Of a stretch of DNA of 64,000 nucleotides, positions 1 to 64,000 are shown piece by piece. Position 1 is the first letter of the stretch. The number at the start of each line of letters is the position of its first letter. The translations under genes were made by a program, and so were the position numbers. The stretch is from Emcibacter nanhaiensis (lineage in GTDB: Bacteria; Pseudomonadota; Alphaproteobacteria; Sphingomonadales; Emcibacteraceae). The stretch is from positions 62,001 to 126,000 of the forward strand of contig NZ_VFIY01000010.1 of assembly GCF_006385175.1 (NCBI RefSeq), read 5' to 3'. The notes under the pieces were generated by a model. The model was given only the letters and a program-made list of their open reading frames with translations. It did not search any database and was not told where the DNA came from.

Positions 1-413
1 AGCTGGCGGTCGCCGATCATTTCCTCGCGGAATTTGTCGGAGAACAGGTTGGAGAGGTCATATTCCTGGGAGGAATAGAAGTCTTCCACATTGTCCACCT
101 TTTCCTCGCGCAGCAGGCGGTAGGTGGCGATCACAGAGTCCGCGCCTTTCTTGCTGGTGTCAAACGCCAGCAGGTGATCGCAGACATTATCGAAGTCGTC
201 AAAATCCCGGGACACGGTGCGCATGGCGTCCGTGGGCTGGGCTTTCATCTCGTCGTAAAAGACTTTGTAGCGCAGGGCCTGGGCAGCGGCGACCTCGTCG
301 TCAGAGCGGGCGAGGCGTACTTCATAGACGCCGGATTTCACAAGAATCGGAGAGTCATCACTCTCGTCCCATCTGAGCTTTTCGGCGTTGGCTTTCATAT
401 TATCCAGTTTCAT
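1..413 (-). CDS. OlsB-like N-acyltransferase, GNAT fold (partial, C-terminus outside window)
   Basis: The first 137 codons of a gene running off the left edge. The residues after the N-terminus (YEVRLARSDDEVAAAQALRY, then KVFYDEM) match the opening of the ornithine-acyl-ACP N-acyltransferase / 'hemolysin-like' GNAT family. Members acylate ornithine with 3-hydroxy fatty acids, the first step of ornithine-lipid synthesis, in the cytoplasm or at the inner membrane. A following D(F)DDFDNVCDHLLAFD segment fits the core sheet. The start chosen is ATG at 413, with only a weak upstream purine stretch. ATG at codon 6 is an alternative. Family assignment is from sequence recognition; the acyl acceptor cannot be deduced from this fragment. 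Confidence 0.65.
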   Translation of the reverse strand, partial: MKLDNMKANAEKLRWDESDDSPILVKSGVYEVRLARSDDEVAAAQALRYKVFYDEMKAQPTDAMRTVSRDFDDFDNVCDHLLAFDTSKKGADSVIATYRLLREEKVDNVEDFYSSQEYDLSNLFSDKFREEMIGDRQ

Positions 414-572
414 AACCCTGATACATAACCCCCGGAGGGGTCAATTTCGTGACAGCAATGTAAAAGTTTTTTTGCAAAAACCCAAGTTTTTAACATTATC
501 TGTTCCATTTTCCGCCTAACTCTCTACATATAAAAGGGAAATTAAGCGTAACCAATCGGTCAAATCCGATCT

Positions 573-1124
573 ATGGCACAACAGTATATGGTCAATATGT
601 CCACAACATGTCCGGCCTGCGGCGCCCGAATGACCAGAAACAGCCAGACCGGCGCGTCTCTGTGCGCCTTCTGCGGCTATGAACATCTGCCCGCCACAGC
701 ACCCGTTTGCACACCCTCTCCCTACGACAGGAGAAGCGCAGATAAAAGTATATTACAGTTACATCGTTACTGCACCGGAACCAATATTGGGATTGAAAGC
801 GCCTTTACAAGCCCCGCCGGGGAAAAAAGCTATTCCCCCGAAGACCGGGATCTGGACGGGATTGCCAGCCTTTATGTGCCGCTGTTTGCCGAAGACCTGA
901 ATGTGTATTTTCGCGAACGCTACCTGAGCCTCAAGCCAGGCGGCATGCTGATGATCCTGTGCCCGGTGAAAAGCCGCCTCAAGGCCCCCGCCCCGCTGCC
1001 CGGCCAGAAACATGTGTTCGGCCGGCGCTCGCTGTTCTACCTGCTGGAGCGGCACGGCTTCAAATTGCACTGGAAGGACCGCTTCCGCCGCGACCCGCTG
1101 TGCCTGGTGGCGAAAAAGATGTGA
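573..1124 (+). CDS. Zinc-ribbon protein with truncated methyltransferase-like C-terminus
   Basis: 183 residues. The N-terminus carries a two-knuckle zinc ribbon, CPACGARM at about residues 13-20 and CAFCGYEH at about 31-38. The C-terminal half (IASLYVPLFAEDLNVYFRER, then LKPGGMLMILCPV, then LFYLLERHGFKL) looks like the last strands and helices of a class I SAM methyltransferase: the 'LKPGG..L' turn followed by 'LL..GF'. The SAM-binding glycine motif that should come first is absent; a short spacer stands in its place. It is therefore either a domain remnant or a small protein with a new use. It ends 2 bp before the convergent AmpG-like gene. Product is unknown and methyltransferase activity is unlikely. 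Confidence 0.6.
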   Translation: MAQQYMVNMSTTCPACGARMTRNSQTGASLCAFCGYEHLPATAPVCTPSPYDRRSADKSILQLHRYCTGTNIGIESAFTSPAGEKSYSPEDRDLDGIASLYVPLFAEDLNVYFRERYLSLKPGGMLMILCPVKSRLKAPAPLPGQKHVFGRRSLFYLLERHGFKLHWKDRFRRDPLCLVAKKM

Positions 1125-1126
1125 GG

Positions 1127-2488
1127 TCAGCTTTTGACCCGGAGGTCTTCGGACACGGAGCCCAGCTTGCGCATCCAGAGCAGAAGCACTATCCCGGGTA
1201 AAGCAGCGACAGTTGTAAAAATGAAGAAACTACTCGGACCCAGCCCCTCATATAAATATCCAGAAGGCATAGACAGGAATGAAGACCCGACATTCGAGAA
1301 AGATGAAAGCAGTGCATACTGCGTCGCCGTGTAAGCCAGATTACAGAGCCCCGACATATAAGCGATAAGCAGTGTTCCTCCCACTCCGGTGGAAAAATTC
1401 TCGAAACCAATTGTGAAGGCCAGAAGTGGTACGTTATGTCCTACTTCCGCCAACACAGCAAAACTGAGGTTGGAAACCATCATGATCAGGGTTGCAATGA
1501 AGAGTCCGCGATAAGTTCCTGCAACTTTCATCAGAATACCGCCAGCGAAAACCCCCGCGATTGTTGCAAAGAAGCCAACGGTCTTATTGGCAAACGCGAT
1601 TTCTCCATTAGTAAATGCCAAGTCGGCGATAATCTTGGAGGTCATCGAAGAGGCCATGCCATCACCAACCTTCAAGAGGAGCACGAACAACAATATTAAA
1701 TACCACCCATGTCTGCTCAGGAATTCCTTGAACGGAACAACCACACTGAGATAGAGGTTCTCAGCAAATATTTTCCACACAGAAGGGGACTTTTCTGTGA
1801 TATCCAGCCACTTGGAAATATTCTTTTCTTCTTCATGCACTAGCTCCTCGCCTTTGAGCTCCGGTTCCCCAAGGAAAATTGCAGCTGCTGTCCCGAACAA
1901 CACCAGTGAACTCATGGCATAATAAGCAACATGCCAACTATATTGTTCAGCAAAGTAGAGCGCCCCCAAACCTGCAATCAGGTTCCCAACACGGTAGCCA
2001 TACTGGTACATTGCCGCACTCGCCGGCAGTTCTTCGTCTTTCAGAATCTCGATACGGTAGGCGTCCACTACTATATCCTGAGAAGCACCACATACCCCGA
2101 CACAAATGGCCGCGATATATGTAAGCGTTATATCCTCCACTGGATTCGTGGCGCCCAGAACAACAAGAGCCGTCACCAACATCGCCTGTGTGACAAAAAG
2201 CCAAGACCTTCTTCGACCAAACAACTTACCCAGAATAGGAAGCTCAAAGTTGTCTATTAGCGGAGACCAGAGAAACTTTATGGCATAAGGCACTTTGACC
2301 GCTGCAAACGTACCAATGACGGCGGCTGACACACCAACTTGGCCAAGCCATAGCGTCAATGTGGCCAAGATCATCGTCAACGGAAACCCTGTCCCTAGGG
2401 CCATACTGAATATGCCGATCAGGCGCGGACGGCGATAGATCTCGATGGCGTCCCACCAGCTTTGCTTGTCAGGGGAGGATGTATTCAC
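1127..2488 (-). CDS. AmpG-like major facilitator superfamily transporter
   Basis: 453 residues with about 12 hydrophobic segments, an inner-membrane MFS permease. The N-terminal WWDAIEIYRRPRLIGIFSMA, the conserved KFLWSPLID loop, the GRRRSW loop and the motif GASQDIVVDAYR are typical of the AmpG family, which takes up anhydro-muropeptides for cell-wall recycling. The gene starts 33 bp after the comM stop on the same strand, so the two are probably co-transcribed. Substrate is inferred from family only; related AmpG-like paralogues exist with unproven cargo. It ends almost on top of the convergent zinc-ribbon gene. Base composition here (many AT-rich codons) is a little lower in GC than in its neighbours. 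Confidence 0.8.
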   Translation of the reverse strand: MNTSSPDKQSWWDAIEIYRRPRLIGIFSMALGTGFPLTMILATLTLWLGQVGVSAAVIGTFAAVKVPYAIKFLWSPLIDNFELPILGKLFGRRRSWLFVTQAMLVTALVVLGATNPVEDITLTYIAAICVGVCGASQDIVVDAYRIEILKDEELPASAAMYQYGYRVGNLIAGLGALYFAEQYSWHVAYYAMSSLVLFGTAAAIFLGEPELKGEELVHEEEKNISKWLDITEKSPSVWKIFAENLYLSVVVPFKEFLSRHGWYLILLFVLLLKVGDGMASSMTSKIIADLAFTNGEIAFANKTVGFFATIAGVFAGGILMKVAGTYRGLFIATLIMMVSNLSFAVLAEVGHNVPLLAFTIGFENFSTGVGGTLLIAYMSGLCNLAYTATQYALLSSFSNVGSSFLSMPSGYLYEGLGPSSFFIFTTVAALPGIVLLLWMRKLGSVSEDLRVKS

Positions 2489-2521
2489 AGACGGGTATCC
2501 GGACTATTGTTGTTTCTTTTT

Positions 2522-4039
2522 TTAAAAGCTTTTCTTCTGCCGGTAACTGAGCGCCTCGGCGATATGATTTTGGCCTATCCCGTCGGCCCCGTCAAGGTCG
2601 GCCAGCGTCCTCGCCACCCGGAGCACCCGGTGATAGCCGCGGGCGGTGAGCTTCATCATTTCCACCGCCCGGGCCAGCATTTCCCGCCCGCCGGGATCCG
2701 GCTCGGCCACCCGTTCCAGCACCTCCCCGTCGGCCTCGGCATTGGTGCGCACCCGCTCGCCGACACCAAGGGCCGCATAGCGTTCGCGCTGGACATGGCG
2801 GGCATTGGCGACCCGAGCGGCCACTTCCTCAGAGCCCTCGGCCGGCGGCGGCAGGGTCAGGTCCAGCGCACCCACCGCCGGGACCTCGATATGAATGTCG
2901 ATCCGGTCCATCAGCGGGCCCGAGATTTTCGCCTGATAGTCATTGGCGCATTTGGGGGCCCGGCTGCAGGCCCGGCCCGGATCGTCAATATGGCCGCAGC
3001 GACAGGGATTCATGGCGGAAATCAGCTGAAAGCGTGCCGGATAGGTCACATGCATGTTGGCCCGGGCCACTACCGCCTCCCCGCTTTCCAGCGGCTGGCG
3101 CAGGCTGTCCAGCGCCGGACGCTGGAATTCCGCCAATTCGTCCAGGAACAACACCCCTCGGTGGGCCAGGGAGACTTCGCCCGGTCGGGCCTTGAAGCCG
3201 CCCCCGGTCAACGCCGCCATTGAAGCCGAATGATGGGGATTGCGGAACGGCCGCCGCCGGGTGATCCCGCCGCCAGTGAGCAGGCCCGCCACCGAGGCGA
3301 TCATGCTCACCTCCAGGATTTCCGCCGGATCCATGGGCGGCAGGATGCCGGGCAATCGAGCTGCCAGCATCGATTTGCCGGAGCCCGGCGGGCCGATCAT
3401 ATTGAGATTATGGTTTCCCGCCGCCGCCACCTCCAGCGCCCGCTTGGCACTTTCCTGGCCCTTGATGTCCCTGAGGTCGGGGATGTGTGCGTCATCATGC
3501 TCCACCGCCGGTTTCGGCGCCGCCAGCAGCTGCGATCCCTTGAGATGATTGATCAGGCTGAGCAAGCTGTCGGCGGCGATGATGTCCAGGTCACCGGCCC
3601 AGGCCGCCTCGCCGCCGCAGGCCGCGGGACAGATCAGGCCGCGCTCTTCCTCCATGGCCCGCATGGCGGCAGGCAGCACGCCGGGCACCGCCTGCAAGCC
3701 GCCGTCGAGGCCCAGTTCGCCCAGCACCAGATAGCCGTCGGTCATGTCGCTGCCGATAGCGCCCATGGCCACCAGCACCCCCATGGCGATCGGCAGGTCG
3801 TAATGGCTGCCTTCCTTGGGCAGGTCGGCCGGGGCCAGGTTGACAGTAATCCGTTTCGGCGGCAGGGACAGGCCAATGGCGCCGAGCGCGGCGCGCACCC
3901 GTTCCCGGCTTTCCGCCACCGCCTTGTCCGGCAGGCCGACAATGGTAAAGGACGGCAGGCCGTTGGCGACCTGCACCTGGACATCCACCAGGCGGGCCTC
4001 GATACCGACAAATGCAACGGTTGTGATGTGAGCGACCAT
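2522..4039 (-). CDS. comM: YifB/ComM family Mg-chelatase-like AAA+ ATPase
   Basis: 505 residues, the normal family length. The N-terminal Lon-protease-like fold reads HITTVAFVGIEARLVDVQVQ, then GLPSFTIVGLPDKAV. The central AAA+ module has Walker A GPPGSGKS near residue 220, Walker B VLFLDELAEF and the family stretch MNPCRCGH. The C-terminal helical part ends in RGYHRVLRVARTLADLDG. ComM-type proteins are hexameric helicases that extend branch migration when foreign DNA is integrated by RecA during natural transformation. Presence in a non-competent species is common, so it does not prove competence. The start at 4039 leaves a short AT-rich leader upstream. Confidence 0.93.
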   Translation of the reverse strand: MVAHITTVAFVGIEARLVDVQVQVANGLPSFTIVGLPDKAVAESRERVRAALGAIGLSLPPKRITVNLAPADLPKEGSHYDLPIAMGVLVAMGAIGSDMTDGYLVLGELGLDGGLQAVPGVLPAAMRAMEEERGLICPAACGGEAAWAGDLDIIAADSLLSLINHLKGSQLLAAPKPAVEHDDAHIPDLRDIKGQESAKRALEVAAAGNHNLNMIGPPGSGKSMLAARLPGILPPMDPAEILEVSMIASVAGLLTGGGITRRRPFRNPHHSASMAALTGGGFKARPGEVSLAHRGVLFLDELAEFQRPALDSLRQPLESGEAVVARANMHVTYPARFQLISAMNPCRCGHIDDPGRACSRAPKCANDYQAKISGPLMDRIDIHIEVPAVGALDLTLPPPAEGSEEVAARVANARHVQRERYAALGVGERVRTNAEADGEVLERVAEPDPGGREMLARAVEMMKLTARGYHRVLRVARTLADLDGADGIGQNHIAEALSYRQKKSF

Positions 4040-4106
4040 TGTTCCCCCAAGAATATATCCCTTAGGAAAACAACTATAGCGTGTATATTTTTATTTTACA
4101 CCCGCG

Positions 4107-4136
4107 AAATAAAAAAGCCCGGCGGGAACCGGACTT
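4107..4136 (-). terminator. Rho-independent terminator of the 4167-4862 gene
   Basis: Read on the minus strand: stem AAGTCCGG, loop TTCCCG, stem CCGGGCTT (one mismatch), followed by a run of T. It lies 31 bp after the stop of the coiled-coil protein gene and upstream of the comM start, so it insulates the two. Confidence 0.85.
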
Positions 4137-4166
4137 CAATGACTTATTACAATAAAAAAGTGGGAA

Positions 4167-4862
4167 CTAGACGTAGGACAAGGCTTCCAGAAATCCTTCC
4201 TTGCCGTCCTTGCTGCCCTTTTCCTTGGATTTTTTATCTTTATCGCTGCAAGCATGGGCCTCGGGAGAAATCGGTGGCAACGGCAGGGCGCGGCTGACCG
4301 GCGGCAGTGGCTCAACTTCCGCCGCAGAAGCCGCCCTTGAGCTAAACGAACTTGCCACGCTCTCTGCGTGGGCGGTCGCTGCGGCAGCGATTTTTTCCGC
4401 ATGCAGGCGTTCCGCTTCCCTCACCACCCGGCGAACTTCACGCTCGGCGCGATGAATTTCAAGGGAGATCTCCACCCTCATCTCTTCGCGCAGGGCTTCC
4501 GGAATACGCTCCATCTCCTCGACTTCCGCCAGGGATTCTTCCAGATCGGCCAGGCGATCCTCATGAAGGCTCATGACTTTTTCGACCTGCTCGAGAGTGA
4601 TCTCCACCGACCGCTCCAGTGCAGCCGCACTGCGCTCATCCATAAACTGCCGGGCGTGGAAGACAAAGTCGTCGCCGGCGACCACCTCGACCCGAATGAC
4701 AGGATCAACAGCTTCATTCATGCCGACGAACTCGAAGTCCCTGCGGGTTTCCTTGGTATTCAGCACGGAACCTGCCACAGATGACAGACCACCAACCAGC
4801 AGCATGGCGATGGCCAGGCCGGTCAGTTTTTCCGTCACTGTGATATTCCGTTTTTTCCTCAT
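4167..4862 (-). CDS. Unknown membrane-anchored coiled-coil protein
   Basis: 231 residues; I do not recognise a family. A basic start (MRKKRNITVTEK) is followed by one hydrophobic segment, LTGLAIAMLLVGGLSSVAGSV, a signal anchor or signal peptide. The middle (about residues 75-155) is long, highly charged and heptad-like, rich in E, R and L (LADLEESLAEVEEMERIPEA and onward), consistent with a coiled coil. The C-terminal third is Ala/Ser/Pro-rich and then Lys-rich (DKDKKSKEKGSKDGKE). The protein is probably exported or membrane-tethered with the coiled coil in the periplasm. It is a single-gene unit with its own terminator. Function unknown. Confidence 0.7.
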   Translation of the reverse strand: MRKKRNITVTEKLTGLAIAMLLVGGLSSVAGSVLNTKETRRDFEFVGMNEAVDPVIRVEVVAGDDFVFHARQFMDERSAAALERSVEITLEQVEKVMSLHEDRLADLEESLAEVEEMERIPEALREEMRVEISLEIHRAEREVRRVVREAERLHAEKIAAAATAHAESVASSFSSRAASAAEVEPLPPVSRALPLPPISPEAHACSDKDKKSKEKGSKDGKEGFLEALSYV

Positions 4863-4995
4863 GAATGCCTCTAATCTGGGAATGTGGGGATTTTATACAT
4901 TTTTGCCGGGAAAGGCAATATTGTTGCACAAAAAATCGGAGCTTTTCACCAAATCGTGATGTTCACCGGCGGGAGTCGCCCAAAACCCGGAAAAA

Positions 4996-6822
4996 TCAGA
5001 AATAGCGGGCCACCCGAAGCTGGATGAAATCGTCCTGCGACAAGCCATAAATGGGGTCGGCCACGGGCACATTCAGGAACAGCCGGGCGTCCAGGCTGAC
5101 CTTCCAGAAGTCGCCGATCCGCCGGCTGCCTTCAATGTTAAGCAGCTTGGCGGAGGTGTTCATGTCGAAGATGGCGCCGACCAGCAGCTCGGTGCTCTGC
5201 TCGTCGTTGGCGGTCCAGCGCAGGCCGACAAACAGGTCGTCCTCAAGGAAACTGGTGGCCAGGTCGCCGCGGTCGTCATAATTGTATTCCACCAGCACGC
5301 CGAGGTCGGAATAGCCGCCGCCGAGGCCATAGAAAGTATATTCCAGGCCGCCGGCAAAGGCCCAGAAGTCATCGCCCCAGGCTGCCGTGCCGTTGTTGGT
5401 CTGGTAAATGCCCTCGAATTTCCACAGGAAGCCGCCGCGGGTCGCCTGGATATCGAAGCCGGTCTGGTGGATCTGGCGATAATAGGGGATCAGCACCATA
5501 TTGCCGGCCCCGTCCAGCCCGAGCATAAATTCGGGATCACGGGCGGTGCCCTGGAAATGATAGAGCCCGAGGTCAAAGTCGCCGATCACATGGGACCAGC
5601 GGATCGCCCAGTCCGGATGCCATTCCTCGTCACCGGACTGATACATCGTCTGGTCATAATCCACCGGCAGCGGCATGCGCAAACGTCCGCCGGCGCCCGG
5701 GAATTTGCGCTCCCGGAAATAGGTCATCAGATAGCCGGAGAAGGTACCCACCTCGGTGGTGTAGCTCAGGCTCAGCATGGGCTGGCCCAGCTTGTCTTCC
5801 TGGTCCACATCCTCAAGGAAGTCATCCTGGTTCAAGATATCCACCAGGTGATTGGATTCGGTGACGCCCCAGAAGACCGTATTGACCCCGGCTGTAACTG
5901 TCAGTTTGTCAAACACGCCCAGCCATTTGAATTCCCGGACGTCGAAATGACTGCGGTCGTCATCCTGGGCGTCCAGGCGGCCGAACAGGTCGGCGACGAA
6001 AATATGGTTGCCGTCTTCGGAGACATATTCCAGCCGCGGCTCCGCCGCCACGGACAGGGTCCAGTCTTCCGGTTCCGGATAGAAGGAGGTCTGGGGATAA
6101 ACCCGGCCCTCGGCCTCCACATAGCCGGAAAAGTCAAACCCGTTATATTCGTCTTCATAGACGGTTTCGTTATATTGTTCCTCGGCCATGGGGGCCATTT
6201 CTGCCGCAAAGGGGGACGGCTCTTCCATGGGCTCCGCTTCCGGCACCGGCTCGGCCACGGGCGCCGGTTCGGCCGGCATCTCCGGAACGGGCTCCGGTTC
6301 CGGGACAGGTTCCGGTTCAGGGGCTGGTGGCTGGCTGGCCAGAACCTGGCGTGACCATTCCGCCTCGCTCACCGGCAACAGGTCGAACACGAGGCGGTGC
6401 GGACGGCCGTCCACTGCCCGCAGGCCGAAGGTGCGCGACACCGTGGCCGGGCGGCGCAGGGTGATTTCGAGACGGAAACTGTCCTCCAGGTTGCGGACCT
6501 CAACGTCCTTCAGCAGGCCCACTGCCTCGGCCCGTTCGGTCAGGGCCGGTGTAATCGGCTCGCCGGCCTTGTCTTTCAGCTCAATGATAATGCGGCGCGG
6601 ACCCTCCAGATAGCTGACCGCATAGGGCGCCTGCTGGCTGAGGTCCACCACAAGACGGGTCATGTCGGGATGTTTGCCGGAACGGACCGCCAGGACTTCC
6701 GCGTCGGCCGTCGTACCGCTAAGGGCGGCCGTCAATGACAGAGCGGCGACAGCGGTGCTGCGGCCCAAACGCCGTTTCAGTACGGCATTTGCTTTTCCGT
6801 TTCCAGTATCGGTCTTGCGCAC
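4996..6822 (-). CDS. Envelope trio 1: AMIN domain fused to an outer-membrane beta-barrel
   Basis: About 608 residues if begun at the GTG at 6822. An ATG at 6900 extends the frame but gives an odd leader and no good ribosome site, whereas the GTG has GGGG six bases upstream and is followed directly by a signal peptide ending near TTADA. Residues about 43-135 (EVLAVRSGKHPDMTRLVVDL, then GPRRIIIELKD, then RPHRLVFDLLP) are an AMIN domain, which in AmiC and PilQ localises proteins to peptidoglycan. A Pro/Glu linker (PEPEPVPEPEPVPEMP) of about 50 residues leads into a barrel of about 380 residues with alternating aromatic strands, the VFWGVTES motif and a C-terminal Phe (RVARYF), as in outer-membrane proteins. 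The barrel resembles the DUF1302-type barrel of trio 2 at 58455-59816. It lies downstream of the LolA-like and RND genes with the same order. Inferred role: outer-membrane end of the RND/LolA-like relay. Confidence 0.75.
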   Translation of the reverse strand: MRKTDTGNGKANAVLKRRLGRSTAVAALSLTAALSGTTADAEVLAVRSGKHPDMTRLVVDLSQQAPYAVSYLEGPRRIIIELKDKAGEPITPALTERAEAVGLLKDVEVRNLEDSFRLEITLRRPATVSRTFGLRAVDGRPHRLVFDLLPVSEAEWSRQVLASQPPAPEPEPVPEPEPVPEMPAEPAPVAEPVPEAEPMEEPSPFAAEMAPMAEEQYNETVYEDEYNGFDFSGYVEAEGRVYPQTSFYPEPEDWTLSVAAEPRLEYVSEDGNHIFVADLFGRLDAQDDDRSHFDVREFKWLGVFDKLTVTAGVNTVFWGVTESNHLVDILNQDDFLEDVDQEDKLGQPMLSLSYTTEVGTFSGYLMTYFRERKFPGAGGRLRMPLPVDYDQTMYQSGDEEWHPDWAIRWSHVIGDFDLGLYHFQGTARDPEFMLGLDGAGNMVLIPYYRQIHQTGFDIQATRGGFLWKFEGIYQTNNGTAAWGDDFWAFAGGLEYTFYGLGGGYSDLGVLVEYNYDDRGDLATSFLEDDLFVGLRWTANDEQSTELLVGAIFDMNTSAKLLNIEGSRRIGDFWKVSLDARLFLNVPVADPIYGLSQDDFIQLRVARYF

Positions 6823-6973
6823 GAATAACCCCGTCTTTTTATCATTGATTCTCGGAAACTTTTGCAGAAACAAATGTAGAAGGAGATAAAAACTCAGCAT
6901 ATTTAAATAGTTCTTTCGAGGTATTTAAATAAACTTGTGAGCTTTCTTCCTCAACCTGCTCAGTTCCTTAAGG

Positions 6974-6992
6974 TTAATCCGGCATTAACCAT
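6974..6992 (+). promoter_or_regulatory. CtrA-type box upstream of trio 1 barrel gene
   Basis: TTAA, seven bases (tccggca), then TTAACCAT: an exact match to the alphaproteobacterial CtrA consensus TTAA-N7-TTAAC. It lies 150 bp upstream of the GTG at 6822, in the 6823-7096 gap, and suggests that the barrel gene has its own cell-cycle-linked promoter besides read-through from the LolA-like gene. The match is seen; binding is inferred. Confidence 0.45.
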
Positions 6993-7041
6993 AATTCAGA
7001 GACAAGATTAGCGGACAGCAACCATAAATAAAGGGGAAAGT

Positions 7042-7065
7042 CCGGCATTTTTTAGCAAATGCCGG
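7042..7065 (-). terminator. Hairpin after the trio 1 LolA-like gene
   Basis: A perfect 9-bp stem (CCGGCATTT / AAATGCCGG) with a 6-base loop, starting 32 bp after the LolA-like stop. On the minus strand the following bases are ACTTTCCCCTTTATTT, a poor but T-containing tail. It is a weak terminator or an RNA-stability element that would lower expression of the barrel gene relative to the two upstream genes. Confidence 0.5.
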
Positions 7066-7096
7066 GAATCTCGCAGGAAATAAGGGGTTTCGAATG

Positions 7097-7915
7097 TTAC
7101 TTCGCCGTCTTCATTCGGGACTTGGTAAAGTCGATATCTTCCAGCCCCTGCTGAAAATCATAGCGACTCATGAGCAGGCGTGTGGTTTTACCGGTCAGCT
7201 TGTTAACCATGTAAAGCTCGTGGGCGCGCCAATATTTGTCCAGATATTTCTGGTACTTGCTCATAATCAGGGTTTTGAAGTGAGCCCCGCCGCGATTGAA
7301 AAATTCGATCTTATGGACTCGATATTCATCCGTATCAATCCAGGAAATAATCTTGGTATAGCCGGATCCTTCATAAAGCGGATAGGATTCCACCACATGG
7401 CAGGTCATGCTGCCGCAGGCTTCGTCCCGTAGCCATTTGTAGCTGTATTTCCCCACTTCGCGGGAGGACATGTCCTCGTAGGAAAATTCGCTGCCCATGA
7501 ACGGGCCGGACTTGCTGCGGCTGTCGATGCGCTTGATACGGCCCTTCTGGCCCAGCGCCGGAAAATAAATCCACTGGTCGTCCGGCTCGAGGATCTTGGA
7601 ATGGGTCAGCAGCACAGTACCTTTGACATCCGGCGGCCGGTCGAAAATTACTAGTGATTTGTCGCCCAGATCCCGATCCTCGACCTCGAGGGTTTTGATT
7701 TTGAGATAGCGCATGCTGGTCTTGCCCTGCCTGTTGGTCAGGATCATTTCCAGTTCGGTAACGCTGTCGCCATAGCCCAGATCGCGGCGATCCATTTCTT
7801 CGGCAATCGCCAGTCCTTTTTCTTCCGCTGTCTCGGCCATGGCCGGCGCGGACAGGCCGGGAAGGCCCGCCAGCAAAAGGAGGGAGAGGAAAGCGGCAGC
7901 TTTAGGCATTTGCAT
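7097..7915 (-). CDS. Envelope trio 1: LolA-like outer-membrane lipoprotein-sorting protein
   Basis: About 272 residues. The start chosen is the ATG at 7915 (AGGA ten bases upstream), inside the end of the RND gene, so the two are translationally coupled. A signal peptide (MPKAAAFLSLLLLAGLPGLSAPAMA) is followed by a LolA/LolB-like half-barrel sequence: DSVTELEMILTNRQGKTSMRY, then PPDVKGTVLLTHS, then DDQWIYFPALGQKGRI, then GSEFSYEDMS. These are hallmarks of the 'outer membrane lipoprotein-sorting protein' family (PF17131-like), which are soluble periplasmic lipid carriers usually next to MMPL-type RND permeases. Two cysteines near the middle (ACGSMTC) could form a disulfide. Homologous to 59850-60635. 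Inferred role: it takes a hydrophobic cargo from the RND permease and carries it across the periplasm. Confidence 0.85.
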   Translation of the reverse strand: MQMPKAAAFLSLLLLAGLPGLSAPAMAETAEEKGLAIAEEMDRRDLGYGDSVTELEMILTNRQGKTSMRYLKIKTLEVEDRDLGDKSLVIFDRPPDVKGTVLLTHSKILEPDDQWIYFPALGQKGRIKRIDSRSKSGPFMGSEFSYEDMSSREVGKYSYKWLRDEACGSMTCHVVESYPLYEGSGYTKIISWIDTDEYRVHKIEFFNRGGAHFKTLIMSKYQKYLDKYWRAHELYMVNKLTGKTTRLLMSRYDFQQGLEDIDFTKSRMKTAK

Positions 7916-10223
7916 CTTTTTTCGATCCTTTTTTGTCAACAAACAACAGTATGGTCGGCAGCAGCAGGAAGTCGGTCACCAGCGCCACGGCAATGATCAG
8001 CGCCGTCAGGAGCCCCATCTTCGCATTGATAAGATAGTCGGAGAATCCCAAGGTCACAAATCCACAGATAAGAACCAGCGAAGAGATCCACAAGGGGGAA
8101 CCGACCATGGCAAAAGCGTAGCGTACGGAATCCTCCGGACCCAATCCTTTCTCGAGGCTGCCCCGCCGGTATTTACTGAGAAAATGCACGGTACAATCCA
8201 CAATCAGGCCGAGCGCGGTCGCGGTCACAGCGGAGGCAAAAATCCCCAGCCTGCCGTCAATGATCGCCCAGAGGCCAAAGGCCGCGACAGCCGGCAATAC
8301 GTTGGGTACAATACTGATCAGTCCCAGCCTGAAACTGCGTAGCGCCGCGACCAGGCACAGGGAAATCAGCACAAAGGCCACCCCCGTCCCGACCATCATG
8401 CTGTCAAAGGTCCGGCGGGTCAGGTAAGCAAAGATAATCCCCGGACTGGTGCCGCCCGGCGTCATGATGCGGCCCTCGCCCTGCCGGGCGTCAAACCATT
8501 CCCTGGTCCGCTCTGTCAGCGCCTTCATGTCCGTCGTGTTCACATCGCCCAGGCTTGCCGTCACCCGGGTTGCCGACTTGCCGATATCGATCTGATTGTT
8601 GAGGTCAAGGCCGTAGGGCAAGGACATTTCATAGAGAAGAAGATACTGGGCCGCCAGATTGCGCTCTTCAGGCAATTTATACCAGGCGGGATCATCGCCG
8701 TGCATGTTTTTGTTGAGCCGCTTCATGACATCAACAATGGAGAAGACATGGACCACTTCGGGCTGGGCTTCCAACCAGTCGGTAAATTCCTGCAGTTGCT
8801 TCATATAGTCGGGATTTGCAATCCCGCCTTCCTCTCCGGAGGAGACGGAGAGTTCCATGGTGTAGGGGCCGACCAGGTTATCGAGCATGAACTCGGAGTC
8901 CTTGCGGAATTCAACATTCTTGGAAAAGAAGGAGATGAAATTATCATAATATTCAAGCCGGGGAATGAATGCGGCCACCGCAACACAGGACACGATCATG
9001 CCCACCAGAATGGTGTTGCGCCGCTCAATCACCCACTCCACATAGTTTTCCAGTACGATATGCTCCCGCCTGGTTTCGCCCAGGGGGCCCGTTGGCAAAA
9101 TTGCCAGAAGCGACGGCAGCAGGGTGATGGCGAAAAACCAGGCTGCAAAAACCCCGATGGCCGAAATATTGCCGAGATGGTTGAAAGGCGGACTGTCATT
9201 GAAATTCAGGCTCAGAAACCCGATGGCCGTGGTGACCGAAGTTATGAACACCGGCTGGAAATTGATCCGCAGACTTTCGACAACAGCGTCCTTTTTGGCC
9301 ATGCCGCGCCGCATATGGACGTAGAATGTCGCCAGAAGATGAATAGTGTCAGCCACGGCGATTGTGACAATGATCACCGGCGAGGCGGCTGAAGCAACAT
9401 TGAGATAGAAGCCATAATGCCCGGTCAGACCGAGGGCAAAAAGCACCGAGGAAAAGACCACAACCATGCTGATGACCATGCCGGAGACCGAGCGCAGGAA
9501 GATCAGCAGCGTGAGTGCAATGACTGCGAACATCACGGGAATCAGTGTTTCCGAATCCGCTTCCGACGCTTCAGACATGGACAGCGACATCACCACCGTG
9601 CCCGAAAGGGCAACTTCAACATCCGGATGGTCCTTTTCAATCTGCGCCGCCATGGCGCGGATCGGTGCGACGATCTTCTTCAGGGTATCGGGCTGGGTAT
9701 CGGCAGGCTGGACCGTGACCATGATTTGCGTTGTCCGGCCGTCTTCCGACACCAGCCGGTTGACCAGGGACGGTTCGTTCAAGGCAATAGCGCGGATTTT
9801 TTCCAGATCTGCGTCCGTGAGATCGGCGGCATCCCTGACCAGGTCATCCACATAAAGGTCGTCGCCCTCAGCTTCGGTATGCTGAAAGTTGGTCAGGCTG
9901 TCCACCCGGCTGACGGCTGGAAAGGTCCAGGCCTGCTCGGTCACATCCTTGATGATGCCAAGCATCTGCCGCGAAAAAACGCTCTTTTCAGAGGAATAGA
10001 GGCCGATCGTCACCAAGTCGACTTTGGAATAGTTGGCTTCCAGGTCATCCTGGGTGGCAAGCTGCGGGTTATCCGGGCCGAAAAAAATCCGGTAGTCGGT
10101 ATTAAAGCCCAGCTTGGTTACGCCGGCCCCTACGAGGCCGGCCAACAGGAGGCACAGGAAAGCCACAATCCAGCGCCAGCGGACGATAAACCTGCCATAG
10201 GATATAATATATTTGTCCGACAT
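7902..10223 (-). CDS. Envelope trio 1: MMPL-type RND superfamily transporter
   Basis: 773 residues, inner membrane. Layout is one N-terminal TM (WRWIVAFLCLLLAGLVGAGVTKLGF), a large periplasmic domain, TM2-6 (LTLLIFLRSVSGMVISMVVVF and onward), a second periplasmic domain and TM8-12, the duplicated sterol-sensing/MMPL layout. VADTIHLLATF and TTAIGFLSLNF are family signatures. At about 770 residues it is smaller than HAE1 pumps and matches the HpnN/MmpL lipid-exporter branch. GGGGAG precedes the ATG. It is the first gene of the operon; the 107-bp gap upstream holds its promoter, including an inverted repeat GTCAG-TTGT-CTGAC at 10253-10266 that could be an operator. Cargo unknown; a lipid, hopanoid or lipoprotein-like molecule is inferred from family and partner genes. 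Confidence 0.85.
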   Translation of the reverse strand: MSDKYIISYGRFIVRWRWIVAFLCLLLAGLVGAGVTKLGFNTDYRIFFGPDNPQLATQDDLEANYSKVDLVTIGLYSSEKSVFSRQMLGIIKDVTEQAWTFPAVSRVDSLTNFQHTEAEGDDLYVDDLVRDAADLTDADLEKIRAIALNEPSLVNRLVSEDGRTTQIMVTVQPADTQPDTLKKIVAPIRAMAAQIEKDHPDVEVALSGTVVMSLSMSEASEADSETLIPVMFAVIALTLLIFLRSVSGMVISMVVVFSSVLFALGLTGHYGFYLNVASAASPVIIVTIAVADTIHLLATFYVHMRRGMAKKDAVVESLRINFQPVFITSVTTAIGFLSLNFNDSPPFNHLGNISAIGVFAAWFFAITLLPSLLAILPTGPLGETRREHIVLENYVEWVIERRNTILVGMIVSCVAVAAFIPRLEYYDNFISFFSKNVEFRKDSEFMLDNLVGPYTMELSVSSGEEGGIANPDYMKQLQEFTDWLEAQPEVVHVFSIVDVMKRLNKNMHGDDPAWYKLPEERNLAAQYLLLYEMSLPYGLDLNNQIDIGKSATRVTASLGDVNTTDMKALTERTREWFDARQGEGRIMTPGGTSPGIIFAYLTRRTFDSMMVGTGVAFVLISLCLVAALRSFRLGLISIVPNVLPAVAAFGLWAIIDGRLGIFASAVTATALGLIVDCTVHFLSKYRRGSLEKGLGPEDSVRYAFAMVGSPLWISSLVLICGFVTLGFSDYLINAKMGLLTALIIAVALVTDFLLLPTILLFVDKKGSKKDANA

Positions 10224-10330
10224 ATCGTATACTCCCCAAAACCGGTCCGGTAGTCAGTTGTCTGACCTGCCTTGCTGTTTCAGGGAGCATAATTGAATTA
10301 AGGTTATTATCCAGTAAAAATACTGAACGT

Positions 10331-13300
10331 CTACCATACAATTTTTTCGATACCGTCGAAGGCGACCTCGCCGCCATCATCGAAAACGATGGTGCCGGCA
10401 GAATCGTCGCTAAGCAGCATTTCGCCGGAAGCATTGTCGACGGACTGAATCGAGTCACCATTGTCCAGGGTCAGGGTCCAGCCCTGTTCGGCAGCGCTGC
10501 CGCCAAAGCCGCTCAGCTCGATGGTATCGGTCCAGCCGGCGCCGCCTGAAGCGGTGTCAGACCCGTCATTGGGGCCGAAAATGAACATGTCATTGCCGTC
10601 GCCGCCAAACATGGTGTCGTTACCAGCCCCGCCGGTCAGTGTATCGTCGCCGGTGGAGGTCCAGAGTGTGTCATTACCCTCGCCGCCATCAACGCTCACA
10701 CCCTCGTCATAGGTATATTTGCTGGATGTCATGTCGAGAATATCGTCACCACCACCCATGTGGATTTCCTCGATATTCTGGATACGAGCCTGTTCACCGG
10801 TGGCAAAGTCACTGATGCCGTCATCCAGGAACAGGGCGTCATCGCCATCGGTGCCCTGCAGCACGTCATGACCACTGCCGCCGTCAAACACATCGCTGGA
10901 CCGGTTGTAGCCGCTGAGGGAGACATTTTCGCCCGTTTCCACGTTGTGGGCCGCATAGCCGGACCAGGTACTGTCGGCGTTATATTGCAGCGTATCATCG
11001 CCACCCGCCCCCTGAATATCCTGGGCGCCAGCGGTGCCTTCCAGCATCTGATCGGCGATTTCAACATTGATGGCCTGGGTGGTCGAGGCTGAATCACCAC
11101 CGACCCCATCCGTCGAAGTGGTTGTTACCTGAAGGGCAAAATCGTCAGAACCGGTGGCCGGCTGAACGGTCAAATTGTCCAGATCCCAACCACTGATGTC
11201 CACACTGCCGTTTTCCGCTGTGGCGGTAAAGCTGTTGGCACCGTCACTCAGCACCGCACCCTCGGGAATGGCAGAGATGCTAACCGCCAGGCTTTCTGAT
11301 CCGTCGAAGTCGCCGGCCCCGATGCTAATCCGGGGAAGAGCGCTCGCACTGCCCACATCGGCAGTTACCGATTGCGGCTGGTCCGGTGTGATAGAAACAT
11401 CCACCTGGGTATTGACGTCGGTATAGTCTCCGTCGCCGCCACCATAGAGGTCCTCCCAGTTCTGGTTCCCTGCTGAAGCGGAGTCCGAGAAGTGATCGTA
11501 ACCGTCCGGATTCAGGCTTTGATCGCTGAAATAAGCCGGCGCACTCCTGCCGCTCAGGGGCTGGCCATCCACCATGGGTGTCCAGACGCCGTCGATATTG
11601 TCGAAAGTAACTTGGTCACCGTCGGCAAGAGCAGAATTCTGCCTGTCCCCGTCCGGAATGATAAAGAACCCGAGCGTGACCCCACCTTCATAGTCGGAGG
11701 TGTCAATCGTGACGGTCTTGTCATCGCCATCCTTCACATTGTCCTGAATGATCGCGCCGCCAATCGGGTTGCCGTCCGCATCGGCAACATAAAAGCCGTG
11801 TGAGTTGTTGTACCCGGCGTCGACGCCAAAATAGGAAACGTCAATGCTGATCACGCCGTCAGCGGGAATATCATAGTTCCCGTGGTCCGGATCCAGAACC
11901 AGTGTGCTGGACATCTGCATTTCCGGCACGTCGGCCACAGCCGTCACATCGATGGACGCGGTGGAGGACACGGTCTCGGTACCGTCGGTGACGTCGAAAC
12001 TGACAGGAACCTCATCGCCCGAGAAATCCGCTTTCGGCTCAAATGTCCAGGTACCGTCCCCGTTATCGGAAACTGTCCCGAACGCCGGGTCGACGCTGAC
12101 GCTGCTGACTGACAAGCTGTCGCCATCCACGTCGGACGCGTTGGCAAGAAGCTGATCGGCGCTGAAGGTGATTGAGGTGTCCTCGTTTGTTGCGCCAAGG
12201 TCCACCGAGCCCACCACCGGACCGTCATTGTCCGGCGCCACAGTAAGGGTCACCGTACCGCTGTCGGTCAGGGAGCCGTCGCTCAGAGTATAACTGAAGC
12301 TGTCTTCCCCGTGGAAGTCTTCCGCCGGCGTATAGGTAAATGAGCCGTCAGTTGCGATCTCCACGGCGCCGCCATTTGCGGTTTCGATCGTCTCCGCCAC
12401 CACAGAGAGTGCATCACCGTCGACATCCGTATCGTTAGTCAGGACATTACCCGCAATCGCCTGGTCTTCGGTACCGGCAAAACTGTCCGCCGCCGCGACC
12501 GGGCTCTCATTGACATCGTCAATATTGACCACGAGTTCAGCAGTGTCAGAACCACCATTGCCATCAGACACCTCAATGGTCAGGCTGCGTGAAGCCTGGG
12601 TGTCGTGATCAAGCAGACTGCCATCCGCGACCGTCACTTCACCGCTCTGGGGATCGATGGCAAAGGCGCCATCGTCGTTACCGGCCGTGATGGCATAGGT
12701 CAATGCATCACCGTCGATATCGGTTGCCGAAATGGTCGCCGCTTCCGTACCGTCCGGTGCGCCTTCGGCAACAGACGTTACCAGCTGCGCGCCATCGGAC
12801 AGCACATCCGGCGCCTCTGTGTAGGAAACGGACTTTACCGTAAACTCGGAATTATCGCCGGAGGACTGGCCGGTCGCATCAGTAGCCTCGACCACAATCT
12901 TCGCCACCGGGACATCGCCGGTTTCAAGATCATAGGAGAAACTGCTGCCACTCAGCCTTGTACCGGTTTCGGGGGTCAGGCTACCGCTGGCAATTTCGTT
13001 GCCGTCCGCGTCATAGGCTGTCCATTTGCCCTGCTCTCCGCCGGGAAATTCATTTTCAATCTGGCGATCCGTCACCAGACCAACATCCGTCACCGGATTG
13101 TCAAAGGTCAGCACCAGCTGTTCACTGTTGCCAGTGGCGGGATCATAGTCGATTTGTGTGTCGATGCGCTCGCCCTGGATGCCGATCCCATCCCCGGACG
13201 TCTGCAGTCGTGCCGCACTCCCGTCAGTGGAAAATCCTTCGATTGTCACATTGTCACCAAGCTGCCCGGACCTACCGTCCACATTCAGAACAACTGTATT

Positions 13301-16300
13301 GGTGTCCACGCTTACCGGAGCGTTCCCATCAATCGAGACAGTAATGACCGGAGCATCATTGTCAGCCGTCACTGTCAGGGTAGCTGTCGCCTCTGTAACG
13401 CCGCCGTTACCATCCACCACGTCATAGGTCATGGACAGTTCGCCGTTGAAGTCGGCGCCCGGCTGGAAGGTCCAGCTGCCGTCCGCATTGGGCGCCAGGG
13501 CGCTGTAATCAGCAACCGGCACATCTGACATGTCAAACTGCAGGGAGCCGGACCAGGCCATGGTCTCGCGCCCATCGATCACATCTGAAGAGCGGGCGTA
13601 GCTGGCGTCCTCGGCCTCCAGGGTCACGCCGCCGACAAAGCCGCCGTTACCGTCCTGGGTGCCGCCCACGTTGATCTTGTCGACAATCAGGTTTCTGTCT
13701 TCACCGGCTACACCGTCCCCATCCCTGTCCCCGGTGCCTTCCCAGGCATCATTGACAAAGCGCACATCTATGGAGTCAACTTCGGTGCCCGCAGGCAGAT
13801 CGAAACTGAAATACTCCCAGTCGCCGCGCTCAGCGGTCACATCAAAGCGGGTTTCTCCATTCACCTCAACCAGTTCGCCGTTGACATAGATCTCGAATTC
13901 AGGAGAGCCAACGCCCACATCCTCGACATTGTTCGGATCATAATGGTCGCCGGAAATTTTCAGGGTCACCGGGATATCGGTATCCTGATTCCCGATCCGC
14001 AGGTTTGTTACGGACAGGACATCCCCATCCGCGTCGGAAGCATTCGCCAGCAAGTCTGCGGGCTGAATGACAATGGCTGTGTCTTCCGTAGTAGACAATT
14101 CAGGCGATGCCAACGCATCTACCTGCGGTCCATCATTCACAGCAATCACATCCAGCGAGGCCGTTGTGGACACAAAGTCAGTTCCGTCGGTTACTTCAAA
14201 ATTGAAGGGTACGTCGGTACCATTGAAGTTTTCGGCCGGGGTGAAAGTCCAGGTGCCGTCGCCGTTATCGGTCAGGGAGCCATATTGCTCGTCCACATTT
14301 ACCTCGGTGACCGCCAGAATATCGCCATCGACATCGGACGCATTGGCCAGCAGGTCCTCGGCAGAGAAAGTCATTGACGTATCCTCGTCAATAGCGCCGA
14401 GATCGACCGCTTCCGCGACAGGACCGTCATTGGCGCCGGTCACGGTAATGTCCATGCCGGCCACGTCGCTGCTGCCGTTACCGTCGGACACCTCGAACTC
14501 GAAGCTCACCGCGCGTTCCTCGCCCTCGGCCAGATCATCAAAATCAGTGCCCGGATCAAAGCTGTAGCTACCGTCGGCATTGACGGTGACACTGCCGGAT
14601 TCCGGACCACTGACCAGGCTGTAGGTCACCTCATCACCATCCACGTCGGTAGCGTGGAGCTGGTCATGAAGGATCACATTTTCTCCGGTCACAGCTTCGC
14701 TCTCTGCAGCCACCGGGCCGTCATTGACGGCAATCACATCCAGAGATGCCGTGGAGGAGACAAAATCGGTGCCGTCGGTCACTTCGAAATTGAACGGCAC
14801 ATCGGCGCCATTGAAGTTCTCGGCCGGGGTGAAAGTCCAGGTATCATCCCCGTTGTCAGCAAGCGTCCCGTAGACCGGATCAACAGTCACATCGATCACT
14901 GCCAACACATCACCGTCAAGATCGGAAGCATTGGCCAGGAGATCGTCAGCACTGAAAGTGAGTGACGTATCCTCATCGGTCGCCCCCAGATCAACCGCAC
15001 CAGCCTCGGGAGCATGGTTCGCGGCAACCCCAGGTTCTTCCGCACCTCCCCCGTCAGCCGTGCCGTCTTCACCGGTGGTTTCGTCGCCCGCCAGTATGTC
15101 TTCACCGGCATTGACGGTTTCGCCGTCATCGACCGGCGTCTCTTCCAGATCAGCCACACTCAGTACAAAGTCCCTGCTGACTTCAGCACCGCCGGAATCC
15201 CGCGACGTAACGGTAACCGTTACGCTATCTTCCGCTTCGTGATCCAGGCTTACACCGTCCTTCAGCTTCAGGGAGCCGTCCACCACTTCGAACCGGTCAT
15301 CGCTGACCGTATAGCTGTGGCTGTCGCTCGCATCGGGATCGCTGGTAGACAGGGTGCCGACGGTCGCACCCTCATCATTTTCAAACAGGCTGTTATCGGA
15401 CAGGGCGATATCCACCGGCGCATCATTGTTGCCGGTTATAGTGAGTGTAGCGGTCGCCGTATCGCTTTGCCCGTTGCGGTCGCGCACGGTGTAAGCAATG
15501 GTGACAGTCTCGCTTTCCCCATCGCCAAGGTAATCGTATGAGCTGCCGGGATTGAAAATAACCTTTTGACCGTCATGGGTGACGGCACCGGCGCCCTCTG
15601 CGAGTTCGACACCGGAAATGACGAGCTGCCCGCCGCCCGGGGCCGTGTCGTTGGCCAGGACGTCAAGAGAAACGGTGGCATCTTCATCGCTGTCAAAACT
15701 GTCGTCTTCTGCGACGGGCAGTTCGTTGTCAGCGCCGGTTGTTCCACTGTCTGCCGAAGCATTGTTTTCCGGGGCAGCCTCCTGAGGCGCCTCATCGGAA
15801 GCATCACCTTCTGCACCTTCATTTTCATCAGAAGCAAAAACTTGCTCTTCAGGTACAGCTGGCCGATTTTCAAATTCCGGGGTTGCACCCAAAATTTCTT
15901 CATAAAGTTCGTTGCTGAGCTTGTTGAGCGGCGTCTCGATGGTCGGGGCATTTTCCATGCCTTCCAGATCAAGCGGCGCCGCCGTCGTACCGGAGGAAAA
16001 TGTCGGTTCCTTGCGCGCGCTGTCATCGTCCATGTCAACCTGGGTTTCCTGGGCGGGCTCACCCCTGGAAACCAGGGAACTGACCCTGCTCAGGAACGAA
16101 TGCAGGGGAGAAGGAGCACCCTGTCCTTCTTCCTGTGCGGCCGCCTGGTCGTCAGTGATGCCGTGCTGTTCCGGAAAGCCTGACCCCTCGGTCTGGTCAC
16201 CGCCCAGATGAATGTTGGAGCGCGTATGAGTATCCTGGGTACCCTCGTCACTGTCCTCCCCCATGGAAACGCGGGGACGTTCGGTCTTTTTTACCTGATC

Positions 16301-16375
16301 CGCGCCCTGCAGGACGGGATCCAGTTCGATATCGAAAGCCTTTGAACTGTTATTTCCAGACTCACCAGTGGACAT
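10331..16375 (-). CDS. Giant Ca-binding cadherin/VCBS-like repeat protein with RTX-type C-terminus
   Basis: 2014 residues, very acidic, no Sec signal; the predicted substrate of the divergent type I system. The N-terminal ~200 residues are low-complexity and acidic. From about residue 220 come repeats with the EDxxxxxxxxDLLANASDxDGD and NDGP signatures (cadherin/tandem-95 and VCBS-like), three of them near-identical. About residues 795-910 resemble a Ca-dependent xylan-binding module (FEIYVNGELVEVNG, then WEYFSFDLP, then EDRNLIVDKINVGG). About 1490-1640 (GFYVADADGNPIGGAIIQDN, then LGFFIIPDG) resemble DUF4114. The last ~200 residues hold RTX-type nonapeptides (GGAGNDTMFGGDGNDMF) and the typical C-terminal secretion region ending DGIEKIVW. 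Likely a secreted or surface adhesin for biofilm or polysaccharide attachment. The upstream gap is shared with the secretion operon. Confidence 0.88.
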   Translation of the reverse strand: MSTGESGNNSSKAFDIELDPVLQGADQVKKTERPRVSMGEDSDEGTQDTHTRSNIHLGGDQTEGSGFPEQHGITDDQAAAQEEGQGAPSPLHSFLSRVSSLVSRGEPAQETQVDMDDDSARKEPTFSSGTTAAPLDLEGMENAPTIETPLNKLSNELYEEILGATPEFENRPAVPEEQVFASDENEGAEGDASDEAPQEAAPENNASADSGTTGADNELPVAEDDSFDSDEDATVSLDVLANDTAPGGGQLVISGVELAEGAGAVTHDGQKVIFNPGSSYDYLGDGESETVTIAYTVRDRNGQSDTATATLTITGNNDAPVDIALSDNSLFENDEGATVGTLSTSDPDASDSHSYTVSDDRFEVVDGSLKLKDGVSLDHEAEDSVTVTVTSRDSGGAEVSRDFVLSVADLEETPVDDGETVNAGEDILAGDETTGEDGTADGGGAEEPGVAANHAPEAGAVDLGATDEDTSLTFSADDLLANASDLDGDVLAVIDVTVDPVYGTLADNGDDTWTFTPAENFNGADVPFNFEVTDGTDFVSSTASLDVIAVNDGPVAAESEAVTGENVILHDQLHATDVDGDEVTYSLVSGPESGSVTVNADGSYSFDPGTDFDDLAEGEERAVSFEFEVSDGNGSSDVAGMDITVTGANDGPVAEAVDLGAIDEDTSMTFSAEDLLANASDVDGDILAVTEVNVDEQYGSLTDNGDGTWTFTPAENFNGTDVPFNFEVTDGTDFVSTTASLDVIAVNDGPQVDALASPELSTTEDTAIVIQPADLLANASDADGDVLSVTNLRIGNQDTDIPVTLKISGDHYDPNNVEDVGVGSPEFEIYVNGELVEVNGETRFDVTAERGDWEYFSFDLPAGTEVDSIDVRFVNDAWEGTGDRDGDGVAGEDRNLIVDKINVGGTQDGNGGFVGGVTLEAEDASYARSSDVIDGRETMAWSGSLQFDMSDVPVADYSALAPNADGSWTFQPGADFNGELSMTYDVVDGNGGVTEATATLTVTADNDAPVITVSIDGNAPVSVDTNTVVLNVDGRSGQLGDNVTIEGFSTDGSAARLQTSGDGIGIQGERIDTQIDYDPATGNSEQLVLTFDNPVTDVGLVTDRQIENEFPGGEQGKWTAYDADGNEIASGSLTPETGTRLSGSSFSYDLETGDVPVAKIVVEATDATGQSSGDNSEFTVKSVSYTEAPDVLSDGAQLVTSVAEGAPDGTEAATISATDIDGDALTYAITAGNDDGAFAIDPQSGEVTVADGSLLDHDTQASRSLTIEVSDGNGGSDTAELVVNIDDVNESPVAAADSFAGTEDQAIAGNVLTNDTDVDGDALSVVAETIETANGGAVEIATDGSFTYTPAEDFHGEDSFSYTLSDGSLTDSGTVTLTVAPDNDGPVVGSVDLGATNEDTSITFSADQLLANASDVDGDSLSVSSVSVDPAFGTVSDNGDGTWTFEPKADFSGDEVPVSFDVTDGTETVSSTASIDVTAVADVPEMQMSSTLVLDPDHGNYDIPADGVISIDVSYFGVDAGYNNSHGFYVADADGNPIGGAIIQDNVKDGDDKTVTIDTSDYEGGVTLGFFIIPDGDRQNSALADGDQVTFDNIDGVWTPMVDGQPLSGRSAPAYFSDQSLNPDGYDHFSDSASAGNQNWEDLYGGGDGDYTDVNTQVDVSITPDQPQSVTADVGSASALPRISIGAGDFDGSESLAVSISAIPEGAVLSDGANSFTATAENGSVDISGWDLDNLTVQPATGSDDFALQVTTTSTDGVGGDSASTTQAINVEIADQMLEGTAGAQDIQGAGGDDTLQYNADSTWSGYAAHNVETGENVSLSGYNRSSDVFDGGSGHDVLQGTDGDDALFLDDGISDFATGEQARIQNIEEIHMGGGDDILDMTSSKYTYDEGVSVDGGEGNDTLWTSTGDDTLTGGAGNDTMFGGDGNDMFIFGPNDGSDTASGGAGWTDTIELSGFGGSAAEQGWTLTLDNGDSIQSVDNASGEMLLSDDSAGTIVFDDGGEVAFDGIEKIVW
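11936..12209 (-). repeat. Cadherin-like repeat unit C of the giant adhesin
   Basis: Encodes the block from DLGATNEDTSITFSADQLLA to SSTASIDVTAV, a diverged copy of units A and B further upstream in the protein. Boundaries are approximate and set by the conserved EDTS and TDGTE motifs. Confidence 0.7.
14127..14413 (-). repeat. Cadherin-like repeat unit B of the giant adhesin
   Basis: Encodes AVDLGAIDEDTSMTFSAEDL through STTASLDVIAVNDGP. DNA runs such as 'tcggccggggtgaaagtcca' are shared exactly with unit A about 580 bp away, so the copies are recent or homogenised and could recombine. Confidence 0.75.
14714..14999 (-). repeat. Cadherin-like repeat unit A of the giant adhesin
   Basis: Encodes AVDLGATDEDTSLTFSADDL through SSTASLDVIAVNDGP. 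It is near-identical in protein and largely identical in DNA to unit B; a VCBS-like unit (GENVILHDQLHATDVDGDEV) separates them. Confidence 0.75.
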
Positions 16376-16683
16376 TTTCTAACTCCAGTACCGACAATCA
16401 GCTTTGTGAACGGCGCATAAAATCCATAAATGCACGTAGATACAGGGCATGAACCGGCACATCCTGTTCAGACCCGTCTTTAAAGTTAGCAAAAAGTGGT
16501 GAAGAAAACCTTTCCACATATGGTTAACAGATCGATAACAAATCGGTAAAATATCATTAAAAATCAATCTGATAGGAGATGAAAAAGATAAAATACTCAT
16601 AAAATTTGAAACAAAAACAAATAAGGGCGCGGTTATTAACCATTATTCAACGCAATAGGGTTATCTAAATCATCACAGGACAA
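16376..16683. promoter_or_regulatory. Divergent promoter region between adhesin and type I secretion operon
   Basis: 308 bp, strongly AT-rich, no plausible gene. It must carry promoters for both the adhesin (minus) and the secretion operon (plus). Two near-matches to the CtrA box TTAA-N7-TTAAC are seen: TTAA-N7-ATAAC at 16524-16539 and TTAA-N7-TCAAC at 16636-16651, each one base off. Further TTAACCAT occurs at about 16735, inside the first codons of the long secretion-gene frame. This suggests, but does not prove, cell-cycle or CtrA-linked control of adhesin and secretion genes. Confidence 0.45.
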
Positions 16684-18477
16684 ATGAAATCCGGTTTCCT
16701 CCGGGCACCCCAGGTTTCAGTTATTGTCCCGCGGTTAACCATAAAAGTTGTATTGTTTATGATAAAAAGCGCAGATAGTACCGGCAATAAACTGGACTCG
16801 ATGGGGTTCATGCCCATCCTCAGAAAAGACATCCTGACAGCATCTCTGGTGCTGAATGCCCTCTCCCTGGCATTACCGATGGTCCTGCTGCAGGTTTACG
16901 ACCGGATTATTCCCAATGCGGCCCTGAATACCCTCAGCCTGTTGATCCTTGGTCTTTTGGGCGTCCTTCTCATCGATATTCTGTTGCGCACCGCCCGGGC
17001 CTACCTGGCCGGCTGGATCGGCGCCAAATATGAACATGACATGGGTTGCCGGGCCCTGGAACGGATCCTCGGTTCACGGCTGCAGGATCTGGAAAAAATC
17101 TCCTCCGGCGTTCATCTCGACAGGTTCGGCGCCATTGACTCCGTTCGCGACTTTTATGCCAGCCAGGCAGGCCTGACCCTGGTGGACCTGCCTTTTGTGT
17201 TTCTGTTCCTGGGCCTGCTGGGGGTCATCGGCGGTTACCTGCTGATCGTGCCGGTGTGCCTGCTGATTATCCTCGGCGCCATCGCTTTTACACTGGGTGT
17301 ACGGCTCAAGGACGCCATCGAAAAAGACGCCATCTGGGAGGATCGCCGATACAGCTTTATTATCGAAGTGCTGGGCGGCATCCATTCGGTCAAGAGCATG
17401 GCCATGGAACATCTTATGGACCGCAGGTACGAGAAGCTGCTCGAAAGCTGCTCTGCCGCGAGCTACAATGTGATATTCCTGAACGGCCTCGCCCAGGGGA
17501 TTGGCAATATTTTCTCGCAGATCACCATGATCGCGGTCGCCAGCATCGGCAGCCTGCTGGTGATCAGCGGCGATATCACCATGGGGGCTCTGGCCGCCAG
17601 CACCCTGCTGGCCGGACGTACCGTTCAACCCCTGTTGCGCGCTCTGAGCATCTGGACCCGGTTCCAGCATATTCAGATCGCCCAGGACAAGCTTGCCGCC
17701 ATTGACGGCCTGCAGCCGGAACGAACACAGGAAGTTTCCGACATTGACCGGATCAACTCCATCGAACTGAAGAACCTGTCCTTCAGCTACAGCAAAGATA
17801 TGCCCCCCATACTACGCGAGGTGAATCTCAAGGTGGAAAGCGGTCAGGTTGTGGGGATTCGCGGCGGCAACGGCTCCGGTAAATCCACCCTTCTGTGGGC
17901 CCTCATGGCGGGCCTCGAGCCCCAGGAAGGAAAAATCCTGGTCAACGGCAAGGATCCCGCCCGGTTCTCTACAGAAAGTCTGCGCCAGCGTATTGCCTAC
18001 CTGCCTCAGCGGCCGATCATGTTCCAGGGCACGATCCTGGACAACCTGACCATGTTCCGCGGCGATGAGCATATTGACGATGCCCTGAATGTCGCCGAAT
18101 TACTGCATCTGGACAGCATTCTCGCCCGAATGCCCGACGGCTATGAAACCCGCATCGGCGACGGAGCGCAAAATGAACTGCCCGCCGGGATCGCCCAGAG
18201 GATTGCCATCGCCCGCACCCTGGCCAGCGAACCGGATGTCATCCTGTTTGACGAAGCCAACTCCGGTCTCGACAACAAGTCCGACGAAGACCTGTACAGA
18301 CTGATGAGCGGTCTCAAGGGCACTTGCACCATGGTGCTGGTCAGCTACCGGCCGTCCCTGCTCAAACTGGCTGACAAGCTGTATGACCTGAAAAACGGCA
18401 CGCTCACAGCTGTCGGTCCAAATAACAGCAAACCGAAAAGCACAAAAGCACCCGGCAAGGGAGGGGAAAGCGCATGA
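16684..18477 (+). CDS. Type I secretion ABC transporter subunit 1 (degenerate H-loop)
   Basis: 597 residues; inner-membrane half-transporter with about six TM segments then an ATPase. No N-terminal C39-like domain. The start at 16684 has AGGA three bases upstream; ATG at 16759 (MIKSADST) would give a more usual N-terminus but lacks a site. Walker A GGNGSGKST is near residue 395 and Walker B VILFDEANSGLD near 523. The signature position reads LPAGIAQR instead of LSGGQ, and the H-loop His is Tyr (VLVSYRPS, about 553). It overlaps the second ABC gene by 4 bp (ATGA). Altered motifs plus a neighbouring second ABC gene suggest a heterodimer with unequal ATP sites, exporting the giant repeat protein. 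Confidence 0.88.
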   Translation: MKSGFLRAPQVSVIVPRLTIKVVLFMIKSADSTGNKLDSMGFMPILRKDILTASLVLNALSLALPMVLLQVYDRIIPNAALNTLSLLILGLLGVLLIDILLRTARAYLAGWIGAKYEHDMGCRALERILGSRLQDLEKISSGVHLDRFGAIDSVRDFYASQAGLTLVDLPFVFLFLGLLGVIGGYLLIVPVCLLIILGAIAFTLGVRLKDAIEKDAIWEDRRYSFIIEVLGGIHSVKSMAMEHLMDRRYEKLLESCSAASYNVIFLNGLAQGIGNIFSQITMIAVASIGSLLVISGDITMGALAASTLLAGRTVQPLLRALSIWTRFQHIQIAQDKLAAIDGLQPERTQEVSDIDRINSIELKNLSFSYSKDMPPILREVNLKVESGQVVGIRGGNGSGKSTLLWALMAGLEPQEGKILVNGKDPARFSTESLRQRIAYLPQRPIMFQGTILDNLTMFRGDEHIDDALNVAELLHLDSILARMPDGYETRIGDGAQNELPAGIAQRIAIARTLASEPDVILFDEANSGLDNKSDEDLYRLMSGLKGTCTMVLVSYRPSLLKLADKLYDLKNGTLTAVGPNNSKPKSTKAPGKGGESA

Positions 18478-20741
18478 GCGATACACCTCCTATTGATCCT
18501 ACGAACATAGAATTTGACAAGGTTCCCACCAACAAGGGACCGGCCCGGGATATGATTGACTCGCTCAATGACCGGTTCCGGGATTCCGTCAGCCTGAAGG
18601 TGACCAAAGCCGACCAGCTTGCCGAGGCGCTGCAGTCAGGACAGATCGGTTCGTTTCATGCCTCATCGGATTATGCCGCCTGCCTGCTGCCGCTGTTGCA
18701 GGCGCTCGGCTGGCGCGGACAATTGCGTCGGTTGTTTGAGTCCCTGCCCCATTTCGCTGACGGACTGGAACTGACCGAATTCCGCAATACCCTGGCAAAC
18801 CTGCACTATAGAACCGATCCGGTGCAGGTTGAACTGGCCTCCATTGATCCGCGCCTGTTCCCCTGCCTGTTTGTCCAGAACGACAAGCCCATCGTCATTC
18901 TGTCCAGGGACCGCGAGGGCATTCGTTATTTTGACAGTGCCGACCAGCAGGAAAAGCTCACCGACGGCCGGAAGCAGGTCGGCACCGCCTATTTCATTTC
19001 GACAAAACACGGCACCCAGACCAACAAGCTGGACGAGGACCTGGCACCGGCAAACTGGGTCAAGGACCTGTTCCTGCGGTTCAAGGGCACCATCAAGCAG
19101 ATGTTCGCCATGACACTGATGCTGAACCTGTTTGCCCTGCTGGTGCCGCTGTTTATTATGGCCATCTACGATCAGGTGATTCCGTCCCAGTCCGGCATGT
19201 CACTGGTTTACCTCCTGTCCGGCATCACCCTGGCAATCTGCTGTGAAATAGGCCTCCGGATCCTGCGTGCACGCCAGACGGCCTATCTGGGCGCCCGGGT
19301 GGAAAATATTGTCGCCAATGCCACGTTCCAGAAACTCCTGTCCCTGTCGCCGATGATGACGGAATCTGCCCCCATCGGCAGCCAGGTGTCCCGCCTCAAG
19401 GAATTCGACGCCATCAAGGGCCTGTTTTCCAGTACTCTGGTCAATGTTATCCTTGAGCTGCCGTTTGTGGTCCTGTTCCTGGCCCTGATCGCCATCCTGG
19501 GCGGCACCCTGGCCTATATTCCCATCGCCATGATGGGGATCTTCGGCCTTGTCGCCATGATCATGATCCCCGCCATGAAACGCAATGTGGCGTCTTCAAG
19601 CCGGGCCCGCGCCCGCCGTCACAGTTTCCTGGTGGAGGCCCTGTCCAACCTCAGGACCATCAAGCAGACCGCGGCCGAAAACCCCTGGCTGGACAGATAC
19701 CGCAACCTGTCGGCGGAAACGGCCTATACCCATTTCCGCTCCGCCCAGGTTTCCCTGCTGCTGCAGAGCCTGGCCCAAGCCATTATGATGGGCGCCGGTA
19801 TCGCCACTGTCGGTTTCGGCGTGCTGAAAGTAATTGACGGCAACATGACCGTTGGTGCCCTGATCGCCTGCATGGCCCTGGTCTGGCGGGTGCTCTCCCC
19901 GCTGCAGAGCCTGTTTCTGACCCTGAGCCGGCTGGAGCAGACCCTGAACAGCATCAAGCAGATCAACCAGTTGATGAAAATCCCGTCCGAGGACGACCTT
20001 CTGCCGAACAGCCTGACCCAGAGGACCTTTGCCGGCAACCTGGTCATGGACCGGACCAGCTTCCGCTACAAGGCGGATGCTGAACCTGCCCTGCTGGGTG
20101 CCGGGTTCCGCCTCAATGCCGGTGAAATGATGGCCATCATGGGACCCAACGCCGCCGGCAAGTCGACCATCCTGAAACTTCTGATCGCCATGCACAAACC
20201 GCAGGCCGGGCAGATTATCCTGGACGGCATGGATATCCGCCAGATCAATCCGGCGATCCTGCGCCAGTCCATCGCCTATGTGCCGCAGCAGAGCCACTTC
20301 TTCCACGGCACCATCGCCCAGAACCTGCGCCTGGCCCAGCCGATGGCTTCGCTGGTGGACTTGGAGGAAGCCTGCTGGATGGCCAACGTCCTGGATGAAG
20401 TTCTCGCCCTGCCGCAGGGATTCGAGACCCGGATCGGTGACCAGTCCATTCAAAGTCTGCCGTCCAGTTTCAAACAACGCCTGTCGCTGGCCCGGGCCTT
20501 CCTGAAACGGGCAAATATCATGCTTCTGGATGAACCGGCCAAAACCCTGGATTATGAAGGCGACCAGGCCTTCATGAGAACGCTCGCCACCCTGAAAGGC
20601 AGTTGCACCATCATTATGGTGTCGCATCGACCGAGCCATATCAAAATGGCCGACAAGGTGCTGGTGCTTGAGGACGGCCTTGTAAAGAATTTCGGTCCGC
20701 CGCAGTCCATTTTCCCGGAAACAGCGCCGCAGACCGCATAG
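18474..20741 (+). CDS. Type I secretion ABC transporter subunit 2 with C39-like domain (LapB-like)
   Basis: 755 residues. Residues about 45-190 form an inactive C39-peptidase-like domain (SSDYAACLLPLLQALGWRG, then DNDKP-like strand QNDKPIVILSRDREGIRYFD), which in LapB/HlyB-type exporters holds the substrate; no complete Cys-His catalytic pair is apparent. Six TM segments follow from about 215, then an ATPase with Walker A GPNAAGKST near 556, signature region SLPSSFKQRLSLARAF, Walker B IMLLDEPAKTLD near 684 and a normal H-loop His (IIMVSHRPSH) near 718. It starts within the stop of subunit 1 and is followed 22 bp later by the HlyD adaptor. Probable partner of subunit 1 in one export complex. 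Confidence 0.9.
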   Translation: MSDTPPIDPTNIEFDKVPTNKGPARDMIDSLNDRFRDSVSLKVTKADQLAEALQSGQIGSFHASSDYAACLLPLLQALGWRGQLRRLFESLPHFADGLELTEFRNTLANLHYRTDPVQVELASIDPRLFPCLFVQNDKPIVILSRDREGIRYFDSADQQEKLTDGRKQVGTAYFISTKHGTQTNKLDEDLAPANWVKDLFLRFKGTIKQMFAMTLMLNLFALLVPLFIMAIYDQVIPSQSGMSLVYLLSGITLAICCEIGLRILRARQTAYLGARVENIVANATFQKLLSLSPMMTESAPIGSQVSRLKEFDAIKGLFSSTLVNVILELPFVVLFLALIAILGGTLAYIPIAMMGIFGLVAMIMIPAMKRNVASSSRARARRHSFLVEALSNLRTIKQTAAENPWLDRYRNLSAETAYTHFRSAQVSLLLQSLAQAIMMGAGIATVGFGVLKVIDGNMTVGALIACMALVWRVLSPLQSLFLTLSRLEQTLNSIKQINQLMKIPSEDDLLPNSLTQRTFAGNLVMDRTSFRYKADAEPALLGAGFRLNAGEMMAIMGPNAAGKSTILKLLIAMHKPQAGQIILDGMDIRQINPAILRQSIAYVPQQSHFFHGTIAQNLRLAQPMASLVDLEEACWMANVLDEVLALPQGFETRIGDQSIQSLPSSFKQRLSLARAFLKRANIMLLDEPAKTLDYEGDQAFMRTLATLKGSCTIIMVSHRPSHIKMADKVLVLEDGLVKNFGPPQSIFPETAPQTA

Positions 20742-20763
20742 CAGCCAGAGAAAAGGCAATAAG

Positions 20764-22197
20764 ATGACAGATAAAAACAAAAATACGGACAAGTCGAAAA
20801 TCGGAACCCATGTCACCCGGTCAAAGGAAATCATGGGCGACCTGGTGACAAAGGCGACCGAAGCCGCACAAGCCAGACACGAAAAACCTGTCAGCTATTA
20901 CGCCCGTTTCCTGTCCCGGGCAATCCTGCTGGAGGAAAGCGGTCCGCCGAAAGCGATCATTTCCACCATCGGCATTATCAGCCTGTTTGTGTTCGGCTGC
21001 ATCGCCTGGGCTGCCGTCACCAGGCTGGACGAAACCACGGTCGCCCAGGGACAAATCGTCCCCGCCGCCTCGGTCCAGCCGGTACAGCACCTGGAAGGCG
21101 GCATCGTGGCCGAAGTCCTGGTGGAGGAAGGCCAGATCGTCAAAAAAGGCCAGCCGCTGATCAAAATGTCGCCCTCCCAGGCAGCCTCAGAACGCGGCCG
21201 CATGCTGGCCCGCAAAGCGGCCCTGTCCATGCAGATCGAGCGCCTCAAGGCCTTTGCCCTGGACAAGGACGCAGATTTTTCAGCCTATACGGAAAGCTTC
21301 CCCACTCTTGTCCGCGACCAGCAGGAAATCCTGGCCCAGCAACAGAATTCGCGCCAGGCCCAGGAAAATGTGATCCTGGCCCAGATCGCGGAACGGCGCA
21401 ACGAGGCCAAGGTACTGAGCGAACAGGAAAAAACCCTGGAGAAAACCCTGGATATCGTTTCCGAAGAACTGAGGATGCGCAAGGAACTCACTGAAAAGGG
21501 GCTTGGCTCCCGCCTGCGCCTTCTGGAAGTGCAGAAGGAACACAGCAAGGCGGAAGGAGACCTGCACACAACGCGGTCCCGCAAGGCCAGCGTCCAGGCC
21601 GGCATCAAACAGGCGGAAGGCAGCCTGATCGAACTGCAGGCGTCATTGCGCAATGACGCCCTCAATGAAATGGGCAACCTGTCCAAGGAACTGGCCGAGG
21701 TCGCTGCCGAACTGCAGCGGCTTGACGACAAGGTTCAGCGCCTCAATGTCTCGGCGCCCAGCGACGGGATCGTCAAGGGACTGAAATACCGGGTCGCCGG
21801 CAGCGTGGTCCCGCCCGGCGATGTGGTCGCGGAAGTTGTCCCCTACACCGGCAAACTGGTGGCGGAGGTACGAATTTCCCCGCGCGACATTGGGCATGTT
21901 TCCACCGGTGAAGAAGTCCTGGTCAAGATCGACACCTATAACTTTGCCCGTTTTGGCGGCGTCAAGGGAACCCTTAACCAGGTATCCGCCTCGTCCTTCA
22001 TGGATGAAAAAGGCGAAACCTATTTCAAGGGGGTAGTGGAATTGCCGCAGGATTATGTCGGCCCCAACCCGGCATCCAACCGGATTACACCGGGCATGAC
22101 CGTGGTGGCCGACATCAAGACCGGTGACAAGACACTGCTGCAGTATCTGGTCAAACCGATCAACAATGCCCTGAGCACCTCATTCCGGGAACGATAA
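20764..22197 (+). CDS. HlyD family type I secretion periplasmic adaptor
   Basis: 477 residues. A cytoplasmic N-terminus of about 75 residues is followed by one TM (AIISTIGIISLFVFGCIAWAA), the lipoyl/biotinyl-like half VQHLEGGIVAEVLVEEGQIVKKGQPL, a long coiled-coil hairpin (about residues 130-320) and the second half SDGIVKGLKYRVAGSVVPPG with the C-terminal beta domain typical of HlyD/LapC. It bridges the ABC dimer to a TolC-like outer-membrane channel, which is not encoded in the window. Third gene of the secretion operon. Its last codons lie in the first unit of an 18-bp tandem repeat. Confidence 0.92.
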   Translation: MTDKNKNTDKSKIGTHVTRSKEIMGDLVTKATEAAQARHEKPVSYYARFLSRAILLEESGPPKAIISTIGIISLFVFGCIAWAAVTRLDETTVAQGQIVPAASVQPVQHLEGGIVAEVLVEEGQIVKKGQPLIKMSPSQAASERGRMLARKAALSMQIERLKAFALDKDADFSAYTESFPTLVRDQQEILAQQQNSRQAQENVILAQIAERRNEAKVLSEQEKTLEKTLDIVSEELRMRKELTEKGLGSRLRLLEVQKEHSKAEGDLHTTRSRKASVQAGIKQAEGSLIELQASLRNDALNEMGNLSKELAEVAAELQRLDDKVQRLNVSAPSDGIVKGLKYRVAGSVVPPGDVVAEVVPYTGKLVAEVRISPRDIGHVSTGEEVLVKIDTYNFARFGGVKGTLNQVSASSFMDEKGETYFKGVVELPQDYVGPNPASNRITPGMTVVADIKTGDKTLLQYLVKPINNALSTSFRER

Positions 22198-22274
22198 TCT
22201 GGCCGGGAACGATAATCTGGCCGGGAACGATAATCTGGCCGGGAACGGCAATCTGGCCGCGAACGGTAATCAGC
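22185..22274. repeat. Five-unit 18-bp tandem repeat bridging hlyD-like and gshB 3' ends
   Basis: Unit CCGGGAACGATAATCTGG. Copies at 22185, 22203 and 22221 are identical; copies at 22239 and 22257 diverge (GGCAATCTGG; CCGCGAACGGTAATCAGC). The array includes the stop codon of the HlyD gene and reaches the gshB stop on the other strand. The unit length is a multiple of three, so copy-number change keeps frames. It probably arose by slippage; no function is known. Confidence 0.9.
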
Positions 22275-23226
22275 CGACCCGTTTTTCGATCGCATCCCAG
22301 ACCAGCGCGGCAATGTCGGTGCCGTCAAAGCGCTGGATTTCCTGGATGCCGGTCGGCGATGTTACGTTGATTTCCGTCAGATAGTCGCCGATCACATCGA
22401 TGCCGACAAAAATCTGTCCCTGTTCGCGGAGCACGGGGCCGATCGCTTCACAGATTTCCATTTCCCGCTCTGTCAGGAGGGTCTTTTCGGCCACGCCACC
22501 CACATGCATGTTGGAGCGGGCCTCGCCTTCCGCCGGCACCCGGTTGATGGCGCCGACCGCCTCACCGTCCACCAGGATAATCCGCTTGTCGCCCTTGCGC
22601 ACGTCGGACAGGTATTTCTGCACAATGAAGGGCTCCACATAGAATTCCTGGAACAGCTCGATCAGGCTGGCCATATTTTCATCTTTCGGAGTAATGCGGA
22701 ATACCCCCTTGCCGCCGTTGCCATAGAGCGGCTTGACCACCACGTCCTTGTATTCATTGCGGAACTCGGTCACATCCTTGATATTGTTGGTAATCAGGGT
22801 CGGCGGCATCAGCTCCGGGAATTTGGTCAGGAAAATTTTCTCGGGCGCATTACGCACGGAGAAGGGATCATTGACCACCAGGGTTTTTCCCTCTCCGGTG
22901 CCATGGACATGTTCCAGCAGATGGGTGGCGGTAATATAGCCCATGTGAAACGGCGGGTCCTGGCGCATCAGCACCACATCGGTCTGTTCCCCCAGATCGA
23001 GGCGGCGTTCGGTGCCCAGGCTGTAGTGATTGCCCAGTTCCCGGCGCAGGGTCAAGGGCCGGGCATGGGCCAGGATCCTGCCATTCTCGTAGGACAGGTC
23101 GTTCACATGATAATGATACAGGCGATGCCCGCGCTTTTCCGCTTCCAGGCCCAGCGCAAAAGTGCTGTCGCCGTTGATGTCGATGGACTCGATAGGGTCC
23201 ATCTGGATTGCCACTGCCAAACTCAT
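22270..23226 (-). CDS. gshB: Glutathione synthetase
   Basis: 318 residues, full family length. It opens with [20 protein letters not shown] and carries the ATP-grasp elements [45 protein letters not shown] and [20 protein letters not shown], closing with [19 protein letters not shown]. It ligates gamma-glutamylcysteine and glycine with ATP in the cytosol, the second step of glutathione synthesis. A GAGGAA site lies before the ATG, within the last bases of the upstream gene. Last gene of the rsmI-yraN-SirB1-gshB unit. Confidence 0.97.
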
Positions 23227-23232
23227 GTCCGG

Positions 23233-24135
23233 TTATTCCTCGTCCGTGTCGTTGCTGATCAATGAAAGCACATTCCTGTTGGTGGCTTTCGACAGATCCT
23301 TCAATGTCTCCAGTATATGCTTTTTCAGGCGTTTGTCTCCCTGCCCGTCCTCTAACCGGTCCAGGCAGGTCAGCAGCTTCTGCCGGCTTTTCTCATGCTC
23401 GCCGAGATGGGACAGCAGGATGCCATGCTCATATGTATGTTCGATTTTATCCGGGTCAATAAGGCTCATGCGCTCAAGAATATCTGCGGCCAGGGAAAAA
23501 TCACTGACCTGCAGGCAGCGCACCTTGATGTTGTTGAGCATCCTCACCAGGATTCCCCGGTCCGAGATCGTGGCATAATACTCCGGCTTCAGTTCCGCCT
23601 TGTCGCCGCCGATGGTGCGGATCAGGTCCCGCAGATGGTGAGCATCCAGCACCCGGCCACCGTGAAAAGGATCGATGATCGCCTGGTCCTGCTCGCCATA
23701 AACCCGGACCAGAAAATGCCCCGGGAAATTCACCCCCTCCGCCTGCCAGCCACGGGCCCGGGCAGCATGGATGTAGAGAATGCCCAGCGAGACCGGAATA
23801 CCGAGCCGCCGGTCAATCACCGACATCAGGTTGGCATTCTGCAGGTCGTCATAATTTTTTTCATTTCCCTGGTAGCCATGCCGGTCATGCAGCACGTCCT
23901 TGAGGGCCAGGGCCCGCTCCTCGGCCGTTTCCGCCTCATATCCCTCATTCGCCAGGTCCAGCCCCAGGATTTTCAGATGGTGCTCATATTTCTGGAAGGA
24001 AATCCCCGGGCGGTCCAGTGCCGCCAGCATCAGCGCCGTCCTGGCAATATCAACTTCCTCATCCGTCAGTCGACCGACAGATTTAAGATAATCATACTGC
24101 TCTGCAATACTCGGGGTTATGGAACTTGGTGTCAT
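23233..24135 (-). CDS. SirB1-like transglutaminase-fold protein
   Basis: About 300 residues from the ATG at 24135. A longer frame to 24264 would run through the yraN gene, and the chosen start lies 10 bp after the yraN stop with GGAAG in the yraN tail. The SirB1/Transglut_core2 signature is clear: NANLMSVIDRRLGIPVSLGILYIHAARARGW, then VNFPGHFLVRV, then IIDPFHGGRVLD. A TPR-like C-terminal helix set follows (ILERMSLIDPDKIEHTYEHG). The catalytic Cys of true transglutaminases is not evident, as is usual in this family. Molecular role unknown. Confidence 0.88.
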   Translation of the reverse strand: MTPSSITPSIAEQYDYLKSVGRLTDEEVDIARTALMLAALDRPGISFQKYEHHLKILGLDLANEGYEAETAEERALALKDVLHDRHGYQGNEKNYDDLQNANLMSVIDRRLGIPVSLGILYIHAARARGWQAEGVNFPGHFLVRVYGEQDQAIIDPFHGGRVLDAHHLRDLIRTIGGDKAELKPEYYATISDRGILVRMLNNIKVRCLQVSDFSLAADILERMSLIDPDKIEHTYEHGILLSHLGEHEKSRQKLLTCLDRLEDGQGDKRLKKHILETLKDLSKATNRNVLSLISNDTDEE

Positions 24136-24145
24136 GTTATCGCTA

Positions 24146-24523
24146 TTAACTTTCTTCCTGCCAGGCGTCAAGAATATGACAGGGCCACCTCCACGGCACA
24201 AGCAGAATGCTGTCAAACCTGTATCCAAAGTGAGCAGCGTCGGCTTCCGGGAGATGTCGGGCAATATACCAGTTTGCCGCCCGGGAGATGCGCTGGCGCT
24301 GGGGCCTCTGGATGGCCTCAGCCGCCTCTTGTGCAGTTCCGCGGGCCTTCACTTCCACAAAAATGATGGTCTTGCCCCGCTCGGCTATCAGGTCAATTTC
24401 ACCGTAGGAGCATTTAAACCGGCGTTCCCTGATCCGGTAGCCCTTGAGGTTAAGCCAGGCGGCAGCGACAATCTCCGCAAGAACGCCTTTTTGATAGGCT
24501 TTTTTCCTGCGCCTGGAGCCCAT
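24146..24523 (-). CDS. yraN: YraN/UPF0102 nuclease-fold protein
   Basis: About 125 residues beginning at the ATG at 24523, one base after the rsmI stop. A PD-(D/E)xK-like core: GVLAEIVAAAWLNLKGY, then SYGEIDLIAERGKTIIFVEVKAR, where the E-x-D and E-V-K residues form the predicted metal site. In most proteobacteria this small protein sits beside rsmI, as here. Proposed as a Holliday-junction or DNA-uptake-related endonuclease, but its role is not settled. Confidence 0.93.
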   Translation of the reverse strand: MGSRRRKKAYQKGVLAEIVAAAWLNLKGYRIRERRFKCSYGEIDLIAERGKTIIFVEVKARGTAQEAAEAIQRPQRQRISRAANWYIARHLPEADAAHFGYRFDSILLVPWRWPCHILDAWQEES

Positions 24524-24524
24524 G

Positions 24525-25385
24525 TCAGTCCCTGCCCGCCAGTTCCAGCGCCCGGGCATAAACCTCCTTGCGTTTGCGACCGGTGGCGCCGGTCACCGCC
24601 GCAACAGCCTCCTTGACCGACAGCTTTTTCAGCGCCTGGACCAAAGCTTCATCCACGTCACTGTCGGACACTTCGGCCTCTTCCGGCGGTCCGATCACGA
24701 CAACAATTTCCCCCTTCGGCAGGGCGGCCTGCTCATAATGGGCTACCACATCATCAACCGGCCCCTGCCGGATTTCTTCATAGAGCTTGGTCAGCTCCCG
24801 GCACACCGCCACCGGCCGGTTACCCAGCACCTCGCGGATATCTTTCAGGCTGTCCAGCAGCCGGTGCGGAGATTCGTAAAACACCAGGGTCGCCTTGAGG
24901 GAACGGAATTCTTCCAGAACCTTGTGTCGGCCCGCGGTTTTATGAGGCAGGAAGCCGGCAAACAGGAAGCGGTCCGTGGGCAGCCCGGCACTGGCCAGCG
25001 CCGCCAGCAGGGCGCTTGCCCCGGGCAGGCTGGTGACATGATGGCCGGCCTTGCGGGCCTCATGAACAAGGCGGTATCCCGGATCTGAGATCAGCGGCGT
25101 GCCGGCATCGCTGACCAGCACCACCTTGTGTCCCTGCTCCAGATGATCCAGCAGTTTGGGCAGCATTCGTTCCGCATTGTGATCGTGATAGGCGATCGTC
25201 GGCTTTTTAATGTCATAGCGGGCGAGCAACTTGCCGGTCACCCGGGTATCCTCGCAGGCAATCACGTCGGCTTGGCCCAGAACCTCCAGCGCGCGCAGGG
25301 TAATGTCGCCCAGATTGCCGATCGGCGTGGCCGTGACATACAGCCCGGGAGCCACTTTTTTTTCAGTCTTTTCAATCATGTCCAA
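24525..25385 (-). CDS. rsmI: 16S rRNA (cytidine-1402-2'-O)-methyltransferase
   Basis: 286 residues. The tetrapyrrole-methylase fold begins LYVTATPIGNLGDITLRALEVL and continues IACEDTRVTGKLL, VSDAGTPLISDPGYRLV, PGASALLAALASAGLP, FAGFLPHKTAGR and YESPHRLLDSL, all RsmI signatures. It uses SAM to 2'-O-methylate C1402 in the ribosomal decoding centre. First gene of the minus-strand operon; divergent from the LppC-like gene. Confidence 0.97.
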   Translation of the reverse strand: MDMIEKTEKKVAPGLYVTATPIGNLGDITLRALEVLGQADVIACEDTRVTGKLLARYDIKKPTIAYHDHNAERMLPKLLDHLEQGHKVVLVSDAGTPLISDPGYRLVHEARKAGHHVTSLPGASALLAALASAGLPTDRFLFAGFLPHKTAGRHKVLEEFRSLKATLVFYESPHRLLDSLKDIREVLGNRPVAVCRELTKLYEEIRQGPVDDVVAHYEQAALPKGEIVVVIGPPEEAEVSDSDVDEALVQALKKLSVKEAVAAVTGATGRKRKEVYARALELAGRD

Positions 25386-25482
25386 ACTTTTGTCTTAATT
25401 CATGGCTAGCCTATCCCAGTCATACAGGTTATTAAAGAATTTACTGGCTTTAACGGAAAAATTGGAAGGCTCCCTCCAGCGC

Positions 25483-27033
25483 ATGAGTTCTTTGCGACAT
25501 TTCCTCCTTCTTCTGATCGTTGTCGCCGCGGGCCTCTCCGGCTGCGGACCGGCGCCGACACCCATAATCCGGGACCAGGCGCCGTCATTGGCCGAGCCGA
25601 GCGAGGAAGAAGCGCCGCAGGAAGAAGAAACAGGGCCCCGCTTACAAATCCGTATCGCTCTTTTGCTGCCGCTCAGCGGTCCTGATTCTGAAATCGGCCA
25701 GGCCCTGCTCAACGCCGCCAACATGGCCCTGTTCGATTCCGGGGACAAACGGCTGGTCCTGCTCCCCGCCGATACCAGGGGTACCGTCCCCGGTGCCGAA
25801 GCCGCCATGAGAGAGGTCCTCTCGGCACGAGCGGATATCGTCCTCGGCCCCCTGTTTGCTGACAATGTACGGGCCATCAAGCCGCTGGCGCAGGAAGCCG
25901 GGATCAAGATCATCGCCTTTTCCACCGACCATACCGTGTCCGGTGACGGCGCCTACCTGCTCAACTTCCGCCCGGCCGAGCAGGTCAAGAGAATCCTGAC
26001 ATATGCCGCGGAACAGGGGCACGACAGTTTCGCCGCCCTGATCCCCGAAACCGCTTACGGCGAACGGGTGCTGGAAATTTTCGGCAAAACCCTGCTGCGC
26101 CTGCATCGGGACATGACCGCCGTCCAGACCTACAAACCCATGGCCAACGAACTGTTTGATCCGGTCAAGACCCTGGCCAATTACGATAGGCGGCGCCGGG
26201 AGTATCTGAATGAAGTGGATTTCCTGGAATCCCTGGGTGACGATGATGATTTCGCCCATGACCTGATGGAAGACATCAAACATCTGGAAACCCTGGGCGA
26301 AGTGGATTTCGATGCGATTCTGGTCCCTGAAGGCGGCGCCCTGCTGCGTACGCTGGCCCCATTGCTGCCCTACTATGAAATTGATCCGGCCAAGGTTAAA
26401 TTCCTCGGCACCGGCCTGTGGGACGACGCCATGCTGCGTCATGAACCGCCGCTGATCGGCGGCTGGTACGCCGCCCCGGAAAAAGGCACGAGCGACAGGT
26501 TCTTCAAGCGCTATGAAAAGACCTACGGGCTTACCGCCCCGCGCCTGGCCACCCTGGGTTATGACGCCGTCGCCCTGGCCGCGACCATGGTGCGGCAGAC
26601 CCCGGTTCCCGATTTCTCCGATGAGCGCCTGACCGATCCGGCCGGCTTCATAGGCATCGACGGCCTGTTTCGCTTCCGCACCGACGGCAGTTGCGAACGG
26701 GGCCTGGCGGTCTATGAAATCACCACCGGGGTATTCCGGGAAATCAGCCCGGCGCCGACCAGCTTTATCCCGCCGTCACGGGTGCCGCTGACGGATTCCG
26801 AGGTGGATAAAATCTTCTACGGCCTGGTCAGGCAAGGAGCTCGCCCAGAAGGTAATTCAGCAGGGGCGCTCCCTTCCCTGTTACCCGAAGATGCCCCGCG
26901 TCCTTATCAAGATATCCCTGAGCAAGAAGAGCTTCCAGGCGGCTTTGATCCAGATGATCTTCCAACGGATCTCCAATCCGCGCCTGAAACTCTGCCAGAG
27001 CAATTCCCCGGCTCAGCCGAAGACCCATCATAA
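25483..27033 (+). CDS. LppC-like lipoprotein, penicillin-binding protein activator family
   Basis: About 516 residues from the ATG at 25483; the frame opens at 25402 but the lipoprotein signal MSSLRHFLLLLIVVAAGLSGC begins here, with the lipobox Cys at residue 21. The mature protein has a type I periplasmic-binding fold (IRIALLLPLSGPDSEIGQAL, then DIVLGPLFADNVRAIKPLAQ, then IIAFSTDHTVSG, then LGYDAVALAATM) as in the N-terminal and central parts of LpoA/LppC, which stimulate class A penicillin-binding proteins from the outer membrane. Alphaproteobacterial members sit next to rsmI, as here. The last ~68 residues are Pro/Glu-rich and overlap hemW on the other strand by 206 bp. Confidence 0.88.
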   Translation: MSSLRHFLLLLIVVAAGLSGCGPAPTPIIRDQAPSLAEPSEEEAPQEEETGPRLQIRIALLLPLSGPDSEIGQALLNAANMALFDSGDKRLVLLPADTRGTVPGAEAAMREVLSARADIVLGPLFADNVRAIKPLAQEAGIKIIAFSTDHTVSGDGAYLLNFRPAEQVKRILTYAAEQGHDSFAALIPETAYGERVLEIFGKTLLRLHRDMTAVQTYKPMANELFDPVKTLANYDRRRREYLNEVDFLESLGDDDDFAHDLMEDIKHLETLGEVDFDAILVPEGGALLRTLAPLLPYYEIDPAKVKFLGTGLWDDAMLRHEPPLIGGWYAAPEKGTSDRFFKRYEKTYGLTAPRLATLGYDAVALAATMVRQTPVPDFSDERLTDPAGFIGIDGLFRFRTDGSCERGLAVYEITTGVFREISPAPTSFIPPSRVPLTDSEVDKIFYGLVRQGARPEGNSAGALPSLLPEDAPRPYQDIPEQEELPGGFDPDDLPTDLQSAPETLPEQFPGSAEDPS

Positions 27034-27997
27034 TCATTTCCTCGGCCATGGTCCGGCGATCCAGCAGCTCGTCCTGTTCGGTGGCATGGCCTGTTTCCTG
27101 CACATCCCGCAGCCAGAACTCCGGTTTGCGCCGCTGGCAGGTGGCATGCAGTCGCCCCTCTACCGTCAAGCGGCCGTGAGCGCCGGGACCGATTCCGATA
27201 TAGTCGCCGTAAGTCCAGTAGGTCATATTGTGGCGGCTTTCCTCCCCCGGTGCGGCATGGTTCGAGACCTCGTAAGCCGGCAGGCCGGCAGCGGCACAAA
27301 CCTCGCGCGTCAGGTCATACATTTCGGCCGAGGCGTCTTCATCGGGCAGGATCAGCTGCCCCTTGCGATAAGCGGCATGGAACGGCGTGCCCTTTTCCAT
27401 GGTCAGCTGATAGAGCGACAGGTGATTGGCCGCCAGATCCAGCGCTTCCTGCAGTTCCCTCTCCCACTCGGCCACAGTCTGGCCCATGCGGGCATAGATC
27501 AGGTCGAAACTGTTGCGGCGGAAATATTTCTGGGCCAGGGCGATGGCGTCCTTGGCTTCGGCGACACTATGTTCCCGGCCCAGCGCCCTGAGGTCGTCAT
27601 CCCGGAGTGACTGAATGCCGAGCGACACCCGGTTGACGCCGGCAGCGGCGAAATCGCGGAATTTTTCCGCCTCGACACTGGTGGGATTGGCCTCAAGGGT
27701 GATTTCCGCCGTGTCCGGCAGGGACCAGTTCCTGCCGATGCGGTCAATCAGACCTTCCACCGTCCGGGCCGACATCAGCGACGGGGTGCCGCCACCAAAG
27801 AAAATACTGCCGATACCACGCGGACCGCTTAAGCCCGCATAATGATCCAGCTCCCGACACAAGGCATCGAGCCACGCTGCTTCGTCGATACTTTCACGCA
27901 CATGGCTGTTGAAATCACAATAGGGGCATTTGGACCGGCAGAAGGGCCAGTGCACATAAACGGCAAGGGACTGTGCGGCGTCAGCTGTTTTGTTCAA
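26828..27997 (-). CDS. hemW: Radical SAM heme chaperone HemW
   Basis: 389 residues. Start is a TTG at 27997 with AAGG six bases upstream, inside the end of rdgB. The radical-SAM cluster motif CRSKCPYC is followed by [41 protein letters not shown] and [20 protein letters not shown] are HemW signatures. The protein binds a 4Fe-4S cluster and hands heme to respiratory targets; it lacks coproporphyrinogen-oxidase activity, unlike HemN. The 3' end overlaps the convergent lipoprotein gene by 206 bp. Confidence 0.96.
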
Positions 27998-28622
27998 AGC
28001 AGGCCTTGATCAGTTTGCGGAAGGCATCGGCCCGGTGGCTGATGTCATGCTTTTCTTCCGGGTCCATTTCCCCGAAAGTCTGGTGATAGCCGTCCGCCTC
28101 GAAAATGGGGTCATAGCCAAACCCGTTTTCCCCGCGCGGCGGCCAGACCAATGTCCCGTAAACACGCCCTTCAAAGGATTCGGCATGTCCTTCGGGTTCT
28201 TCCTCGCTCGGCGGCCAGGCAAGACTCAAAGCACAGCTGAAATGGGCGCTGCGTTTTTCGATATGTTTGTCTTCCAGCTCCCGGGTGAGTTTTTCCATGC
28301 CATAATCAAAGTCGCGCTCGCCGGTGTCAGGCCGGACCGCATAACGGGCGGAATAGATGCCCGGGATACCACCGAGCGGCGGCACCACCAGGCCGGAATC
28401 ATCGGCCAGGGCGACGAGGCCGGACTCACTGGCTGCTGACCTGGCCTTGAGCTCGGCATTTTCCAGGAAGGTGGCGCCTGTTTCTTCCGGTTCAGTCAGA
28501 TTTAGCTCCTCGGCGGAATAGACTTCGACACCGAAAGGATGCAGCAGTTCACTGATTTCGCGCACCTTGCCGGGATTGTGGCTGGCAACAACGAGTTTGT
28601 GCTCCCGGAATTTCCTGGCCAT
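27981..28622 (-). CDS. rdgB: XTP/dITP pyrophosphatase
   Basis: 213 residues, HAM1/RdgB family: [18 protein letters not shown], then [15 protein letters not shown], then [23 protein letters not shown], then [20 protein letters not shown]. It removes deaminated purine nucleotides (XTP, ITP, dITP) to the monophosphate. GGAGGG sits in the end of rph; the 3' end overlaps the hemW start by 17 bp, so rph-rdgB-hemW is a tightly coupled unit. Confidence 0.97.
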
Positions 28623-28625
28623 GGC

Positions 28626-29342
28626 TCAGCCCTCCAGAACCTCTTTCTGCTTTTTGACGAGCTGGGACACGCCGATTTTGGCAAGCCGCATCAGGCGCAG
28701 CAGTTCTTCCTCGCTGAAGGGTTCTTCTTCCGCCGTGCCCTGGATTTCCACAATCCGGCCGTCGCCGGTCAGCACGAAGTTAGCGTCCGTCGCGGCGGCG
28801 CTGTCCTCGTCATAATCCAGATCCAGCACCGGGGTTCCTTCATAAATCCCGCAGGACACGGCCGCTACTTCGGTGGTGATCGGCATTTTCTCGATCAGGC
28901 CGTCGGCCAGCATGCGTTTGAAACACTGATAGAGCGCCACATAAGCGCCGGTGATGGAGGCGGTGCGGGTGCCCCCGTCAGCCTGGATCACGTCACAGTC
29001 GATCCGGACCTGACGTTCGCCAATGGCTTCCATGTCGCAGACGGCGCGCAGGGCGCGGCCGATCAGGCGCTGGATCTCCTGGGTGCGGCCAGATTGCTTG
29101 CCGCGGGCAGCTTCACGGCCCATACGGCTGTGGGTGGAACGGGGCAGCATGCCATATTCGGCAGTGACCCATCCCTGCCCGGTGTCGCGCAGGAACGGCG
29201 GCGCCTTGTCTTCAAGCGTGGCGGTGCACAGGACATGGGTGTCACCGAATTTGGCCAGACAGGAGCCTTCGGCATATTTGGAAAATCCGATTTCAAGTTT
29301 GACGTCTCTGAGCTGGTCGGGTGTACGGCCGGAAGGTCGCAT
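28626..29342 (-). CDS. rph: Ribonuclease PH
   Basis: 238 residues, complete. [81 protein letters not shown] and [12 protein letters not shown] are the standard RNase PH blocks. Phosphorolytic 3'-5' exoribonuclease trimming tRNA and rRNA ends. Divergent from hrcA across a 138-bp gap; a GAGGAG site lies before the ATG. The rph/hrcA divergence is a common alphaproteobacterial arrangement. Confidence 0.98.
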
Positions 29343-29480
29343 AAAAATCTCTCCTCATTCCTGTGCAATTCCCGTTGTTCTATCCCTATCCCGCGCCAAC
29401 GTCCACCCCAATAGTCGGTTCAGCCGTTTTTTCGCACGCAAATTATTGAAATTTCCCACAGGAAGAATAGATTCAGGATC

Positions 29481-30521
29481 ATGCTTCTGGAAACACTGAA
29501 CGACAGATCGCGGGATATCTTCCGTCATATTGTGGATGCCTATCTGACGACAGGCGACCCGGTCGGATCGCGCACCCTGTCGAAAATTCTGACCAACCCG
29601 CTGTCACCGGCCTCCATCCGCAACGTGATGGCCGACCTGGAAGACAGCGGCCTGATCTATTCGCCCCATACCTCTGCCGGGCGCATTCCAACCGAGCTGG
29701 GACTGCGCATGTTTGTGGACGGCCTTCTGGAGGTAGGTAACCTGTCGGAAGACGAACGCACCAATATCCGCATCAAGTGCCATGAAAAAGGCAGCCGTCT
29801 GGAGGAAATCCTGCCCCAGGCCACCAGCCTGCTGTCCGGCCTGTCCCAGTGCGCCAGCATCGTCATGGCGCCGAAATATGAACGCCCCCTGAAACATATC
29901 GAATTTGTTCATCTCGGCCCCGGCCGGGCCCTGGTGGTGCTGGTCAGCGAAGGCGACGATGTGGAAAACCGTATTATCGAGGTGCCGCACGGCCTGACGC
30001 CGTCCGCCCTGACCCAAGCCGGCAATTATCTCAATGCCCGCATGGTCGGCCGCACCTTCGCCGAAGCCCAGAAAATCATCCAGCAGGAATTGCAGCAGCA
30101 GAAAGCGGAACTGGACAAACTGACCCAGCAGGTTGTGGAACAGGGCCTGGCAGTGCGCGCCGGAAAGGAAGGCGGCCTGTCCGACACCCTGATCGTCCGT
30201 GGCCGGTCAAACCTGCTGGATAATGTCGAGGCCCGGGAAGACCTGGAACGGATCAGGACCCTGTTTGACGACCTGGAAACCAAGAATGACCTGATCAGTC
30301 TCCTGGACCTGGCCAAAAATGCCGAAGGTGTAAGAATTTTTATCGGTTCGGAAAATAAGCTCTTTTCCCTTTCCGGATCTTCTGTTATCGCATCCCCCTA
30401 TATGGACGCGGACAATAACATTCTGGGAGTGATCGGCGTAATCGGCCCGACAAGGTTGAATTATGCCCGTATCATCCCCATTGTTGACTATACCGCCAAG
30501 GTGATTGGAAACATCCTTTAA
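29481..30521 (+). CDS. hrcA: Heat-shock repressor HrcA
   Basis: 346 residues. N-terminal winged helix: LNDRSRDIFRHIVDAYLTTG, then VGSRTLSKIL, then PASIRNVMADLEDSGLIYSPHTSAGRIPTE; then GAF-like and dimerisation regions. HrcA binds CIRCE inverted repeats in front of groESL and sometimes hrcA. No CIRCE (TTAGCACTC-N9-GAGTGCTAA) is visible in this window, so its target is likely elsewhere. Followed 18 bp later by grpE. Confidence 0.97.
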   Translation: MLLETLNDRSRDIFRHIVDAYLTTGDPVGSRTLSKILTNPLSPASIRNVMADLEDSGLIYSPHTSAGRIPTELGLRMFVDGLLEVGNLSEDERTNIRIKCHEKGSRLEEILPQATSLLSGLSQCASIVMAPKYERPLKHIEFVHLGPGRALVVLVSEGDDVENRIIEVPHGLTPSALTQAGNYLNARMVGRTFAEAQKIIQQELQQQKAELDKLTQQVVEQGLAVRAGKEGGLSDTLIVRGRSNLLDNVEAREDLERIRTLFDDLETKNDLISLLDLAKNAEGVRIFIGSENKLFSLSGSSVIASPYMDADNNILGVIGVIGPTRLNYARIIPIVDYTAKVIGNIL

Positions 30522-30539
30522 AGACAAGAAGAACAAGAT

Positions 30540-31139
30540 ATGACCGAGAACACAGAGCATACCCAGGAAAAACCTGAAGAGCAGGCCGCTGACGCAGAAG
30601 GCGCACCCGCTGAACAGACAGCAGAACAGTCCGCTGATGACGCCCTGGCGGCGGCCATGGCGGAAATCGCCGACCTGAAGGACAAACTGCTCAGAGCCGT
30701 TGCCGAAACCGAGAACCTGCGCCGGCGCGCCGAGAAAGAACGTCAGGATGCCAGCAACTATGCCGTTACCGCCTTTGCCCGCGACCTGCTGCCGGTCAGT
30801 GACAACCTGCGCCGGGCGCTGGACAGCCTGCCCGAGGATGCCGACGGAAATGAAACCCTCAAGGCCCTGGTGGAAGGCGTGGAGATGACCGAACGCGAAC
30901 TGCTCAACAATTTCGAGAAGCACGGCATTCGCATGGTCGACCCCAAAGGGGAAAAATTCGATCACAATCTGCACCAGGCCATGTTTGAAGTTCCCAACAG
31001 CGGGGAAGCGGATGGCACAGTCGTCCAGGTCATGCAGGTGGGATATACCCTGAAAGACCGCCTGTTGCGCCCGGCCATGGTTGGTGTCGCCAAAGGCGGA
31101 TCCGGCGAAAAAACCGAACATGTGGACACCACCGCCTAA
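30540..31139 (+). CDS. grpE: Nucleotide exchange factor GrpE
   Basis: 199 residues. An acidic Gln/Glu/Ala-rich N-terminus, a long helix ([34 protein letters not shown]), and the beta domain with [20 protein letters not shown] and [24 protein letters not shown]. It releases ADP from DnaK. Second gene of an hrcA-grpE unit closed by a strong terminator, separate from dnaK-dnaJ 3.3 kb away. Confidence 0.97.
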
Positions 31140-31163
31140 CCTTAAGACAATATTCATGAATTG

Positions 31164-31190
31164 AGGCCAGTCTACGAACTGGCCTTTTTT
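31164..31190 (+). terminator. Rho-independent terminator after grpE
   Basis: Perfect 8-bp stem AGGCCAGT / ACTGGCCT with loop CTACGA and a T run, 24 bp after the grpE stop. Confidence 0.95.
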
Positions 31191-31252
31191 ATTGCCATGC
31201 TATATTGGTAAAACAAGATTTTTTTCATTGAGGCGAGTTAAGGTGCTTGATC

Positions 31253-32155
31253 GTGTGTAGGCGAGTATTTCCCGCGGTATTTTTGTTTTTCTTGATGCTT
31301 TCCCTTTCGTTCGCCGCGAAAGCCAAGGAAGAATTTGTCATTGCCTCCATCAGTGAAAAACCTTCGGAAGAAGTAAAGAAATTCAAGAAGCTTGCTGAAC
31401 ACCTGCAGGAAAGCCTTGAAGAATTCGGCTATACCCGGAGCCGCGTCTTTATCGCACGCGACACTGAGGCCGTTGCCAAAGCCTTTCGCGACGGTGTTGT
31501 GGATATTTTCATGGACAGCCCCCTGGTGGTCGAAAAAGTGAACGACCTGGCCGACAGCAAAACGGTCCTCCGACGCTGGAAAAAAGGCACCGCCCATTAC
31601 CACAGTGTCATCTTTACCCTCAGGGACAGCCCCATAGAGGCGCTTCCCGACCTGGTCGGAAAGACGATTGCCTTCGACGACCCCGCGTCTACAACCGGCC
31701 ATATAATGCCCCGGATATTGTTTCAGGATGAGGGCCTGCCGCTGAAGGAAGCCCGTCCGGGGGAAAATGATGATTTCGGCAGTGATGCGGTCAACTTTTT
31801 CTTTTCCGGTCATGACGAAAATACCCTGACCTGGGTCCTGCACCAGAGAGCGGATGCCGGCGCCATGTCCAACATCAAGCTGGAAAGGCTGTCAAATGCA
31901 GACATGACCAAGCTGAAAATCATCAGCCGGTCCAGGTTATTGCCGCGTCATGCGGTAACAGTGTCCCCGCACCTGTCTGACGACGCGACCGCTAAAATCA
32001 TAAATGTCCTGACGACGCTCGACCTGACGAAAGAAGGCCGGAAGATTCTGAAAAAGGCTGAAAAAACCACCAAATTCGATATTATGCCGCCATCGGAAAC
32101 AACTTATATCAGGGAACTTTACGTCCGATTAAAAGACAGCTCTCTGAACAAATAA
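31253..32155 (+). CDS. PhnD-like periplasmic substrate-binding protein
   Basis: About 300 residues from a GTG at 31253 (AAGGTG seven bases upstream; the TTG at 31247 is too close to it). Signal peptide CRRVFPAVFLFFLMLSLSFAAKA. The body follows the phosphate/phosphite/phosphonate (PhnD/transferrin-like) binding fold: FVIASISEKPSEEVKKFKKL, then DGVVDIFMDSPLVVEKVND, then LPDLVGKTIAFDDPASTTG, then LHQRADAGAMSN. No ABC permease or ATPase is nearby. The sensor kinase starts 25 bp downstream, so the protein more likely presents a ligand to that kinase than feeds a transporter. Ligand unknown; in similar PhnD-like proteins it is often not phosphonate. Confidence 0.82.
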   Translation: MCRRVFPAVFLFFLMLSLSFAAKAKEEFVIASISEKPSEEVKKFKKLAEHLQESLEEFGYTRSRVFIARDTEAVAKAFRDGVVDIFMDSPLVVEKVNDLADSKTVLRRWKKGTAHYHSVIFTLRDSPIEALPDLVGKTIAFDDPASTTGHIMPRILFQDEGLPLKEARPGENDDFGSDAVNFFFSGHDENTLTWVLHQRADAGAMSNIKLERLSNADMTKLKIISRSRLLPRHAVTVSPHLSDDATAKIINVLTTLDLTKEGRKILKKAEKTTKFDIMPPSETTYIRELYVRLKDSSLNK

Positions 32156-32180
32156 CCATGTCCCTGCGCTGAAAAATAGA

Positions 32181-33749
32181 ATGAAACGACTCTGGACCAA
32201 GAGTATACGCACCAAATTGCGCCTGTTTACAGCTTCCGTCATTATTCTGGTGACGGGGGCAACGACCTATTTCACAACAGCGATCTCGCGGCAGGAACTG
32301 ATCGGCCAACAGGTTCGCGACAGTGTTACCTCGGTGGAGACCATATCCTCAATCATTGCCGATGACGTGTACTATCTGAACAGCGTGAATATCCGGGATT
32401 ACCTGCGTTCCCTCTCCGCCAACAGGAATATCGTTGAAAGTTTTGTACTGGACCACAACCGCGAAGTCCTTACCGACGGCACTACGGAAAACGCCCTGAG
32501 GGGAGAGAATGCCTCGGCATTATTTCCTCAATCCCTGTTCGATCAAAAACAGATCAGTGCCCACAATCTTGCGGACCATTATTGGGTCGGCGGTCCGGTA
32601 AAAATCTCCAAAGAGGATACGATAGGCTATATTTTTGTAAAATATTCCCTGCAACGCACCAATGCCACCATCGATAAACAACTTCTTGAACAACTGGCGA
32701 TTGCCTGTTTCTGCGCGGCCATCGCCCTGTTCCTGTCCAGCATTTTTGCCAACCATATTACAAAGCCGCTGGCCGACCTGACCGGCAAGGCGAAGCGCAT
32801 TGCCCAAGGCGAGAAAAATGTCGCCCTCAAGGTCAAGGGACAAGATGAAATTGCCGAACTCGGGCATGCCTTCGAACAGATGGTGGAGCATCTTCATGCC
32901 TCCAATGCGGAACTGAAGGAACTGAGCGACAACCTGGATAATGAAGTACGCGCCAGGACTGCAGAGCTGGAAGAACGGGGCGAAGCCCTCCGGGACGCCC
33001 GTGATCGGGCCGAGGCCGCCAACCGGGCGAAGTCAAATTTCCTGGCGGTGATGACCCACGAACTCAGGACACCGATGAATTCGCTGCTCGGCATGCTCGA
33101 CCTGATCCGTTCCACAGAACTCTCCGACAAACAACGGGACTATGTCGAGACGGCGAAAAGTTCCGGTGACATGCTCCTGACCATCATCAACGATATTCTG
33201 GATCTCTCCAAAATCGAGGCCAATAAACTGGACCTTGAATATACTTCTGTACCGGTGGAAGAATTCCTCGAGGATATCGTCGACATCTACTTCTACCGGG
33301 CGCGGGACAAGGGCCTGACCATTGACCTGGACATTTCACCCAACATACCCGGGGAAATCGAAACCGATCCGGACCGCCTCAAACAGGTTCTGGCCAACTT
33401 TATGGACAATGCCATTAAGTTTACGGAAAAGGGGTCCGTAATCCTCCGGGCTTATCCCTGCGAGATCGGCAAACCGCTAACCGAAGCCATTTGCTTCTCT
33501 GTCCGGGATACCGGCAAAGGTATTTCGGAAAAGAACAAGAAAAATATCTTCAAGGAATTCACCCAGGAAGATGCCTCCATCACCCGCAAATTCGGCGGCA
33601 CCGGGCTGGGCCTGGCCATCAGCAAGAAACTGACCGAACTGATGGACGGGGTCATTGGCTTCGAAAGCAAGGAAGGTGAAGGCAGCATGTTCTACTGCCG
33701 TCTTCCCGTCAGCCATAAATCCAACGGCTCCCGCGACGCCGCTCAGTGA
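32181..33749 (+). CDS. Membrane sensor histidine kinase, HAMP-HisKA-HATPase
   Basis: 522 residues. TM1 about 12-34, a periplasmic sensor of about 140 residues, TM2 near 170-195, then HAMP (ITKPLADLTGKAKRIAQGEK), a coiled linker, HisKA with MTHELRTPMN (His about residue 291), N box QVLANFMDNAIKFTEKG, G1 VRDTGKGIS and G2 GGTGLGLAIS. No receiver domain. Couples with the PhnD-like protein immediately upstream. No response regulator follows; the nearest is the single-domain regulator at 37657-38196. The 3' end overlaps the convergent PCu(A)C gene by 7 bp. Confidence 0.93.
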   Translation: MKRLWTKSIRTKLRLFTASVIILVTGATTYFTTAISRQELIGQQVRDSVTSVETISSIIADDVYYLNSVNIRDYLRSLSANRNIVESFVLDHNREVLTDGTTENALRGENASALFPQSLFDQKQISAHNLADHYWVGGPVKISKEDTIGYIFVKYSLQRTNATIDKQLLEQLAIACFCAAIALFLSSIFANHITKPLADLTGKAKRIAQGEKNVALKVKGQDEIAELGHAFEQMVEHLHASNAELKELSDNLDNEVRARTAELEERGEALRDARDRAEAANRAKSNFLAVMTHELRTPMNSLLGMLDLIRSTELSDKQRDYVETAKSSGDMLLTIINDILDLSKIEANKLDLEYTSVPVEEFLEDIVDIYFYRARDKGLTIDLDISPNIPGEIETDPDRLKQVLANFMDNAIKFTEKGSVILRAYPCEIGKPLTEAICFSVRDTGKGISEKNKKNIFKEFTQEDASITRKFGGTGLGLAISKKLTELMDGVIGFESKEGEGSMFYCRLPVSHKSNGSRDAAQ

Positions 33750-34216
33750 TGACCGGAATGATCATGTCCCTGCATCGGCGCCTGTTTCATGACATGGGCA
33801 GTCACTTCCACATCACCGGCTTTCTCAAATGTCAGGATCAGGGGGAAACTGTCTCCTTCTGACAATTTTTCCTTAACATCGAAAATCATGACGTGATAAC
33901 CGCCGGGGGCAAACATCACCATCTTCCCGGCAGGAGCGTCGACATGGTCCACCTGGCGCATTTTCATCACCCCCTGGTCGTGGATATGCTCATGCAGTTC
34001 AGCCCGCTCCGACAAGGTGGTTTTGACGGCGAGCAACCTGTCATCTTCCGCCCCGTTGTTCTTCAGCATGAAATAAGCGGCACCGGTCCGCCCGGCCATA
34101 AACACCGGCCTTGCCCAGGCGTTGGTCACTTCGATCTGCGTCTCATCGGCAGAAGCGATGGAGACAAATGATAGTGACATGAAGGCTGCAAAAATAGTTA
34201 CAAATATGGCGCGCAT
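33743..34216 (-). CDS. PCu(A)C copper chaperone
   Basis: About 157 residues from the ATG at 34216 (signal peptide MRAIFVTIFAAFMSLSFVSIASA); the frame opens further upstream but without a signal. The DUF461/PCu(A)C core TNAWARPVFMAGRTGAAYFML is followed by copper ligands ELHEHIHDQGVMKMR and GGYHVMIFDVK, and a His/Met-rich tail (MQGHDHSGHH). A periplasmic Cu(I) carrier for cytochrome oxidase CuA-site assembly. Divergent from dnaK. Confidence 0.93.
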   Translation of the reverse strand: MRAIFVTIFAAFMSLSFVSIASADETQIEVTNAWARPVFMAGRTGAAYFMLKNNGAEDDRLLAVKTTLSERAELHEHIHDQGVMKMRQVDHVDAPAGKMVMFAPGGYHVMIFDVKEKLSEGDSFPLILTFEKAGDVEVTAHVMKQAPMQGHDHSGHH

Positions 34217-34336
34217 GACTTGGTATTTTCCTGTAAATGAAACGCGATAATTTTCGTTCTGGTCTGGTTCCTGATCATTAATAGCGCAATATGCCCGTTT
34301 CAAGGCGCAAAAAATATAATTTTTGGCAATTATCGC

Positions 34337-34364
34337 CTTGCAGCGTTGGAAAACACCCCTATAT
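34337..34364 (+). promoter_or_regulatory. RpoH (sigma-32) promoter for dnaKJ
   Basis: CTTG at 34337-34340, a 17-base spacer, CCTATAT at 34358-34364: matches the alphaproteobacterial heat-shock consensus CTTG-N17/18-CYTATNT. The predicted start of transcription is about 110 bases before the dnaK ATG, leaving a sizeable 5' leader. Confidence 0.75.
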
Positions 34365-34483
34365 AACCCTCATAAACCAGACGCTGCCGGACTGCGGCGG
34401 AAATTTTTGAAGTAACTGAAAAATGGTATCCCGTGCGATGCATGTGATGGTCGAACGGAATAGCCGCAAGACAGAGGATTATA

Positions 34484-36388
34484 ATGGGTAAGGTAATTGG
34501 AATTGACTTAGGTACAACAAACTCCTGTATCGCTATCATGGATGGAGCCAAGCCTAAGGTTATCGAAAATGCGGAAGGTGGTCGCACGACACCTTCAATG
34601 GTTGCTTTCACAGATGACGGAGAACGCCTCGTCGGCCAGCCGGCGAAACGCCAGGCCGTCACCAACTCCGAAAATACACTATTTGCCATCAAACGTCTTA
34701 TTGGCCGTCCGTTTGACGATCCGGCCACCAAAAAAGACATGGAGATGGTGCCTTATAAAATTATCAAGGCCGACAATGGCGACGCCTGGGTTGAAGCCCA
34801 GGGCAAGGACTACAGCCCGAGCCAGGTCTCCGCTTTCATTCTTCAGAAAATGAAAGAAACCGCCGAGAACTATCTTGGCGAGACTGTTGACCAGGCGGTG
34901 ATTACCGTGCCGGCTTACTTCAATGACGCCCAGCGCCAGGCCACCAAAGACGCCGGCAGGATCGCTGGCCTTGAAGTCCTGCGTATCATCAACGAACCGA
35001 CTGCTGCCGCCCTGGCCTATGGCCTGGACAAGGAAGAAGGCAAGACCATCGCAGTTTACGACCTTGGTGGTGGTACCTTCGACGTTTCCATTCTGGAAAT
35101 CGGCGACGGCGTATTCGAAGTGAAATCCACCAACGGCGATACCTTCCTCGGCGGTGAAGACTTTGACATGCGCCTGGTGGAATATCTGGCCGATGAGTTC
35201 AAGAAAGAGAACACCATCGACCTGCGCAACGACAATATGGCCCTGCAGCGCCTGAAAGAGGCTGCCGAGAAAGCCAAGATTGAACTGTCCAGTTCCCAGC
35301 AGACTGAAATCAACCTGCCCTTTATCACAGCCGACCAGTCAGGCCCGAAACACCTGACCCTCAAGCTGACCCGGGCCAAGCTGGAAACACTGGTTGCTGA
35401 TCTGGTTCAGCGCACTGTCGCCCCCTGTAAAGCAGCCCTGAAAGATGCTGGCGTGACTGCGGCGGAAATCGACGAGGTTGTTCTGGTGGGCGGTATGACC
35501 CGCATGCCGAAAATCATCGAGACGGTAAAGGAATTCTTCGGCAAGGAACCGCACAAAGGTGTGAACCCGGACGAAGTGGTTGCCATGGGCGCCGCGATCC
35601 AGGCCGGTGTTCTGCAGGGCGACGTGAAAGACGTGCTGCTGCTGGACGTAACCCCGCTGTCCCTCGGTATTGAAACGCTGGGCGGTGTGTTTACCCGCCT
35701 GATCGACCGCAACACTACGATCCCGACCAAAAAGTCCCAGGTTTTCTCCACTGCGGAAGACAACCAGACTGCCGTGACCATCCGGGTGTTCCAGGGTGAG
35801 CGTGAAATGGCTGCCGACAACAAACTGCTCGGCCAGTTCGACCTGGTCGGCATTCCGGCCGCACCGCGCGGCGTACCGCAGGTGGAAGTGACCTTTGACA
35901 TCGATGCCAACGGTATCGTGAATGTGTCCGCCAAGGACAAGGGCACCGGCAAGGAACAGCAGATCCGGATCCAGGCTTCCGGCGGTCTCAGCGATGAGGA
36001 CATCGAAAAGATGGTTCAGGACGCCGAAGCCCATGCGGATGAAGACAAGAAGCGTAAAGCCCTTGTGGAAGCCCGCAACCAGGCTGAAAGCCTCGCCCAC
36101 TCCGTGGAAAGCCAGCTGGCTGAGCATGGCGACAAGGTCGATGCCGGTGAAAAATCCGCCATCGAAGAGGCAGTCAAAGCCACCAAGGAAGCGGCTGAAG
36201 GTGAGGATGTGGACGCCATCAACCAGGCTGTGCAGAACCTGCAGCAGGTTGCCATGAAGCTTGGCGAAGCCGTCTACAAGGCCCAGGCCGAAGGTAGCGA
36301 AGCAGCCGGCGGCACAGAATCTTCTGCCGACGATGATGTGGTTGACGTTGATTACGAAGAAGTTGACGAAAACAACGACAACAAATAA
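34484..36388 (+). CDS. dnaK: Molecular chaperone DnaK
   Basis: 634 residues, full length. N-terminal ATPase: [80 protein letters not shown]; linker [19 protein letters not shown]; substrate domain and lid ending in an acidic tail with [13 protein letters not shown]. Strong AGAGGA site. Transcribed from the RpoH-type promoter and followed by dnaJ. Confidence 0.99.
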
Positions 36389-36435
36389 TCAACACGTCAT
36401 GTGTGGATCGCTAGAATACTGAGCAAACCGAAAAA

Positions 36436-36475
36436 GCGCCGTCCTGAAGGATCAAAATCCCTATCAGGGCGGCGC
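36436..36475. other. Conserved-looking hairpin in the dnaK-dnaJ spacer
   Basis: 12-bp arms GCGCCGTCCTGA (36436-36447) and TCAGGGCGGCGC (36464-36475), one G-T wobble, with further pairing AGGAT/ATCC inside. There is no T run on the plus strand, so it does not look like a plus-strand terminator. It may tune dnaJ expression by RNA processing or partial attenuation. Confidence 0.7.
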
Positions 36476-36509
36476 CATCGCTCAGCAAAGGTAGAAGACC
36501 GGGGTAGCA

Positions 36510-37643
36510 ATGGCAAAAGCATGTTTTTATGAAATCCTTGAAGTGGAAAGATCGGCCAGTTCCGCCGATCTGAAAAAGGCCTACCGCAAAAAAGCCATGC
36601 AGTTTCATCCCGACCGTAATCCAGGCAATACGGACGCGGAAGCCAAATTCAAGGAAGTCAACGAAGCCTACGATATCCTGAAAGACGACCAGAAACGTGC
36701 TGCCTATGATCAGTTCGGCCATGCGGCCTTTGAGAACGGCGGCGGCCCCGGTGGCGGCGGTCAGGGATTCGGCGGTTTTGACTCCGCTTTTTCCGATATT
36801 TTTGAAGACCTGTTCGGCATGGCCGGTGGCCGTGGACGGCGCTCCCGCGCCAACCAGCGCGGCGCCGACCTGAGATATAATCTGACGGTGACCCTGGAAG
36901 ATGCCTTCAGCGGCAAGGAAGAAAAGATCACCATCCCGCGCGCTGTCCCCTGTGACGCCTGCGGGGAAACCGGCGCCAAGGAAGGCTCCAGCCCGGAAGT
37001 CTGCGCCACCTGTAACGGGATCGGCAAGGTCAGGACCCAGCAGGGTTTCTTCATGGTGGAACGCACCTGTCCCACCTGCAACGGCAAAGGCCAGGTCATC
37101 ACCGATCCCTGTGACAAATGCCACGGGGCTGGTCAGGTCGAGGAAACAAAAACCCTGTCAGTCAAGATTCCTTCCGGGGTAGAAGACGGGACCCGTATTC
37201 GTCTTGCCGGTGAAGGCGAACGAGGCCGGCGCGGCGCCCCGCCCGGTGACCTCTATATCTTTATCAATATTGAATATCACCCGATTTTCCAGCGGGAGGG
37301 ATCCACTATTTTCTGCGAGATCCCGATCGCCATGACGACGGCAACCCTGGGCGGGGAAATTGACGTTCCCACCGTTGGCGGTGAAAAAGCCACATTGAAA
37401 ATCAGCGCCGGCACCCAGACCGGCAAACAGTACCGCCTGCGCGGCAAGGGCATGCCTGTGCTGCAATCCAGCCAGGTCGGCGACATGGTCATTCAGGCCC
37501 GGGTGGAAACACCTGTCAACCTGACGAAAAAGCAGAAACAGCTGCTGCGCGCCTTTGCCGATGAATGCGGAGATGAAGTCAGCCCTGAATCCTCAGGCTT
37601 TTTCAACAAGGTCAAGGACCTGTGGAACGACCTGACCGAATAA
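36510..37643 (+). CDS. dnaJ: Co-chaperone DnaJ
   Basis: 377 residues. J domain with HPD ([11 protein letters not shown]), Gly/Phe region ([18 protein letters not shown]), four zinc-binding repeats [24 protein letters not shown] and CDKCHGAG, and the C-terminal substrate domains. Delivers substrates to DnaK and stimulates its ATPase. It is 121 bp downstream of dnaK across the hairpin spacer and converges with the response regulator gene. Confidence 0.99.
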
Positions 37644-37656
37644 GGCAATGGCCGGA

Positions 37657-38196
37657 TCAGTTATAGATGATCCCGTCACCTTCCACCTCGTCATCAATAT
37701 CCCAGACAAAGCTGTCTTCGTCTTTGACCTTGCGTCCTGATAGGGTCTTGTTCTGGGCGGAACTGTCAAACACCGGCACGTAACGGCCATCGACCAGACG
37801 GTACTGGAACGGATGCTGGATGGTCCACATGATGCGTTTGTAGAGGGATTCCGGCGAGACGGGCTTGACCAGAAACTGATTGACTCCCACCGCCTGGGCT
37901 TCCTTCACCCGGGTGATCTCACTGTAGGCGCTGACCACGATAATCGGTGTAAAACACTCCGGGAAATTGTTCTCCGAGCGCATCAGCTTCACAAATTCAT
38001 ACCCGCCCATGGGTTTCATGCGCCAGTCGGTGATGATCAGGTCAGGGGTCCAGTTTTTCATGATTTTCAGCGCGTCCTGGGCGCTGTAGGCAACCTTTAA
38101 CTGCTCGTTTCCAAACGCCGTCAGCATGGCCTGCAGAAGGGTCACCATATTTTCATTATCATCCACCACGAGAATGGAAATATTGGAAAAATTCAT
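37657..38196 (-). CDS. Single-domain response regulator
   Basis: 179 residues. A CheY-like receiver: ILVVDDNENM (acidic pair), LIITDWRMKPMGG (phospho-Asp near residue 56), IVVSAYSE (Thr/Ser switch) and FLVKPVSPESL (Lys). The ~55-residue C-terminal tail (YRLVDGRYVPVFDSSAQNKT and onward, acidic end) has no DNA-binding fold. A phospho-relay or protein-contact output is therefore likely. No kinase gene adjoins it; the sensor kinase at 32181-33749 is the closest candidate. It lies 143 bp after the RND pump gene on the same strand. Confidence 0.93.
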   Translation of the reverse strand: MNFSNISILVVDDNENMVTLLQAMLTAFGNEQLKVAYSAQDALKIMKNWTPDLIITDWRMKPMGGYEFVKLMRSENNFPECFTPIIVVSAYSEITRVKEAQAVGVNQFLVKPVSPESLYKRIMWTIQHPFQYRLVDGRYVPVFDSSAQNKTLSGRKVKDEDSFVWDIDDEVEGDGIIYN

Positions 38197-38339
38197 TTGG
38201 ACTTCATTTCTGCCTGACTGTGTATAGGCCCTTATTCTAGCGTTACTTTAGAAATATGTGAACAATATTTGCCTGACAATATTGCGTCCTTCAGACTTCG
38301 TCATTCTTTAATATTAAAACGTTAGAAAATAAAGGAAAA

Positions 38340-41300
38340 TTATTCCGACTCGGATTTTTTTGCCATTTCCTGGTGTTGTTTTTTGAACCTGGTGCGCATT
38401 CTTTCCACCGCCACATAAAGCGACGGAATGAAGAAAATTCCGATCGTGGTGGCAAAAATCATACCGAAAAAGACGACATAGCCGATCACCTGGCGACTGG
38501 CAGCGCCAGCGCCGCTGGCGAAAATCAGGGGCATAACGCCGAGGATGAAAGACAGGGCCGTCATCAACACGGCGCGGAACCTGAGACGGGCCGCCTCGAC
38601 CGCGGCCTCCTCTATCGACAATCCTTCTTCCCGTCGTTTCTTGGCAAACTCCACGATCAGGATCGCGCTTTTACTGGCCAGTCCGATCAGCATCACCATG
38701 CCGATCTGGGCGTAAAGATTGTTGTCCAGCCTGGGATGCAGCCACAGCGGCAGGACCGCGCCGAGCAGTGCCACCACCACTGACAGAATAACCGCCATGG
38801 GGATGGTCCAGCTTTCATACTGGGCCACCAGGAAAAGATAGGCGAAAGTGAAGGCCAGCACAAAAATCATCAGCACCAGCTTTTCCGCCTCCAGTTGTTC
38901 GTGGGCCGTACCGGTCCATTCAATCCCATAGCCTGCCGGCAAGGCCTCCTGTGCCAGCTTTTCCAGGGAGGCCATGGCCTCCCCGGTGCTCACCCCCTGC
39001 ATGGGTGTCGCCGTCACCATCGCCGATTTATAGATATTATAGCGGCTCACGCTTTGCGGGCCGAGGACCGGCACCGCCTCCATGATGGCGCTGAGCGGTA
39101 CCATGTCGCCGCTGCTGTTCTTGACAAACAGGCGGCCGATATCCTGGATTTCGTCACGATATTCGGATTCTGCCTGCAAGGTGACCCGATAGACCTTGCC
39201 GAACAGATTAAAGTCATTGATGTAGTAGCCGCTCAGGTTCTGTTGCAACACCCTGAAGACATTGGACAGGTCCAGGCCGAGGGTGCGGACTTTCTCCCGG
39301 TCAATATTGAGTTCATATTGGGGCAGGTTGGCGCTGAAGGTGCTCCGGACCTGGGCGAAGGATCCGCTTTGGTTGGCAGAGAAGATCAGGCTGCGGATCG
39401 CTGCGGCCAGCTCCTGGGAGGTGCGTCCCTCGAAATCCTGGACCTGCGCCTCTACCCCGCCGGAAATACCGAGCCCGGAAATGGGTGGAACGGGAAAGGC
39501 AAAAATATCCGCCGCCGCAATGGTCGACACCCTGGCATTGATCTGGCCAAGGATCGAAAACCATTGCTTTTCCAGCGAAGTCCGGTCTTCCCAGGGTTCC
39601 AGGATCACAAACATCACGCCGCCATTGGCGGATTCCCCGGCCAGCAAACTGAAGCCGGAAACCGAAATAATGTTGGTCACGCCGGGAACGTCGGCAATCA
39701 TCTTCCGGGCCTGTTCCACCACCTCGTCTGTGCGGTTCAGCGAAGCCCCGTCCGGCAACTGGATGTTGACCAGCAAATGGCCGCTGTCCTCCATGGGCAG
39801 GAACCCCGAGGGAACTGTTCGGAAAAGCAACAGCGTAAAGCCGCTGATGATCAACAGGCCGATCAGCATCAACATCGTCCGGCCGGCCGAAAGCCTCACA
39901 TATTTGACATAGAAATTTCGCAACACCTCCACCAGCCGTTCAAAATAATGGAAGATTCCGGTCGGTGATTTGATGCCCCTGCCCAAAAGCAGGGCACAGA
40001 GCGCCGGCGACAGGGTCAGCGCGTTGATGGAGGAGAACCCCACAGCGACGCAGATGGTCACGGCAAACTGCTTGTAGAGCTCCCCGGTGATCCCCGGCAT
40101 GAAGGCAACGGGAATGAAAACCGCAAAAAGCACCAGGGTCGTGGCGATAACCGGGCCGAACACCTCGCCCATGGATTTTTCGGTCGCCGTCGCGGCCTCG
40201 AGCCCGGTTTCCGACATGTTGCGCATCACATTTTCCACCACAACGATGGAATCATCCACCACAATGCCGATGGCCAGGATCAGGGCAAACAGGGTGATGG
40301 TATTGACCGTAAAGCCCAGCGCCGCAACGACGACAAAAGAGCCGATCAGGGACACCGGAATGGCGCAGGCGGGAATAACGGCAGCCCGCCAGTCGCCAAG
40401 GAACAACCATGTCACCCCGACCACCAGAAGGAAGGTGATAAACAGGGTCTGCACCACTTCCGCCAAGGAGGCTTCCACATAGCTTGTGGTGTCGTAGAGG
40501 ATGTTATATTCCATATCCGCCGGAAATTTCGCGGACAGTTTGTCCAGTTCGGCTTTCACCGCATCGGCAACCGCCAGGGCGTTGGCCCCCGGCGACTGGT
40601 AAATGGCCATCGCCGCCGACGGAATCCCGTTCATTTTGGCACTGCCGGAATAGGAACTTGAGCCCAGTTCCACCCGCGCCACATCCGCGAGCCGCACCAG
40701 GGAACCGTCTTCCCGGGCCAGGACCACGATATTTTCGAACTCGTCGACGGTGACAAGACGCCCTTTTGCGCTCAGCGGATACTGGAACTGCACTTCCCGA
40801 TCATTGGGCGGGGCGCCGATCTTGCCCACCGAAGCCTGAATATTCTGGGCCGCGATGGCATCCGCCACATCCTGGCTGGTCAGGCCGAGCGAGGTCAGCT
40901 TGTCGGGATTGACCCACACTCGCATACCGTAATTCTTGGCGCCCAGCTGCGAGACAGACCCTACCCCGTCGATCCGCCCCAGAACATCCTGCAAATATAT
41001 CGAGGCATAGTTGCTCAGGTAAAGCTCGCTGTGGCTCTGTTCCGGTGACACCACATTGACGATCATCAGCATGTTGCTGGACTGGGACCGGGTGACAATC
41101 CCCATCCGGGTCACATCCAGTGGCAGTTTGTTTTCTGCAATGGCCACCCGGTTTTGTACATTGACCGCGGCAATATCCGGATCGGTGCCGACCTTGAAAT
41201 GAATGGTCAGGGAATAGCTGCCGTCATTGGTGCTGCGGGATTCCATATAGGTCATGCCTTCCACGCCATTGACCTCGGCCTCCATCACCGAGGCCACGGT

Positions 41301-41480
41301 CTGCTCCACCACCTCGGCGCTGGCGCCGGGATAGCTGGCGCTGACAACAACCGAGGGCGGCGTGATCTCCGGAAACTGCGCCACCGGCAGACCGCTGAGC
41401 GCCAGCAGGCCGGCCAGCACCATGAATATGGAAATCACCAGCGCAAATTTGGGGCGCCTGACAAAAAAGACGGAAAACAT
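38340..41480 (-). CDS. RND multidrug efflux permease, HAE1 family
   Basis: 1046 residues from the ATG at 41480; a longer frame would overlap the adaptor gene. The chosen start follows the adaptor's TAG by one base with GGAG upstream. Typical AcrB-like order: [20 protein letters not shown], the [13 protein letters not shown] stretch, porter loops, TM4 with [17 protein letters not shown] (proton-relay Asp pair), and later [24 protein letters not shown]. Pumps drugs or detergents outward by proton exchange, with the upstream adaptor and a TolC-like channel not in the window. Confidence 0.95.
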
Positions 41481-41481
41481 C

Positions 41482-42588
41482 CTATTGCTCCACCACGTTG
41501 ACTTCCATGCCGGAGCGGACCTTCTGCAGCCCCTCAAGAATAATGCGCTCTTCGCGGGCCAGGCCGCTGGAAACGATATAGTTGGTGCCTTGGGCCCCGG
41601 CGATCTGGATCCGGCGCTGCTGGACCTGATTGTCGTCGGTAATCACAAGGACGAAATAGCCCTGCCGGTCCTGCTGGACCGTCGCCTGGGGAATCAGCAG
41701 GCGTTTTTGCTTTTCCCGCTCCTCGACCAGAACATGAACAAACTGGCCCGGCAACAGCAGCCCGTCCGGATTTGGAAATGTCGCCCGCACGGTGATGGTG
41801 TCGGTGGTCTGGCTGACTTCCGTTCCCAGAAAATCGAATTCCCCGGCATGATCATAGATGGAACCGTCCGACAATTGCAGCCGGGCAAAAAACGGCTTTT
41901 TCTCGTCGTGCAGTCCTTCTCGCCGGACTTCGAGGAGGTTCCTTTCTGACACCGACAATGTCACATAAATCGGATCGACACTGGTCACGGTGGCCAGCGT
42001 GCCGGAGTCCGGTTTGACCAGGTTGCCGACGCTGAAGTTGGACATGCTGATCTGCCCGTCAATGGGGCTGCGGATCTCGGTGTAGCTGAGGTCGAGCTCG
42101 GCCTCTTCCATATTGGCCCGAGCCTGCATCAGGGCCACCTTGGCGTTGACTTCCTCGTTGATGGCATTGTCGAGGCTCGCCTGCGAGGCCACGCCCTTTT
42201 TCCGCAGTTCCCGGGTTCGCTTCAGCGCCGCGGACGCATTGATATAGGAAGCTTCGGCGCCGGTCAGTTCTGCCCGTCGCTTGTCGACCATGATCCGGTA
42301 AGGCGCCCGTTCGATCAGATACAGCAGTTCGCCCTTTTTAACCCGGCCGCCTTCTTCGAACAGCCGCTTTTCCAGGAACCCCTCCACGCGGGTTTTCAGT
42401 TCGATTTTCTCCACCGCCTGGACGCGGCCGACCCGCTGCAGTTGCCGTCCCACTTCCTCTTCCACAACGCGGACCGCAACCACGGTCGGCTTCATGGTCC
42501 CACCCGGCATCTGCGCCTGAGCTGCCAGGGCAGTCAGCAGGAGGAAGACCGTAAAAACTGAAATAAAAAGACGGCGGCACAGGGACAT
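41482..42588 (-). CDS. RND efflux periplasmic adaptor (membrane fusion protein)
   Basis: 368 residues, AcrA/MexA-like. Signal peptide [25 protein letters not shown] (no lipobox Cys at the cleavage site), the lipoyl halves [29 protein letters not shown] and [20 protein letters not shown] around a hairpin, then the beta-barrel and proximal domains ([12 protein letters not shown]). First gene of the pump operon; GAGGAA site. The promoter is within 42589-42779, where no obvious regulator site is seen. Confidence 0.94.
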
Positions 42589-42779
42589 GAAAAGTTCCTC
42601 TATTCGATATTCCGGACGGGCATAGCGTTAAAAGGCCAATATTATCAGCAGATTACAATAGCCGGAATTATGACGGCAATGCAGAAATTTTGTCCCGACT
42701 ATAGCCCAAAGACTATCCGAACAGTAGAAAAAATATGAACAACCTGTACCAGATTGTGGGAATATCGCCCGAGGTCCGG

Positions 42780-43619
42780 TTAGAGCGGGAATTCGACGAT
42801 GGTCTGTCCGGTGCCGCTGGAGGGGAAATAGTCGCAGATCACCTCGCCTTTACCCCGGTATTGATCCCAGCCCAGGAGGCCAAACAGCATGGAAGTGTCG
42901 GCCATGGCCCCCTCGCCCTGGCACAGTTTTACATAGGTGGGCAACATCCTGAGGAACGGTTCGATCTGGCCCTCGGTCCACAGCTGCATCACCCGCAGGT
43001 CCACCTGGCGATGGAATTCGTCGGTGATGTCGTTGAGCTTTTCCTGGGAGATATGGTTGGGGGCGAATTCGTGAGACAGGGAACCGGAGGCGAGGAAGGC
43101 GACGCGGCGGCCGCTTTTTTCCACCGCCCGACGCACGGCGGCGCCGAAAATGCGGTTTTCCTCAACACTGGAAAACTGGTTGGCGGCGATGGGCAGCACT
43201 TTGGCGCCAAAATGATTGGCGTGGCGCATGGGGATCAGGGTGCCATATTCCAGGTTCATGCCTTCCATCTTGTGGCAGCGGCTTTTGAGGCCGGCGGCAT
43301 TGCCTTCCTCTGCGATCAGGTCGCCCAGTTCCGGATCGCCGCTATAGTCATATTCGAGCCCGTTGAGCATATGCGGCAGTTCATGGCTGGTGAAGGTGCC
43401 TGACCAGCCATCCCGGCCGTTGACATGGAAGCCCTGGTTGACCAGCCAGTGGGTATCACAGAGGATGAAGGTGTCCACGCCCCGCGCCTCGGCCCGGCGG
43501 CCGATTTCCTTAAGGCCGTCGATGGCGAACTGCCGGATGCCCTCGAAACCCTCAATCATTTCCGACATCCAGATGGTCGGGACATGACAAATCTTGGCGG
43601 CCAGTGCCACTTCACCCAT
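42780..43619 (-). CDS. hpaD: 3,4-dihydroxyphenylacetate 2,3-dioxygenase
   Basis: 279 residues, class III (LigB-type) extradiol dioxygenase closely resembling HpaD: MGEVALAAKICHVPTIWMSEM (His metal ligand region), DTFILCDTHWLVNQGFHVNG, EYGTLIPMRHAN, ASGSLSHEFAPN, GWDQYRGKGEVICDYFPSSGTGQ. Cleaves homoprotocatechuate next to its hydroxyls using Fe(II) and O2. Third gene of the hpaF-hpaE-hpaD unit. Confidence 0.95.
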   Translation of the reverse strand: MGEVALAAKICHVPTIWMSEMIEGFEGIRQFAIDGLKEIGRRAEARGVDTFILCDTHWLVNQGFHVNGRDGWSGTFTSHELPHMLNGLEYDYSGDPELGDLIAEEGNAAGLKSRCHKMEGMNLEYGTLIPMRHANHFGAKVLPIAANQFSSVEENRIFGAAVRRAVEKSGRRVAFLASGSLSHEFAPNHISQEKLNDITDEFHRQVDLRVMQLWTEGQIEPFLRMLPTYVKLCQGEGAMADTSMLFGLLGWDQYRGKGEVICDYFPSSGTGQTIVEFPL

Positions 43620-43631
43620 TTTCCGTCTCCC

Positions 43632-45149
43632 TTACACGCCCAGTTTGGGGATGTTGTGCTTCCCGAGGGCAATGCAGATATTCTTGGTTTCCATATAAAA
43701 TTCAAAGCTGTAGTCGCCACCGTCGCGGCCGATGCCGCTGGCCTTGGTGCCGCCGAACGGCGCCGGCAAATGGCGGTTGTTTTCCGAATTCACCCAGATC
43801 ATGCCCGCATCCACATTCTGGGCCATGCGATGGGCCCGGCCCACGTCCGCGGTCCAGATATAGCCCGAAAGGCCGTAGATCACATCGTTGGCCAGCTTCA
43901 GCGCCTCGGCCTCATCCGCAAACGGAATCGCAGTCAGCACCGGACCGAAGATTTCCTCCTGGGCGATGCGCATGTCATTGCGGGCCTCGGCAAACAGAGT
44001 CGGCTGCACATAGTTGCCGGGGGCAAGATCGGCGACCGCCGCCCCGCCGGCGCGGATGTCGGCACCGTCCTCTTTGGCGATGTCCATGTAGCTCATGACT
44101 TTTTCAAAATGGCGTTTATGCACCAGCGGCCCCACTTCGGTGCCGGGATCAAGCGGATGGCCGACCCTGATGTTGGCGACCCGGTCCGCGACGCGGGCGA
44201 CAAACTCCTGCTCGATGCTTTTCTGCACCAGCAGGCGGCTGGACGAAGTGCAACGCTGGCCGTTCAGGCTGTAAATCATGAACACCACCGCATCCAGCGC
44301 CCGCTCCAGGTCGGCATCGTCAAAAACAATCACCGGATTCTTGCCGCCGAGCTCGAAATGCACCCGTTTCAGGGTCGGCGCGCCCTGGGCCATGATCATG
44401 CTGCCGGTGCTGCTTTCACCGACAAAGGCCAGTGCCTTGATATGGGGATGTTCGGTGAGCGCCTTGCCTGCCTCCTCACCCAGTCCCTGCACCATGTTCC
44501 AGACCCCGGCGGGTATTCCGGCTTTTTCCGCCAGTTCGGCCAGTTTCACCGCCGTAAGCGGGCTCCATTCCGCCGGTTTGTGCACCACCGTGCAACCCGC
44601 GGCAAGCGCCGGGGCGATCTTCCAGGTTGACAGCATGAAGGGCGTATTCCACGGGGTGATGACGCCAACCGGACCGATGGCCTGGCGGATGGTGTAATTG
44701 ATATGCTCCTGCATGGGCAGGGCCTGGCCGTCGCGGGCTTCCGGACAGCGGTCGGCAAAAAAGCGGAAATTGGCCGCACCACGGATCGCCGCCTTGCTCA
44801 TGAAGCGGATCGGCTGGCCGGTGTCCATGCTTTCCAGCAGGGCGATTTCTTCGGCATCGCGCTCGATCAGGTCGGCGAAATGATGCAGGATTTTCTTGCG
44901 CGCGGCCGGGGCCATGTCGCGCCAGGCCGGAAAGGCCGACCAGGCCGCCTGGCAGGCGTCATCCACATCCCGGGCATTGCCGCGCGCCACTTTTCCAAGA
45001 ACACTATTGTCGACCGGAGTGAGATTTTCAAAGGTCTCACCACTCTGCCCTGTGGTCCAGGCACCGCCGATAAAATGACCGGCGGGGGCGTCCCGGAACC
45101 GCTGCAGCAGCTGATCGGCTTTGGCCAGATTGTCTTCAAACTGTCCCAT
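43632..45149 (-). CDS. hpaE: 5-carboxymethyl-2-hydroxymuconate semialdehyde dehydrogenase
   Basis: 505 residues, aldehyde dehydrogenase superfamily. ITPWNTPFMLSTWKIAPALAAG, HFELGGKNPVIVFDDADL (catalytic Glu), NGQRCTSSSRLLVQ (catalytic Cys) and EEIFGPVLTAIPF are present. N-terminal HFIGGAWTTGQSGETFENL and the neighbours place it as HpaE. It oxidises the ring-cleavage semialdehyde with NAD. Spacing of 12 bp to both neighbours supports one operon. Confidence 0.95.
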   Translation of the reverse strand: MGQFEDNLAKADQLLQRFRDAPAGHFIGGAWTTGQSGETFENLTPVDNSVLGKVARGNARDVDDACQAAWSAFPAWRDMAPAARKKILHHFADLIERDAEEIALLESMDTGQPIRFMSKAAIRGAANFRFFADRCPEARDGQALPMQEHINYTIRQAIGPVGVITPWNTPFMLSTWKIAPALAAGCTVVHKPAEWSPLTAVKLAELAEKAGIPAGVWNMVQGLGEEAGKALTEHPHIKALAFVGESSTGSMIMAQGAPTLKRVHFELGGKNPVIVFDDADLERALDAVVFMIYSLNGQRCTSSSRLLVQKSIEQEFVARVADRVANIRVGHPLDPGTEVGPLVHKRHFEKVMSYMDIAKEDGADIRAGGAAVADLAPGNYVQPTLFAEARNDMRIAQEEIFGPVLTAIPFADEAEALKLANDVIYGLSGYIWTADVGRAHRMAQNVDAGMIWVNSENNRHLPAPFGGTKASGIGRDGGDYSFEFYMETKNICIALGKHNIPKLGV

Positions 45150-45161
45150 GATGTCTGGTCC

Positions 45162-45566
45162 TTACAAATTCTTCTCGGGATATTTTTCCCGCATAATCCG
45201 GTGCAGGTTATTCTTCTTGAAATTAAAGTCCATGTCGATTTCCTGCATTTCGAAACTGATGCCAAGCGGACGGCTGTCGAAGATCGGCTGCAGATGGTCG
45301 CAGATCACCTCAAAGATAGCATTGCCGGCCTCTTTGCGCACCTCAAAAGGCCGCCCTTCCCGAAGCCGGGCCGTGACATGGACGAAGGCATTCTCCGGCG
45401 CCCCGTCGGCCACCACATAATGGTCCCGGCGTGCCGCCCGGACCCGCACACCGCCAAGCGGGAAAACCCCGGTTTCCACCGCCTTATCGCGGATCTTCGG
45501 CAGGAAGGCCGGCAGATCCAGCTCCTTCTCGATATTGGCGGAATATTCGACAATGAAATGCGGCAC
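45162..45566 (-). CDS. hpaF: 5-carboxymethyl-2-hydroxymuconate isomerase
   Basis: 134 residues; GTG start at 45566 with GGAG eight bases upstream. MPHFIVEYSANIEKELDLPAFL, the N-terminal Pro expected as catalytic base in this tautomerase-like fold, then FVHVTARLREGRP and LGISFEMQEID. Isomerises the dehydrogenase product. First gene after the palindromic operator at 45611-45667. Confidence 0.93.
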   Translation of the reverse strand: MPHFIVEYSANIEKELDLPAFLPKIRDKAVETGVFPLGGVRVRAARRDHYVVADGAPENAFVHVTARLREGRPFEVRKEAGNAIFEVICDHLQPIFDSRPLGISFEMQEIDMDFNFKKNNLHRIMREKYPEKNL

Positions 45567-45610
45567 GTTTTTTCTCCGGTAGCGCCTTCCCTATAAAAAC
45601 AAATTGACAG

Positions 45611-45667
45611 GCAGCAGTATATTAATTAACAAGTTAATAGATAACATGTTCATTAATATACTGCTGC
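45611..45667. promoter_or_regulatory. Large palindromic operator between hpaF and the aldolase gene
   Basis: Perfect 16-bp inverted repeat GCAGCAGTATATTAAT (45611-45626) / ATTAATATACTGCTGC (45652-45667) around 25 bp. The core contains TTAACAAGTTAA (45626-45637) and the palindrome AACATGTT (45643-45650). TTAAC-N2-GTTAA recurs in front of hpaR, so this is a probable HpaR operator controlling both divergent hpa units. Confidence 0.75.
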
Positions 45668-45720
45668 ACGCCCCGCTGTCAAGGAGTATATTGTAGCGCA
45701 GAAGCGCCAAGGAGACAAAG

Positions 45721-46617
45721 ATGACCCTGTCAACCGACCGCCTGAAAGGCTCGATCCCGCCGCTGATCACCCCGTTCCGGGGTGACGAGGTGGATTATGA
45801 CGCCTATGCCGGGCTGGTGGAATTCCAGATCAACAACGGCTCGCACGGGATATTGGTCAACGGCACCACCTCCGAGCCCTCTACCCTGACTGTGGAGGAA
45901 CGCAACCGCATCGCCAGCCTCGCCATCAAGACCGCCGCCGGGCGCATACCGGTGGTGGTGGCGACCGGATCCCAGTCACTGGCCGAAAGCGAGCAACTCA
46001 CCCGCCATGCGGTCGAGGAAGGCGCCGATGCGCTGCTGATCGTCACCCCCTATTATATCCGTCCGCCGCAGCGCGGCCTGATTCAATATTATAAGGCGTT
46101 GACCGACTATCACGAAGTGCCGTGGATGATCTATCATATTCCGGGCCGCACCGCCGTCGGCGTCACCGTCGACACCGTGCGGACCCTGAAGGATGAGTCT
46201 TCCAATTTTGTCGGCCTCAAGCATGCGGTCAATGACCTGGGTTTTGTCAGTGACTGCCTCGGCCATGTCAGTCCGGAACTGAAATTCTTTGTCGGGCTTG
46301 AGGAACTGAGCTTCCCGATGATGGCCGTGGGCGCCGTCGGCCTGATGAATGCGGTCGGCAACCTCAGCCCCCGGGTGCTGGCCGATATGGTGCAGGCGGT
46401 GTGGGACAATGACATGCAGGCCGGCATGGCCCAGCACCAGAAACTGCTGGAAGTGAACCAGTCGGTCTTTTACGATACCAACCCGATCCCCATCAAATAT
46501 ATGATGAAGCGTATGGGCCTGATCCCGGAGAATGAGCATCGCCTGCCCATGTGTCCGGCTACCCCGGAACTGGAAAAGCGGCTCGACGGGGTGCTTGAGC
46601 GCGCGGGACTGATCTAG
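45721..46617 (+). CDS. DapA-family aldolase/lyase of the hpa pathway
   Basis: 298 residues, dihydrodipicolinate synthase/N-acetylneuraminate lyase fold. HGILVNGTTSEPSTLTVEER (usual GTTGE altered to GTTSE), PYYIRPPQRGL with the Tyr and Arg, YHIPGRTAVGV, and FVGLKHAVND with the Schiff-base Lys. The neighbours argue against a lysine-synthesis role. It may carry out the final aldol cleavage normally done by the unrelated HpaI (HpcH family), which is not in the window. AGGAG site; divergent from hpaF and co-directional with hpaG. Confidence 0.85.
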   Translation: MTLSTDRLKGSIPPLITPFRGDEVDYDAYAGLVEFQINNGSHGILVNGTTSEPSTLTVEERNRIASLAIKTAAGRIPVVVATGSQSLAESEQLTRHAVEEGADALLIVTPYYIRPPQRGLIQYYKALTDYHEVPWMIYHIPGRTAVGVTVDTVRTLKDESSNFVGLKHAVNDLGFVSDCLGHVSPELKFFVGLEELSFPMMAVGAVGLMNAVGNLSPRVLADMVQAVWDNDMQAGMAQHQKLLEVNQSVFYDTNPIPIKYMMKRMGLIPENEHRLPMCPATPELEKRLDGVLERAGLI

Positions 46618-46629
46618 AGGGAGGACATC

Positions 46630-47493
46630 ATGAAATTCATCAATTTTGAACGGCACGGCAAGATCTCCTTCGGTGCGGTCCGCGACGACCAGGTGGTGGA
46701 TCTCGGAGGTAAACTGGGCGACGACATCAGGACCGTCGACGACCTGGTGATCCACGGCCTGGTCAGCGCCGCCCGGGACATATGCGCCGGGCTCGAGCCC
46801 GATTTCCCGCTCGACGAGATCAAACTGCTGAAACCAATCCTCAATCCCGGCAAGGTGATCTGCGTCGGCGTCAATTACGCAAACCGCAACGAAGAATATA
46901 AGGACGGCAGCGCGGTCAAGAAATATCCCAGCATTTTCATGCGCACACCGGGCTCGCTGGTGGCGCACGGCGAGAATCTGGTGCGCCCGCCGGAGAGCGA
47001 GCAGCTGGATTATGAAGGCGAGATCGTGCTGGTGATCGGCAAAGGCGGCCGCCGCATTCCGGAAAGCGAGGCCTACAACCATATCGCCGGACTGACCATC
47101 ATGAACGAGGGCAGCATCCGCGACTGGATCCGCCACGCCAAATTCAATGTCACCCAGGGCAAGAATTTCGAACGCAGCGGCTCACTGGGGCCGTGGATGG
47201 TGAGCGCAGACGAGGTCAAGGATTATACCGATCTCCGGGTCCGGACCCGGGTCAATGGCGAGACGCGGCAGGATGACACCACCGCCAGCATGATGTATCC
47301 GATCGCCTATCTGGTGAATTATATCTCCACTTTTACCGAACTGCAGCCCGGCGACATTATCGCCACCGGCACGCCGACCGGCGCCGGCGCGCGCTTCGAT
47401 CCGCCGATCTGGCTCAAGCCCGGCGATGTGGTCGAAGTGGAAGTGGACGGGATTGGGGTGCTGAGCAACGGTATCGAGGATGAGGTGGTCTGA
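46630..47493 (+). CDS. hpaG: Fumarylacetoacetate hydrolase family isomerase/decarboxylase
   Basis: 287 residues. MKFINFERHGKISFGAVRDDQVVDLGG, then KVICVGVNYANRNEEY, then the metal-binding stretch LDYEGEIVLVIGKGGRRIPESEA, IAGLTIMNEGS, GKNFERSGSLGPWMV, GDIIATGTPTGAGARFDPPIWLKPGD: the FAH fold used for 5-oxopent-3-ene-1,2,5-tricarboxylate decarboxylase and HHDD isomerase steps. A single-domain form, not the fused two-domain HpaG of E. coli. Converges with hpaR at 8 bp. Confidence 0.9.
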   Translation: MKFINFERHGKISFGAVRDDQVVDLGGKLGDDIRTVDDLVIHGLVSAARDICAGLEPDFPLDEIKLLKPILNPGKVICVGVNYANRNEEYKDGSAVKKYPSIFMRTPGSLVAHGENLVRPPESEQLDYEGEIVLVIGKGGRRIPESEAYNHIAGLTIMNEGSIRDWIRHAKFNVTQGKNFERSGSLGPWMVSADEVKDYTDLRVRTRVNGETRQDDTTASMMYPIAYLVNYISTFTELQPGDIIATGTPTGAGARFDPPIWLKPGDVVEVEVDGIGVLSNGIEDEVV

Positions 47494-47501
47494 CGCCTCG
47501 C

Positions 47502-47924
47502 CTACTCGTCGTGGGCGATGATTTTGTCGAGCAGGCCATGCAGCTGGTCGGTCTCGGACTCAGTGATAATGCCCTTCAGTTCCCTGTATTTGGCGTCGAT
47601 CAGCGGTGCGATCCGGTCACAGAGCGCACGGCCCTCGTCCGACAGGGCAATCAGCATATAGCGCTGGTCGTCGGGCTGGATCCGACGGGTGATATATTTT
47701 TTCTTGTTCAGTAGGCTGATGATGCGGCTCAGGCTCGGCCCGGAAATGATGCATTTTTTGCTCAGGGTCTGGCCCGACTGCTCGCCCTCGTCCCGGAGCG
47801 CGCGCAACACCCGCCACTGCTGTTCGGTGATCTCGTGCGTGGTGAAGATCGGCCGGAACAGTTTGAGATAGACCTCTCGCGCCCTGAGCAGGCGCATGGG
47901 CAGGCTGCGGTTGAATTCTTCCAT
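47502..47924 (-). CDS. hpaR: MarR-family repressor of homoprotocatechuate degradation
   Basis: 140 residues. LPMRLLRAREVYLKLFRPIFTTHEITEQQWRVLRAL is close to HpaR, followed by the winged helix SGQTLSKKCIISGPSLSRIISLLNKKKYITRR and DDQRYMLIALSDEGRALC. Expected to repress the hpa genes until an aromatic acid binds. The site TTAACTTGTTAA lies 47-58 bp upstream of its start, consistent with autoregulation. Confidence 0.93.
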   Translation of the reverse strand: MEEFNRSLPMRLLRAREVYLKLFRPIFTTHEITEQQWRVLRALRDEGEQSGQTLSKKCIISGPSLSRIISLLNKKKYITRRIQPDDQRYMLIALSDEGRALCDRIAPLIDAKYRELKGIITESETDQLHGLLDKIIAHDE

Positions 47925-47963
47925 AAAGGCCTCTGGTTAAAGCGGTTTGGAACAGCTTAGCGG

Positions 47964-47998
47964 AAAACAGTTAACTTGTTAAGTAATTTATCTGTTTT
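47964..47998. promoter_or_regulatory. Probable HpaR operator upstream of hpaR
   Basis: TTAACTTGTTAA at 47971-47982 has the same TTAAC-N2-GTTAA form as the hpaF/aldolase site. It lies inside a wider inverted repeat AAAACAG (47964-47970) / CTGTTTT (47992-47998) which reaches the end of the small upstream gene. Confidence 0.65.
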
Positions 47999-48263
47999 AT
48001 TCGGCTTTCGCCTTTTCCGGTGCTTTGTCGCTTCCCGTCCCGGGGTCTGCCGGGCCTGCTTCCCCATGCAGAAAGAAAAACAGCAGGCCCTCGACAATCA
48101 GCATCACCACCACAGCTTTCAACAAGGTACCGGGCAGCAGGTCGAGCCAGAGGGACAAGCCGTCCCCGTCGCCCCAGACCAGCGCCAGGATCAGCGAAAA
48201 GATCAGCGCAAAGACGAGCAGGAACAACGGCAGGTAGATTTTGATCCTGGTGTTATTGGTCAT
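47997..48263 (-). CDS. Small two-TM membrane protein, unknown
   Basis: 88 residues with a GAGGAAAT site. Two hydrophobic segments (IYLPLFLLVFALIFSLILALVWG; LLKAVVVMLIVEGLLFFFLHG) separated by an acidic loop, and a Pro/Lys/Glu tail. No family recognised. It precedes hpaR on the same strand, so it may share its transcript, but nothing links it to aromatic degradation. Confidence 0.65.
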   Translation of the reverse strand: MTNNTRIKIYLPLFLLVFALIFSLILALVWGDGDGLSLWLDLLPGTLLKAVVVMLIVEGLLFFFLHGEAGPADPGTGSDKAPEKAKAE

Positions 48264-48429
48264 ATTTCCTCGTGTACCCCAAGCCCCTTATGGTCCACTC
48301 CTCCGCAGGAGATGGTTTTAACGGCAGCATAGCAGAAAACCGTTTCACCTGTTAACCATTTTAATGGGGCGGGTGGCGATCGGCGAGTCTTTTTCACAGG
48401 TCATTAGTCGTGGTAGTAATTTTTATTAT

Positions 48430-48855
48430 CTAAAGATTTGGCAAATCATCGTTTCCATAATCGAGCGCGATAACTTTGCCACTTAGAAGACCAAATCCAT
48501 CTGACTTGTGTTCATATGGCATATAGGATGTCGTTAATTCACAATCTGGATACGTATATGAGTTGTCAAAATACTCTTCCAAAGAGGAAGGATGAGGGAA
48601 ATACTCTTTAAACTGCTGTTCGGTGAGTTGCGTTGCCCGTTGCATTACCAATATCTGACCACCCAAAAAATGTGTTTTGATAGGACATAACCGGCCATCA
48701 TGAGTTCTTTCCCACCAATCAATCTCATTCCTATTTTGCCGCAATCCTTCCAGATAATAATGCCAAAACCTTTTTTTCCAGACTGGGAGTTTAGGGATTT
48801 TAATGGCAACGTCTGCTACCAGGATGACAATTCGAGTGCTCAACTTAATTTGCAT
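48430..48855 (-). CDS. AT-rich orphan, kinase-fold-like fragment, unknown
   Basis: 141 residues. Its ATG overlaps the stop of the cation-efflux gene (ATGCAAATTAA), implying translational coupling. GC content is roughly 40 % by eye, far below its neighbours, suggesting transfer. The pattern VADVAIKIPKLPVWKKRFWHYYLEGL, then NEIDWWERT, then LCPI, then GGQILVMQRA, then GKVIALDYGNDDL faintly resembles the N-lobe and hinge of protein-kinase-like folds (Lys in VAIK), without a catalytic loop. Function unknown. Confidence 0.6.
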   Translation of the reverse strand: MQIKLSTRIVILVADVAIKIPKLPVWKKRFWHYYLEGLRQNRNEIDWWERTHDGRLCPIKTHFLGGQILVMQRATQLTEQQFKEYFPHPSSLEEYFDNSYTYPDCELTTSYMPYEHKSDGFGLLSGKVIALDYGNDDLPNL

Positions 48856-49774
48856 TCAAGTTTGCGGTTCCCCCCTGGGCCTCGATGAAGATGCGTTTGA
48901 TCTGCGGGAATTCGGCCTTGATCACGCTTTCCAGGTAGCTGACCACATTTTCCAGGTCGCCGGCGCGAATATCGTTACGGAAGTCGAGGCTGAGGTTCAA
49001 GAGGATATCCCGGGGCCCCAGGTGCATGGTCAGGGTCTCGTTGATGCCTTCTATCGCCGGATGGTCGAGGGCGATTTCCTCGACCCGTTTGACCAGGGTC
49101 GAACTCGCCGCCTCGCCGATCAACAGGCCCTTGGATTCATAGGCCAGCAGGACGGCGGTCATGGCCAGGATCACGCCGATGATGATGGAGGCGACGCCGT
49201 CGAGCATGGGAATATCGAAGTAATCCGCCGCGGAAATGCCGATAAAGGCCACCAGCAGGCCGAGCATGGCGGCGGTATCCTCGAACAGCACGGTGAAGAT
49301 GGTCGGGTCTTTGCTGGCATGAATTTCAGCCAGCACGCTCTTGCGGGTGCGGGCGGCATTGAATTCCCGGAACGCCACGGTAAAGGCAAATCCCTCGAAC
49401 AGCAGGGCAAAGCCGAGGACAATATAGTTGATGAAGATATTTTCCACCGGATGTGGATCCAGGGTTTTCTGGATGCCTTCATAGATGGAGACCCCGGCGC
49501 CGATGGCGAAAATCAGGATGGCGACGACGAAGGTCCAGAAATAAAGCTCCATGCCGTAGCCGAAGGGATGCTGCTTGTCGGCGGGTTTTCTCGATTGCCG
49601 GAGCCCGAACAGCAGGAGCCCCTGGTTGCCGGTGTCGACCAGGCTGTGGATACCTTCGGAAAACATGGCCGAGGACCCGGTAAACAGGGCGGCGGCGAAT
49701 TTGGTGACGGCAATCATGAAATTACCGGCCAGCGCCGCAAAAATCACCTTTTTGGAAGCATGTGACGACGACAT
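48845..49774 (-). CDS. Cation diffusion facilitator metal transporter
   Basis: 309 residues, six TM segments. MFSEGIHSLVDTGNQGLLLFG carries the HxxxD zinc-site motif of TM2, GYGMELYFWTFVVAILIFAIG TM3, and a second H/D-type site is expected in TM5 (GLLVAFIGISAADYFDIPMLDG). A cytoplasmic ferredoxin-like domain follows (DHPAIEGINETLTMHLGPRDILLNL). Exports Zn, Co, Fe or Mn by proton exchange; the metal cannot be told from sequence alone. GAGGGG site. Divergent from the alkaline-phosphatase-like gene. Confidence 0.92.
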   Translation of the reverse strand: MSSSHASKKVIFAALAGNFMIAVTKFAAALFTGSSAMFSEGIHSLVDTGNQGLLLFGLRQSRKPADKQHPFGYGMELYFWTFVVAILIFAIGAGVSIYEGIQKTLDPHPVENIFINYIVLGFALLFEGFAFTVAFREFNAARTRKSVLAEIHASKDPTIFTVLFEDTAAMLGLLVAFIGISAADYFDIPMLDGVASIIIGVILAMTAVLLAYESKGLLIGEAASSTLVKRVEEIALDHPAIEGINETLTMHLGPRDILLNLSLDFRNDIRAGDLENVVSYLESVIKAEFPQIKRIFIEAQGGTANLNAN

Positions 49775-49863
49775 CTATTCCCCTCGACAGATTGTTTTTT
49801 CACTTTTTAGCATATTTCCTGTTAGCGGCGGAAATAAATAAAAAACATGTCCGACACCAAAGC

Positions 49864-49881
49864 TTCACAGAAGCATCACAG
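49864..49881 (-). promoter_or_regulatory. Weak PHO-box-like direct repeat
   Basis: On the minus strand CTGTGAT-GCTT-CTGTGAA, an 11-bp spaced repeat like PhoB boxes (CTGTCAT-N4-CTGTCAT) but with G for C in both halves and pointing toward the CDF gene rather than the phosphatase. Low confidence. Confidence 0.25.
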
Positions 49882-49922
49882 AGCAATGATAAACACGGAT
49901 CTGAGTTAAATTCAGGACCTGT

Positions 49923-51074
49923 ATGATGAAATTTTTTAAACTGATTATTGTTGCTTTTTCTGTGGCTTTCGCCGCCCTGCCCGCCCGGGCGGAGGAGCTG
50001 AAGACGGAAAATGTCATCCTTATCACCCTGGACGGGGTGCGCTGGGAAGAAGTGTTCCGCGGTGTCGACAAGAAATTCTTCGACCAGAAAGATTATAACG
50101 CCTATCACAAGACCCATGAGGCGTTCAAAGAAACCTATAACCAGGGCTCAGCCGAGAAAAATCGCGCCGCCGTCTTCCCCTTCCTCTGGTCCACCGTGGC
50201 CACCAAGGGCCAGCTTTACGGCAACCGGGACAAGGGCAGCGCCGTGAGCGTCACCAATCCCTATCATTTCTCCTATCCCGGTTATAACGAGATCCTGACC
50301 GGCCTGCCCGACCCGCGCGTCGACAGTAACGACAAGGTACTGAACCCTAACGTTAATGTGCTGGAGTGGCTCAACAAGCAGAAGGGCTTCGAGGGCCGGG
50401 AAGCCGCCTTCGGCTCCTGGGACGTGTTCCCCTATATCCTCAATGAAGCCCGCAGCGGCGTGCCGGTCAATGCCGGGTTTGAGGAAATGACCGGCATGGG
50501 CGACAATGAGAAAGTCGCCTTCCTCAACGAGCTGCAGAAGGAAGTGCCGAGCCCCTGGGACACGGTGCGGCTCGACGCCTTCACCTTCGGCTTCGCCTTT
50601 GAATACCTGAAAGAAAAAGCCCCGCGCCTGCTCTATATCTCGCTCGGCGAGACTGACGATTTCGCCCATGAGGGATTTTACGACCAGTATGTCCTTGCCG
50701 CCCACCGCGCCGACGATTTCATCGGCCGGATCTGGAGCTGGGTGCAGAGCGATCCCCGCTACAAGGACAAGACCACCCTGATCGTCACCACCGACCATGG
50801 CCGCGGCGCGGCGCTGGAGAACTGGAAACATCACGGCCGCTTCCATTACACCGACAAGGACGGCGCGGATAAAGTGAGCGACTTCCCGGGCGACGGCGCC
50901 ATCTGGATGGCGGTGATCGGTCCCGACACTCCGGCTGGCGGGGAAATGCAGAACACAGAGGAAGTGTACCAGAAGCAGATTGCCGCCACCGCCGCCAAAT
51001 TCCTCGGCCTGACGTACGAAGACAGCCATCCGGATATGGACGCCGGGGCGCCGATCGACAGCATGTTCAAGTAG
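49923..51074 (+). CDS. Secreted alkaline phosphatase superfamily phosphohydrolase
   Basis: 383 residues. Signal peptide MKFFKLIIVAFSVAFAALPARA, then NVILITLDGVRWEEVFRG (first metal Asp), SYPGYNEILTG, LYISLGETDDFAHEGFYDQYVLAAHRADDF (Asp/His ligands) and TLIVTTDHGRG (Asp-His ligands). This is the two-metal phosphodiesterase/nucleotide-pyrophosphatase branch, acting in the periplasm or outside. It probably releases phosphate from organic esters and fits the neighbouring PhoD and TonB receptor. Followed by a strong terminator. Confidence 0.85.
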   Translation: MMKFFKLIIVAFSVAFAALPARAEELKTENVILITLDGVRWEEVFRGVDKKFFDQKDYNAYHKTHEAFKETYNQGSAEKNRAAVFPFLWSTVATKGQLYGNRDKGSAVSVTNPYHFSYPGYNEILTGLPDPRVDSNDKVLNPNVNVLEWLNKQKGFEGREAAFGSWDVFPYILNEARSGVPVNAGFEEMTGMGDNEKVAFLNELQKEVPSPWDTVRLDAFTFGFAFEYLKEKAPRLLYISLGETDDFAHEGFYDQYVLAAHRADDFIGRIWSWVQSDPRYKDKTTLIVTTDHGRGAALENWKHHGRFHYTDKDGADKVSDFPGDGAIWMAVIGPDTPAGGEMQNTEEVYQKQIAATAAKFLGLTYEDSHPDMDAGAPIDSMFK

Positions 51075-51119
51075 ATGCCTATGCCCTCATAAAGTTTATC
51101 TACCCCCAACTGAAGCATG

Positions 51120-51150
51120 GCCCGGCAATATTCTGCCGGGCTCTTTTTTT
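51120..51150 (+). terminator. Rho-independent terminator between two convergent phosphatase genes
   Basis: Perfect 8-bp stem GCCCGGCA / TGCCGGGC, loop ATATTC, then a T run on the plus strand. It ends 6 bp before the phoD-like stop codon. Confidence 0.93.
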
Positions 51151-51156
51151 GGGGAG

Positions 51157-52269
51157 TTATTTGAAGGACAGGCTGGACAGCAGGATACTGTGCTGCAGGA
51201 CCCGGTTGCCCTGATTGTCGCGCACTTCCATGACCACCAGCGGGTCGTTCTGTTCCCAGTCGATATAGAGGCCGCCGAAATTCTGCCCGGCGAAGCTGAG
51301 GTCGTTCCAGCGATAGACATTGGGACCCACGTTGGGCCAGGTCTGGGTCAGGCCGCTGGAGGTGAGGTCCCAGATCGGATAGGGCATGCCGTCGCGCTGG
51401 CAGCTCAGCTCCGCCCAGTGGGTGTCACCGGAAATGAAGAGCACCCCTTCGGCCCGGTGCTTTTCGATCAGGTCGATGATCCGTTTGCGCTCGTGCGGGA
51501 AGTTATACCAGCCTTCCCAGCCCGGATGATTGGCCAGATACTGCAGGCTGGAGCCGATGATGCGCAGCCTGGCCGGCACCTGCAGCTGTTCCTCGAGCCA
51601 GGCCCACTGCGCCTCGCCGAGCATGGTTTTGTCCTCGCCCACCGGCAGATAGGGGCCGAAGCCGACCAGGTCGCGCTGGCGATAGTCTTCTTTGCTCTTC
51701 ACGGTGCGGAGCGCATCGCGGTTATAGCGCAGGTCGGGCAGAATCACCTGGATGCGCTTGTCCTCCGGCCCGAACAGCCAGGAGCCGTAAATGCCGTCGC
51801 CATCGCGGCGGCGCGGGCTGTCTTTGGGCTCGTCCCAAAAGTCGAAAAACAGCTCCTTGGACGGGTCCTTGAAGGGATATTCCTTGCCGGCGTCATTTTC
51901 GCCGAAATCATGGTCGTCCCAGATCGCCACCACCGGGGTCTTTTCCCTGAGACGGGTGAAGTTTTTCCGCTGCTTGTCATATTTGGCCTTGAGCACTGCC
52001 ATATCCCGGCTGTCACCATAGATATTGTCGCCGAGAAAAATGAACAGTTCCGGCTCCAGCTGCAGGATCGGGTCCCAGATCGGCTGCGGTTTGTCCTGAT
52101 GGCAGCAGGAACCGAACAGAATGCGGGTCAGCGGCTTCTGCGCTTCCTTCGCGAATGCGGTTCCTCCTGTCATCAGCCCGGTGGACAGAGCCGTCGCGCC
52201 CGCCAGGCTTGCCGCTGCACCGAGATGAAATTCACGCCTCGTAATATTATTTCTGGTAATCTTTCTCAT
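51157..52269 (-). CDS. PhoD-like alkaline phosphatase/phosphodiesterase, Tat-exported
   Basis: 370 residues. Twin-arginine signal (NITRREFHLGAAASLAGATA) fitting export of a folded metalloenzyme. ILFGSCCHQDKPQPIW, ELFIFLGDNIYGD, VVAIWDDHDFGENDAG, LFISGDTHWAELS are PhoD metal-ligand blocks (Asp, Asn, His). PhoD enzymes use Fe and Ca and hydrolyse phosphate mono- and diesters. Downstream of the TonB receptor gene, separated by a terminator, so it is transcribed by read-through or its own promoter. Confidence 0.92.
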   Translation of the reverse strand: MRKITRNNITRREFHLGAAASLAGATALSTGLMTGGTAFAKEAQKPLTRILFGSCCHQDKPQPIWDPILQLEPELFIFLGDNIYGDSRDMAVLKAKYDKQRKNFTRLREKTPVVAIWDDHDFGENDAGKEYPFKDPSKELFFDFWDEPKDSPRRRDGDGIYGSWLFGPEDKRIQVILPDLRYNRDALRTVKSKEDYRQRDLVGFGPYLPVGEDKTMLGEAQWAWLEEQLQVPARLRIIGSSLQYLANHPGWEGWYNFPHERKRIIDLIEKHRAEGVLFISGDTHWAELSCQRDGMPYPIWDLTSSGLTQTWPNVGPNVYRWNDLSFAGQNFGGLYIDWEQNDPLVVMEVRDNQGNRVLQHSILLSSLSFK

Positions 52270-52289
52270 GTTTTTATCCCCTGAAACGG

Positions 52290-52319
52290 AAAAAAGGGGG
52301 AAGCCCGCAGGCTTCCCCC
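52290..52319 (-). terminator. Rho-independent terminator after the TonB receptor gene
   Basis: Perfect 10-bp stem GGGGGAAGCC / GGCTTCCCCC with a 4-base loop and six T on the minus strand; 15 bp after the receptor stop and 20 bp before the phoD-like start. Confidence 0.93.
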
Positions 52320-52334
52320 AGTTCAGTTCTGTGA

Positions 52335-54593
52335 TCAGAATTTCATGGTCATGGTCGCCAGGGTCTGGCGCGCCGTGCCCAGGAAGTATCCACCCGGTGT
52401 ACCGCCACCGAGGTAGTCTTCGTTAAACAGGTTGCTGACGTTCAGGCGGAAATCGATGGCGTCCAGTCCCAGGGCGCCCTCGAGGGTATAACCCACCCAG
52501 AAGTCGGCGATGGTGAAGGACGGCAGACGATCCACATTGCTAGCCGGCGTAATCCCGTCAGCGGCAGTGGTATAATTACCCCATCGCTTGCCCACATGTT
52601 TGGCGGAAATACCGGCGTTCAGGCCGTCTTTCGTATAGCTCAGGGTGCCGACCAGCTGGAATTCCGGCGCCAGGGCAACCTTCACATCTGTACCGGCATA
52701 CTTGGAGTCGTTGACGGTCAGAGCGGAATAGAGCTTCCAGTTGTCATTCACACGAATGTCAACAAAAGCCTCGATCCCTTTGGACTTCACGCCGCCGACG
52801 TTGGTGTAGGCACATTCGTCATCACCAAGATAATCGATGCCGCTGACGTTGTTGGAGCAGATGGCTTCAATGCGGTTTTCAAACTTGATGCTGTAACCGG
52901 TCAGGCTGAAGCGGATCCAGTCGTTGGAATAGCGAACACCAAGGTCGATGTTGTCAGCCGTTTCCGGGTCAACACTGTCGATGGACGCCTGGATCTCGGC
53001 ATTGCCGGATCCGGCCAGGTCGGAGAGGTCCTCAATCACACCGTCTTTGATGGCGGCAAAGTTCTGGGAGAAGCCGCCGAAGACTTCCAGTTCTTCAGTG
53101 ATGTTGTAAACCGCACCGACAGAGAAGAGAACGTCAGAGTCGCTGTTTTTGCTGAAGTTGGCTTCATTGCCGAAATCGTCCTTGCGCTCGATATCGACGA
53201 AGAATTTCTTCAGGCCGGCACTCAGTGTCAGGTCACCGAATTCATGGCTGTCTTCCGCATACAGCAGGATGGTGTCGGTGTTGAAGGTGCGGTCATACTG
53301 GCGCCAGTAGGCGGTTTCCACAAAGGCGTGGGAAGCCAGCGGGTTGATGATTTCGTGCCAGTCACGCCATTCGTCGCGACGTGTGCTTTCCAGCCAGCCG
53401 CCGACGCGCAGTTCGTTGTCTTCTACCAGCTGAGCCTGGACTTCGGTGGTGAACCCGAGGCGACGCTTGGCGTAATGGGTGTGCCGATAAGACATAACCG
53501 GGTTTCCATCGACTTCAAATACGCGCTCGGTGTAACCGCCGCCGAACACAGTACCACTGGGCTGCAGGTCACCGGTGCCGTCAAGAGCAACCAGATACGG
53601 CGGCGCCCAGTCACCACGACCATTCTGCTGGTGGAAGTAAGGAGTGATATGGGCTGAGAAGTTTTCACCTTCATACGCCGCATTCAGATAGGCAAAGAAG
53701 TTCTTGCGCAGGGTGGACCATGACGGACGGAAGTTCTGGTCGATAACCGGAATACCGGTCAACTGGTCGGTCAGGCGGTCCCAGTCCGGATTTTCATAAA
53801 AGGAATCCAGGCTGATACGCTGATAGTTGTCTTCGTTGGCATCGTCATAAGAGATACGACCGGTCAGGGTCCAGTCTTCCAGTTCGGTGACGAACTTGGC
53901 TTCCACATGATCCCGGTAGGTACCGCCGGCGTTGCCGATCCAGGCATCGTTATCGGTGTGGGAATAGCTGATGTAAGCCGTGGTGTTGCCGAAGATCTCG
54001 CCTGTGTCATAGCTGACGAACATACGCTGGGCGTTGTTGTCACCGTAGGACAGGCCGACACGGAACTGCTCTTCCTCCAGCGGATTGCGGGAGATGAAGT
54101 TCAATGTACCGCCAAGGGCCTCATGGGACGGGGAACCGATGTCAGCAGTCCCCTGGGAGACCTCTACCCGCTCCATGTTTTCCGCATCCAGGTAACGGTT
54201 GGCCTTGGAGCCGCCGCCATAGTTGGAGTTACCGTTGGGCAGGCCGTCAATGGTGGTGCCGATCTGCTGCTGGTCAAGACCAACAGAGAAGCCGCGCATA
54301 TTGACGGTTGTTGACCAGTCGTCGGATCCGAAGATACCGCCTTCGCTGACCAGAACGCCCGGCAGGCTGTCAACCACAGCGAGAACGCTGGCAGCCGGCG
54401 CCTTCTGGTCCAGCATAACCTGGTCGGTGGCGTTGTTGGCGAAGGTTACCTTTTTGCCGGTCACCATGATCTCTTCATATTCCGCAGCATCGTCTTCGTA
54501 GACTTCTTCTTCTGCCTGAGCCGTGGCAACGGTCATCAGCGCAACAGCGCTCACGCCCAGAAGCATGGACTTTCTTGAAAGCATCCGTTTCAT
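52335..54593 (-). CDS. TonB-dependent outer-membrane receptor
   Basis: 752 residues. Signal peptide MLSRKSMLLGVSAVALMTVATAQA; a short acidic segment with a TonB-box-like EYEEIMVTGKK; plug domain (APAASVLAVVDSLPGVLVSEGG, then VNMRGFSVGLDQQQIGTTIDGLPNG, then NMERVEVSQGTADIGSPSHEALGGTLNFIS); 22-stranded barrel ending TLATMTMKF. Imports a large or scarce solute with TonB energy. The PHO-box-like site upstream and the PhoD gene downstream suggest an organophosphate or nucleotide ligand, but the sequence does not define it. Confidence 0.95.
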   Translation of the reverse strand: MKRMLSRKSMLLGVSAVALMTVATAQAEEEVYEDDAAEYEEIMVTGKKVTFANNATDQVMLDQKAPAASVLAVVDSLPGVLVSEGGIFGSDDWSTTVNMRGFSVGLDQQQIGTTIDGLPNGNSNYGGGSKANRYLDAENMERVEVSQGTADIGSPSHEALGGTLNFISRNPLEEEQFRVGLSYGDNNAQRMFVSYDTGEIFGNTTAYISYSHTDNDAWIGNAGGTYRDHVEAKFVTELEDWTLTGRISYDDANEDNYQRISLDSFYENPDWDRLTDQLTGIPVIDQNFRPSWSTLRKNFFAYLNAAYEGENFSAHITPYFHQQNGRGDWAPPYLVALDGTGDLQPSGTVFGGGYTERVFEVDGNPVMSYRHTHYAKRRLGFTTEVQAQLVEDNELRVGGWLESTRRDEWRDWHEIINPLASHAFVETAYWRQYDRTFNTDTILLYAEDSHEFGDLTLSAGLKKFFVDIERKDDFGNEANFSKNSDSDVLFSVGAVYNITEELEVFGGFSQNFAAIKDGVIEDLSDLAGSGNAEIQASIDSVDPETADNIDLGVRYSNDWIRFSLTGYSIKFENRIEAICSNNVSGIDYLGDDECAYTNVGGVKSKGIEAFVDIRVNDNWKLYSALTVNDSKYAGTDVKVALAPEFQLVGTLSYTKDGLNAGISAKHVGKRWGNYTTAADGITPASNVDRLPSFTIADFWVGYTLEGALGLDAIDFRLNVSNLFNEDYLGGGTPGGYFLGTARQTLATMTMKF

Positions 54594-54687
54594 GACTTTT
54601 CCTCTCGAACGAATAATGAATATTTTTATTGGATAAGCGTTCAGCTTTAACGCCGGTGGAGAAGTAGCTCCGGGGAGTGAAGCTTTC

Positions 54688-54705
54688 GTGACGCTTCATT
54701 GACAG
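54688..54705 (-). promoter_or_regulatory. PHO-box-like site upstream of the TonB receptor
   Basis: On the minus strand CTGTCAA-TGAA-GCGTCAC, two heptamers spaced as in the PhoB consensus CTGTCAT-N4-CTGTCAT and oriented toward the receptor, about 95 bp before its ATG. It supports induction in phosphate starvation. Confidence 0.5.
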
Positions 54706-54814
54706 AGCGGTGAATTATTCGTGGAGAAATTGTGTGTCCCGGACGGGCATTAAATAATTATGACAAAACAGCAACTTGAGGTTTTTTTGGGCGGAGATAC
54801 ATATCCCTTTTCTA

Positions 54815-54841
54815 TAAAAAAAAGCCCCGGCAGGCCAGGGC
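54815..54841 (-). terminator. Rho-independent terminator of the 54902-55210 gene
   Basis: On the minus strand stem GCCCTGGC / GCCGGGGC (one wobble), 2-base loop, followed by nine T; 60 bp after the stop. Confidence 0.9.
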
Positions 54842-54901
54842 GGTAAATTCAGTTTAAGGCTACAATCATACAGGGAGATTGTCAGGGAGAGAAAATTTCT
54901 G

Positions 54902-55210
54902 TTAGCTGCCGTTCGACATGTTGTAGGCATATTCGCTGACCAGCTGCGCCGCTTGCTTTGAGGCTTCGCGGGCGGCATTCAGCGCTACCTTGGCTGCTTG
55001 TTTGGCTTTGTCTGCCTCTTCAGAGGAGATGTGGCTCCGGTCACGATACTCCAGCATGGCCTGCTGGGCGGCTTGCCGGGCTTTTTGTGCGGCCAGAACC
55101 GCGGCATCAACTTCTTCGGTGCTGAGTTCCCGGGCCTGGGCGGCGCCGGCAAAGACGGTTGCGACAAGACAAGCAACGATACAAAGCGAAGTTTTTTTCC
55201 GGTTGTTCAT
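54902..55210 (-). CDS. Small secreted Ala-rich helical protein, unknown
   Basis: 102 residues with GAGAGGA upstream. Signal peptide MNNRKKTSLCIVACLVATVFAGAAQA, then an all-helical Ala/Lys/Gln-rich mature part (AAVLAAQKARQAAQQAMLEY; EADKAKQAAKVALNAAREAS), amphipathic with no Cys. Of lipoprotein Lpp-like character in composition only. It has its own terminator. No function assigned. Confidence 0.7.
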   Translation of the reverse strand: MNNRKKTSLCIVACLVATVFAGAAQARELSTEEVDAAVLAAQKARQAAQQAMLEYRDRSHISSEEADKAKQAAKVALNAAREASKQAAQLVSEYAYNMSNGS

Positions 55211-55355
55211 ACCCGTGGTTCCTCTCAGGTTAACGGTTAAGCCTCAAGGTCCCTTGCACCCGTGATTCTCTGAATCATAGGTGATTCCGATTTAACGGAG
55301 CATGAACAACCGGATCGTGTTTAATTCAAAATCCAGGCAGATTTTATGTGTATTT

Positions 55356-55919
55356 TTATTGAGTTTTCTCTTCCAGCGGCACCATGACATGAACCAGGGG
55401 AGTATCCCCCCACATGACGTAGGGCCCACCAACAAAGGGATTGCGGGGAAGCCCCTTCAGATGTGCTGCGGACGGCATCAGAAGCATCAGATGAGGGCCT
55501 TCCTGCACCCAGACCCCGCCATCATTGGGATCGGTGGCGGACGGATCGTCATTATTGACCAGGGCGTCCCCCTGCAGCATATAGGACACGCCAATGACGT
55601 CGGTCGTAAAGGGCTGGCCCTCCGCTACGGCCTTCATCCAGGCAGTCCAGACCGGGTCGTTGCACATGGGATGCTTGTCGCCGGGAATTAACGGCACTCC
55701 AGGCATGCAAATCCAGTCATTGGTCCCTTCCCGCAGAACCGTGCCGTCAATATCGATGATGGTGGCTTCAGCGGAAATATCCATTGGGGCGGCCGACATA
55801 GCCCGGGCGATCTTGTCTTCCACGCTTTCCTGTTCCCCGGCCTGCACGTTCACAACCACCAACAGCACTGACAGACAGGCACCAAAGCCGGTCGCCATTT
55901 TCCTCAAAATTCCATTCAT
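55356..55919 (-). CDS. Unknown secreted protein
   Basis: About 187 residues from the ATG at 55919, which has an excellent AGGAGGGGAGT site; a longer frame to 56009 lacks one. Signal peptide MNGILRKMATGFGACLSVLLVVVNVQA. The mature part (ARAMSAAPMDISAEATIIDI, then WICMPGVPLIPGDKHPMCNDPVWTAWM, then GVSYMLQGDALVNNDDP, then GPHLMLLMPSAAHLKGLP, then GGPYVMWGDTPLVHVMVPL) has a Cys pair and many Met and Trp, suggesting a compact periplasmic domain. It looks like a conserved hypothetical family, but I cannot name it. Confidence 0.75.
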   Translation of the reverse strand: MNGILRKMATGFGACLSVLLVVVNVQAGEQESVEDKIARAMSAAPMDISAEATIIDIDGTVLREGTNDWICMPGVPLIPGDKHPMCNDPVWTAWMKAVAEGQPFTTDVIGVSYMLQGDALVNNDDPSATDPNDGGVWVQEGPHLMLLMPSAAHLKGLPRNPFVGGPYVMWGDTPLVHVMVPLEEKTQ

Positions 55920-56066
55920 ACTCCCCTCCTGTTTGGCTCTATGCGAAGTTATTTTCGCATATCCGAAAGTTCGAGTATCTTTAATACCGAACTTTAACAA
56001 GTATAGCATAAATTGCCTGTAAAGGGGAAAGTCCTGTTCTCCCGGGCCGGGACAGCAACAAAGGGA

Positions 56067-58304
56067 TCAGGCTGTATCGGCGGAAAGTGTCTCGTCAAAG
56101 ACAAGAGACTGCGGGAAAATGATGGAAATTTCGGTTCCCGTGCCAGGTTCACTTTCGATCAGAAGGGTGCCGCCCTGCAGTTCCACAAAGGCATTCACCA
56201 ACGGCAGGCCAAGTCCGGTCCCCTGGTGCTGGCGCGTCAGGTAGGATTCCACCTGGCCAAAGGGTTCCAGCGCCTTGGCAATATCTTTCTCCGCCATGCC
56301 AATGCCGGTGTCTGCGACAACAATGCGCACACCGCCGGTCGGCAACACCTTGTGAATTACGCTCACCTTGCCGCCTTCCGGCGTGAACTTGATCGCATTG
56401 GACAGCAGGTTGGTCATGATCTGCTTCATCAGCCTCTCGTCCAGCCTGAGGGACGGGAAATTGCGGTCAATCTGGCACGAGACTGTGAGATTCTTGTCAT
56501 TTGCCGCCTCACGGATCAGACGCAGGGCCTGCTCGGCGATTTCATCCACCCAGACCTCCTCCAGGTGAAGCACATATTTTCCGGCCTCGATCTTTGACAG
56601 GTCAAGAATATCATTGATGATTTCCAGAAGGTGCCGGCCGCTTGAATTGATATCCTCGGCATATTCATGCACGGTTTCCGGTTTGACGGTCTGGGCGGCC
56701 TTGCCCCGGAGAATGTCAGAAAATCCGATGATCGCATTCAACGGTGTGCGCAATTCATGGGACATTTTGGCAATGAAGGCCGTCTTGGCCTGGTTGGCTT
56801 CCTTTTCCTTCTCCAGGGAACGCATTTTACGCTCGTTTTCTTCGATGGTATCCATCACCCGGTTGAAAATCTCACCAAGCTCCCCGGCCTCGTCGCCGGG
56901 TTCGATCTGCACCCGGCGGGTCAGGTCCGCATTGCCGTCCGCCAGTTCGCACATGGCCCTTTGCAGGACCCCGGTGCCGAGCGTCGCCCCGTGCTCGGAG
57001 GCGTTCAGGCCCTCCAGTTCATGGGCCGGAGGAACCCGCAGGCCGTTGGGATTCTGATGGCTGGAAAGCACCATTTTCAGAACACGCAGGAAAACATAAC
57101 TTGTCCCGAACGCCCAGACAAAGCAAAGCACCACCCCCAGGGACTGGACACCGATCTGCTCGAAACGGTCAGCTGCTGCAAGTTTGTCAGGCATGGCGAA
57201 CACCCCCACCATAACAGTGCCCCAGGCCCCGGCAAAAGCGTGCACGGATATGGCGCCGACCACATCGTCCAGTTTGAACCGGTAGACCAGCATCTTTGCG
57301 CCGTAAAAGCATACCAGGCTGCTGCTGGCGCCGATCGCCAGCGCCCCCCAGGTGGACACCGCATCGCAGCCCGCCGTAATTCCGACCAGTCCGGCCAGAA
57401 CGCCGTTAATGGTCCTGAACGGACGGTAGATACCTTCAATATATCTTCCCAGCACCATCTGCACCAGGCCGCCAATAGCGCCGGCGACAACAGTATTCAT
57501 GATAATATGGGCGAATGCAGACGTACCGGCGGTGGTCGATCCGCCGTTAAAACCGATCCAGCCGACCCAGATGATCATCGCTCCCAGGGTGGAAAGAATG
57601 GCATTGTGCCCGTGGATCCGTTGAGGATTTCCCTCAGCATCAAACTTGCCGATCCGCGGCCCCACCAGAATAACGGCAGCAAGCGCCGCCCACCCGCCGA
57701 TGGAATGCACCACGGAAGAGCCGGCAAAATCGATGAAACCCATGGCCCCCAGAAGAGGTTCGTTGGCCGGATCCAGCAGGTTGCCCCAGGCCCAGTGGCC
57801 GTAAACCGGATAGACAAAGGCGCCGATGAACACCGCCATCATCATGAAAACGTCCATCTTCATGCGCTCTGCCACCGCGCCGGACAGCACCGTCACAGCG
57901 GTTCCGCAGAACACGACCTGGAAAACAAAAAAGGTAAAGGTCCAGTCACTGACCCGGTCAAACATCAACAAATCCAGCTCGAAGCCGAACAGACCGCCGA
58001 CGGATGAGCCGAACATGATCATGAATCCAACGGCACCGAACACCAGGGTCGAGAGAATAAAGTCGGTGATATTCTTCTGGGCCACGTTGATCGAGTTTTT
58101 GGCCCGCACCATGCCGCTTTCCAGCAGCAAAAATCCGGCCTGCATCATGAACACCAGGCCCGCGGCCGTCATGGTCCAGACATGGTCGAGATCACTTTGC
58201 AGGGCAAAACGCTGCGCCGGTTCAGCCAGGGCGGCGGCGGGAAACAGCATGGCGCTGAATGAAAGGAACAAATAAATTAAACGCCTGAACACATTAGTCA
58301 TCAT
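56067..58304 (-). CDS. Ammonium transporter-histidine kinase fusion
   Basis: About 745 residues from the ATG at 58304 with AGGAG just upstream. Signal peptide (LIYLFLSFSAMLFPAAALA), then an 11-TM Amt domain: VWTMTAAGLVFMMQAGFLLLESGMVR, FQVVFCGTAVTVLSGAVAERMK, FAGSSVVHSIGG (first channel His), GWIGFNGGS, ISVHAFAGAWG (second His). A HAMP-like linker follows TM11, then HisKA (MSHELRTPLN, His near residue 515), N box LLSNAIKFTPEGG, G1 VADTGIGM and G2 HQGTGLGLPLV. Both twin histidines of the channel are kept, so it may conduct ammonium as well as sense it. No receiver domain, no GlnK and no response regulator adjoin it. Confidence 0.93.
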   Translation of the reverse strand: MMTNVFRRLIYLFLSFSAMLFPAAALAEPAQRFALQSDLDHVWTMTAAGLVFMMQAGFLLLESGMVRAKNSINVAQKNITDFILSTLVFGAVGFMIMFGSSVGGLFGFELDLLMFDRVSDWTFTFFVFQVVFCGTAVTVLSGAVAERMKMDVFMMMAVFIGAFVYPVYGHWAWGNLLDPANEPLLGAMGFIDFAGSSVVHSIGGWAALAAVILVGPRIGKFDAEGNPQRIHGHNAILSTLGAMIIWVGWIGFNGGSTTAGTSAFAHIIMNTVVAGAIGGLVQMVLGRYIEGIYRPFRTINGVLAGLVGITAGCDAVSTWGALAIGASSSLVCFYGAKMLVYRFKLDDVVGAISVHAFAGAWGTVMVGVFAMPDKLAAADRFEQIGVQSLGVVLCFVWAFGTSYVFLRVLKMVLSSHQNPNGLRVPPAHELEGLNASEHGATLGTGVLQRAMCELADGNADLTRRVQIEPGDEAGELGEIFNRVMDTIEENERKMRSLEKEKEANQAKTAFIAKMSHELRTPLNAIIGFSDILRGKAAQTVKPETVHEYAEDINSSGRHLLEIINDILDLSKIEAGKYVLHLEEVWVDEIAEQALRLIREAANDKNLTVSCQIDRNFPSLRLDERLMKQIMTNLLSNAIKFTPEGGKVSVIHKVLPTGGVRIVVADTGIGMAEKDIAKALEPFGQVESYLTRQHQGTGLGLPLVNAFVELQGGTLLIESEPGTGTEISIIFPQSLVFDETLSADTA

Positions 58305-58454
58305 ATTCTCCTGTGCAGGGTGTCCCTCAAACCCTTGCATCACTAGTATGTGACCAACTTAAAGCAGTAGTTCCTAACTTTTTATGAATAAACCGCACTG
58401 CAAAACATATTGCATTTTTCTTATATTATAAATACTTACCGCAGATGCGAAGAA

Positions 58455-59816
58455 CTAGAAATTATATCTCAGTCCGGCATAGATATTACTGTTGTCCTGG
58501 AACTGGCCGAAAAAGCTGTAATTCTCCGCTCCGTAAAAGACATTTCCGCCGCCTTCCACTTCCAGACTGTCGGTAATCTTGTAGGAAACATTGAACCGCA
58601 GGTAACCGTCCTTGTCGGACGGGGACCAGAAGTTGAACAGCGAAACCGTCATGGTCTGCTGCTTCAACAGCTTGGTCAGGCGCAGGGTAATCAGGTGCCG
58701 GTTTTCATCATCGACGATGGCGCCCGGCGGCAGGCTGGCCACATAGGCATCATAGTCCAGCTTCCGTTCCAGATAATATTGCACGGACGCGGTCAGCTCG
58801 GTGGCAATCTCCTGCTCATAACCGGCCAGGAAACGAAATTCGCTGTTCCGGACCAGGGGATTGGAACCGGAGCCCGAGGCGCTTTTATAGTAGCCTGCCT
58901 CCATATTGGCGATCCCCTTGGCCACCGGGCCGCGCACACTGGCGCCGAAGACCTGCAGTTTGGGGAAGGTGACCGCGCCGGTCATCATGTTCTGACCGCC
59001 CGGGCTTTTCCAATACCCGTTGTAATAGTAAAGTGCCGTCTCGAAGGCACCGAAGGAACGATACAGGCGCAGCGCCAGCTCATCGTCGCTGAACCAGTCG
59101 TCGGGCAGATCTGCCGTCACCACATTTTCCCTGCCCCTGAGGTCGTTCAGCCCGCGATCGAAAAAGGAGATGCGGTGCCCGTCGATATAGCGGTCATTGT
59201 CAAAGCGGGGGGTGTAGACCACATCAAGGTTGAAGCTGTCGGAGAAAAAGGCCGCTTTCAGGGCGTCGGACGGTGCCTTGAGATATTCATCATCCCGGCC
59301 GATGAAGAAACTGTTCCAGTCCTTGGGAAACAAATCGTTGATGAAAATCAGGTCCCCGGTGCCCCAGGTCAGGATCTGGCGCCCGAGCTTCACATCCATG
59401 AAATCCAGCGGACTGAAGGTGACATTGGCTTCACGCAGGTCAATCAGTCCCTTGCCGCTTTCCAGGTCCACGCCATAGTCGTCGACCACCGGATCCAGCA
59501 GGAAATCAGTGGTCAGGTTAAAGGTGAACATGTCCACCTGTTTCTCCATATCCAGCTGCAGGCGGGTCTCGCCAATGCTGGCGGATTTTTCATGATCATC
59601 AGACTGGGTGCGCACCCCAATGCGGCCTTCGATAAACCCGGTCAGGTCGAAGGGAAGGCCTGCCGATTTTTTCTCTTTTTTGCTCTCTTCTTCTTTGTCG
59701 CCGGTTCCCAGCCCCATCAGGCCTTCGGGCAACTTGATCTCCTGGGCCGAGGCTATGCCCATACCCATCCAGCAGGCCAGGCCTGCGGTCATCAATACAG
59801 CGGATTTTTTCATCAT
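58455..59816 (-). CDS. Envelope trio 2: outer-membrane beta-barrel (DUF1302-like)
   Basis: About 453 residues; the ATG pair at 59816/59813 begins a clean signal peptide (KKSAVLMTAGLACWMGMGIASA), whereas the TTG at 59837 is unlikely. A short Lys/Glu-rich segment (GDKEEESKKEKKSAG) precedes alternating beta strands, including MDVKLGRQILTWGTGDLIFIND, and the C-terminus ends in Phe (AGLRYNF) as outer-membrane barrels do. Similar in size and motif (WG followed by an acidic residue) to the barrel half of 4996-6822, without the AMIN domain. Last gene of the RND/LolA-like operon. Inferred role: outer-membrane acceptor or pore. Confidence 0.8.
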   Translation of the reverse strand: MMKKSAVLMTAGLACWMGMGIASAQEIKLPEGLMGLGTGDKEEESKKEKKSAGLPFDLTGFIEGRIGVRTQSDDHEKSASIGETRLQLDMEKQVDMFTFNLTTDFLLDPVVDDYGVDLESGKGLIDLREANVTFSPLDFMDVKLGRQILTWGTGDLIFINDLFPKDWNSFFIGRDDEYLKAPSDALKAAFFSDSFNLDVVYTPRFDNDRYIDGHRISFFDRGLNDLRGRENVVTADLPDDWFSDDELALRLYRSFGAFETALYYYNGYWKSPGGQNMMTGAVTFPKLQVFGASVRGPVAKGIANMEAGYYKSASGSGSNPLVRNSEFRFLAGYEQEIATELTASVQYYLERKLDYDAYVASLPPGAIVDDENRHLITLRLTKLLKQQTMTVSLFNFWSPSDKDGYLRFNVSYKITDSLEVEGGGNVFYGAENYSFFGQFQDNSNIYAGLRYNF

Positions 59817-59849
59817 TTTTCTTTGTTTTACAGCCAAATGCAGCCCGGG

Positions 59850-60635
59850 TTATTTCAGGTATTTGCGCGGGGCCTTCCTGAGGTAGCGTTCGGTGAAGAT
59901 ATCCTCCGGCAGATCCACATCATATTTGACCTCACTATAGCTCATTGTGGTTTTGCCGCCACTGACGTTGTCGCTCATCTGCGACGCGGTCACAGTCGGA
60001 TGCCCGTCAACCATTTCCACCTTCAACGCCGTGTAGGTCCGGTAGTTGCGACCGTTCTCGTCGTAATATTCGGTCTTGATGGGCAGGAAGGTGGCTTTGT
60101 GGATCCAGTTCACATAATAGGCAAACTCGACCTTGCCGGTATCCTTGGGCACACTCTTGATCTTATAGAGCTCGTCGGTTTCCTCCACCAGTTCATGGGT
60201 ATCCTCTTCAATCCCGCGGCCGGAAACATCTTCATAAAAGAAGTGTGAGCCGACGAAGCTGGTGCGTTCGTCACTGGCGGCGATCCGTTTTACCAGGTCC
60301 AGGGCCGGCAGGTAGAGCCAGCGGTCGTCATCCCGGTCAACATTCTTCCACACCATGAAGGCCATCTTCTTCACATCAGCCGGCTTGTTGAAATAAACGT
60401 AGAACTTCTGCCCGGTATCGGCCTCTTCATCGTCCCGGCGCAGGATCACAAACTGGCGCGAACGGCTGCGTCCCTGGTCGTCCAGGATTTCCATGTCCAC
60501 CATGGCGCGTCCGTCATTGCCCTGGTAATAGGAGGTGTGGTTGGCTTTCTTGACGACCTCCATCACGTCCTGGGCCTGGGCAGCCCCGGCAAAAAGGATC
60601 AGCGGAAAAACAAGGGTTGCGAATAATTTCTTCAT
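59850..60635 (-). CDS. Envelope trio 2: LolA-like outer-membrane lipoprotein-sorting protein
   Basis: 261 residues. Signal peptide MKKLFATLVFPLILFAGAAQA; NGDGRAMVDMEILDDQGRSRSRQF-type strand set (here NDGRAMVDMEI), KPADVKKMAFMVW, DRWLYLPALDLVKRI, FVGSHFFYEDVSGRGIEED. The 'W(L/I)Y(L/F)PAL' and 'GS.F.YED.S' motifs are shared with 7097-7915. ATGA overlap with the RND stop and AGGA site. A periplasmic hydrophobic-cargo carrier is inferred. Confidence 0.88.
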   Translation of the reverse strand: MKKLFATLVFPLILFAGAAQAQDVMEVVKKANHTSYYQGNDGRAMVDMEILDDQGRSRSRQFVILRRDDEEADTGQKFYVYFNKPADVKKMAFMVWKNVDRDDDRWLYLPALDLVKRIAASDERTSFVGSHFFYEDVSGRGIEEDTHELVEETDELYKIKSVPKDTGKVEFAYYVNWIHKATFLPIKTEYYDENGRNYRTYTALKVEMVDGHPTVTASQMSDNVSGGKTTMSYSEVKYDVDLPEDIFTERYLRKAPRKYLK

Positions 60636-63262
60636 GATTTTTCCTTTGCTTCTTTTCCAAACAGGAATTTTTCCAGGACCCGGATCATAGCCGGCAGAAT
60701 GGTCAGTGTGGCGACCCCGGCCAGGACCAGGATGGCGGAGATGAAAGTACCGACCGTCTGGTAGGGCACCAGCGGCGCCGCCAGCAGCGGCAAAAAGCCG
60801 ATACCCACCACGATCACATTCCGGGTAATGGCCACGGCCGGTTCGCCGAAGACCGCGCTGGCGGTTTCCTTCCAGTCCTTGTGGCGTTTTCGCATTTCCC
60901 GGGACCGGGCCAGGAAATGGATGGCATAGTCCACCGCCAGGCCAAGGCTGAGCGAGGACAGAACCGCCACCGGCATGTCATAATCCTTGCCGATCAGGCC
61001 GATGATGCCATAGATCATGCCGATGGTGAACGTGAGCGGCACCATGGCCAGCACACCCCACAGGAAGGACCGGAACAGGAAGATCATCATCACCAGCACG
61101 ATGACAAAGGAGCCGATAAAGGCTTCCGCCATGCCGCTGACCATCTTGTCCTGCCAGATCATATTGATATAGGTAAGGCCGAACCAGTTCGGTTTGATGT
61201 CCATCGGCGCCGGATTAGCGGCAAAATAATCATTCACCTGTTTGACCACAATGGCCATATCCTTGTTGTCGCCGCTTTTCAGCTGCAGCCACATGGCCGC
61301 CTTCTTGTAATCAGGCGTCACGAAATGCCACAGGTCCTGGGGACGGTGACCGCTCTGGAAGGTGATCAGGGTCTGGGCCACAGCCGCCGGCGTATCGGGA
61401 ATGCGGTAGGCTTCCGGGTCGCCGGCGTACAGTTCCCGATGCACGGTCTTGACCGCATCGGTGAGCGCGCTGCTTTTCCCGACCAGGCCGCTTTGCACCA
61501 GATAGTCCTGCAGACCGCTGATGTAGCGCAGAACTTCCGGATTTTTAAAGGTCTCACCCTCATTGGCGAGCCCTTCGGCAAAGGTCAGGGCCTCGTCCCA
61601 GGCCTCCCACTCTTCATCCGGAGCGTTGTCCAGGCCGTTCTCGACCTTTTCCACCAGCAGGGAAATCAGTTCGTTTTTATCGGCGGCGGTCCCAGCCAGG
61701 GCTTCCACTTCAGGCGCCAGCTGCTGCAGGGGCGCCAGAGTGCTTGCGGCCATGCGGTCCCTGAGGGTCGCCGCATAGTCGGCAAGGCTGCCCTGCTCGG
61801 CCGCGCTTTCCAGCTTCAGATAGGCCATATAGGTCCCGGAGAAGCGGGCATTCAGTTCCCGGTCGGCGACCCGGATATCATGATCGGGGGCGAACCATTT
61901 GACCGGGTTGTCATTGATCACAATCTGGTTGATCCCATACCAGGCGACAAAACCCAGGATCACCACGCCAGCCAGGATCAATTTGGCATAATTATACGTC
62001 ATTCCCCCCATGAAGTTGAGCGACCGGAACATCATGGTGCCTTCCGCCTGTTCCCTGGTTTCGTGGGAAAAGTCGGCAAAACTTTCTTCCTTCATCAGCA
62101 TGATGTAGGCCGGAACCAGGGTCACGGTGAAGAACCAGGCGGCGATCACCCCGATGGAGACGAAAATACCGAACACCTGCACCGGTGGAATGGGGGTAAA
62201 GGCCAGGGAGGCAAAACCCACCGCCGTGGTGAGAGTGGTAAACAGCATCGGCCGGGACAATTCCTTCATCACATGGTCGATGGTTTTTCTGCGATCCTTA
62301 TAGACATGGTAACAGTCATAAAAATCCGACAGGATGTGAATGGCATCCAGCACCGCGATCGGCATAATGAAAATGGGGATCATGCTGCTCATGATATGGA
62401 CGGTATTGCCCGTCACAATCAGCAGCCCCATGGTGACAATCACCGAGGCCATGGCCACGATCATGGGGGAGACCACCAGATTGACTTTCTTGAAGAAATA
62501 CCACAGCAACAGGAAGATCAGGATCATGGCCATGGGTGCGGAAATGGCCATCTGCTTGAACATTTCCACCCCGAACACATCCTGGGCCACCGGCATGCCG
62601 GTGATATGATACTCGTCACCATTGTCATAGGTGGCGATATGTTCCTTGAGCTTTTCCACCACATTGTAGCTGATGTTTTTCGCCGTAATGGGCAGGTAAA
62701 TGGCCACCGCCTTGCCGTCGTCAGAAACAATGGTCCCGTTCAGCATCGGCAGGTTCTGGGCCTTCTCCCTGATTTCCAGGGCCTCTGCGTCGGATTTCGG
62801 CGGACTGTTCATCAGCCATTCGAACCGAACGGAGCCGACTCCGCCCGGCTCGATATTATCCACCGTGGACGGCGCCATCACATCGGCGGCAATCACCCCG
62901 TGGACGCTGCCGTCCTCATCGGTCCACTGGATATTCTTGGCGAAGGTGGTCAGGTCGTAAATATCGGTCAGGGATTTCTGATTAAAGACGCCCTGGGGAT
63001 TGGTTTTATTGACCACCCCGACCACAACCATATCATAAAGGGAGAATTCCTTTTTCTCGGCATTATGGAATACCCTCACCGGCTCGTCCGCAGACAGCAT
63101 GTTTTCCGGGTCCGTATCAATTTTCAAGGGACTCAGCATGCTGAAAGAAGCAGGCCAGAAGGTGGGCAGCGCCACCAACACGATCATCAGGGCACTAAGC
63201 AGACCCGTCAGCCAGTAGAATGTCTTTGGTGTATTACTGGCCTTTTCAGAGAGGGTAATCAT
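60632..63262 (-). CDS. Envelope trio 2: MMPL-type RND superfamily transporter
   Basis: 876 residues, inner membrane. TM1 (YWLTGLLSALMIVLVALPTFW), large first periplasmic domain, TM2-6 with AVLDAIHILSDFYD and TTAVGFASLAFTPIPPVQVFG, second periplasmic domain, then TM8-12 with SLSLGLAVDYAIHFLARSREM. Same layout as the trio 1 permease and about 100 residues longer, the extra length being in the periplasmic loops. GGGAG site before the ATG. First gene of the operon. Cargo unknown. Confidence 0.87.
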   Translation of the reverse strand: MITLSEKASNTPKTFYWLTGLLSALMIVLVALPTFWPASFSMLSPLKIDTDPENMLSADEPVRVFHNAEKKEFSLYDMVVVGVVNKTNPQGVFNQKSLTDIYDLTTFAKNIQWTDEDGSVHGVIAADVMAPSTVDNIEPGGVGSVRFEWLMNSPPKSDAEALEIREKAQNLPMLNGTIVSDDGKAVAIYLPITAKNISYNVVEKLKEHIATYDNGDEYHITGMPVAQDVFGVEMFKQMAISAPMAMILIFLLLWYFFKKVNLVVSPMIVAMASVIVTMGLLIVTGNTVHIMSSMIPIFIMPIAVLDAIHILSDFYDCYHVYKDRRKTIDHVMKELSRPMLFTTLTTAVGFASLAFTPIPPVQVFGIFVSIGVIAAWFFTVTLVPAYIMLMKEESFADFSHETREQAEGTMMFRSLNFMGGMTYNYAKLILAGVVILGFVAWYGINQIVINDNPVKWFAPDHDIRVADRELNARFSGTYMAYLKLESAAEQGSLADYAATLRDRMAASTLAPLQQLAPEVEALAGTAADKNELISLLVEKVENGLDNAPDEEWEAWDEALTFAEGLANEGETFKNPEVLRYISGLQDYLVQSGLVGKSSALTDAVKTVHRELYAGDPEAYRIPDTPAAVAQTLITFQSGHRPQDLWHFVTPDYKKAAMWLQLKSGDNKDMAIVVKQVNDYFAANPAPMDIKPNWFGLTYINMIWQDKMVSGMAEAFIGSFVIVLVMMIFLFRSFLWGVLAMVPLTFTIGMIYGIIGLIGKDYDMPVAVLSSLSLGLAVDYAIHFLARSREMRKRHKDWKETASAVFGEPAVAITRNVIVVGIGFLPLLAAPLVPYQTVGTFISAILVLAGVATLTILPAMIRVLEKFLFGKEAKEKS

Positions 63263-63318
63263 GGATTTCTCCCAAAAATCTTACTTGTTATTATTTATGT
63301 TCGTTGCGAACGGGCCGG

Positions 63319-63522
63319 CTAGTTGAATGCCTGTCCCGGCTTCACGCCCAGTTTCTTGAGAATGATGGCCAGGGGACAAAAGCCGGTAAAGGCCGCCTGG
63401 AACATGTTAAGGCCGACAAAAATGGGCAGCGCAATCCAGTAGGGATGCACATAATACGCCAAGGCAATACCCACGAGAATCATAACTCCGGCAAAAGCAA
63501 GGACGACACGATCGATAGACAT
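63319..63522 (-). CDS. DUF2892 (YgaP-like) small membrane protein
   Basis: 67 residues: MSIDRVVLAFAGVMILVGIALAYYVHPYWIALPIFVGLNMFQAAFTGFCPLAIILKKLGV, two hydrophobic stretches and the family motif with the FTGFCPL turn. DUF2892 proteins often accompany rhodanese-like and sulfide-oxidising genes, consistent with the divergent gene at 63801. It could also be first in a transcript with trio 2, 57 bp downstream. Confidence 0.9.
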   Translation of the reverse strand: MSIDRVVLAFAGVMILVGIALAYYVHPYWIALPIFVGLNMFQAAFTGFCPLAIILKKLGVKPGQAFN

Positions 63523-63701
63523 GGTAATTCTCCTAAAATCCTTCTATAATTCCTTTTAACCTATAAAAACTTCGGGGGATTTGATCCCAATCAATTCACA
63601 AAAGAATACTGTAAATAACAATCTGGGTACTGAGGAGTTCAAATTCAAGTGTACGCTTTTTTTAGCGTTTTGGGTACCGTTGACATGCATCAAAAGTAAT
63701 C

Positions 63702-63730
63702 CTGTCAGTCTGTGTTAAGAGTCTTATAAT
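63702..63730 (+). promoter_or_regulatory. Sigma-70-type promoter for the SQR-like gene
   Basis: -10 TATAAT at 63725-63730 (perfect), 17-base spacer, -35 CTGTCA (4 of 6). Upstream at about 63654-63669 is a small palindrome ACGCT-N6-AGCGT that might be an operator. Confidence 0.5.
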
Positions 63731-63800
63731 TAACAGCAGTTTTGTGTTATTAGCATCTAGAACCTAATTCCAGGGAAGGCAAAGTCAAAAGGAAAATACA

Positions 63801-64000
63801 ATGGCAAAAGTACTTATCATCGGCGCGGGGCTCGGCGGCATGCCGGCAGCTTATGAAATCCGGGAGGAGTTGGACAAAAGTCATGAAGTGATCATGATCA
63901 ATGAAAGTCCGCAGTTCAGATTTGTGCCGTCAAATCCCTGGGTGGCTGTGGGCTGGCGGCAAGCCGACGAAGTCGCCTTTGATGCGGAACCTTATCTGGC
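63801..64000 (+). CDS. Sulfide:quinone oxidoreductase-like flavoprotein (partial)
   Basis: First 66 codons. AKVLIIGAGLGGMPAAYEIREEL is a FAD-binding Rossmann start, and PQFRFVPSNPWVAVGWR is a signature of SQR/FCSD-type enzymes. Oxidises sulfide (or a related sulfur compound) with transfer to quinone at the inner membrane. AGGA eight bases before the ATG. The catalytic cysteines lie outside the window, so function rests on the N-terminus and the DUF2892 neighbour. Confidence 0.8.
   Translation, partial: MAKVLIIGAGLGGMPAAYEIREELDKSHEVIMINESPQFRFVPSNPWVAVGWRQADEVAFDAEPYL

Follow-up and report, generated by a model that had tools for sequence, protein, structure and literature searches.

Genes of the locus

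The window, by which we mean the whole stretch of DNA analysed (64,000 nt of Emcibacter nanhaiensis, contig NZ_VFIY01000010.1, 62,001 to 126,000), holds the following features, with positions counted from its first letter:

4167..4862, minus strand: signal-anchored, helix-rich protein of 231 aa (profile match to a syntenic family, 6.7e-12)
4996..6900, minus strand: protein of 634 aa with an AMIN domain, a Pro-rich linker and a porin-like barrel (Pfam AMIN, structure model)
7097..7915, minus strand: periplasmic LolA-fold carrier, PF17131 (Pfam, structure model)
7902..10223, minus strand: MMPL/HAE3-like RND permease of 773 aa (Pfam MMPL)
10331..16375, minus strand: giant RTX/cadherin-repeat surface protein of 2014 aa (Pfam Cadherin_5, Big_9, HemolysinCabind)
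16684..22197, plus strand: type I secretion genes in divergent orientation, encoding an HlyD adaptor and two ABC transporters (Pfam)
58455..59837, minus strand: second-cassette barrel, a remote DUF1302 relative (hhalign probability 97%, E 2.8e-11)
59850..60635, minus strand: second-cassette LolA_like carrier (PF17131, 196.7 bits)
60632..63262, minus strand: second-cassette RND permease of 876 aa (MMPL, 123.8 bits)

A permease, a LolA-like carrier and a barrel with a C-terminal Phe had been described at 4996-10223 by a sequence-only reading of this DNA, and ORFs and Pfam matches place all three there, on one strand. The coupled carrier start proposed inside the permease gene is also borne out: the carrier ORF (7097-7915/7942, minus strand) has its likely start at the ATG at 7915, overlapping the last codons of the permease by 14 nt. 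The true start of the barrel ORF (4996-6900) may be further in. Two neighbours had been overlooked, namely the RTX gene, which shares the permease's strand and ends 107 nt before that gene begins, and the conserved 231-aa gene after the barrel, just 3' of which the terminator scan found a terminator-like stem (4137-4114). The 231-aa protein belongs to a syntenic, Pfam-less family found downstream of the AMIN-barrel at 11 loci, and the C-terminal end of the family is conserved as ..F.WI or ..LS.V. The type I secretion genes probably serve the RTX protein. An Rfam scan of the window found no RNA element. Nearby OlsB-like, MutS, GlnD and MurJ genes (identified by eye) were considered as cargo genes and judged to be a housekeeping locus. 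Elsewhere in the window (56067-58343, minus strand) lies a 758-aa protein in which an ammonium-transporter-like membrane domain is fused to a histidine kinase, as read by eye from the translation.

The permease scores 122.4 bits against Pfam MMPL (cut-off 20.5), with two MMPL stretches and similarity to Patched/sterol-sensing proteins, and stays under the cut-offs of the NCBIfam models for HAE3 (TIGR00921, 148.6 bits against 351.9), the HpnN equivalog (130.7 against 751.9) and BstA (30 against 1400). Hydropathy indicates two large periplasmic regions, at about residues 37-224 and 424-609. Asp676 in TM10 is present in 76 of 76 permease homologues and Asp292 in TM4 in 69 of 76, a pair that we take to be the pattern expected for proton coupling in RND pumps.

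The carrier matches PF17131 (LolA_like) at 190.6 bits, far above the Pfam cut-off of 30, and DUF1329 at 16.3 bits, under the cut-off of 23.1; NCBIfam, including its curated LolA, gave no match, and a search of viral contigs for relatives returned none. Its model (pLDDT 88) superposes on Vibrio parahaemolyticus 3bk5 at 0.9 Å and compares with P. gingivalis LolA3 (9tp6) at TM 0.80/0.90, with a range of 0.78-0.92 for 9tp6 and the DUF1329 protein 4z48, versus a TM of only about 0.4 to true LolA. The sequence-only reading had depended on a hydrophobic cavity in the LolA-like fold and is not contradicted on this point: the model fits LolA-fold crystal structures, and in LolA3, its second-best match, the groove is reported to be hydrophobic (PMC13103446). 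Scoring of the hydrophobic faces of the carrier's own strands gave a mixed alternation, which says little by itself.

In the barrel protein the AMIN domain scores 29.3 bits against a Pfam cut-off of 20.5, and 15 of 25 members of the barrel family match the model; the chain ends in ...QLRVARYF. In the structure model (pLDDT 74), residues 69-176 form the AMIN beta-domain and the Pro-rich linker, modelled with low confidence, spans about 190-250; the barrel has 16-18 strands and resembles porins and AlgE at the fold level only. The most conserved stretch in the family alignment, WGVTES-HLVDI-NQ-D-LED-D-EDK-GQP, lies where the modelling is of low confidence. Membership in DUF1302 was rejected: there is no Pfam match and hhalign gives a probability of 16%, even though a shared WG-motif aligns. 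The AMIN domain on its long linker may fasten the barrel to peptidoglycan or offer a docking site for the carrier, and the fusion suggests a way to hold an outer-membrane exit port in register with the cell wall.

Conservation of the cassette and its relatives

Named genomes were scanned with the alignment of the carrier; at least 583 relatives were confirmed, the best 80 of which were analysed. Among these 80, an RND gene lies directly upstream of the carrier, or is fused to it, in 71 of the 79 testable loci, and a barrel gene immediately follows it in 73 of 77; at several named loci no RND gene adjoins the carrier. The hosts of this best-scoring set are Alpha- and Gammaproteobacteria, Desulfobacterota, Nitrospinota, Nitrospirota, Acidobacteriota and one Phycisphaerae MAG. 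Single-chain RND-LolA_like fusions occur at L098, L133 and L135, and at the contig-cut L105. A mirror-tree analysis of 76 sets gave pairwise distance correlations of 0.77/0.72/0.64 against a permutation maximum of 0.15; since shared ancestry is still contained in these values, we treat them as supporting evidence only. Co-occurrence of the three genes in related genomes, on which the sequence-only reading had staked its case, is thus found, and its notion of a unit spanning three compartments gains from the order kept across phyla, the fusions, the correlated divergence and the LolA fold. The RND-PF17131-barrel cassette is kept together in at least several hundred species, going by the at least 583 confirmed carrier loci, and the three genes therefore likely form one transport line. 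Three relatives, G001, G003 and G034, keep the LolA_like carrier and AMIN-barrel in an operon without RND, although each of their genomes encodes RND1-like proteins at other places. These operons and the several named loci without an adjacent RND count against the three-part line, since the permease could work in trans or not be required; in the three relatives, either an RND acts from another locus or the carrier and barrel serve some purpose by themselves.

Some individual arrangements differ. In G003 the RND is broken up into a pair of overlapping ORFs (398 and 369 aa), and a Nitrospirae genome (L114:1335-5929) has two different RND genes in tandem followed by one carrier gene. RND1-like permeases without carrier or barrel partners (L144:8604-10870 and L146:8370-10712) adjoin a PEP-CTERM/exosortase-like polysaccharide cluster with kinase, regulator, sugar transferase and acyltransferase genes, as identified by eye.

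The barrel is carried by 41 of 289 genomes in our sample of the class. The AMIN fusion is present in 20 of 98 barrels examined, a count in which some named loci duplicate genome loci, and nearly all of the 20 are from the window's order, where plain barrels are also found; among the long ORFs fetched from the 40 other barrel-carrying class genomes, the sole AMIN match is weak and at a contig edge (G126, L168). The gap between carrier and barrel is usually about 200-400 nt in AMIN-type loci, compared with about zero otherwise.

What had been taken for a second copy at 58455-63262 is a real set of a different subfamily, with a DUF1302-type barrel. Between the two sets the carriers match at about 66 bits and the permeases at about 135 bits, and the barrels give no phmmer match; the second type occurs in 19 of 101 genomes searched, in two of them weakly. 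Two more cassettes, of the Ame type (YCF48-like protein, RND, barrel, DUF1329), are found on contig C6, one with a clear DUF1302 barrel and the other with a 616-aa protein without Pfam match in this position. The genome therefore has four RND-LolA-fold cassettes in total, which probably serve different cargoes. The cassette with the 616-aa protein (L038:2161-10506) is directly followed by a methane/phenol/alkene hydroxylase (diiron monooxygenase) gene.

Proposed transport line and competing explanations

From the gene content, gene order, folds, fusions, membrane Asp residues and regulator association obtained by computation we infer a physical complex, its direction, its cargo and a role for the AMIN domain. 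We propose, and hold to be fairly probable, that a hydrophobic compound is handed through three compartments along one proton-driven line. The permease would pick up the cargo in the inner membrane or the inner part of the periplasm; the LolA-fold carrier, translationally coupled to the RND and in some species fused to it, would receive it in its groove and cross the periplasm; and the porin-like barrel would release it into the outer membrane or let it through. In the majority of bacteria the TetR repressor beside the cassette probably induces it when a hydrophobic ligand accumulates, export or detoxification being the likeliest use. In the lineage of the window the cassette has a fixed chromosomal place behind the RTX adhesin gene, and AMIN would either anchor the barrel or present the docking site. 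The cargo is likely hydrophobic and possibly a lipid, and export appears more probable than uptake.

The neighbourhood of the cassette bears on these points. At 33 of 52 plain-barrel loci, all near the window's LolA subfamily, the gene immediately preceding the cassette encodes a TetR regulator; downstream, TetR occurs in at most 1 of 53 (upstream versus downstream, Fisher p about 1e-12). Among 53 downstream ORFs no family occurs more than twice, and no lipid-biosynthesis, catabolic or other metabolic partner recurs. Because of the TetR neighbour and the lack of a recurring metabolic partner, we prefer inducible transport of hydrophobic compounds to a dedicated lipid relay, and in its ancestral form the cassette resembles a transporter that is complete in itself and induced by its ligand. 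No TetR gene is found among the surrounding genes checked at the window cassette, and regulation therefore differs there. The TetR gene beside most cassettes and the lack of recurring biosynthetic neighbours fit the inducible transporter at least as well as an outward relay of lipid. A relay dedicated to bringing a single endogenous lipid of the envelope to the outer membrane, on the pattern of HpnN (hopanoids) or BstABC (bacterial sterols), would be in keeping with the LolA fold of the carrier, with the matches of the permease to the HpnN and BstA models, far under cut-offs as they are, and with the fixed, TetR-free and housekeeping-like locus of this lineage. We nevertheless consider it a minority possibility, since lipid-biosynthesis genes do not recur downstream, TetR dominates upstream, and the patchy distribution of the barrel in the class is odd for essential envelope biogenesis.

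Transport in the opposite direction is also conceivable and in our view rather unlikely: the barrel would admit alkanes, fatty acids or detergent acyl chains, the carrier would bring them to the inner membrane and the RND would aid import or recycling. Such a line would agree with the induction of Thalassolituus oleivorans TOL_3187/3188 (42-fold / exclusively) on n-C28 alkane, read as uptake-related (PMC6304351), with the need for Pseudomonas putida PP_0765/0766 in growth on Tween 20 (PMC10866462), and with the diiron monooxygenase gene adjoining an Ame-type cassette of the same genome. However, an efflux system would be induced by its substrate as well, the genes beside the cassettes include no recurring catabolic one, and the HAE3 RNDs whose direction is known extract their cargo from the inner membrane (PMC6394551).

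The association with the adhesin suggests two further readings. Where AMIN-type loci offer sufficient sequence, an RTX gene is in most of them the immediate upstream neighbour of the cassette, and divergent type I secretion genes stand beside it in the window, L047 and L052. In the window's family the cassette is followed by the 231-aa-type family and then by comM and MFS genes. At L055 and L060 it lies between gshB-like (by eye) and comM genes, and since other members of the order have these flanks, the cassette locus appears to be old and the RTX association newer. The proton-driven line could be extended to a peptidoglycan-anchored RND-LolA-barrel machine coupled to the type I-secreted giant adhesin, moving a hydrophobic compound to the outer membrane or surface together with it; this is doubtful, and if true the RTX protein, RND, carrier, AMIN-barrel and 231-aa protein would form one surface-building operon. 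Alternatively, the carrier and AMIN-barrel would mainly serve the adhesin, helping to retain it, anchor it or decorate it with lipid, and the RND would be of secondary importance. G003, where the RTX gene immediately precedes the LolA_like and AMIN-barrel genes despite loss of the RND, speaks for such an accessory role, as does the upstream position of RTX in most AMIN-type loci. We find it improbable, since L055, L056 and L060 have an AMIN-barrel without RTX, most plain-barrel cassettes have no RTX neighbour, several TolC-type proteins are available in the genome for type I secretion, and only related families show the association, which common descent can therefore explain. The possible link between adhesin and cassette is itself confounded by this shared descent. 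The barrel as a TolC substitute for type I secretion was rejected, being unnecessary in a genome with several OEP/TolC-type proteins. In G001 an RTX protein sharing the N-terminus of the window's RTX protein (L147:1-1302) lies ~3.4 kb downstream of a second-type cassette.

Sorting of lipoproteins by the carrier as a second LolA, as its fold and Pfam name might suggest, is very improbable given the missing NCBIfam match, the low similarity to true LolA, partners that are an RND and a barrel and not LolCDE/LolB, and the weak binding of LolB by P. gingivalis LolA3 (PMC13103446).

Comparison with known systems

The sequence-only reading had regarded the operon as an undescribed system, which does not hold, as AmeABCD, PP_0765/0766/2018/2019 and TOL_3187/3188 are published close analogues. 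The Castellaniella defragrans AmeABCD cassette likewise combines an HAE3 RND, a LolA-superfamily periplasmic protein and an outer-membrane barrel, and its deletion lowers monoterpene tolerance (PMC6394551). Its components are DUF1329, DUF1302 and a YCF48-like fourth protein, whereas the window locus has PF17131 and a barrel unassigned to DUF1302, and no YCF48-like protein was found in the window operon, in contrast to the two Ame-type cassettes of the genome. Since all three are missing, the window set would work like Ame without being an Ame system. PP_0765/0766/2018/2019 comprise a barrel, a LolA-fold protein, a periplasmic protein and an RND with linked phenotypes and predicted complexes (PMC10866462), but they are of the DUF1302/DUF1329 type and in two separate loci.

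For the exact RND-PF17131-barrel architecture, the TOL_3187/3188 proteomics was the only literature found. There an MMPL permease with a LolA-like domain is immediately followed by a porin-like protein without conserved domain (PMC6304351), which, compared by architecture only, equals the fusion loci L098, L133 and L135; unlike in the window set, RND and LolA are one chain and no AMIN is reported. Such natural fusions offer a direct handle for structural work. HpnN and BstA share the HAE3-like RND fold and move lipids, the window permease being far under their equivalog cut-offs, and HpnN needs neither a periplasmic nor a barrel partner (PMC6394551). The carrier has its family and fold in common with 3bk5 and P. 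gingivalis LolA3 (9tp6). The cassette bears on the passage of hydrophobic molecules through the periplasm in RND-driven transport. Systems that combine RND, LolA-fold protein and barrel are already known and have been connected with hydrocarbons, terpenes and detergents, and what is new here is the AMIN-barrel variant and its genomic setting.

Follow-up and report, generated by a model that had tools for sequence, protein, structure and literature searches.

The locus raises the question of why an outer-membrane channel should carry a putative wall-binding module ahead of its barrel, and what such a channel might transport. The channel gene lies at 4999-6822 on the minus strand of the window (the whole 64 kb stretch of DNA analysed), with a GTG start at 6822 and a TGA stop at 4996-4998, and encodes a product of 608 residues with the following parts:

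6700-6822, minus strand: signal peptide, residues 1-41, with a helix at 9-33 in the model; sequence VRKTDTGNGKANAVLKRRLGRSTAVAALSLTAALSGTTADA followed by EV
6373-6696, minus strand: AMIN domain, residues 43-150, with Pfam PF11741 and the AmiC and PilQ AMIN folds as best matches
6142-6333, minus strand: Pro/Glu-rich linker, residues 164-227, recognized by composition and low model confidence
4999-6141, minus strand: outer-membrane beta-barrel, residues 228-608, with a C-terminal F, assigned from the AlphaFold2 model, the OprD/Occ and AlgE folds and a conserved barrel family

The signal peptide is presumably cleaved after ADA, and a short helix (residues 153-163) lies between the AMIN domain and the linker.

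The AMIN assignment, first made in an earlier note on this DNA, was borne out by profile and fold, which were concordant, so that the domain is not a by-eye call only. Residues 50-135 matched Pfam PF11741 with 29.5 bits (gathering score 20.5, E 7.9e-7), and the domain search gave no non-AMIN family. When the region was modelled separately (mean pLDDT 80.1), the closest fold was that of E. coli AmiC (4bin; Z 13.7, rmsd 3.3, 110 residues aligned), followed by PilQ AMIN structures (Z 9.5-11.5); small heat-shock and CS folds ranked below these (Z ≤7.7). The protein itself is not an AmiC amidase, since it has no Pfam amidase domain and the AmiC model NF038267 covered residues 13-155 alone, with 30.9 bits against a cut-off of 700. 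One other AMIN protein in the host genome, a 406-aa frame, scored over the cut-off and was taken for AmiC from its length and from its AMIN-only match, as in the AmiC-like genes of the class.

The long Pro/Glu linker and the non-secretin barrel described in the same note were also found. The linker has 18 Pro and 17 Glu in 64 residues, would span about 22 nm when fully extended, and was modelled with pLDDT below 50 across residues 194-225. The AlphaFold2 model of the whole protein, built from 46 sequences, had a mean pLDDT of 80.4, and the predicted fold of the barrel (228-608) was nearest to the OprD/Occ porins and the alginate exporter AlgE (Z about 22-24; AlgE 22.9). The OprD/Occ and AlgE families have 18 strands. 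Despite the common predicted fold, no Pfam family, those of OprD and AlgE included, matched residues 228-608 at E ≤1. Three other identities were rejected because the Pfam search at E ≤1 gave 1) no secretin domain, 2) no plug or TonB_dep_Rec domain of a TonB receptor, and 3) no SLH domain of an SLH-porin (OmpM). Conservation of the barrel, judged from one alignment of 23 sequences and another of 46, is highest at residues 282-349 (5776-5979, minus strand), where charged and polar residues abound and many positions are invariant; this stretch may form the pore lining and determine the substrate.

Two genes lie upstream of the channel gene on the same strand:

7097-7942, minus strand: LolA-like periplasmic carrier (PF17131, 190.5 bits), which adjoins the barrel gene in most relatives
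7902-10223, minus strand: MMPL/HAE3-like RND inner-membrane transporter (PF03176, 122.4 bits)

Among the NCBIfam families listed, TIGR00921 (HAE3) gave the pump its highest score, 148.6 bits, which is under the cut-off of 351.9; the match of the carrier to DUF1329 in Pfam was likewise sub-threshold (16.1 bits). The fixed order MMPL, LolA-like, barrel recurs in relatives. Of 80 named loci from a GTDB genome collection, 71 had sufficient flanking sequence for the LolA-like gene, and 63 of these have it upstream of the barrel; for the MMPL gene the figure is 53 of 64. The exceptions include loci in which the pump is elsewhere or was undetected. A TetR-type regulator directly precedes the pump in three of eight neighbour-listed loci (3 of the 10 neighbour proteins scanned), which fits, without proving, a response to a hydrophobic compound; the ten neighbour proteins otherwise gave no clue to the substrate. 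No characterized member that could be linked by sequence to these MMPL/LolA-like/barrel systems was found in the literature, a point against the explanation favoured below.

Several other genes lie close by. The MMPL gene is preceded, at about 0.1 kb, by the gene of a 2014-aa cadherin/Ig-repeat protein with RTX repeats (10331-16375, minus strand); matches to the N-terminal 400 residues of this protein recur by the cassette in several relatives from the order, and its repeats are generic. Divergent from it are two ABC transporters and an HlyD-type protein of type I secretion (16684-22197, plus strand). On the other side, between the channel gene and a ComM-like gene, is a 231-aa ORF (4167-4862, minus strand) with no Pfam match over the cut-off; when 40 other loci were compared, L062 alone had a relative.

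The barrel is the outer-membrane member of a widespread MMPL/LolA-like/barrel cassette and probably belongs to a hydrophobe or lipid exporter, as the pump and carrier suggest. The explanation we favour, with a confidence a little better than even, is that the window encodes a wall-anchored outer-membrane channel of a three-part export path for a hydrophobe or lipid, likely concentrated where the cell divides and at its poles. It is built on the observed architecture and gene cassette, the predicted folds, and the order-wide fusion and recurrence of wall-binding heads described below, from which we infer that the three proteins share one pathway, that transport is outward and the substrate hydrophobic, and that this AMIN copy binds peptidoglycan and is placed at the septum or poles. 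The HAE3-like pump would move cargo at the inner membrane, the LolA-like carrier would take it through the periplasm, and the OprD/AlgE-like barrel would let the lipid or other hydrophobe out via the outer membrane. The AMIN domain, on its flexible Pro/Glu linker, would bind peptidoglycan poor in stem peptides and so hold the channel at the wall, with enrichment most likely at the division site and poles.

The closest functional precedent is AmeABCD of Castellaniella defragrans, an HAE3 RND system with outer-membrane and LolA-superfamily periplasmic partners that raises monoterpene tolerance by hydrophobe efflux; the same report states that the HAE3 pumps of studied role move hopanoids, outward (PMC6394551). 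However, the periplasmic protein of AmeABCD belongs to DUF1329 and its outer-membrane protein to DUF1302, whereas our carrier matches PF17131 and our barrel has no DUF1302 match, and the available text mentions no wall-binding head for AmeA.

A precedent for the head is PilQ of type IVa pili, in which AMIN also precedes an outer-membrane pore. In one report, the AMIN of PilQ pulled down with peptidoglycan and was required to position the pilus machine at midcell and at the poles, and AMIN, SPOR and LysM are named there as binders of the denuded, stem-peptide-poor wall that is made at division and retained at poles (PMC5285504). A second source agrees on the role of PilQ AMIN but records an exception that counts against the favoured explanation, namely that in coccoid Neisseria AMIN does not confer polar placement (PMC10653833). 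Our channel differs from PilQ in that it has an OprD/AlgE-like barrel and no secretin domain, and in that its gene partners code for an MMPL pump and a LolA-like carrier.

Across the class, 157 of 289 genomes had some match, the listed ones being barrel-only or AMIN-only (AmiC-like) alignments, and AMIN and barrel in one frame were found only in the window and in genome G027 (locus L088), where a contig end leaves half an AMIN ahead of the barrel; N-terminal sequences were inspected in the fetched loci rather than for every match. In the order of the window, 73 of the 99 genomes searched had a match, and the full-length fusion was present in 14 of the 98 other genomes, spanning five families. 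Thirteen of these align over AMIN and barrel as one piece and G295 as two pieces of one frame, while four further fusions (G354, G339, G363, G360) are cut by contig ends. The AMIN domain of the order's fusions has invariant R, G, P and D positions. The spread over five families indicates an old, kept feature of the order, not an accident of one genome. Most barrel relatives are headless, which counts against the favoured explanation and implies that the head is dispensable for transport.

In genome G312, the headed channel (L064, 6425-9256) accompanies a LolA-like gene with no adjacent MMPL gene, and a complete headless cassette (L099) is found elsewhere in the same genome.

Heads of other kinds were found on the same barrel. 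Among the named relatives, SPOR heads were present on L116 (Thiohalobacter thiocyanaticus, 44.2 bits), L121 (36.3 bits) and L127 (52.9 bits), with a cut-off of 21, and all nine SPOR-like headed proteins scanned were over it. FimV_core was over its cut-off in nine of the 11 LysM-like headed proteins scanned, and AMIN heads were found in two gammaproteobacteria, L113 (Haliea sp. MAG, 36.8 bits) and L198 (33.6 bits). A gammaproteobacterial survey, made with a barrel-only profile as query, gave a barrel match in 125 of 368 genomes. Ten of its 12 ORFs of at least 500 aa bore a head. Seven of the heads were SPOR, of which six were scanned and passed the cut-off while the seventh, on L189, nearly duplicates that of L127; one was AMIN; and two were of LysM/FimV type, L184 passing the cut-off of 43.45 and L199 scoring 29.6. 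The two ORFs without a head, L216 and L217, have their extra length within the barrel. In one gammaproteobacterial family the barrel occurred in 50 of 98 genomes, and all ten barrel ORFs of at least 500 aa had a FimV-type LysM head; nine exceeded 43.45, the FimV_core threshold in NCBIfam, and L202 scored 43.4, and with the Pfam LysM model only L203 reached the cut-off (21.0 against 20.9).

A phylum survey found the barrel in 50 of 398 genomes at E ≤1e-10, some of the matches being weak, with one ORF over 500 aa, L183, whose extension had no known domain, and another, L214, that resembles read-through. The extensions of L183, L208 and L111 had no Pfam match, and no SLH head was matched in the headed-barrel proteins scanned. 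L191, L194, L200, L201, L212 and L214 were rejected as headed, since by eye their extensions resemble upstream sequence read in frame, and were left out of the head counts. The OprD family, taken as a comparison for long ORFs, was uninformative: it gave ten matches in seven of 229 genomes, and its single ORF over 500 aa resembles read-through.

AMIN, SPOR and LysM have all been reported on denuded wall, so the common property of the heads found is the type of wall bound. Their recurrence is the best evidence that the head may address or anchor the channel to the wall. The proposal of the earlier note that the pore is pinned to the wall by its head thereby gains strong, if indirect, support, as independent lineages appear to have put AMIN, SPOR or LysM/FimV on the same barrel. 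No description of such heads on this barrel was found in the open-licence literature, and what would surprise specialists is that three types of head are interchanged on a single exporter-linked barrel.

A tree of 137 barrels suggested how often heads were gained. The head labels required at least ten changes, five for AMIN, three for SPOR and two for LysM/FimV. AU tests on a subset of 41 rows rejected the grouping of all AMIN-headed barrels in one clade (p 1.2e-7), whereas single clades of SPOR heads (p 0.13) and of LysM/FimV heads (p 0.39) were not rejected, which weakens the favoured explanation; these p-values are optimistic because the subset was picked after the large tree was inspected. 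Several acquisitions of three different head types would be a cautious reading. Seventeen near copies had been removed before the tree was built, L069 among them, and L102 and L103 are near copies of L066 and L067. Some labels need qualification: 1) those of L062-L074 and L076 as AMIN come from the alignment, not from individual Pfam scans, 2) L069 was labelled as having no head, its N-terminus being interrupted by unknown bases, 3) L088, whose 5' end is cut, had no Pfam match and was called AMIN from an in-house profile (E 8e-8; shuffled controls at least 0.15), 4) the AMIN of L077 scored 16.5 bits, below the Pfam cut-off of 20.5, and 5) L198 was over the Pfam cut-off, yet had E 0.13 with the in-house profile. 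In the same tree the barrel of L174 (8001-9122; Emcibacteraceae MAG OFTM144) groups, with full support, with Nitrospinaceae sequences from OFTM MAGs of the same series, by either recent transfer or MAG contamination.

The wall-binding modules could simply tether the outer membrane, which counts against the favoured explanation. The chief role of the head would then be mechanical, joining the outer membrane to peptidoglycan as in the SLH-porins (OmpM), with location and transport secondary. The Foldseek matches of the channel barrel include OmpM1, OmpM likewise combines a wall-binding head with a porin-type barrel, and one report describes SLH-headed porins as tethers of outer membranes and OmpM as both a tether and a nutrient uptake channel (PMC10628300). 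We nevertheless consider this reading unlikely. The heads of the channel family are AMIN, SPOR or LysM/FimV rather than SLH, the fusion belongs to a dedicated MMPL/LolA-like cassette, and the host genome has just one barrel of this family. Moreover, SPOR and FimV-type LysM are reported as septal or polar targeting modules and not as general tethers (PMC5285504), and FimV_core bears the name 'polar landmark'.

The direction of transport could also be the reverse, the barrel admitting long-chain hydrocarbons or lipids while the MMPL and LolA-like proteins aid assembly or inward movement. Such a role was proposed by the authors of a Thalassolituus study, who interpret a similar pair as serving alkane uptake: TOL_3187, which combines MMPL and LolA-like parts, was up 42-fold on n-C28 alkane, and the adjoining porin TOL_3188 was detected only on that substrate (PMC6304351). 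TOL_3187 is, however, one fused protein, and a fused MMPL-LolA-like ORF occurred in none of the 157 loci scanned (L062-L218), so that it is at most a possible homologue of the window cassette. The outward transport by HAE3 pumps of studied function noted above (PMC6394551) also argues against uptake, which we regard as rather improbable. Very doubtful is the notion of a non-functional AMIN region, left over from an AmiC-type gene that became fused to the barrel and lacking any wall binding, for although the region resembles AmiC-type AMIN domains, including that of the host's own AmiC-like gene, and weak members such as L077 exist, AMIN has been kept over five families with its invariant residues and unrelated wall-binding heads occupy the same place in other lineages.

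Under the favoured explanation, that of a wall-anchored hydrophobe exporter, the channel joins other known architectures. The earlier note had held that AMIN is known mainly from PilQ and AmiC; this needs qualification, since PMC6434023 already records AMIN on a non-secretin barrel among the architectures of TonB-dependent transporters. Those transporters differ from our channel, which has no plug or TonB_dep_Rec match and has another barrel family and other gene partners. AMIN-headed secretins, AMIN-headed TonB receptors and SLH-headed porins are thus already known, and AMIN on this barrel would add a further wall-anchored outer-membrane channel. The channel bears on where lipids and hydrophobes leave Gram-negative cells, and on how new outer membrane at septum and poles is supplied with its contents. 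The acquisition of three kinds of wall-binding head by one family of pores is a natural experiment on spatially addressed hydrophobe export, and the cassette offers an entry to the function of MMPL/LolA-like/barrel systems. The different heads on relatives of the pore suggest that cells choose the surface site of export.

Between the channel gene and the LolA-like gene lies a gap of 274 bp, in which the CtrA-type box reported in the earlier note was present:

6973-6989, both strands: palindromic CtrA-like box TTAA-N7-TTAAC, upstream of the AMIN-barrel gene

The 64 kb window has no TTAA-N7-TTAA site other than the one at 6974-6988 (0.29 expected). In the 14 corresponding gaps of the order's fusions, GGTTAA was present in 12 (shuffle mean 2.71) and TTAA-N7-TTAA in seven (shuffle mean 0.71), neither count being reached in any of 500 shuffles, although the gaps come from related sequences and the counts are not independent. 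Genome-wide, the full CtrA-like box occurred 45 times against 28 for a reversed control, a modest excess that leaves the regulatory claim weak; CtrA control of the channel gene is possible, judging from sequence, and GcrA is present in the host genome. The promoter/terminator scan of the window gave no terminator before the channel gene on the coding strand; in relatives a hairpin and T run were seen by eye at the same place.

A more general proposal, which we put forward only tentatively, is that these channels form a widespread class of hydrophobe or lipid exporters with exchangeable wall-binding 'address labels' (AMIN, SPOR and FimV-type LysM), gained several times, that would confine discharge of the cargo to the poles and the site of division. 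In the order of the window, discharge could possibly be tied to the cell cycle by the CtrA-type element separating the headed channel from the pump operon.

Farther along the window, the region 56067-58343 (minus strand) encodes an Amt-histidine kinase fusion, in which an ammonium transporter domain is joined to HisKA and HATPase domains.
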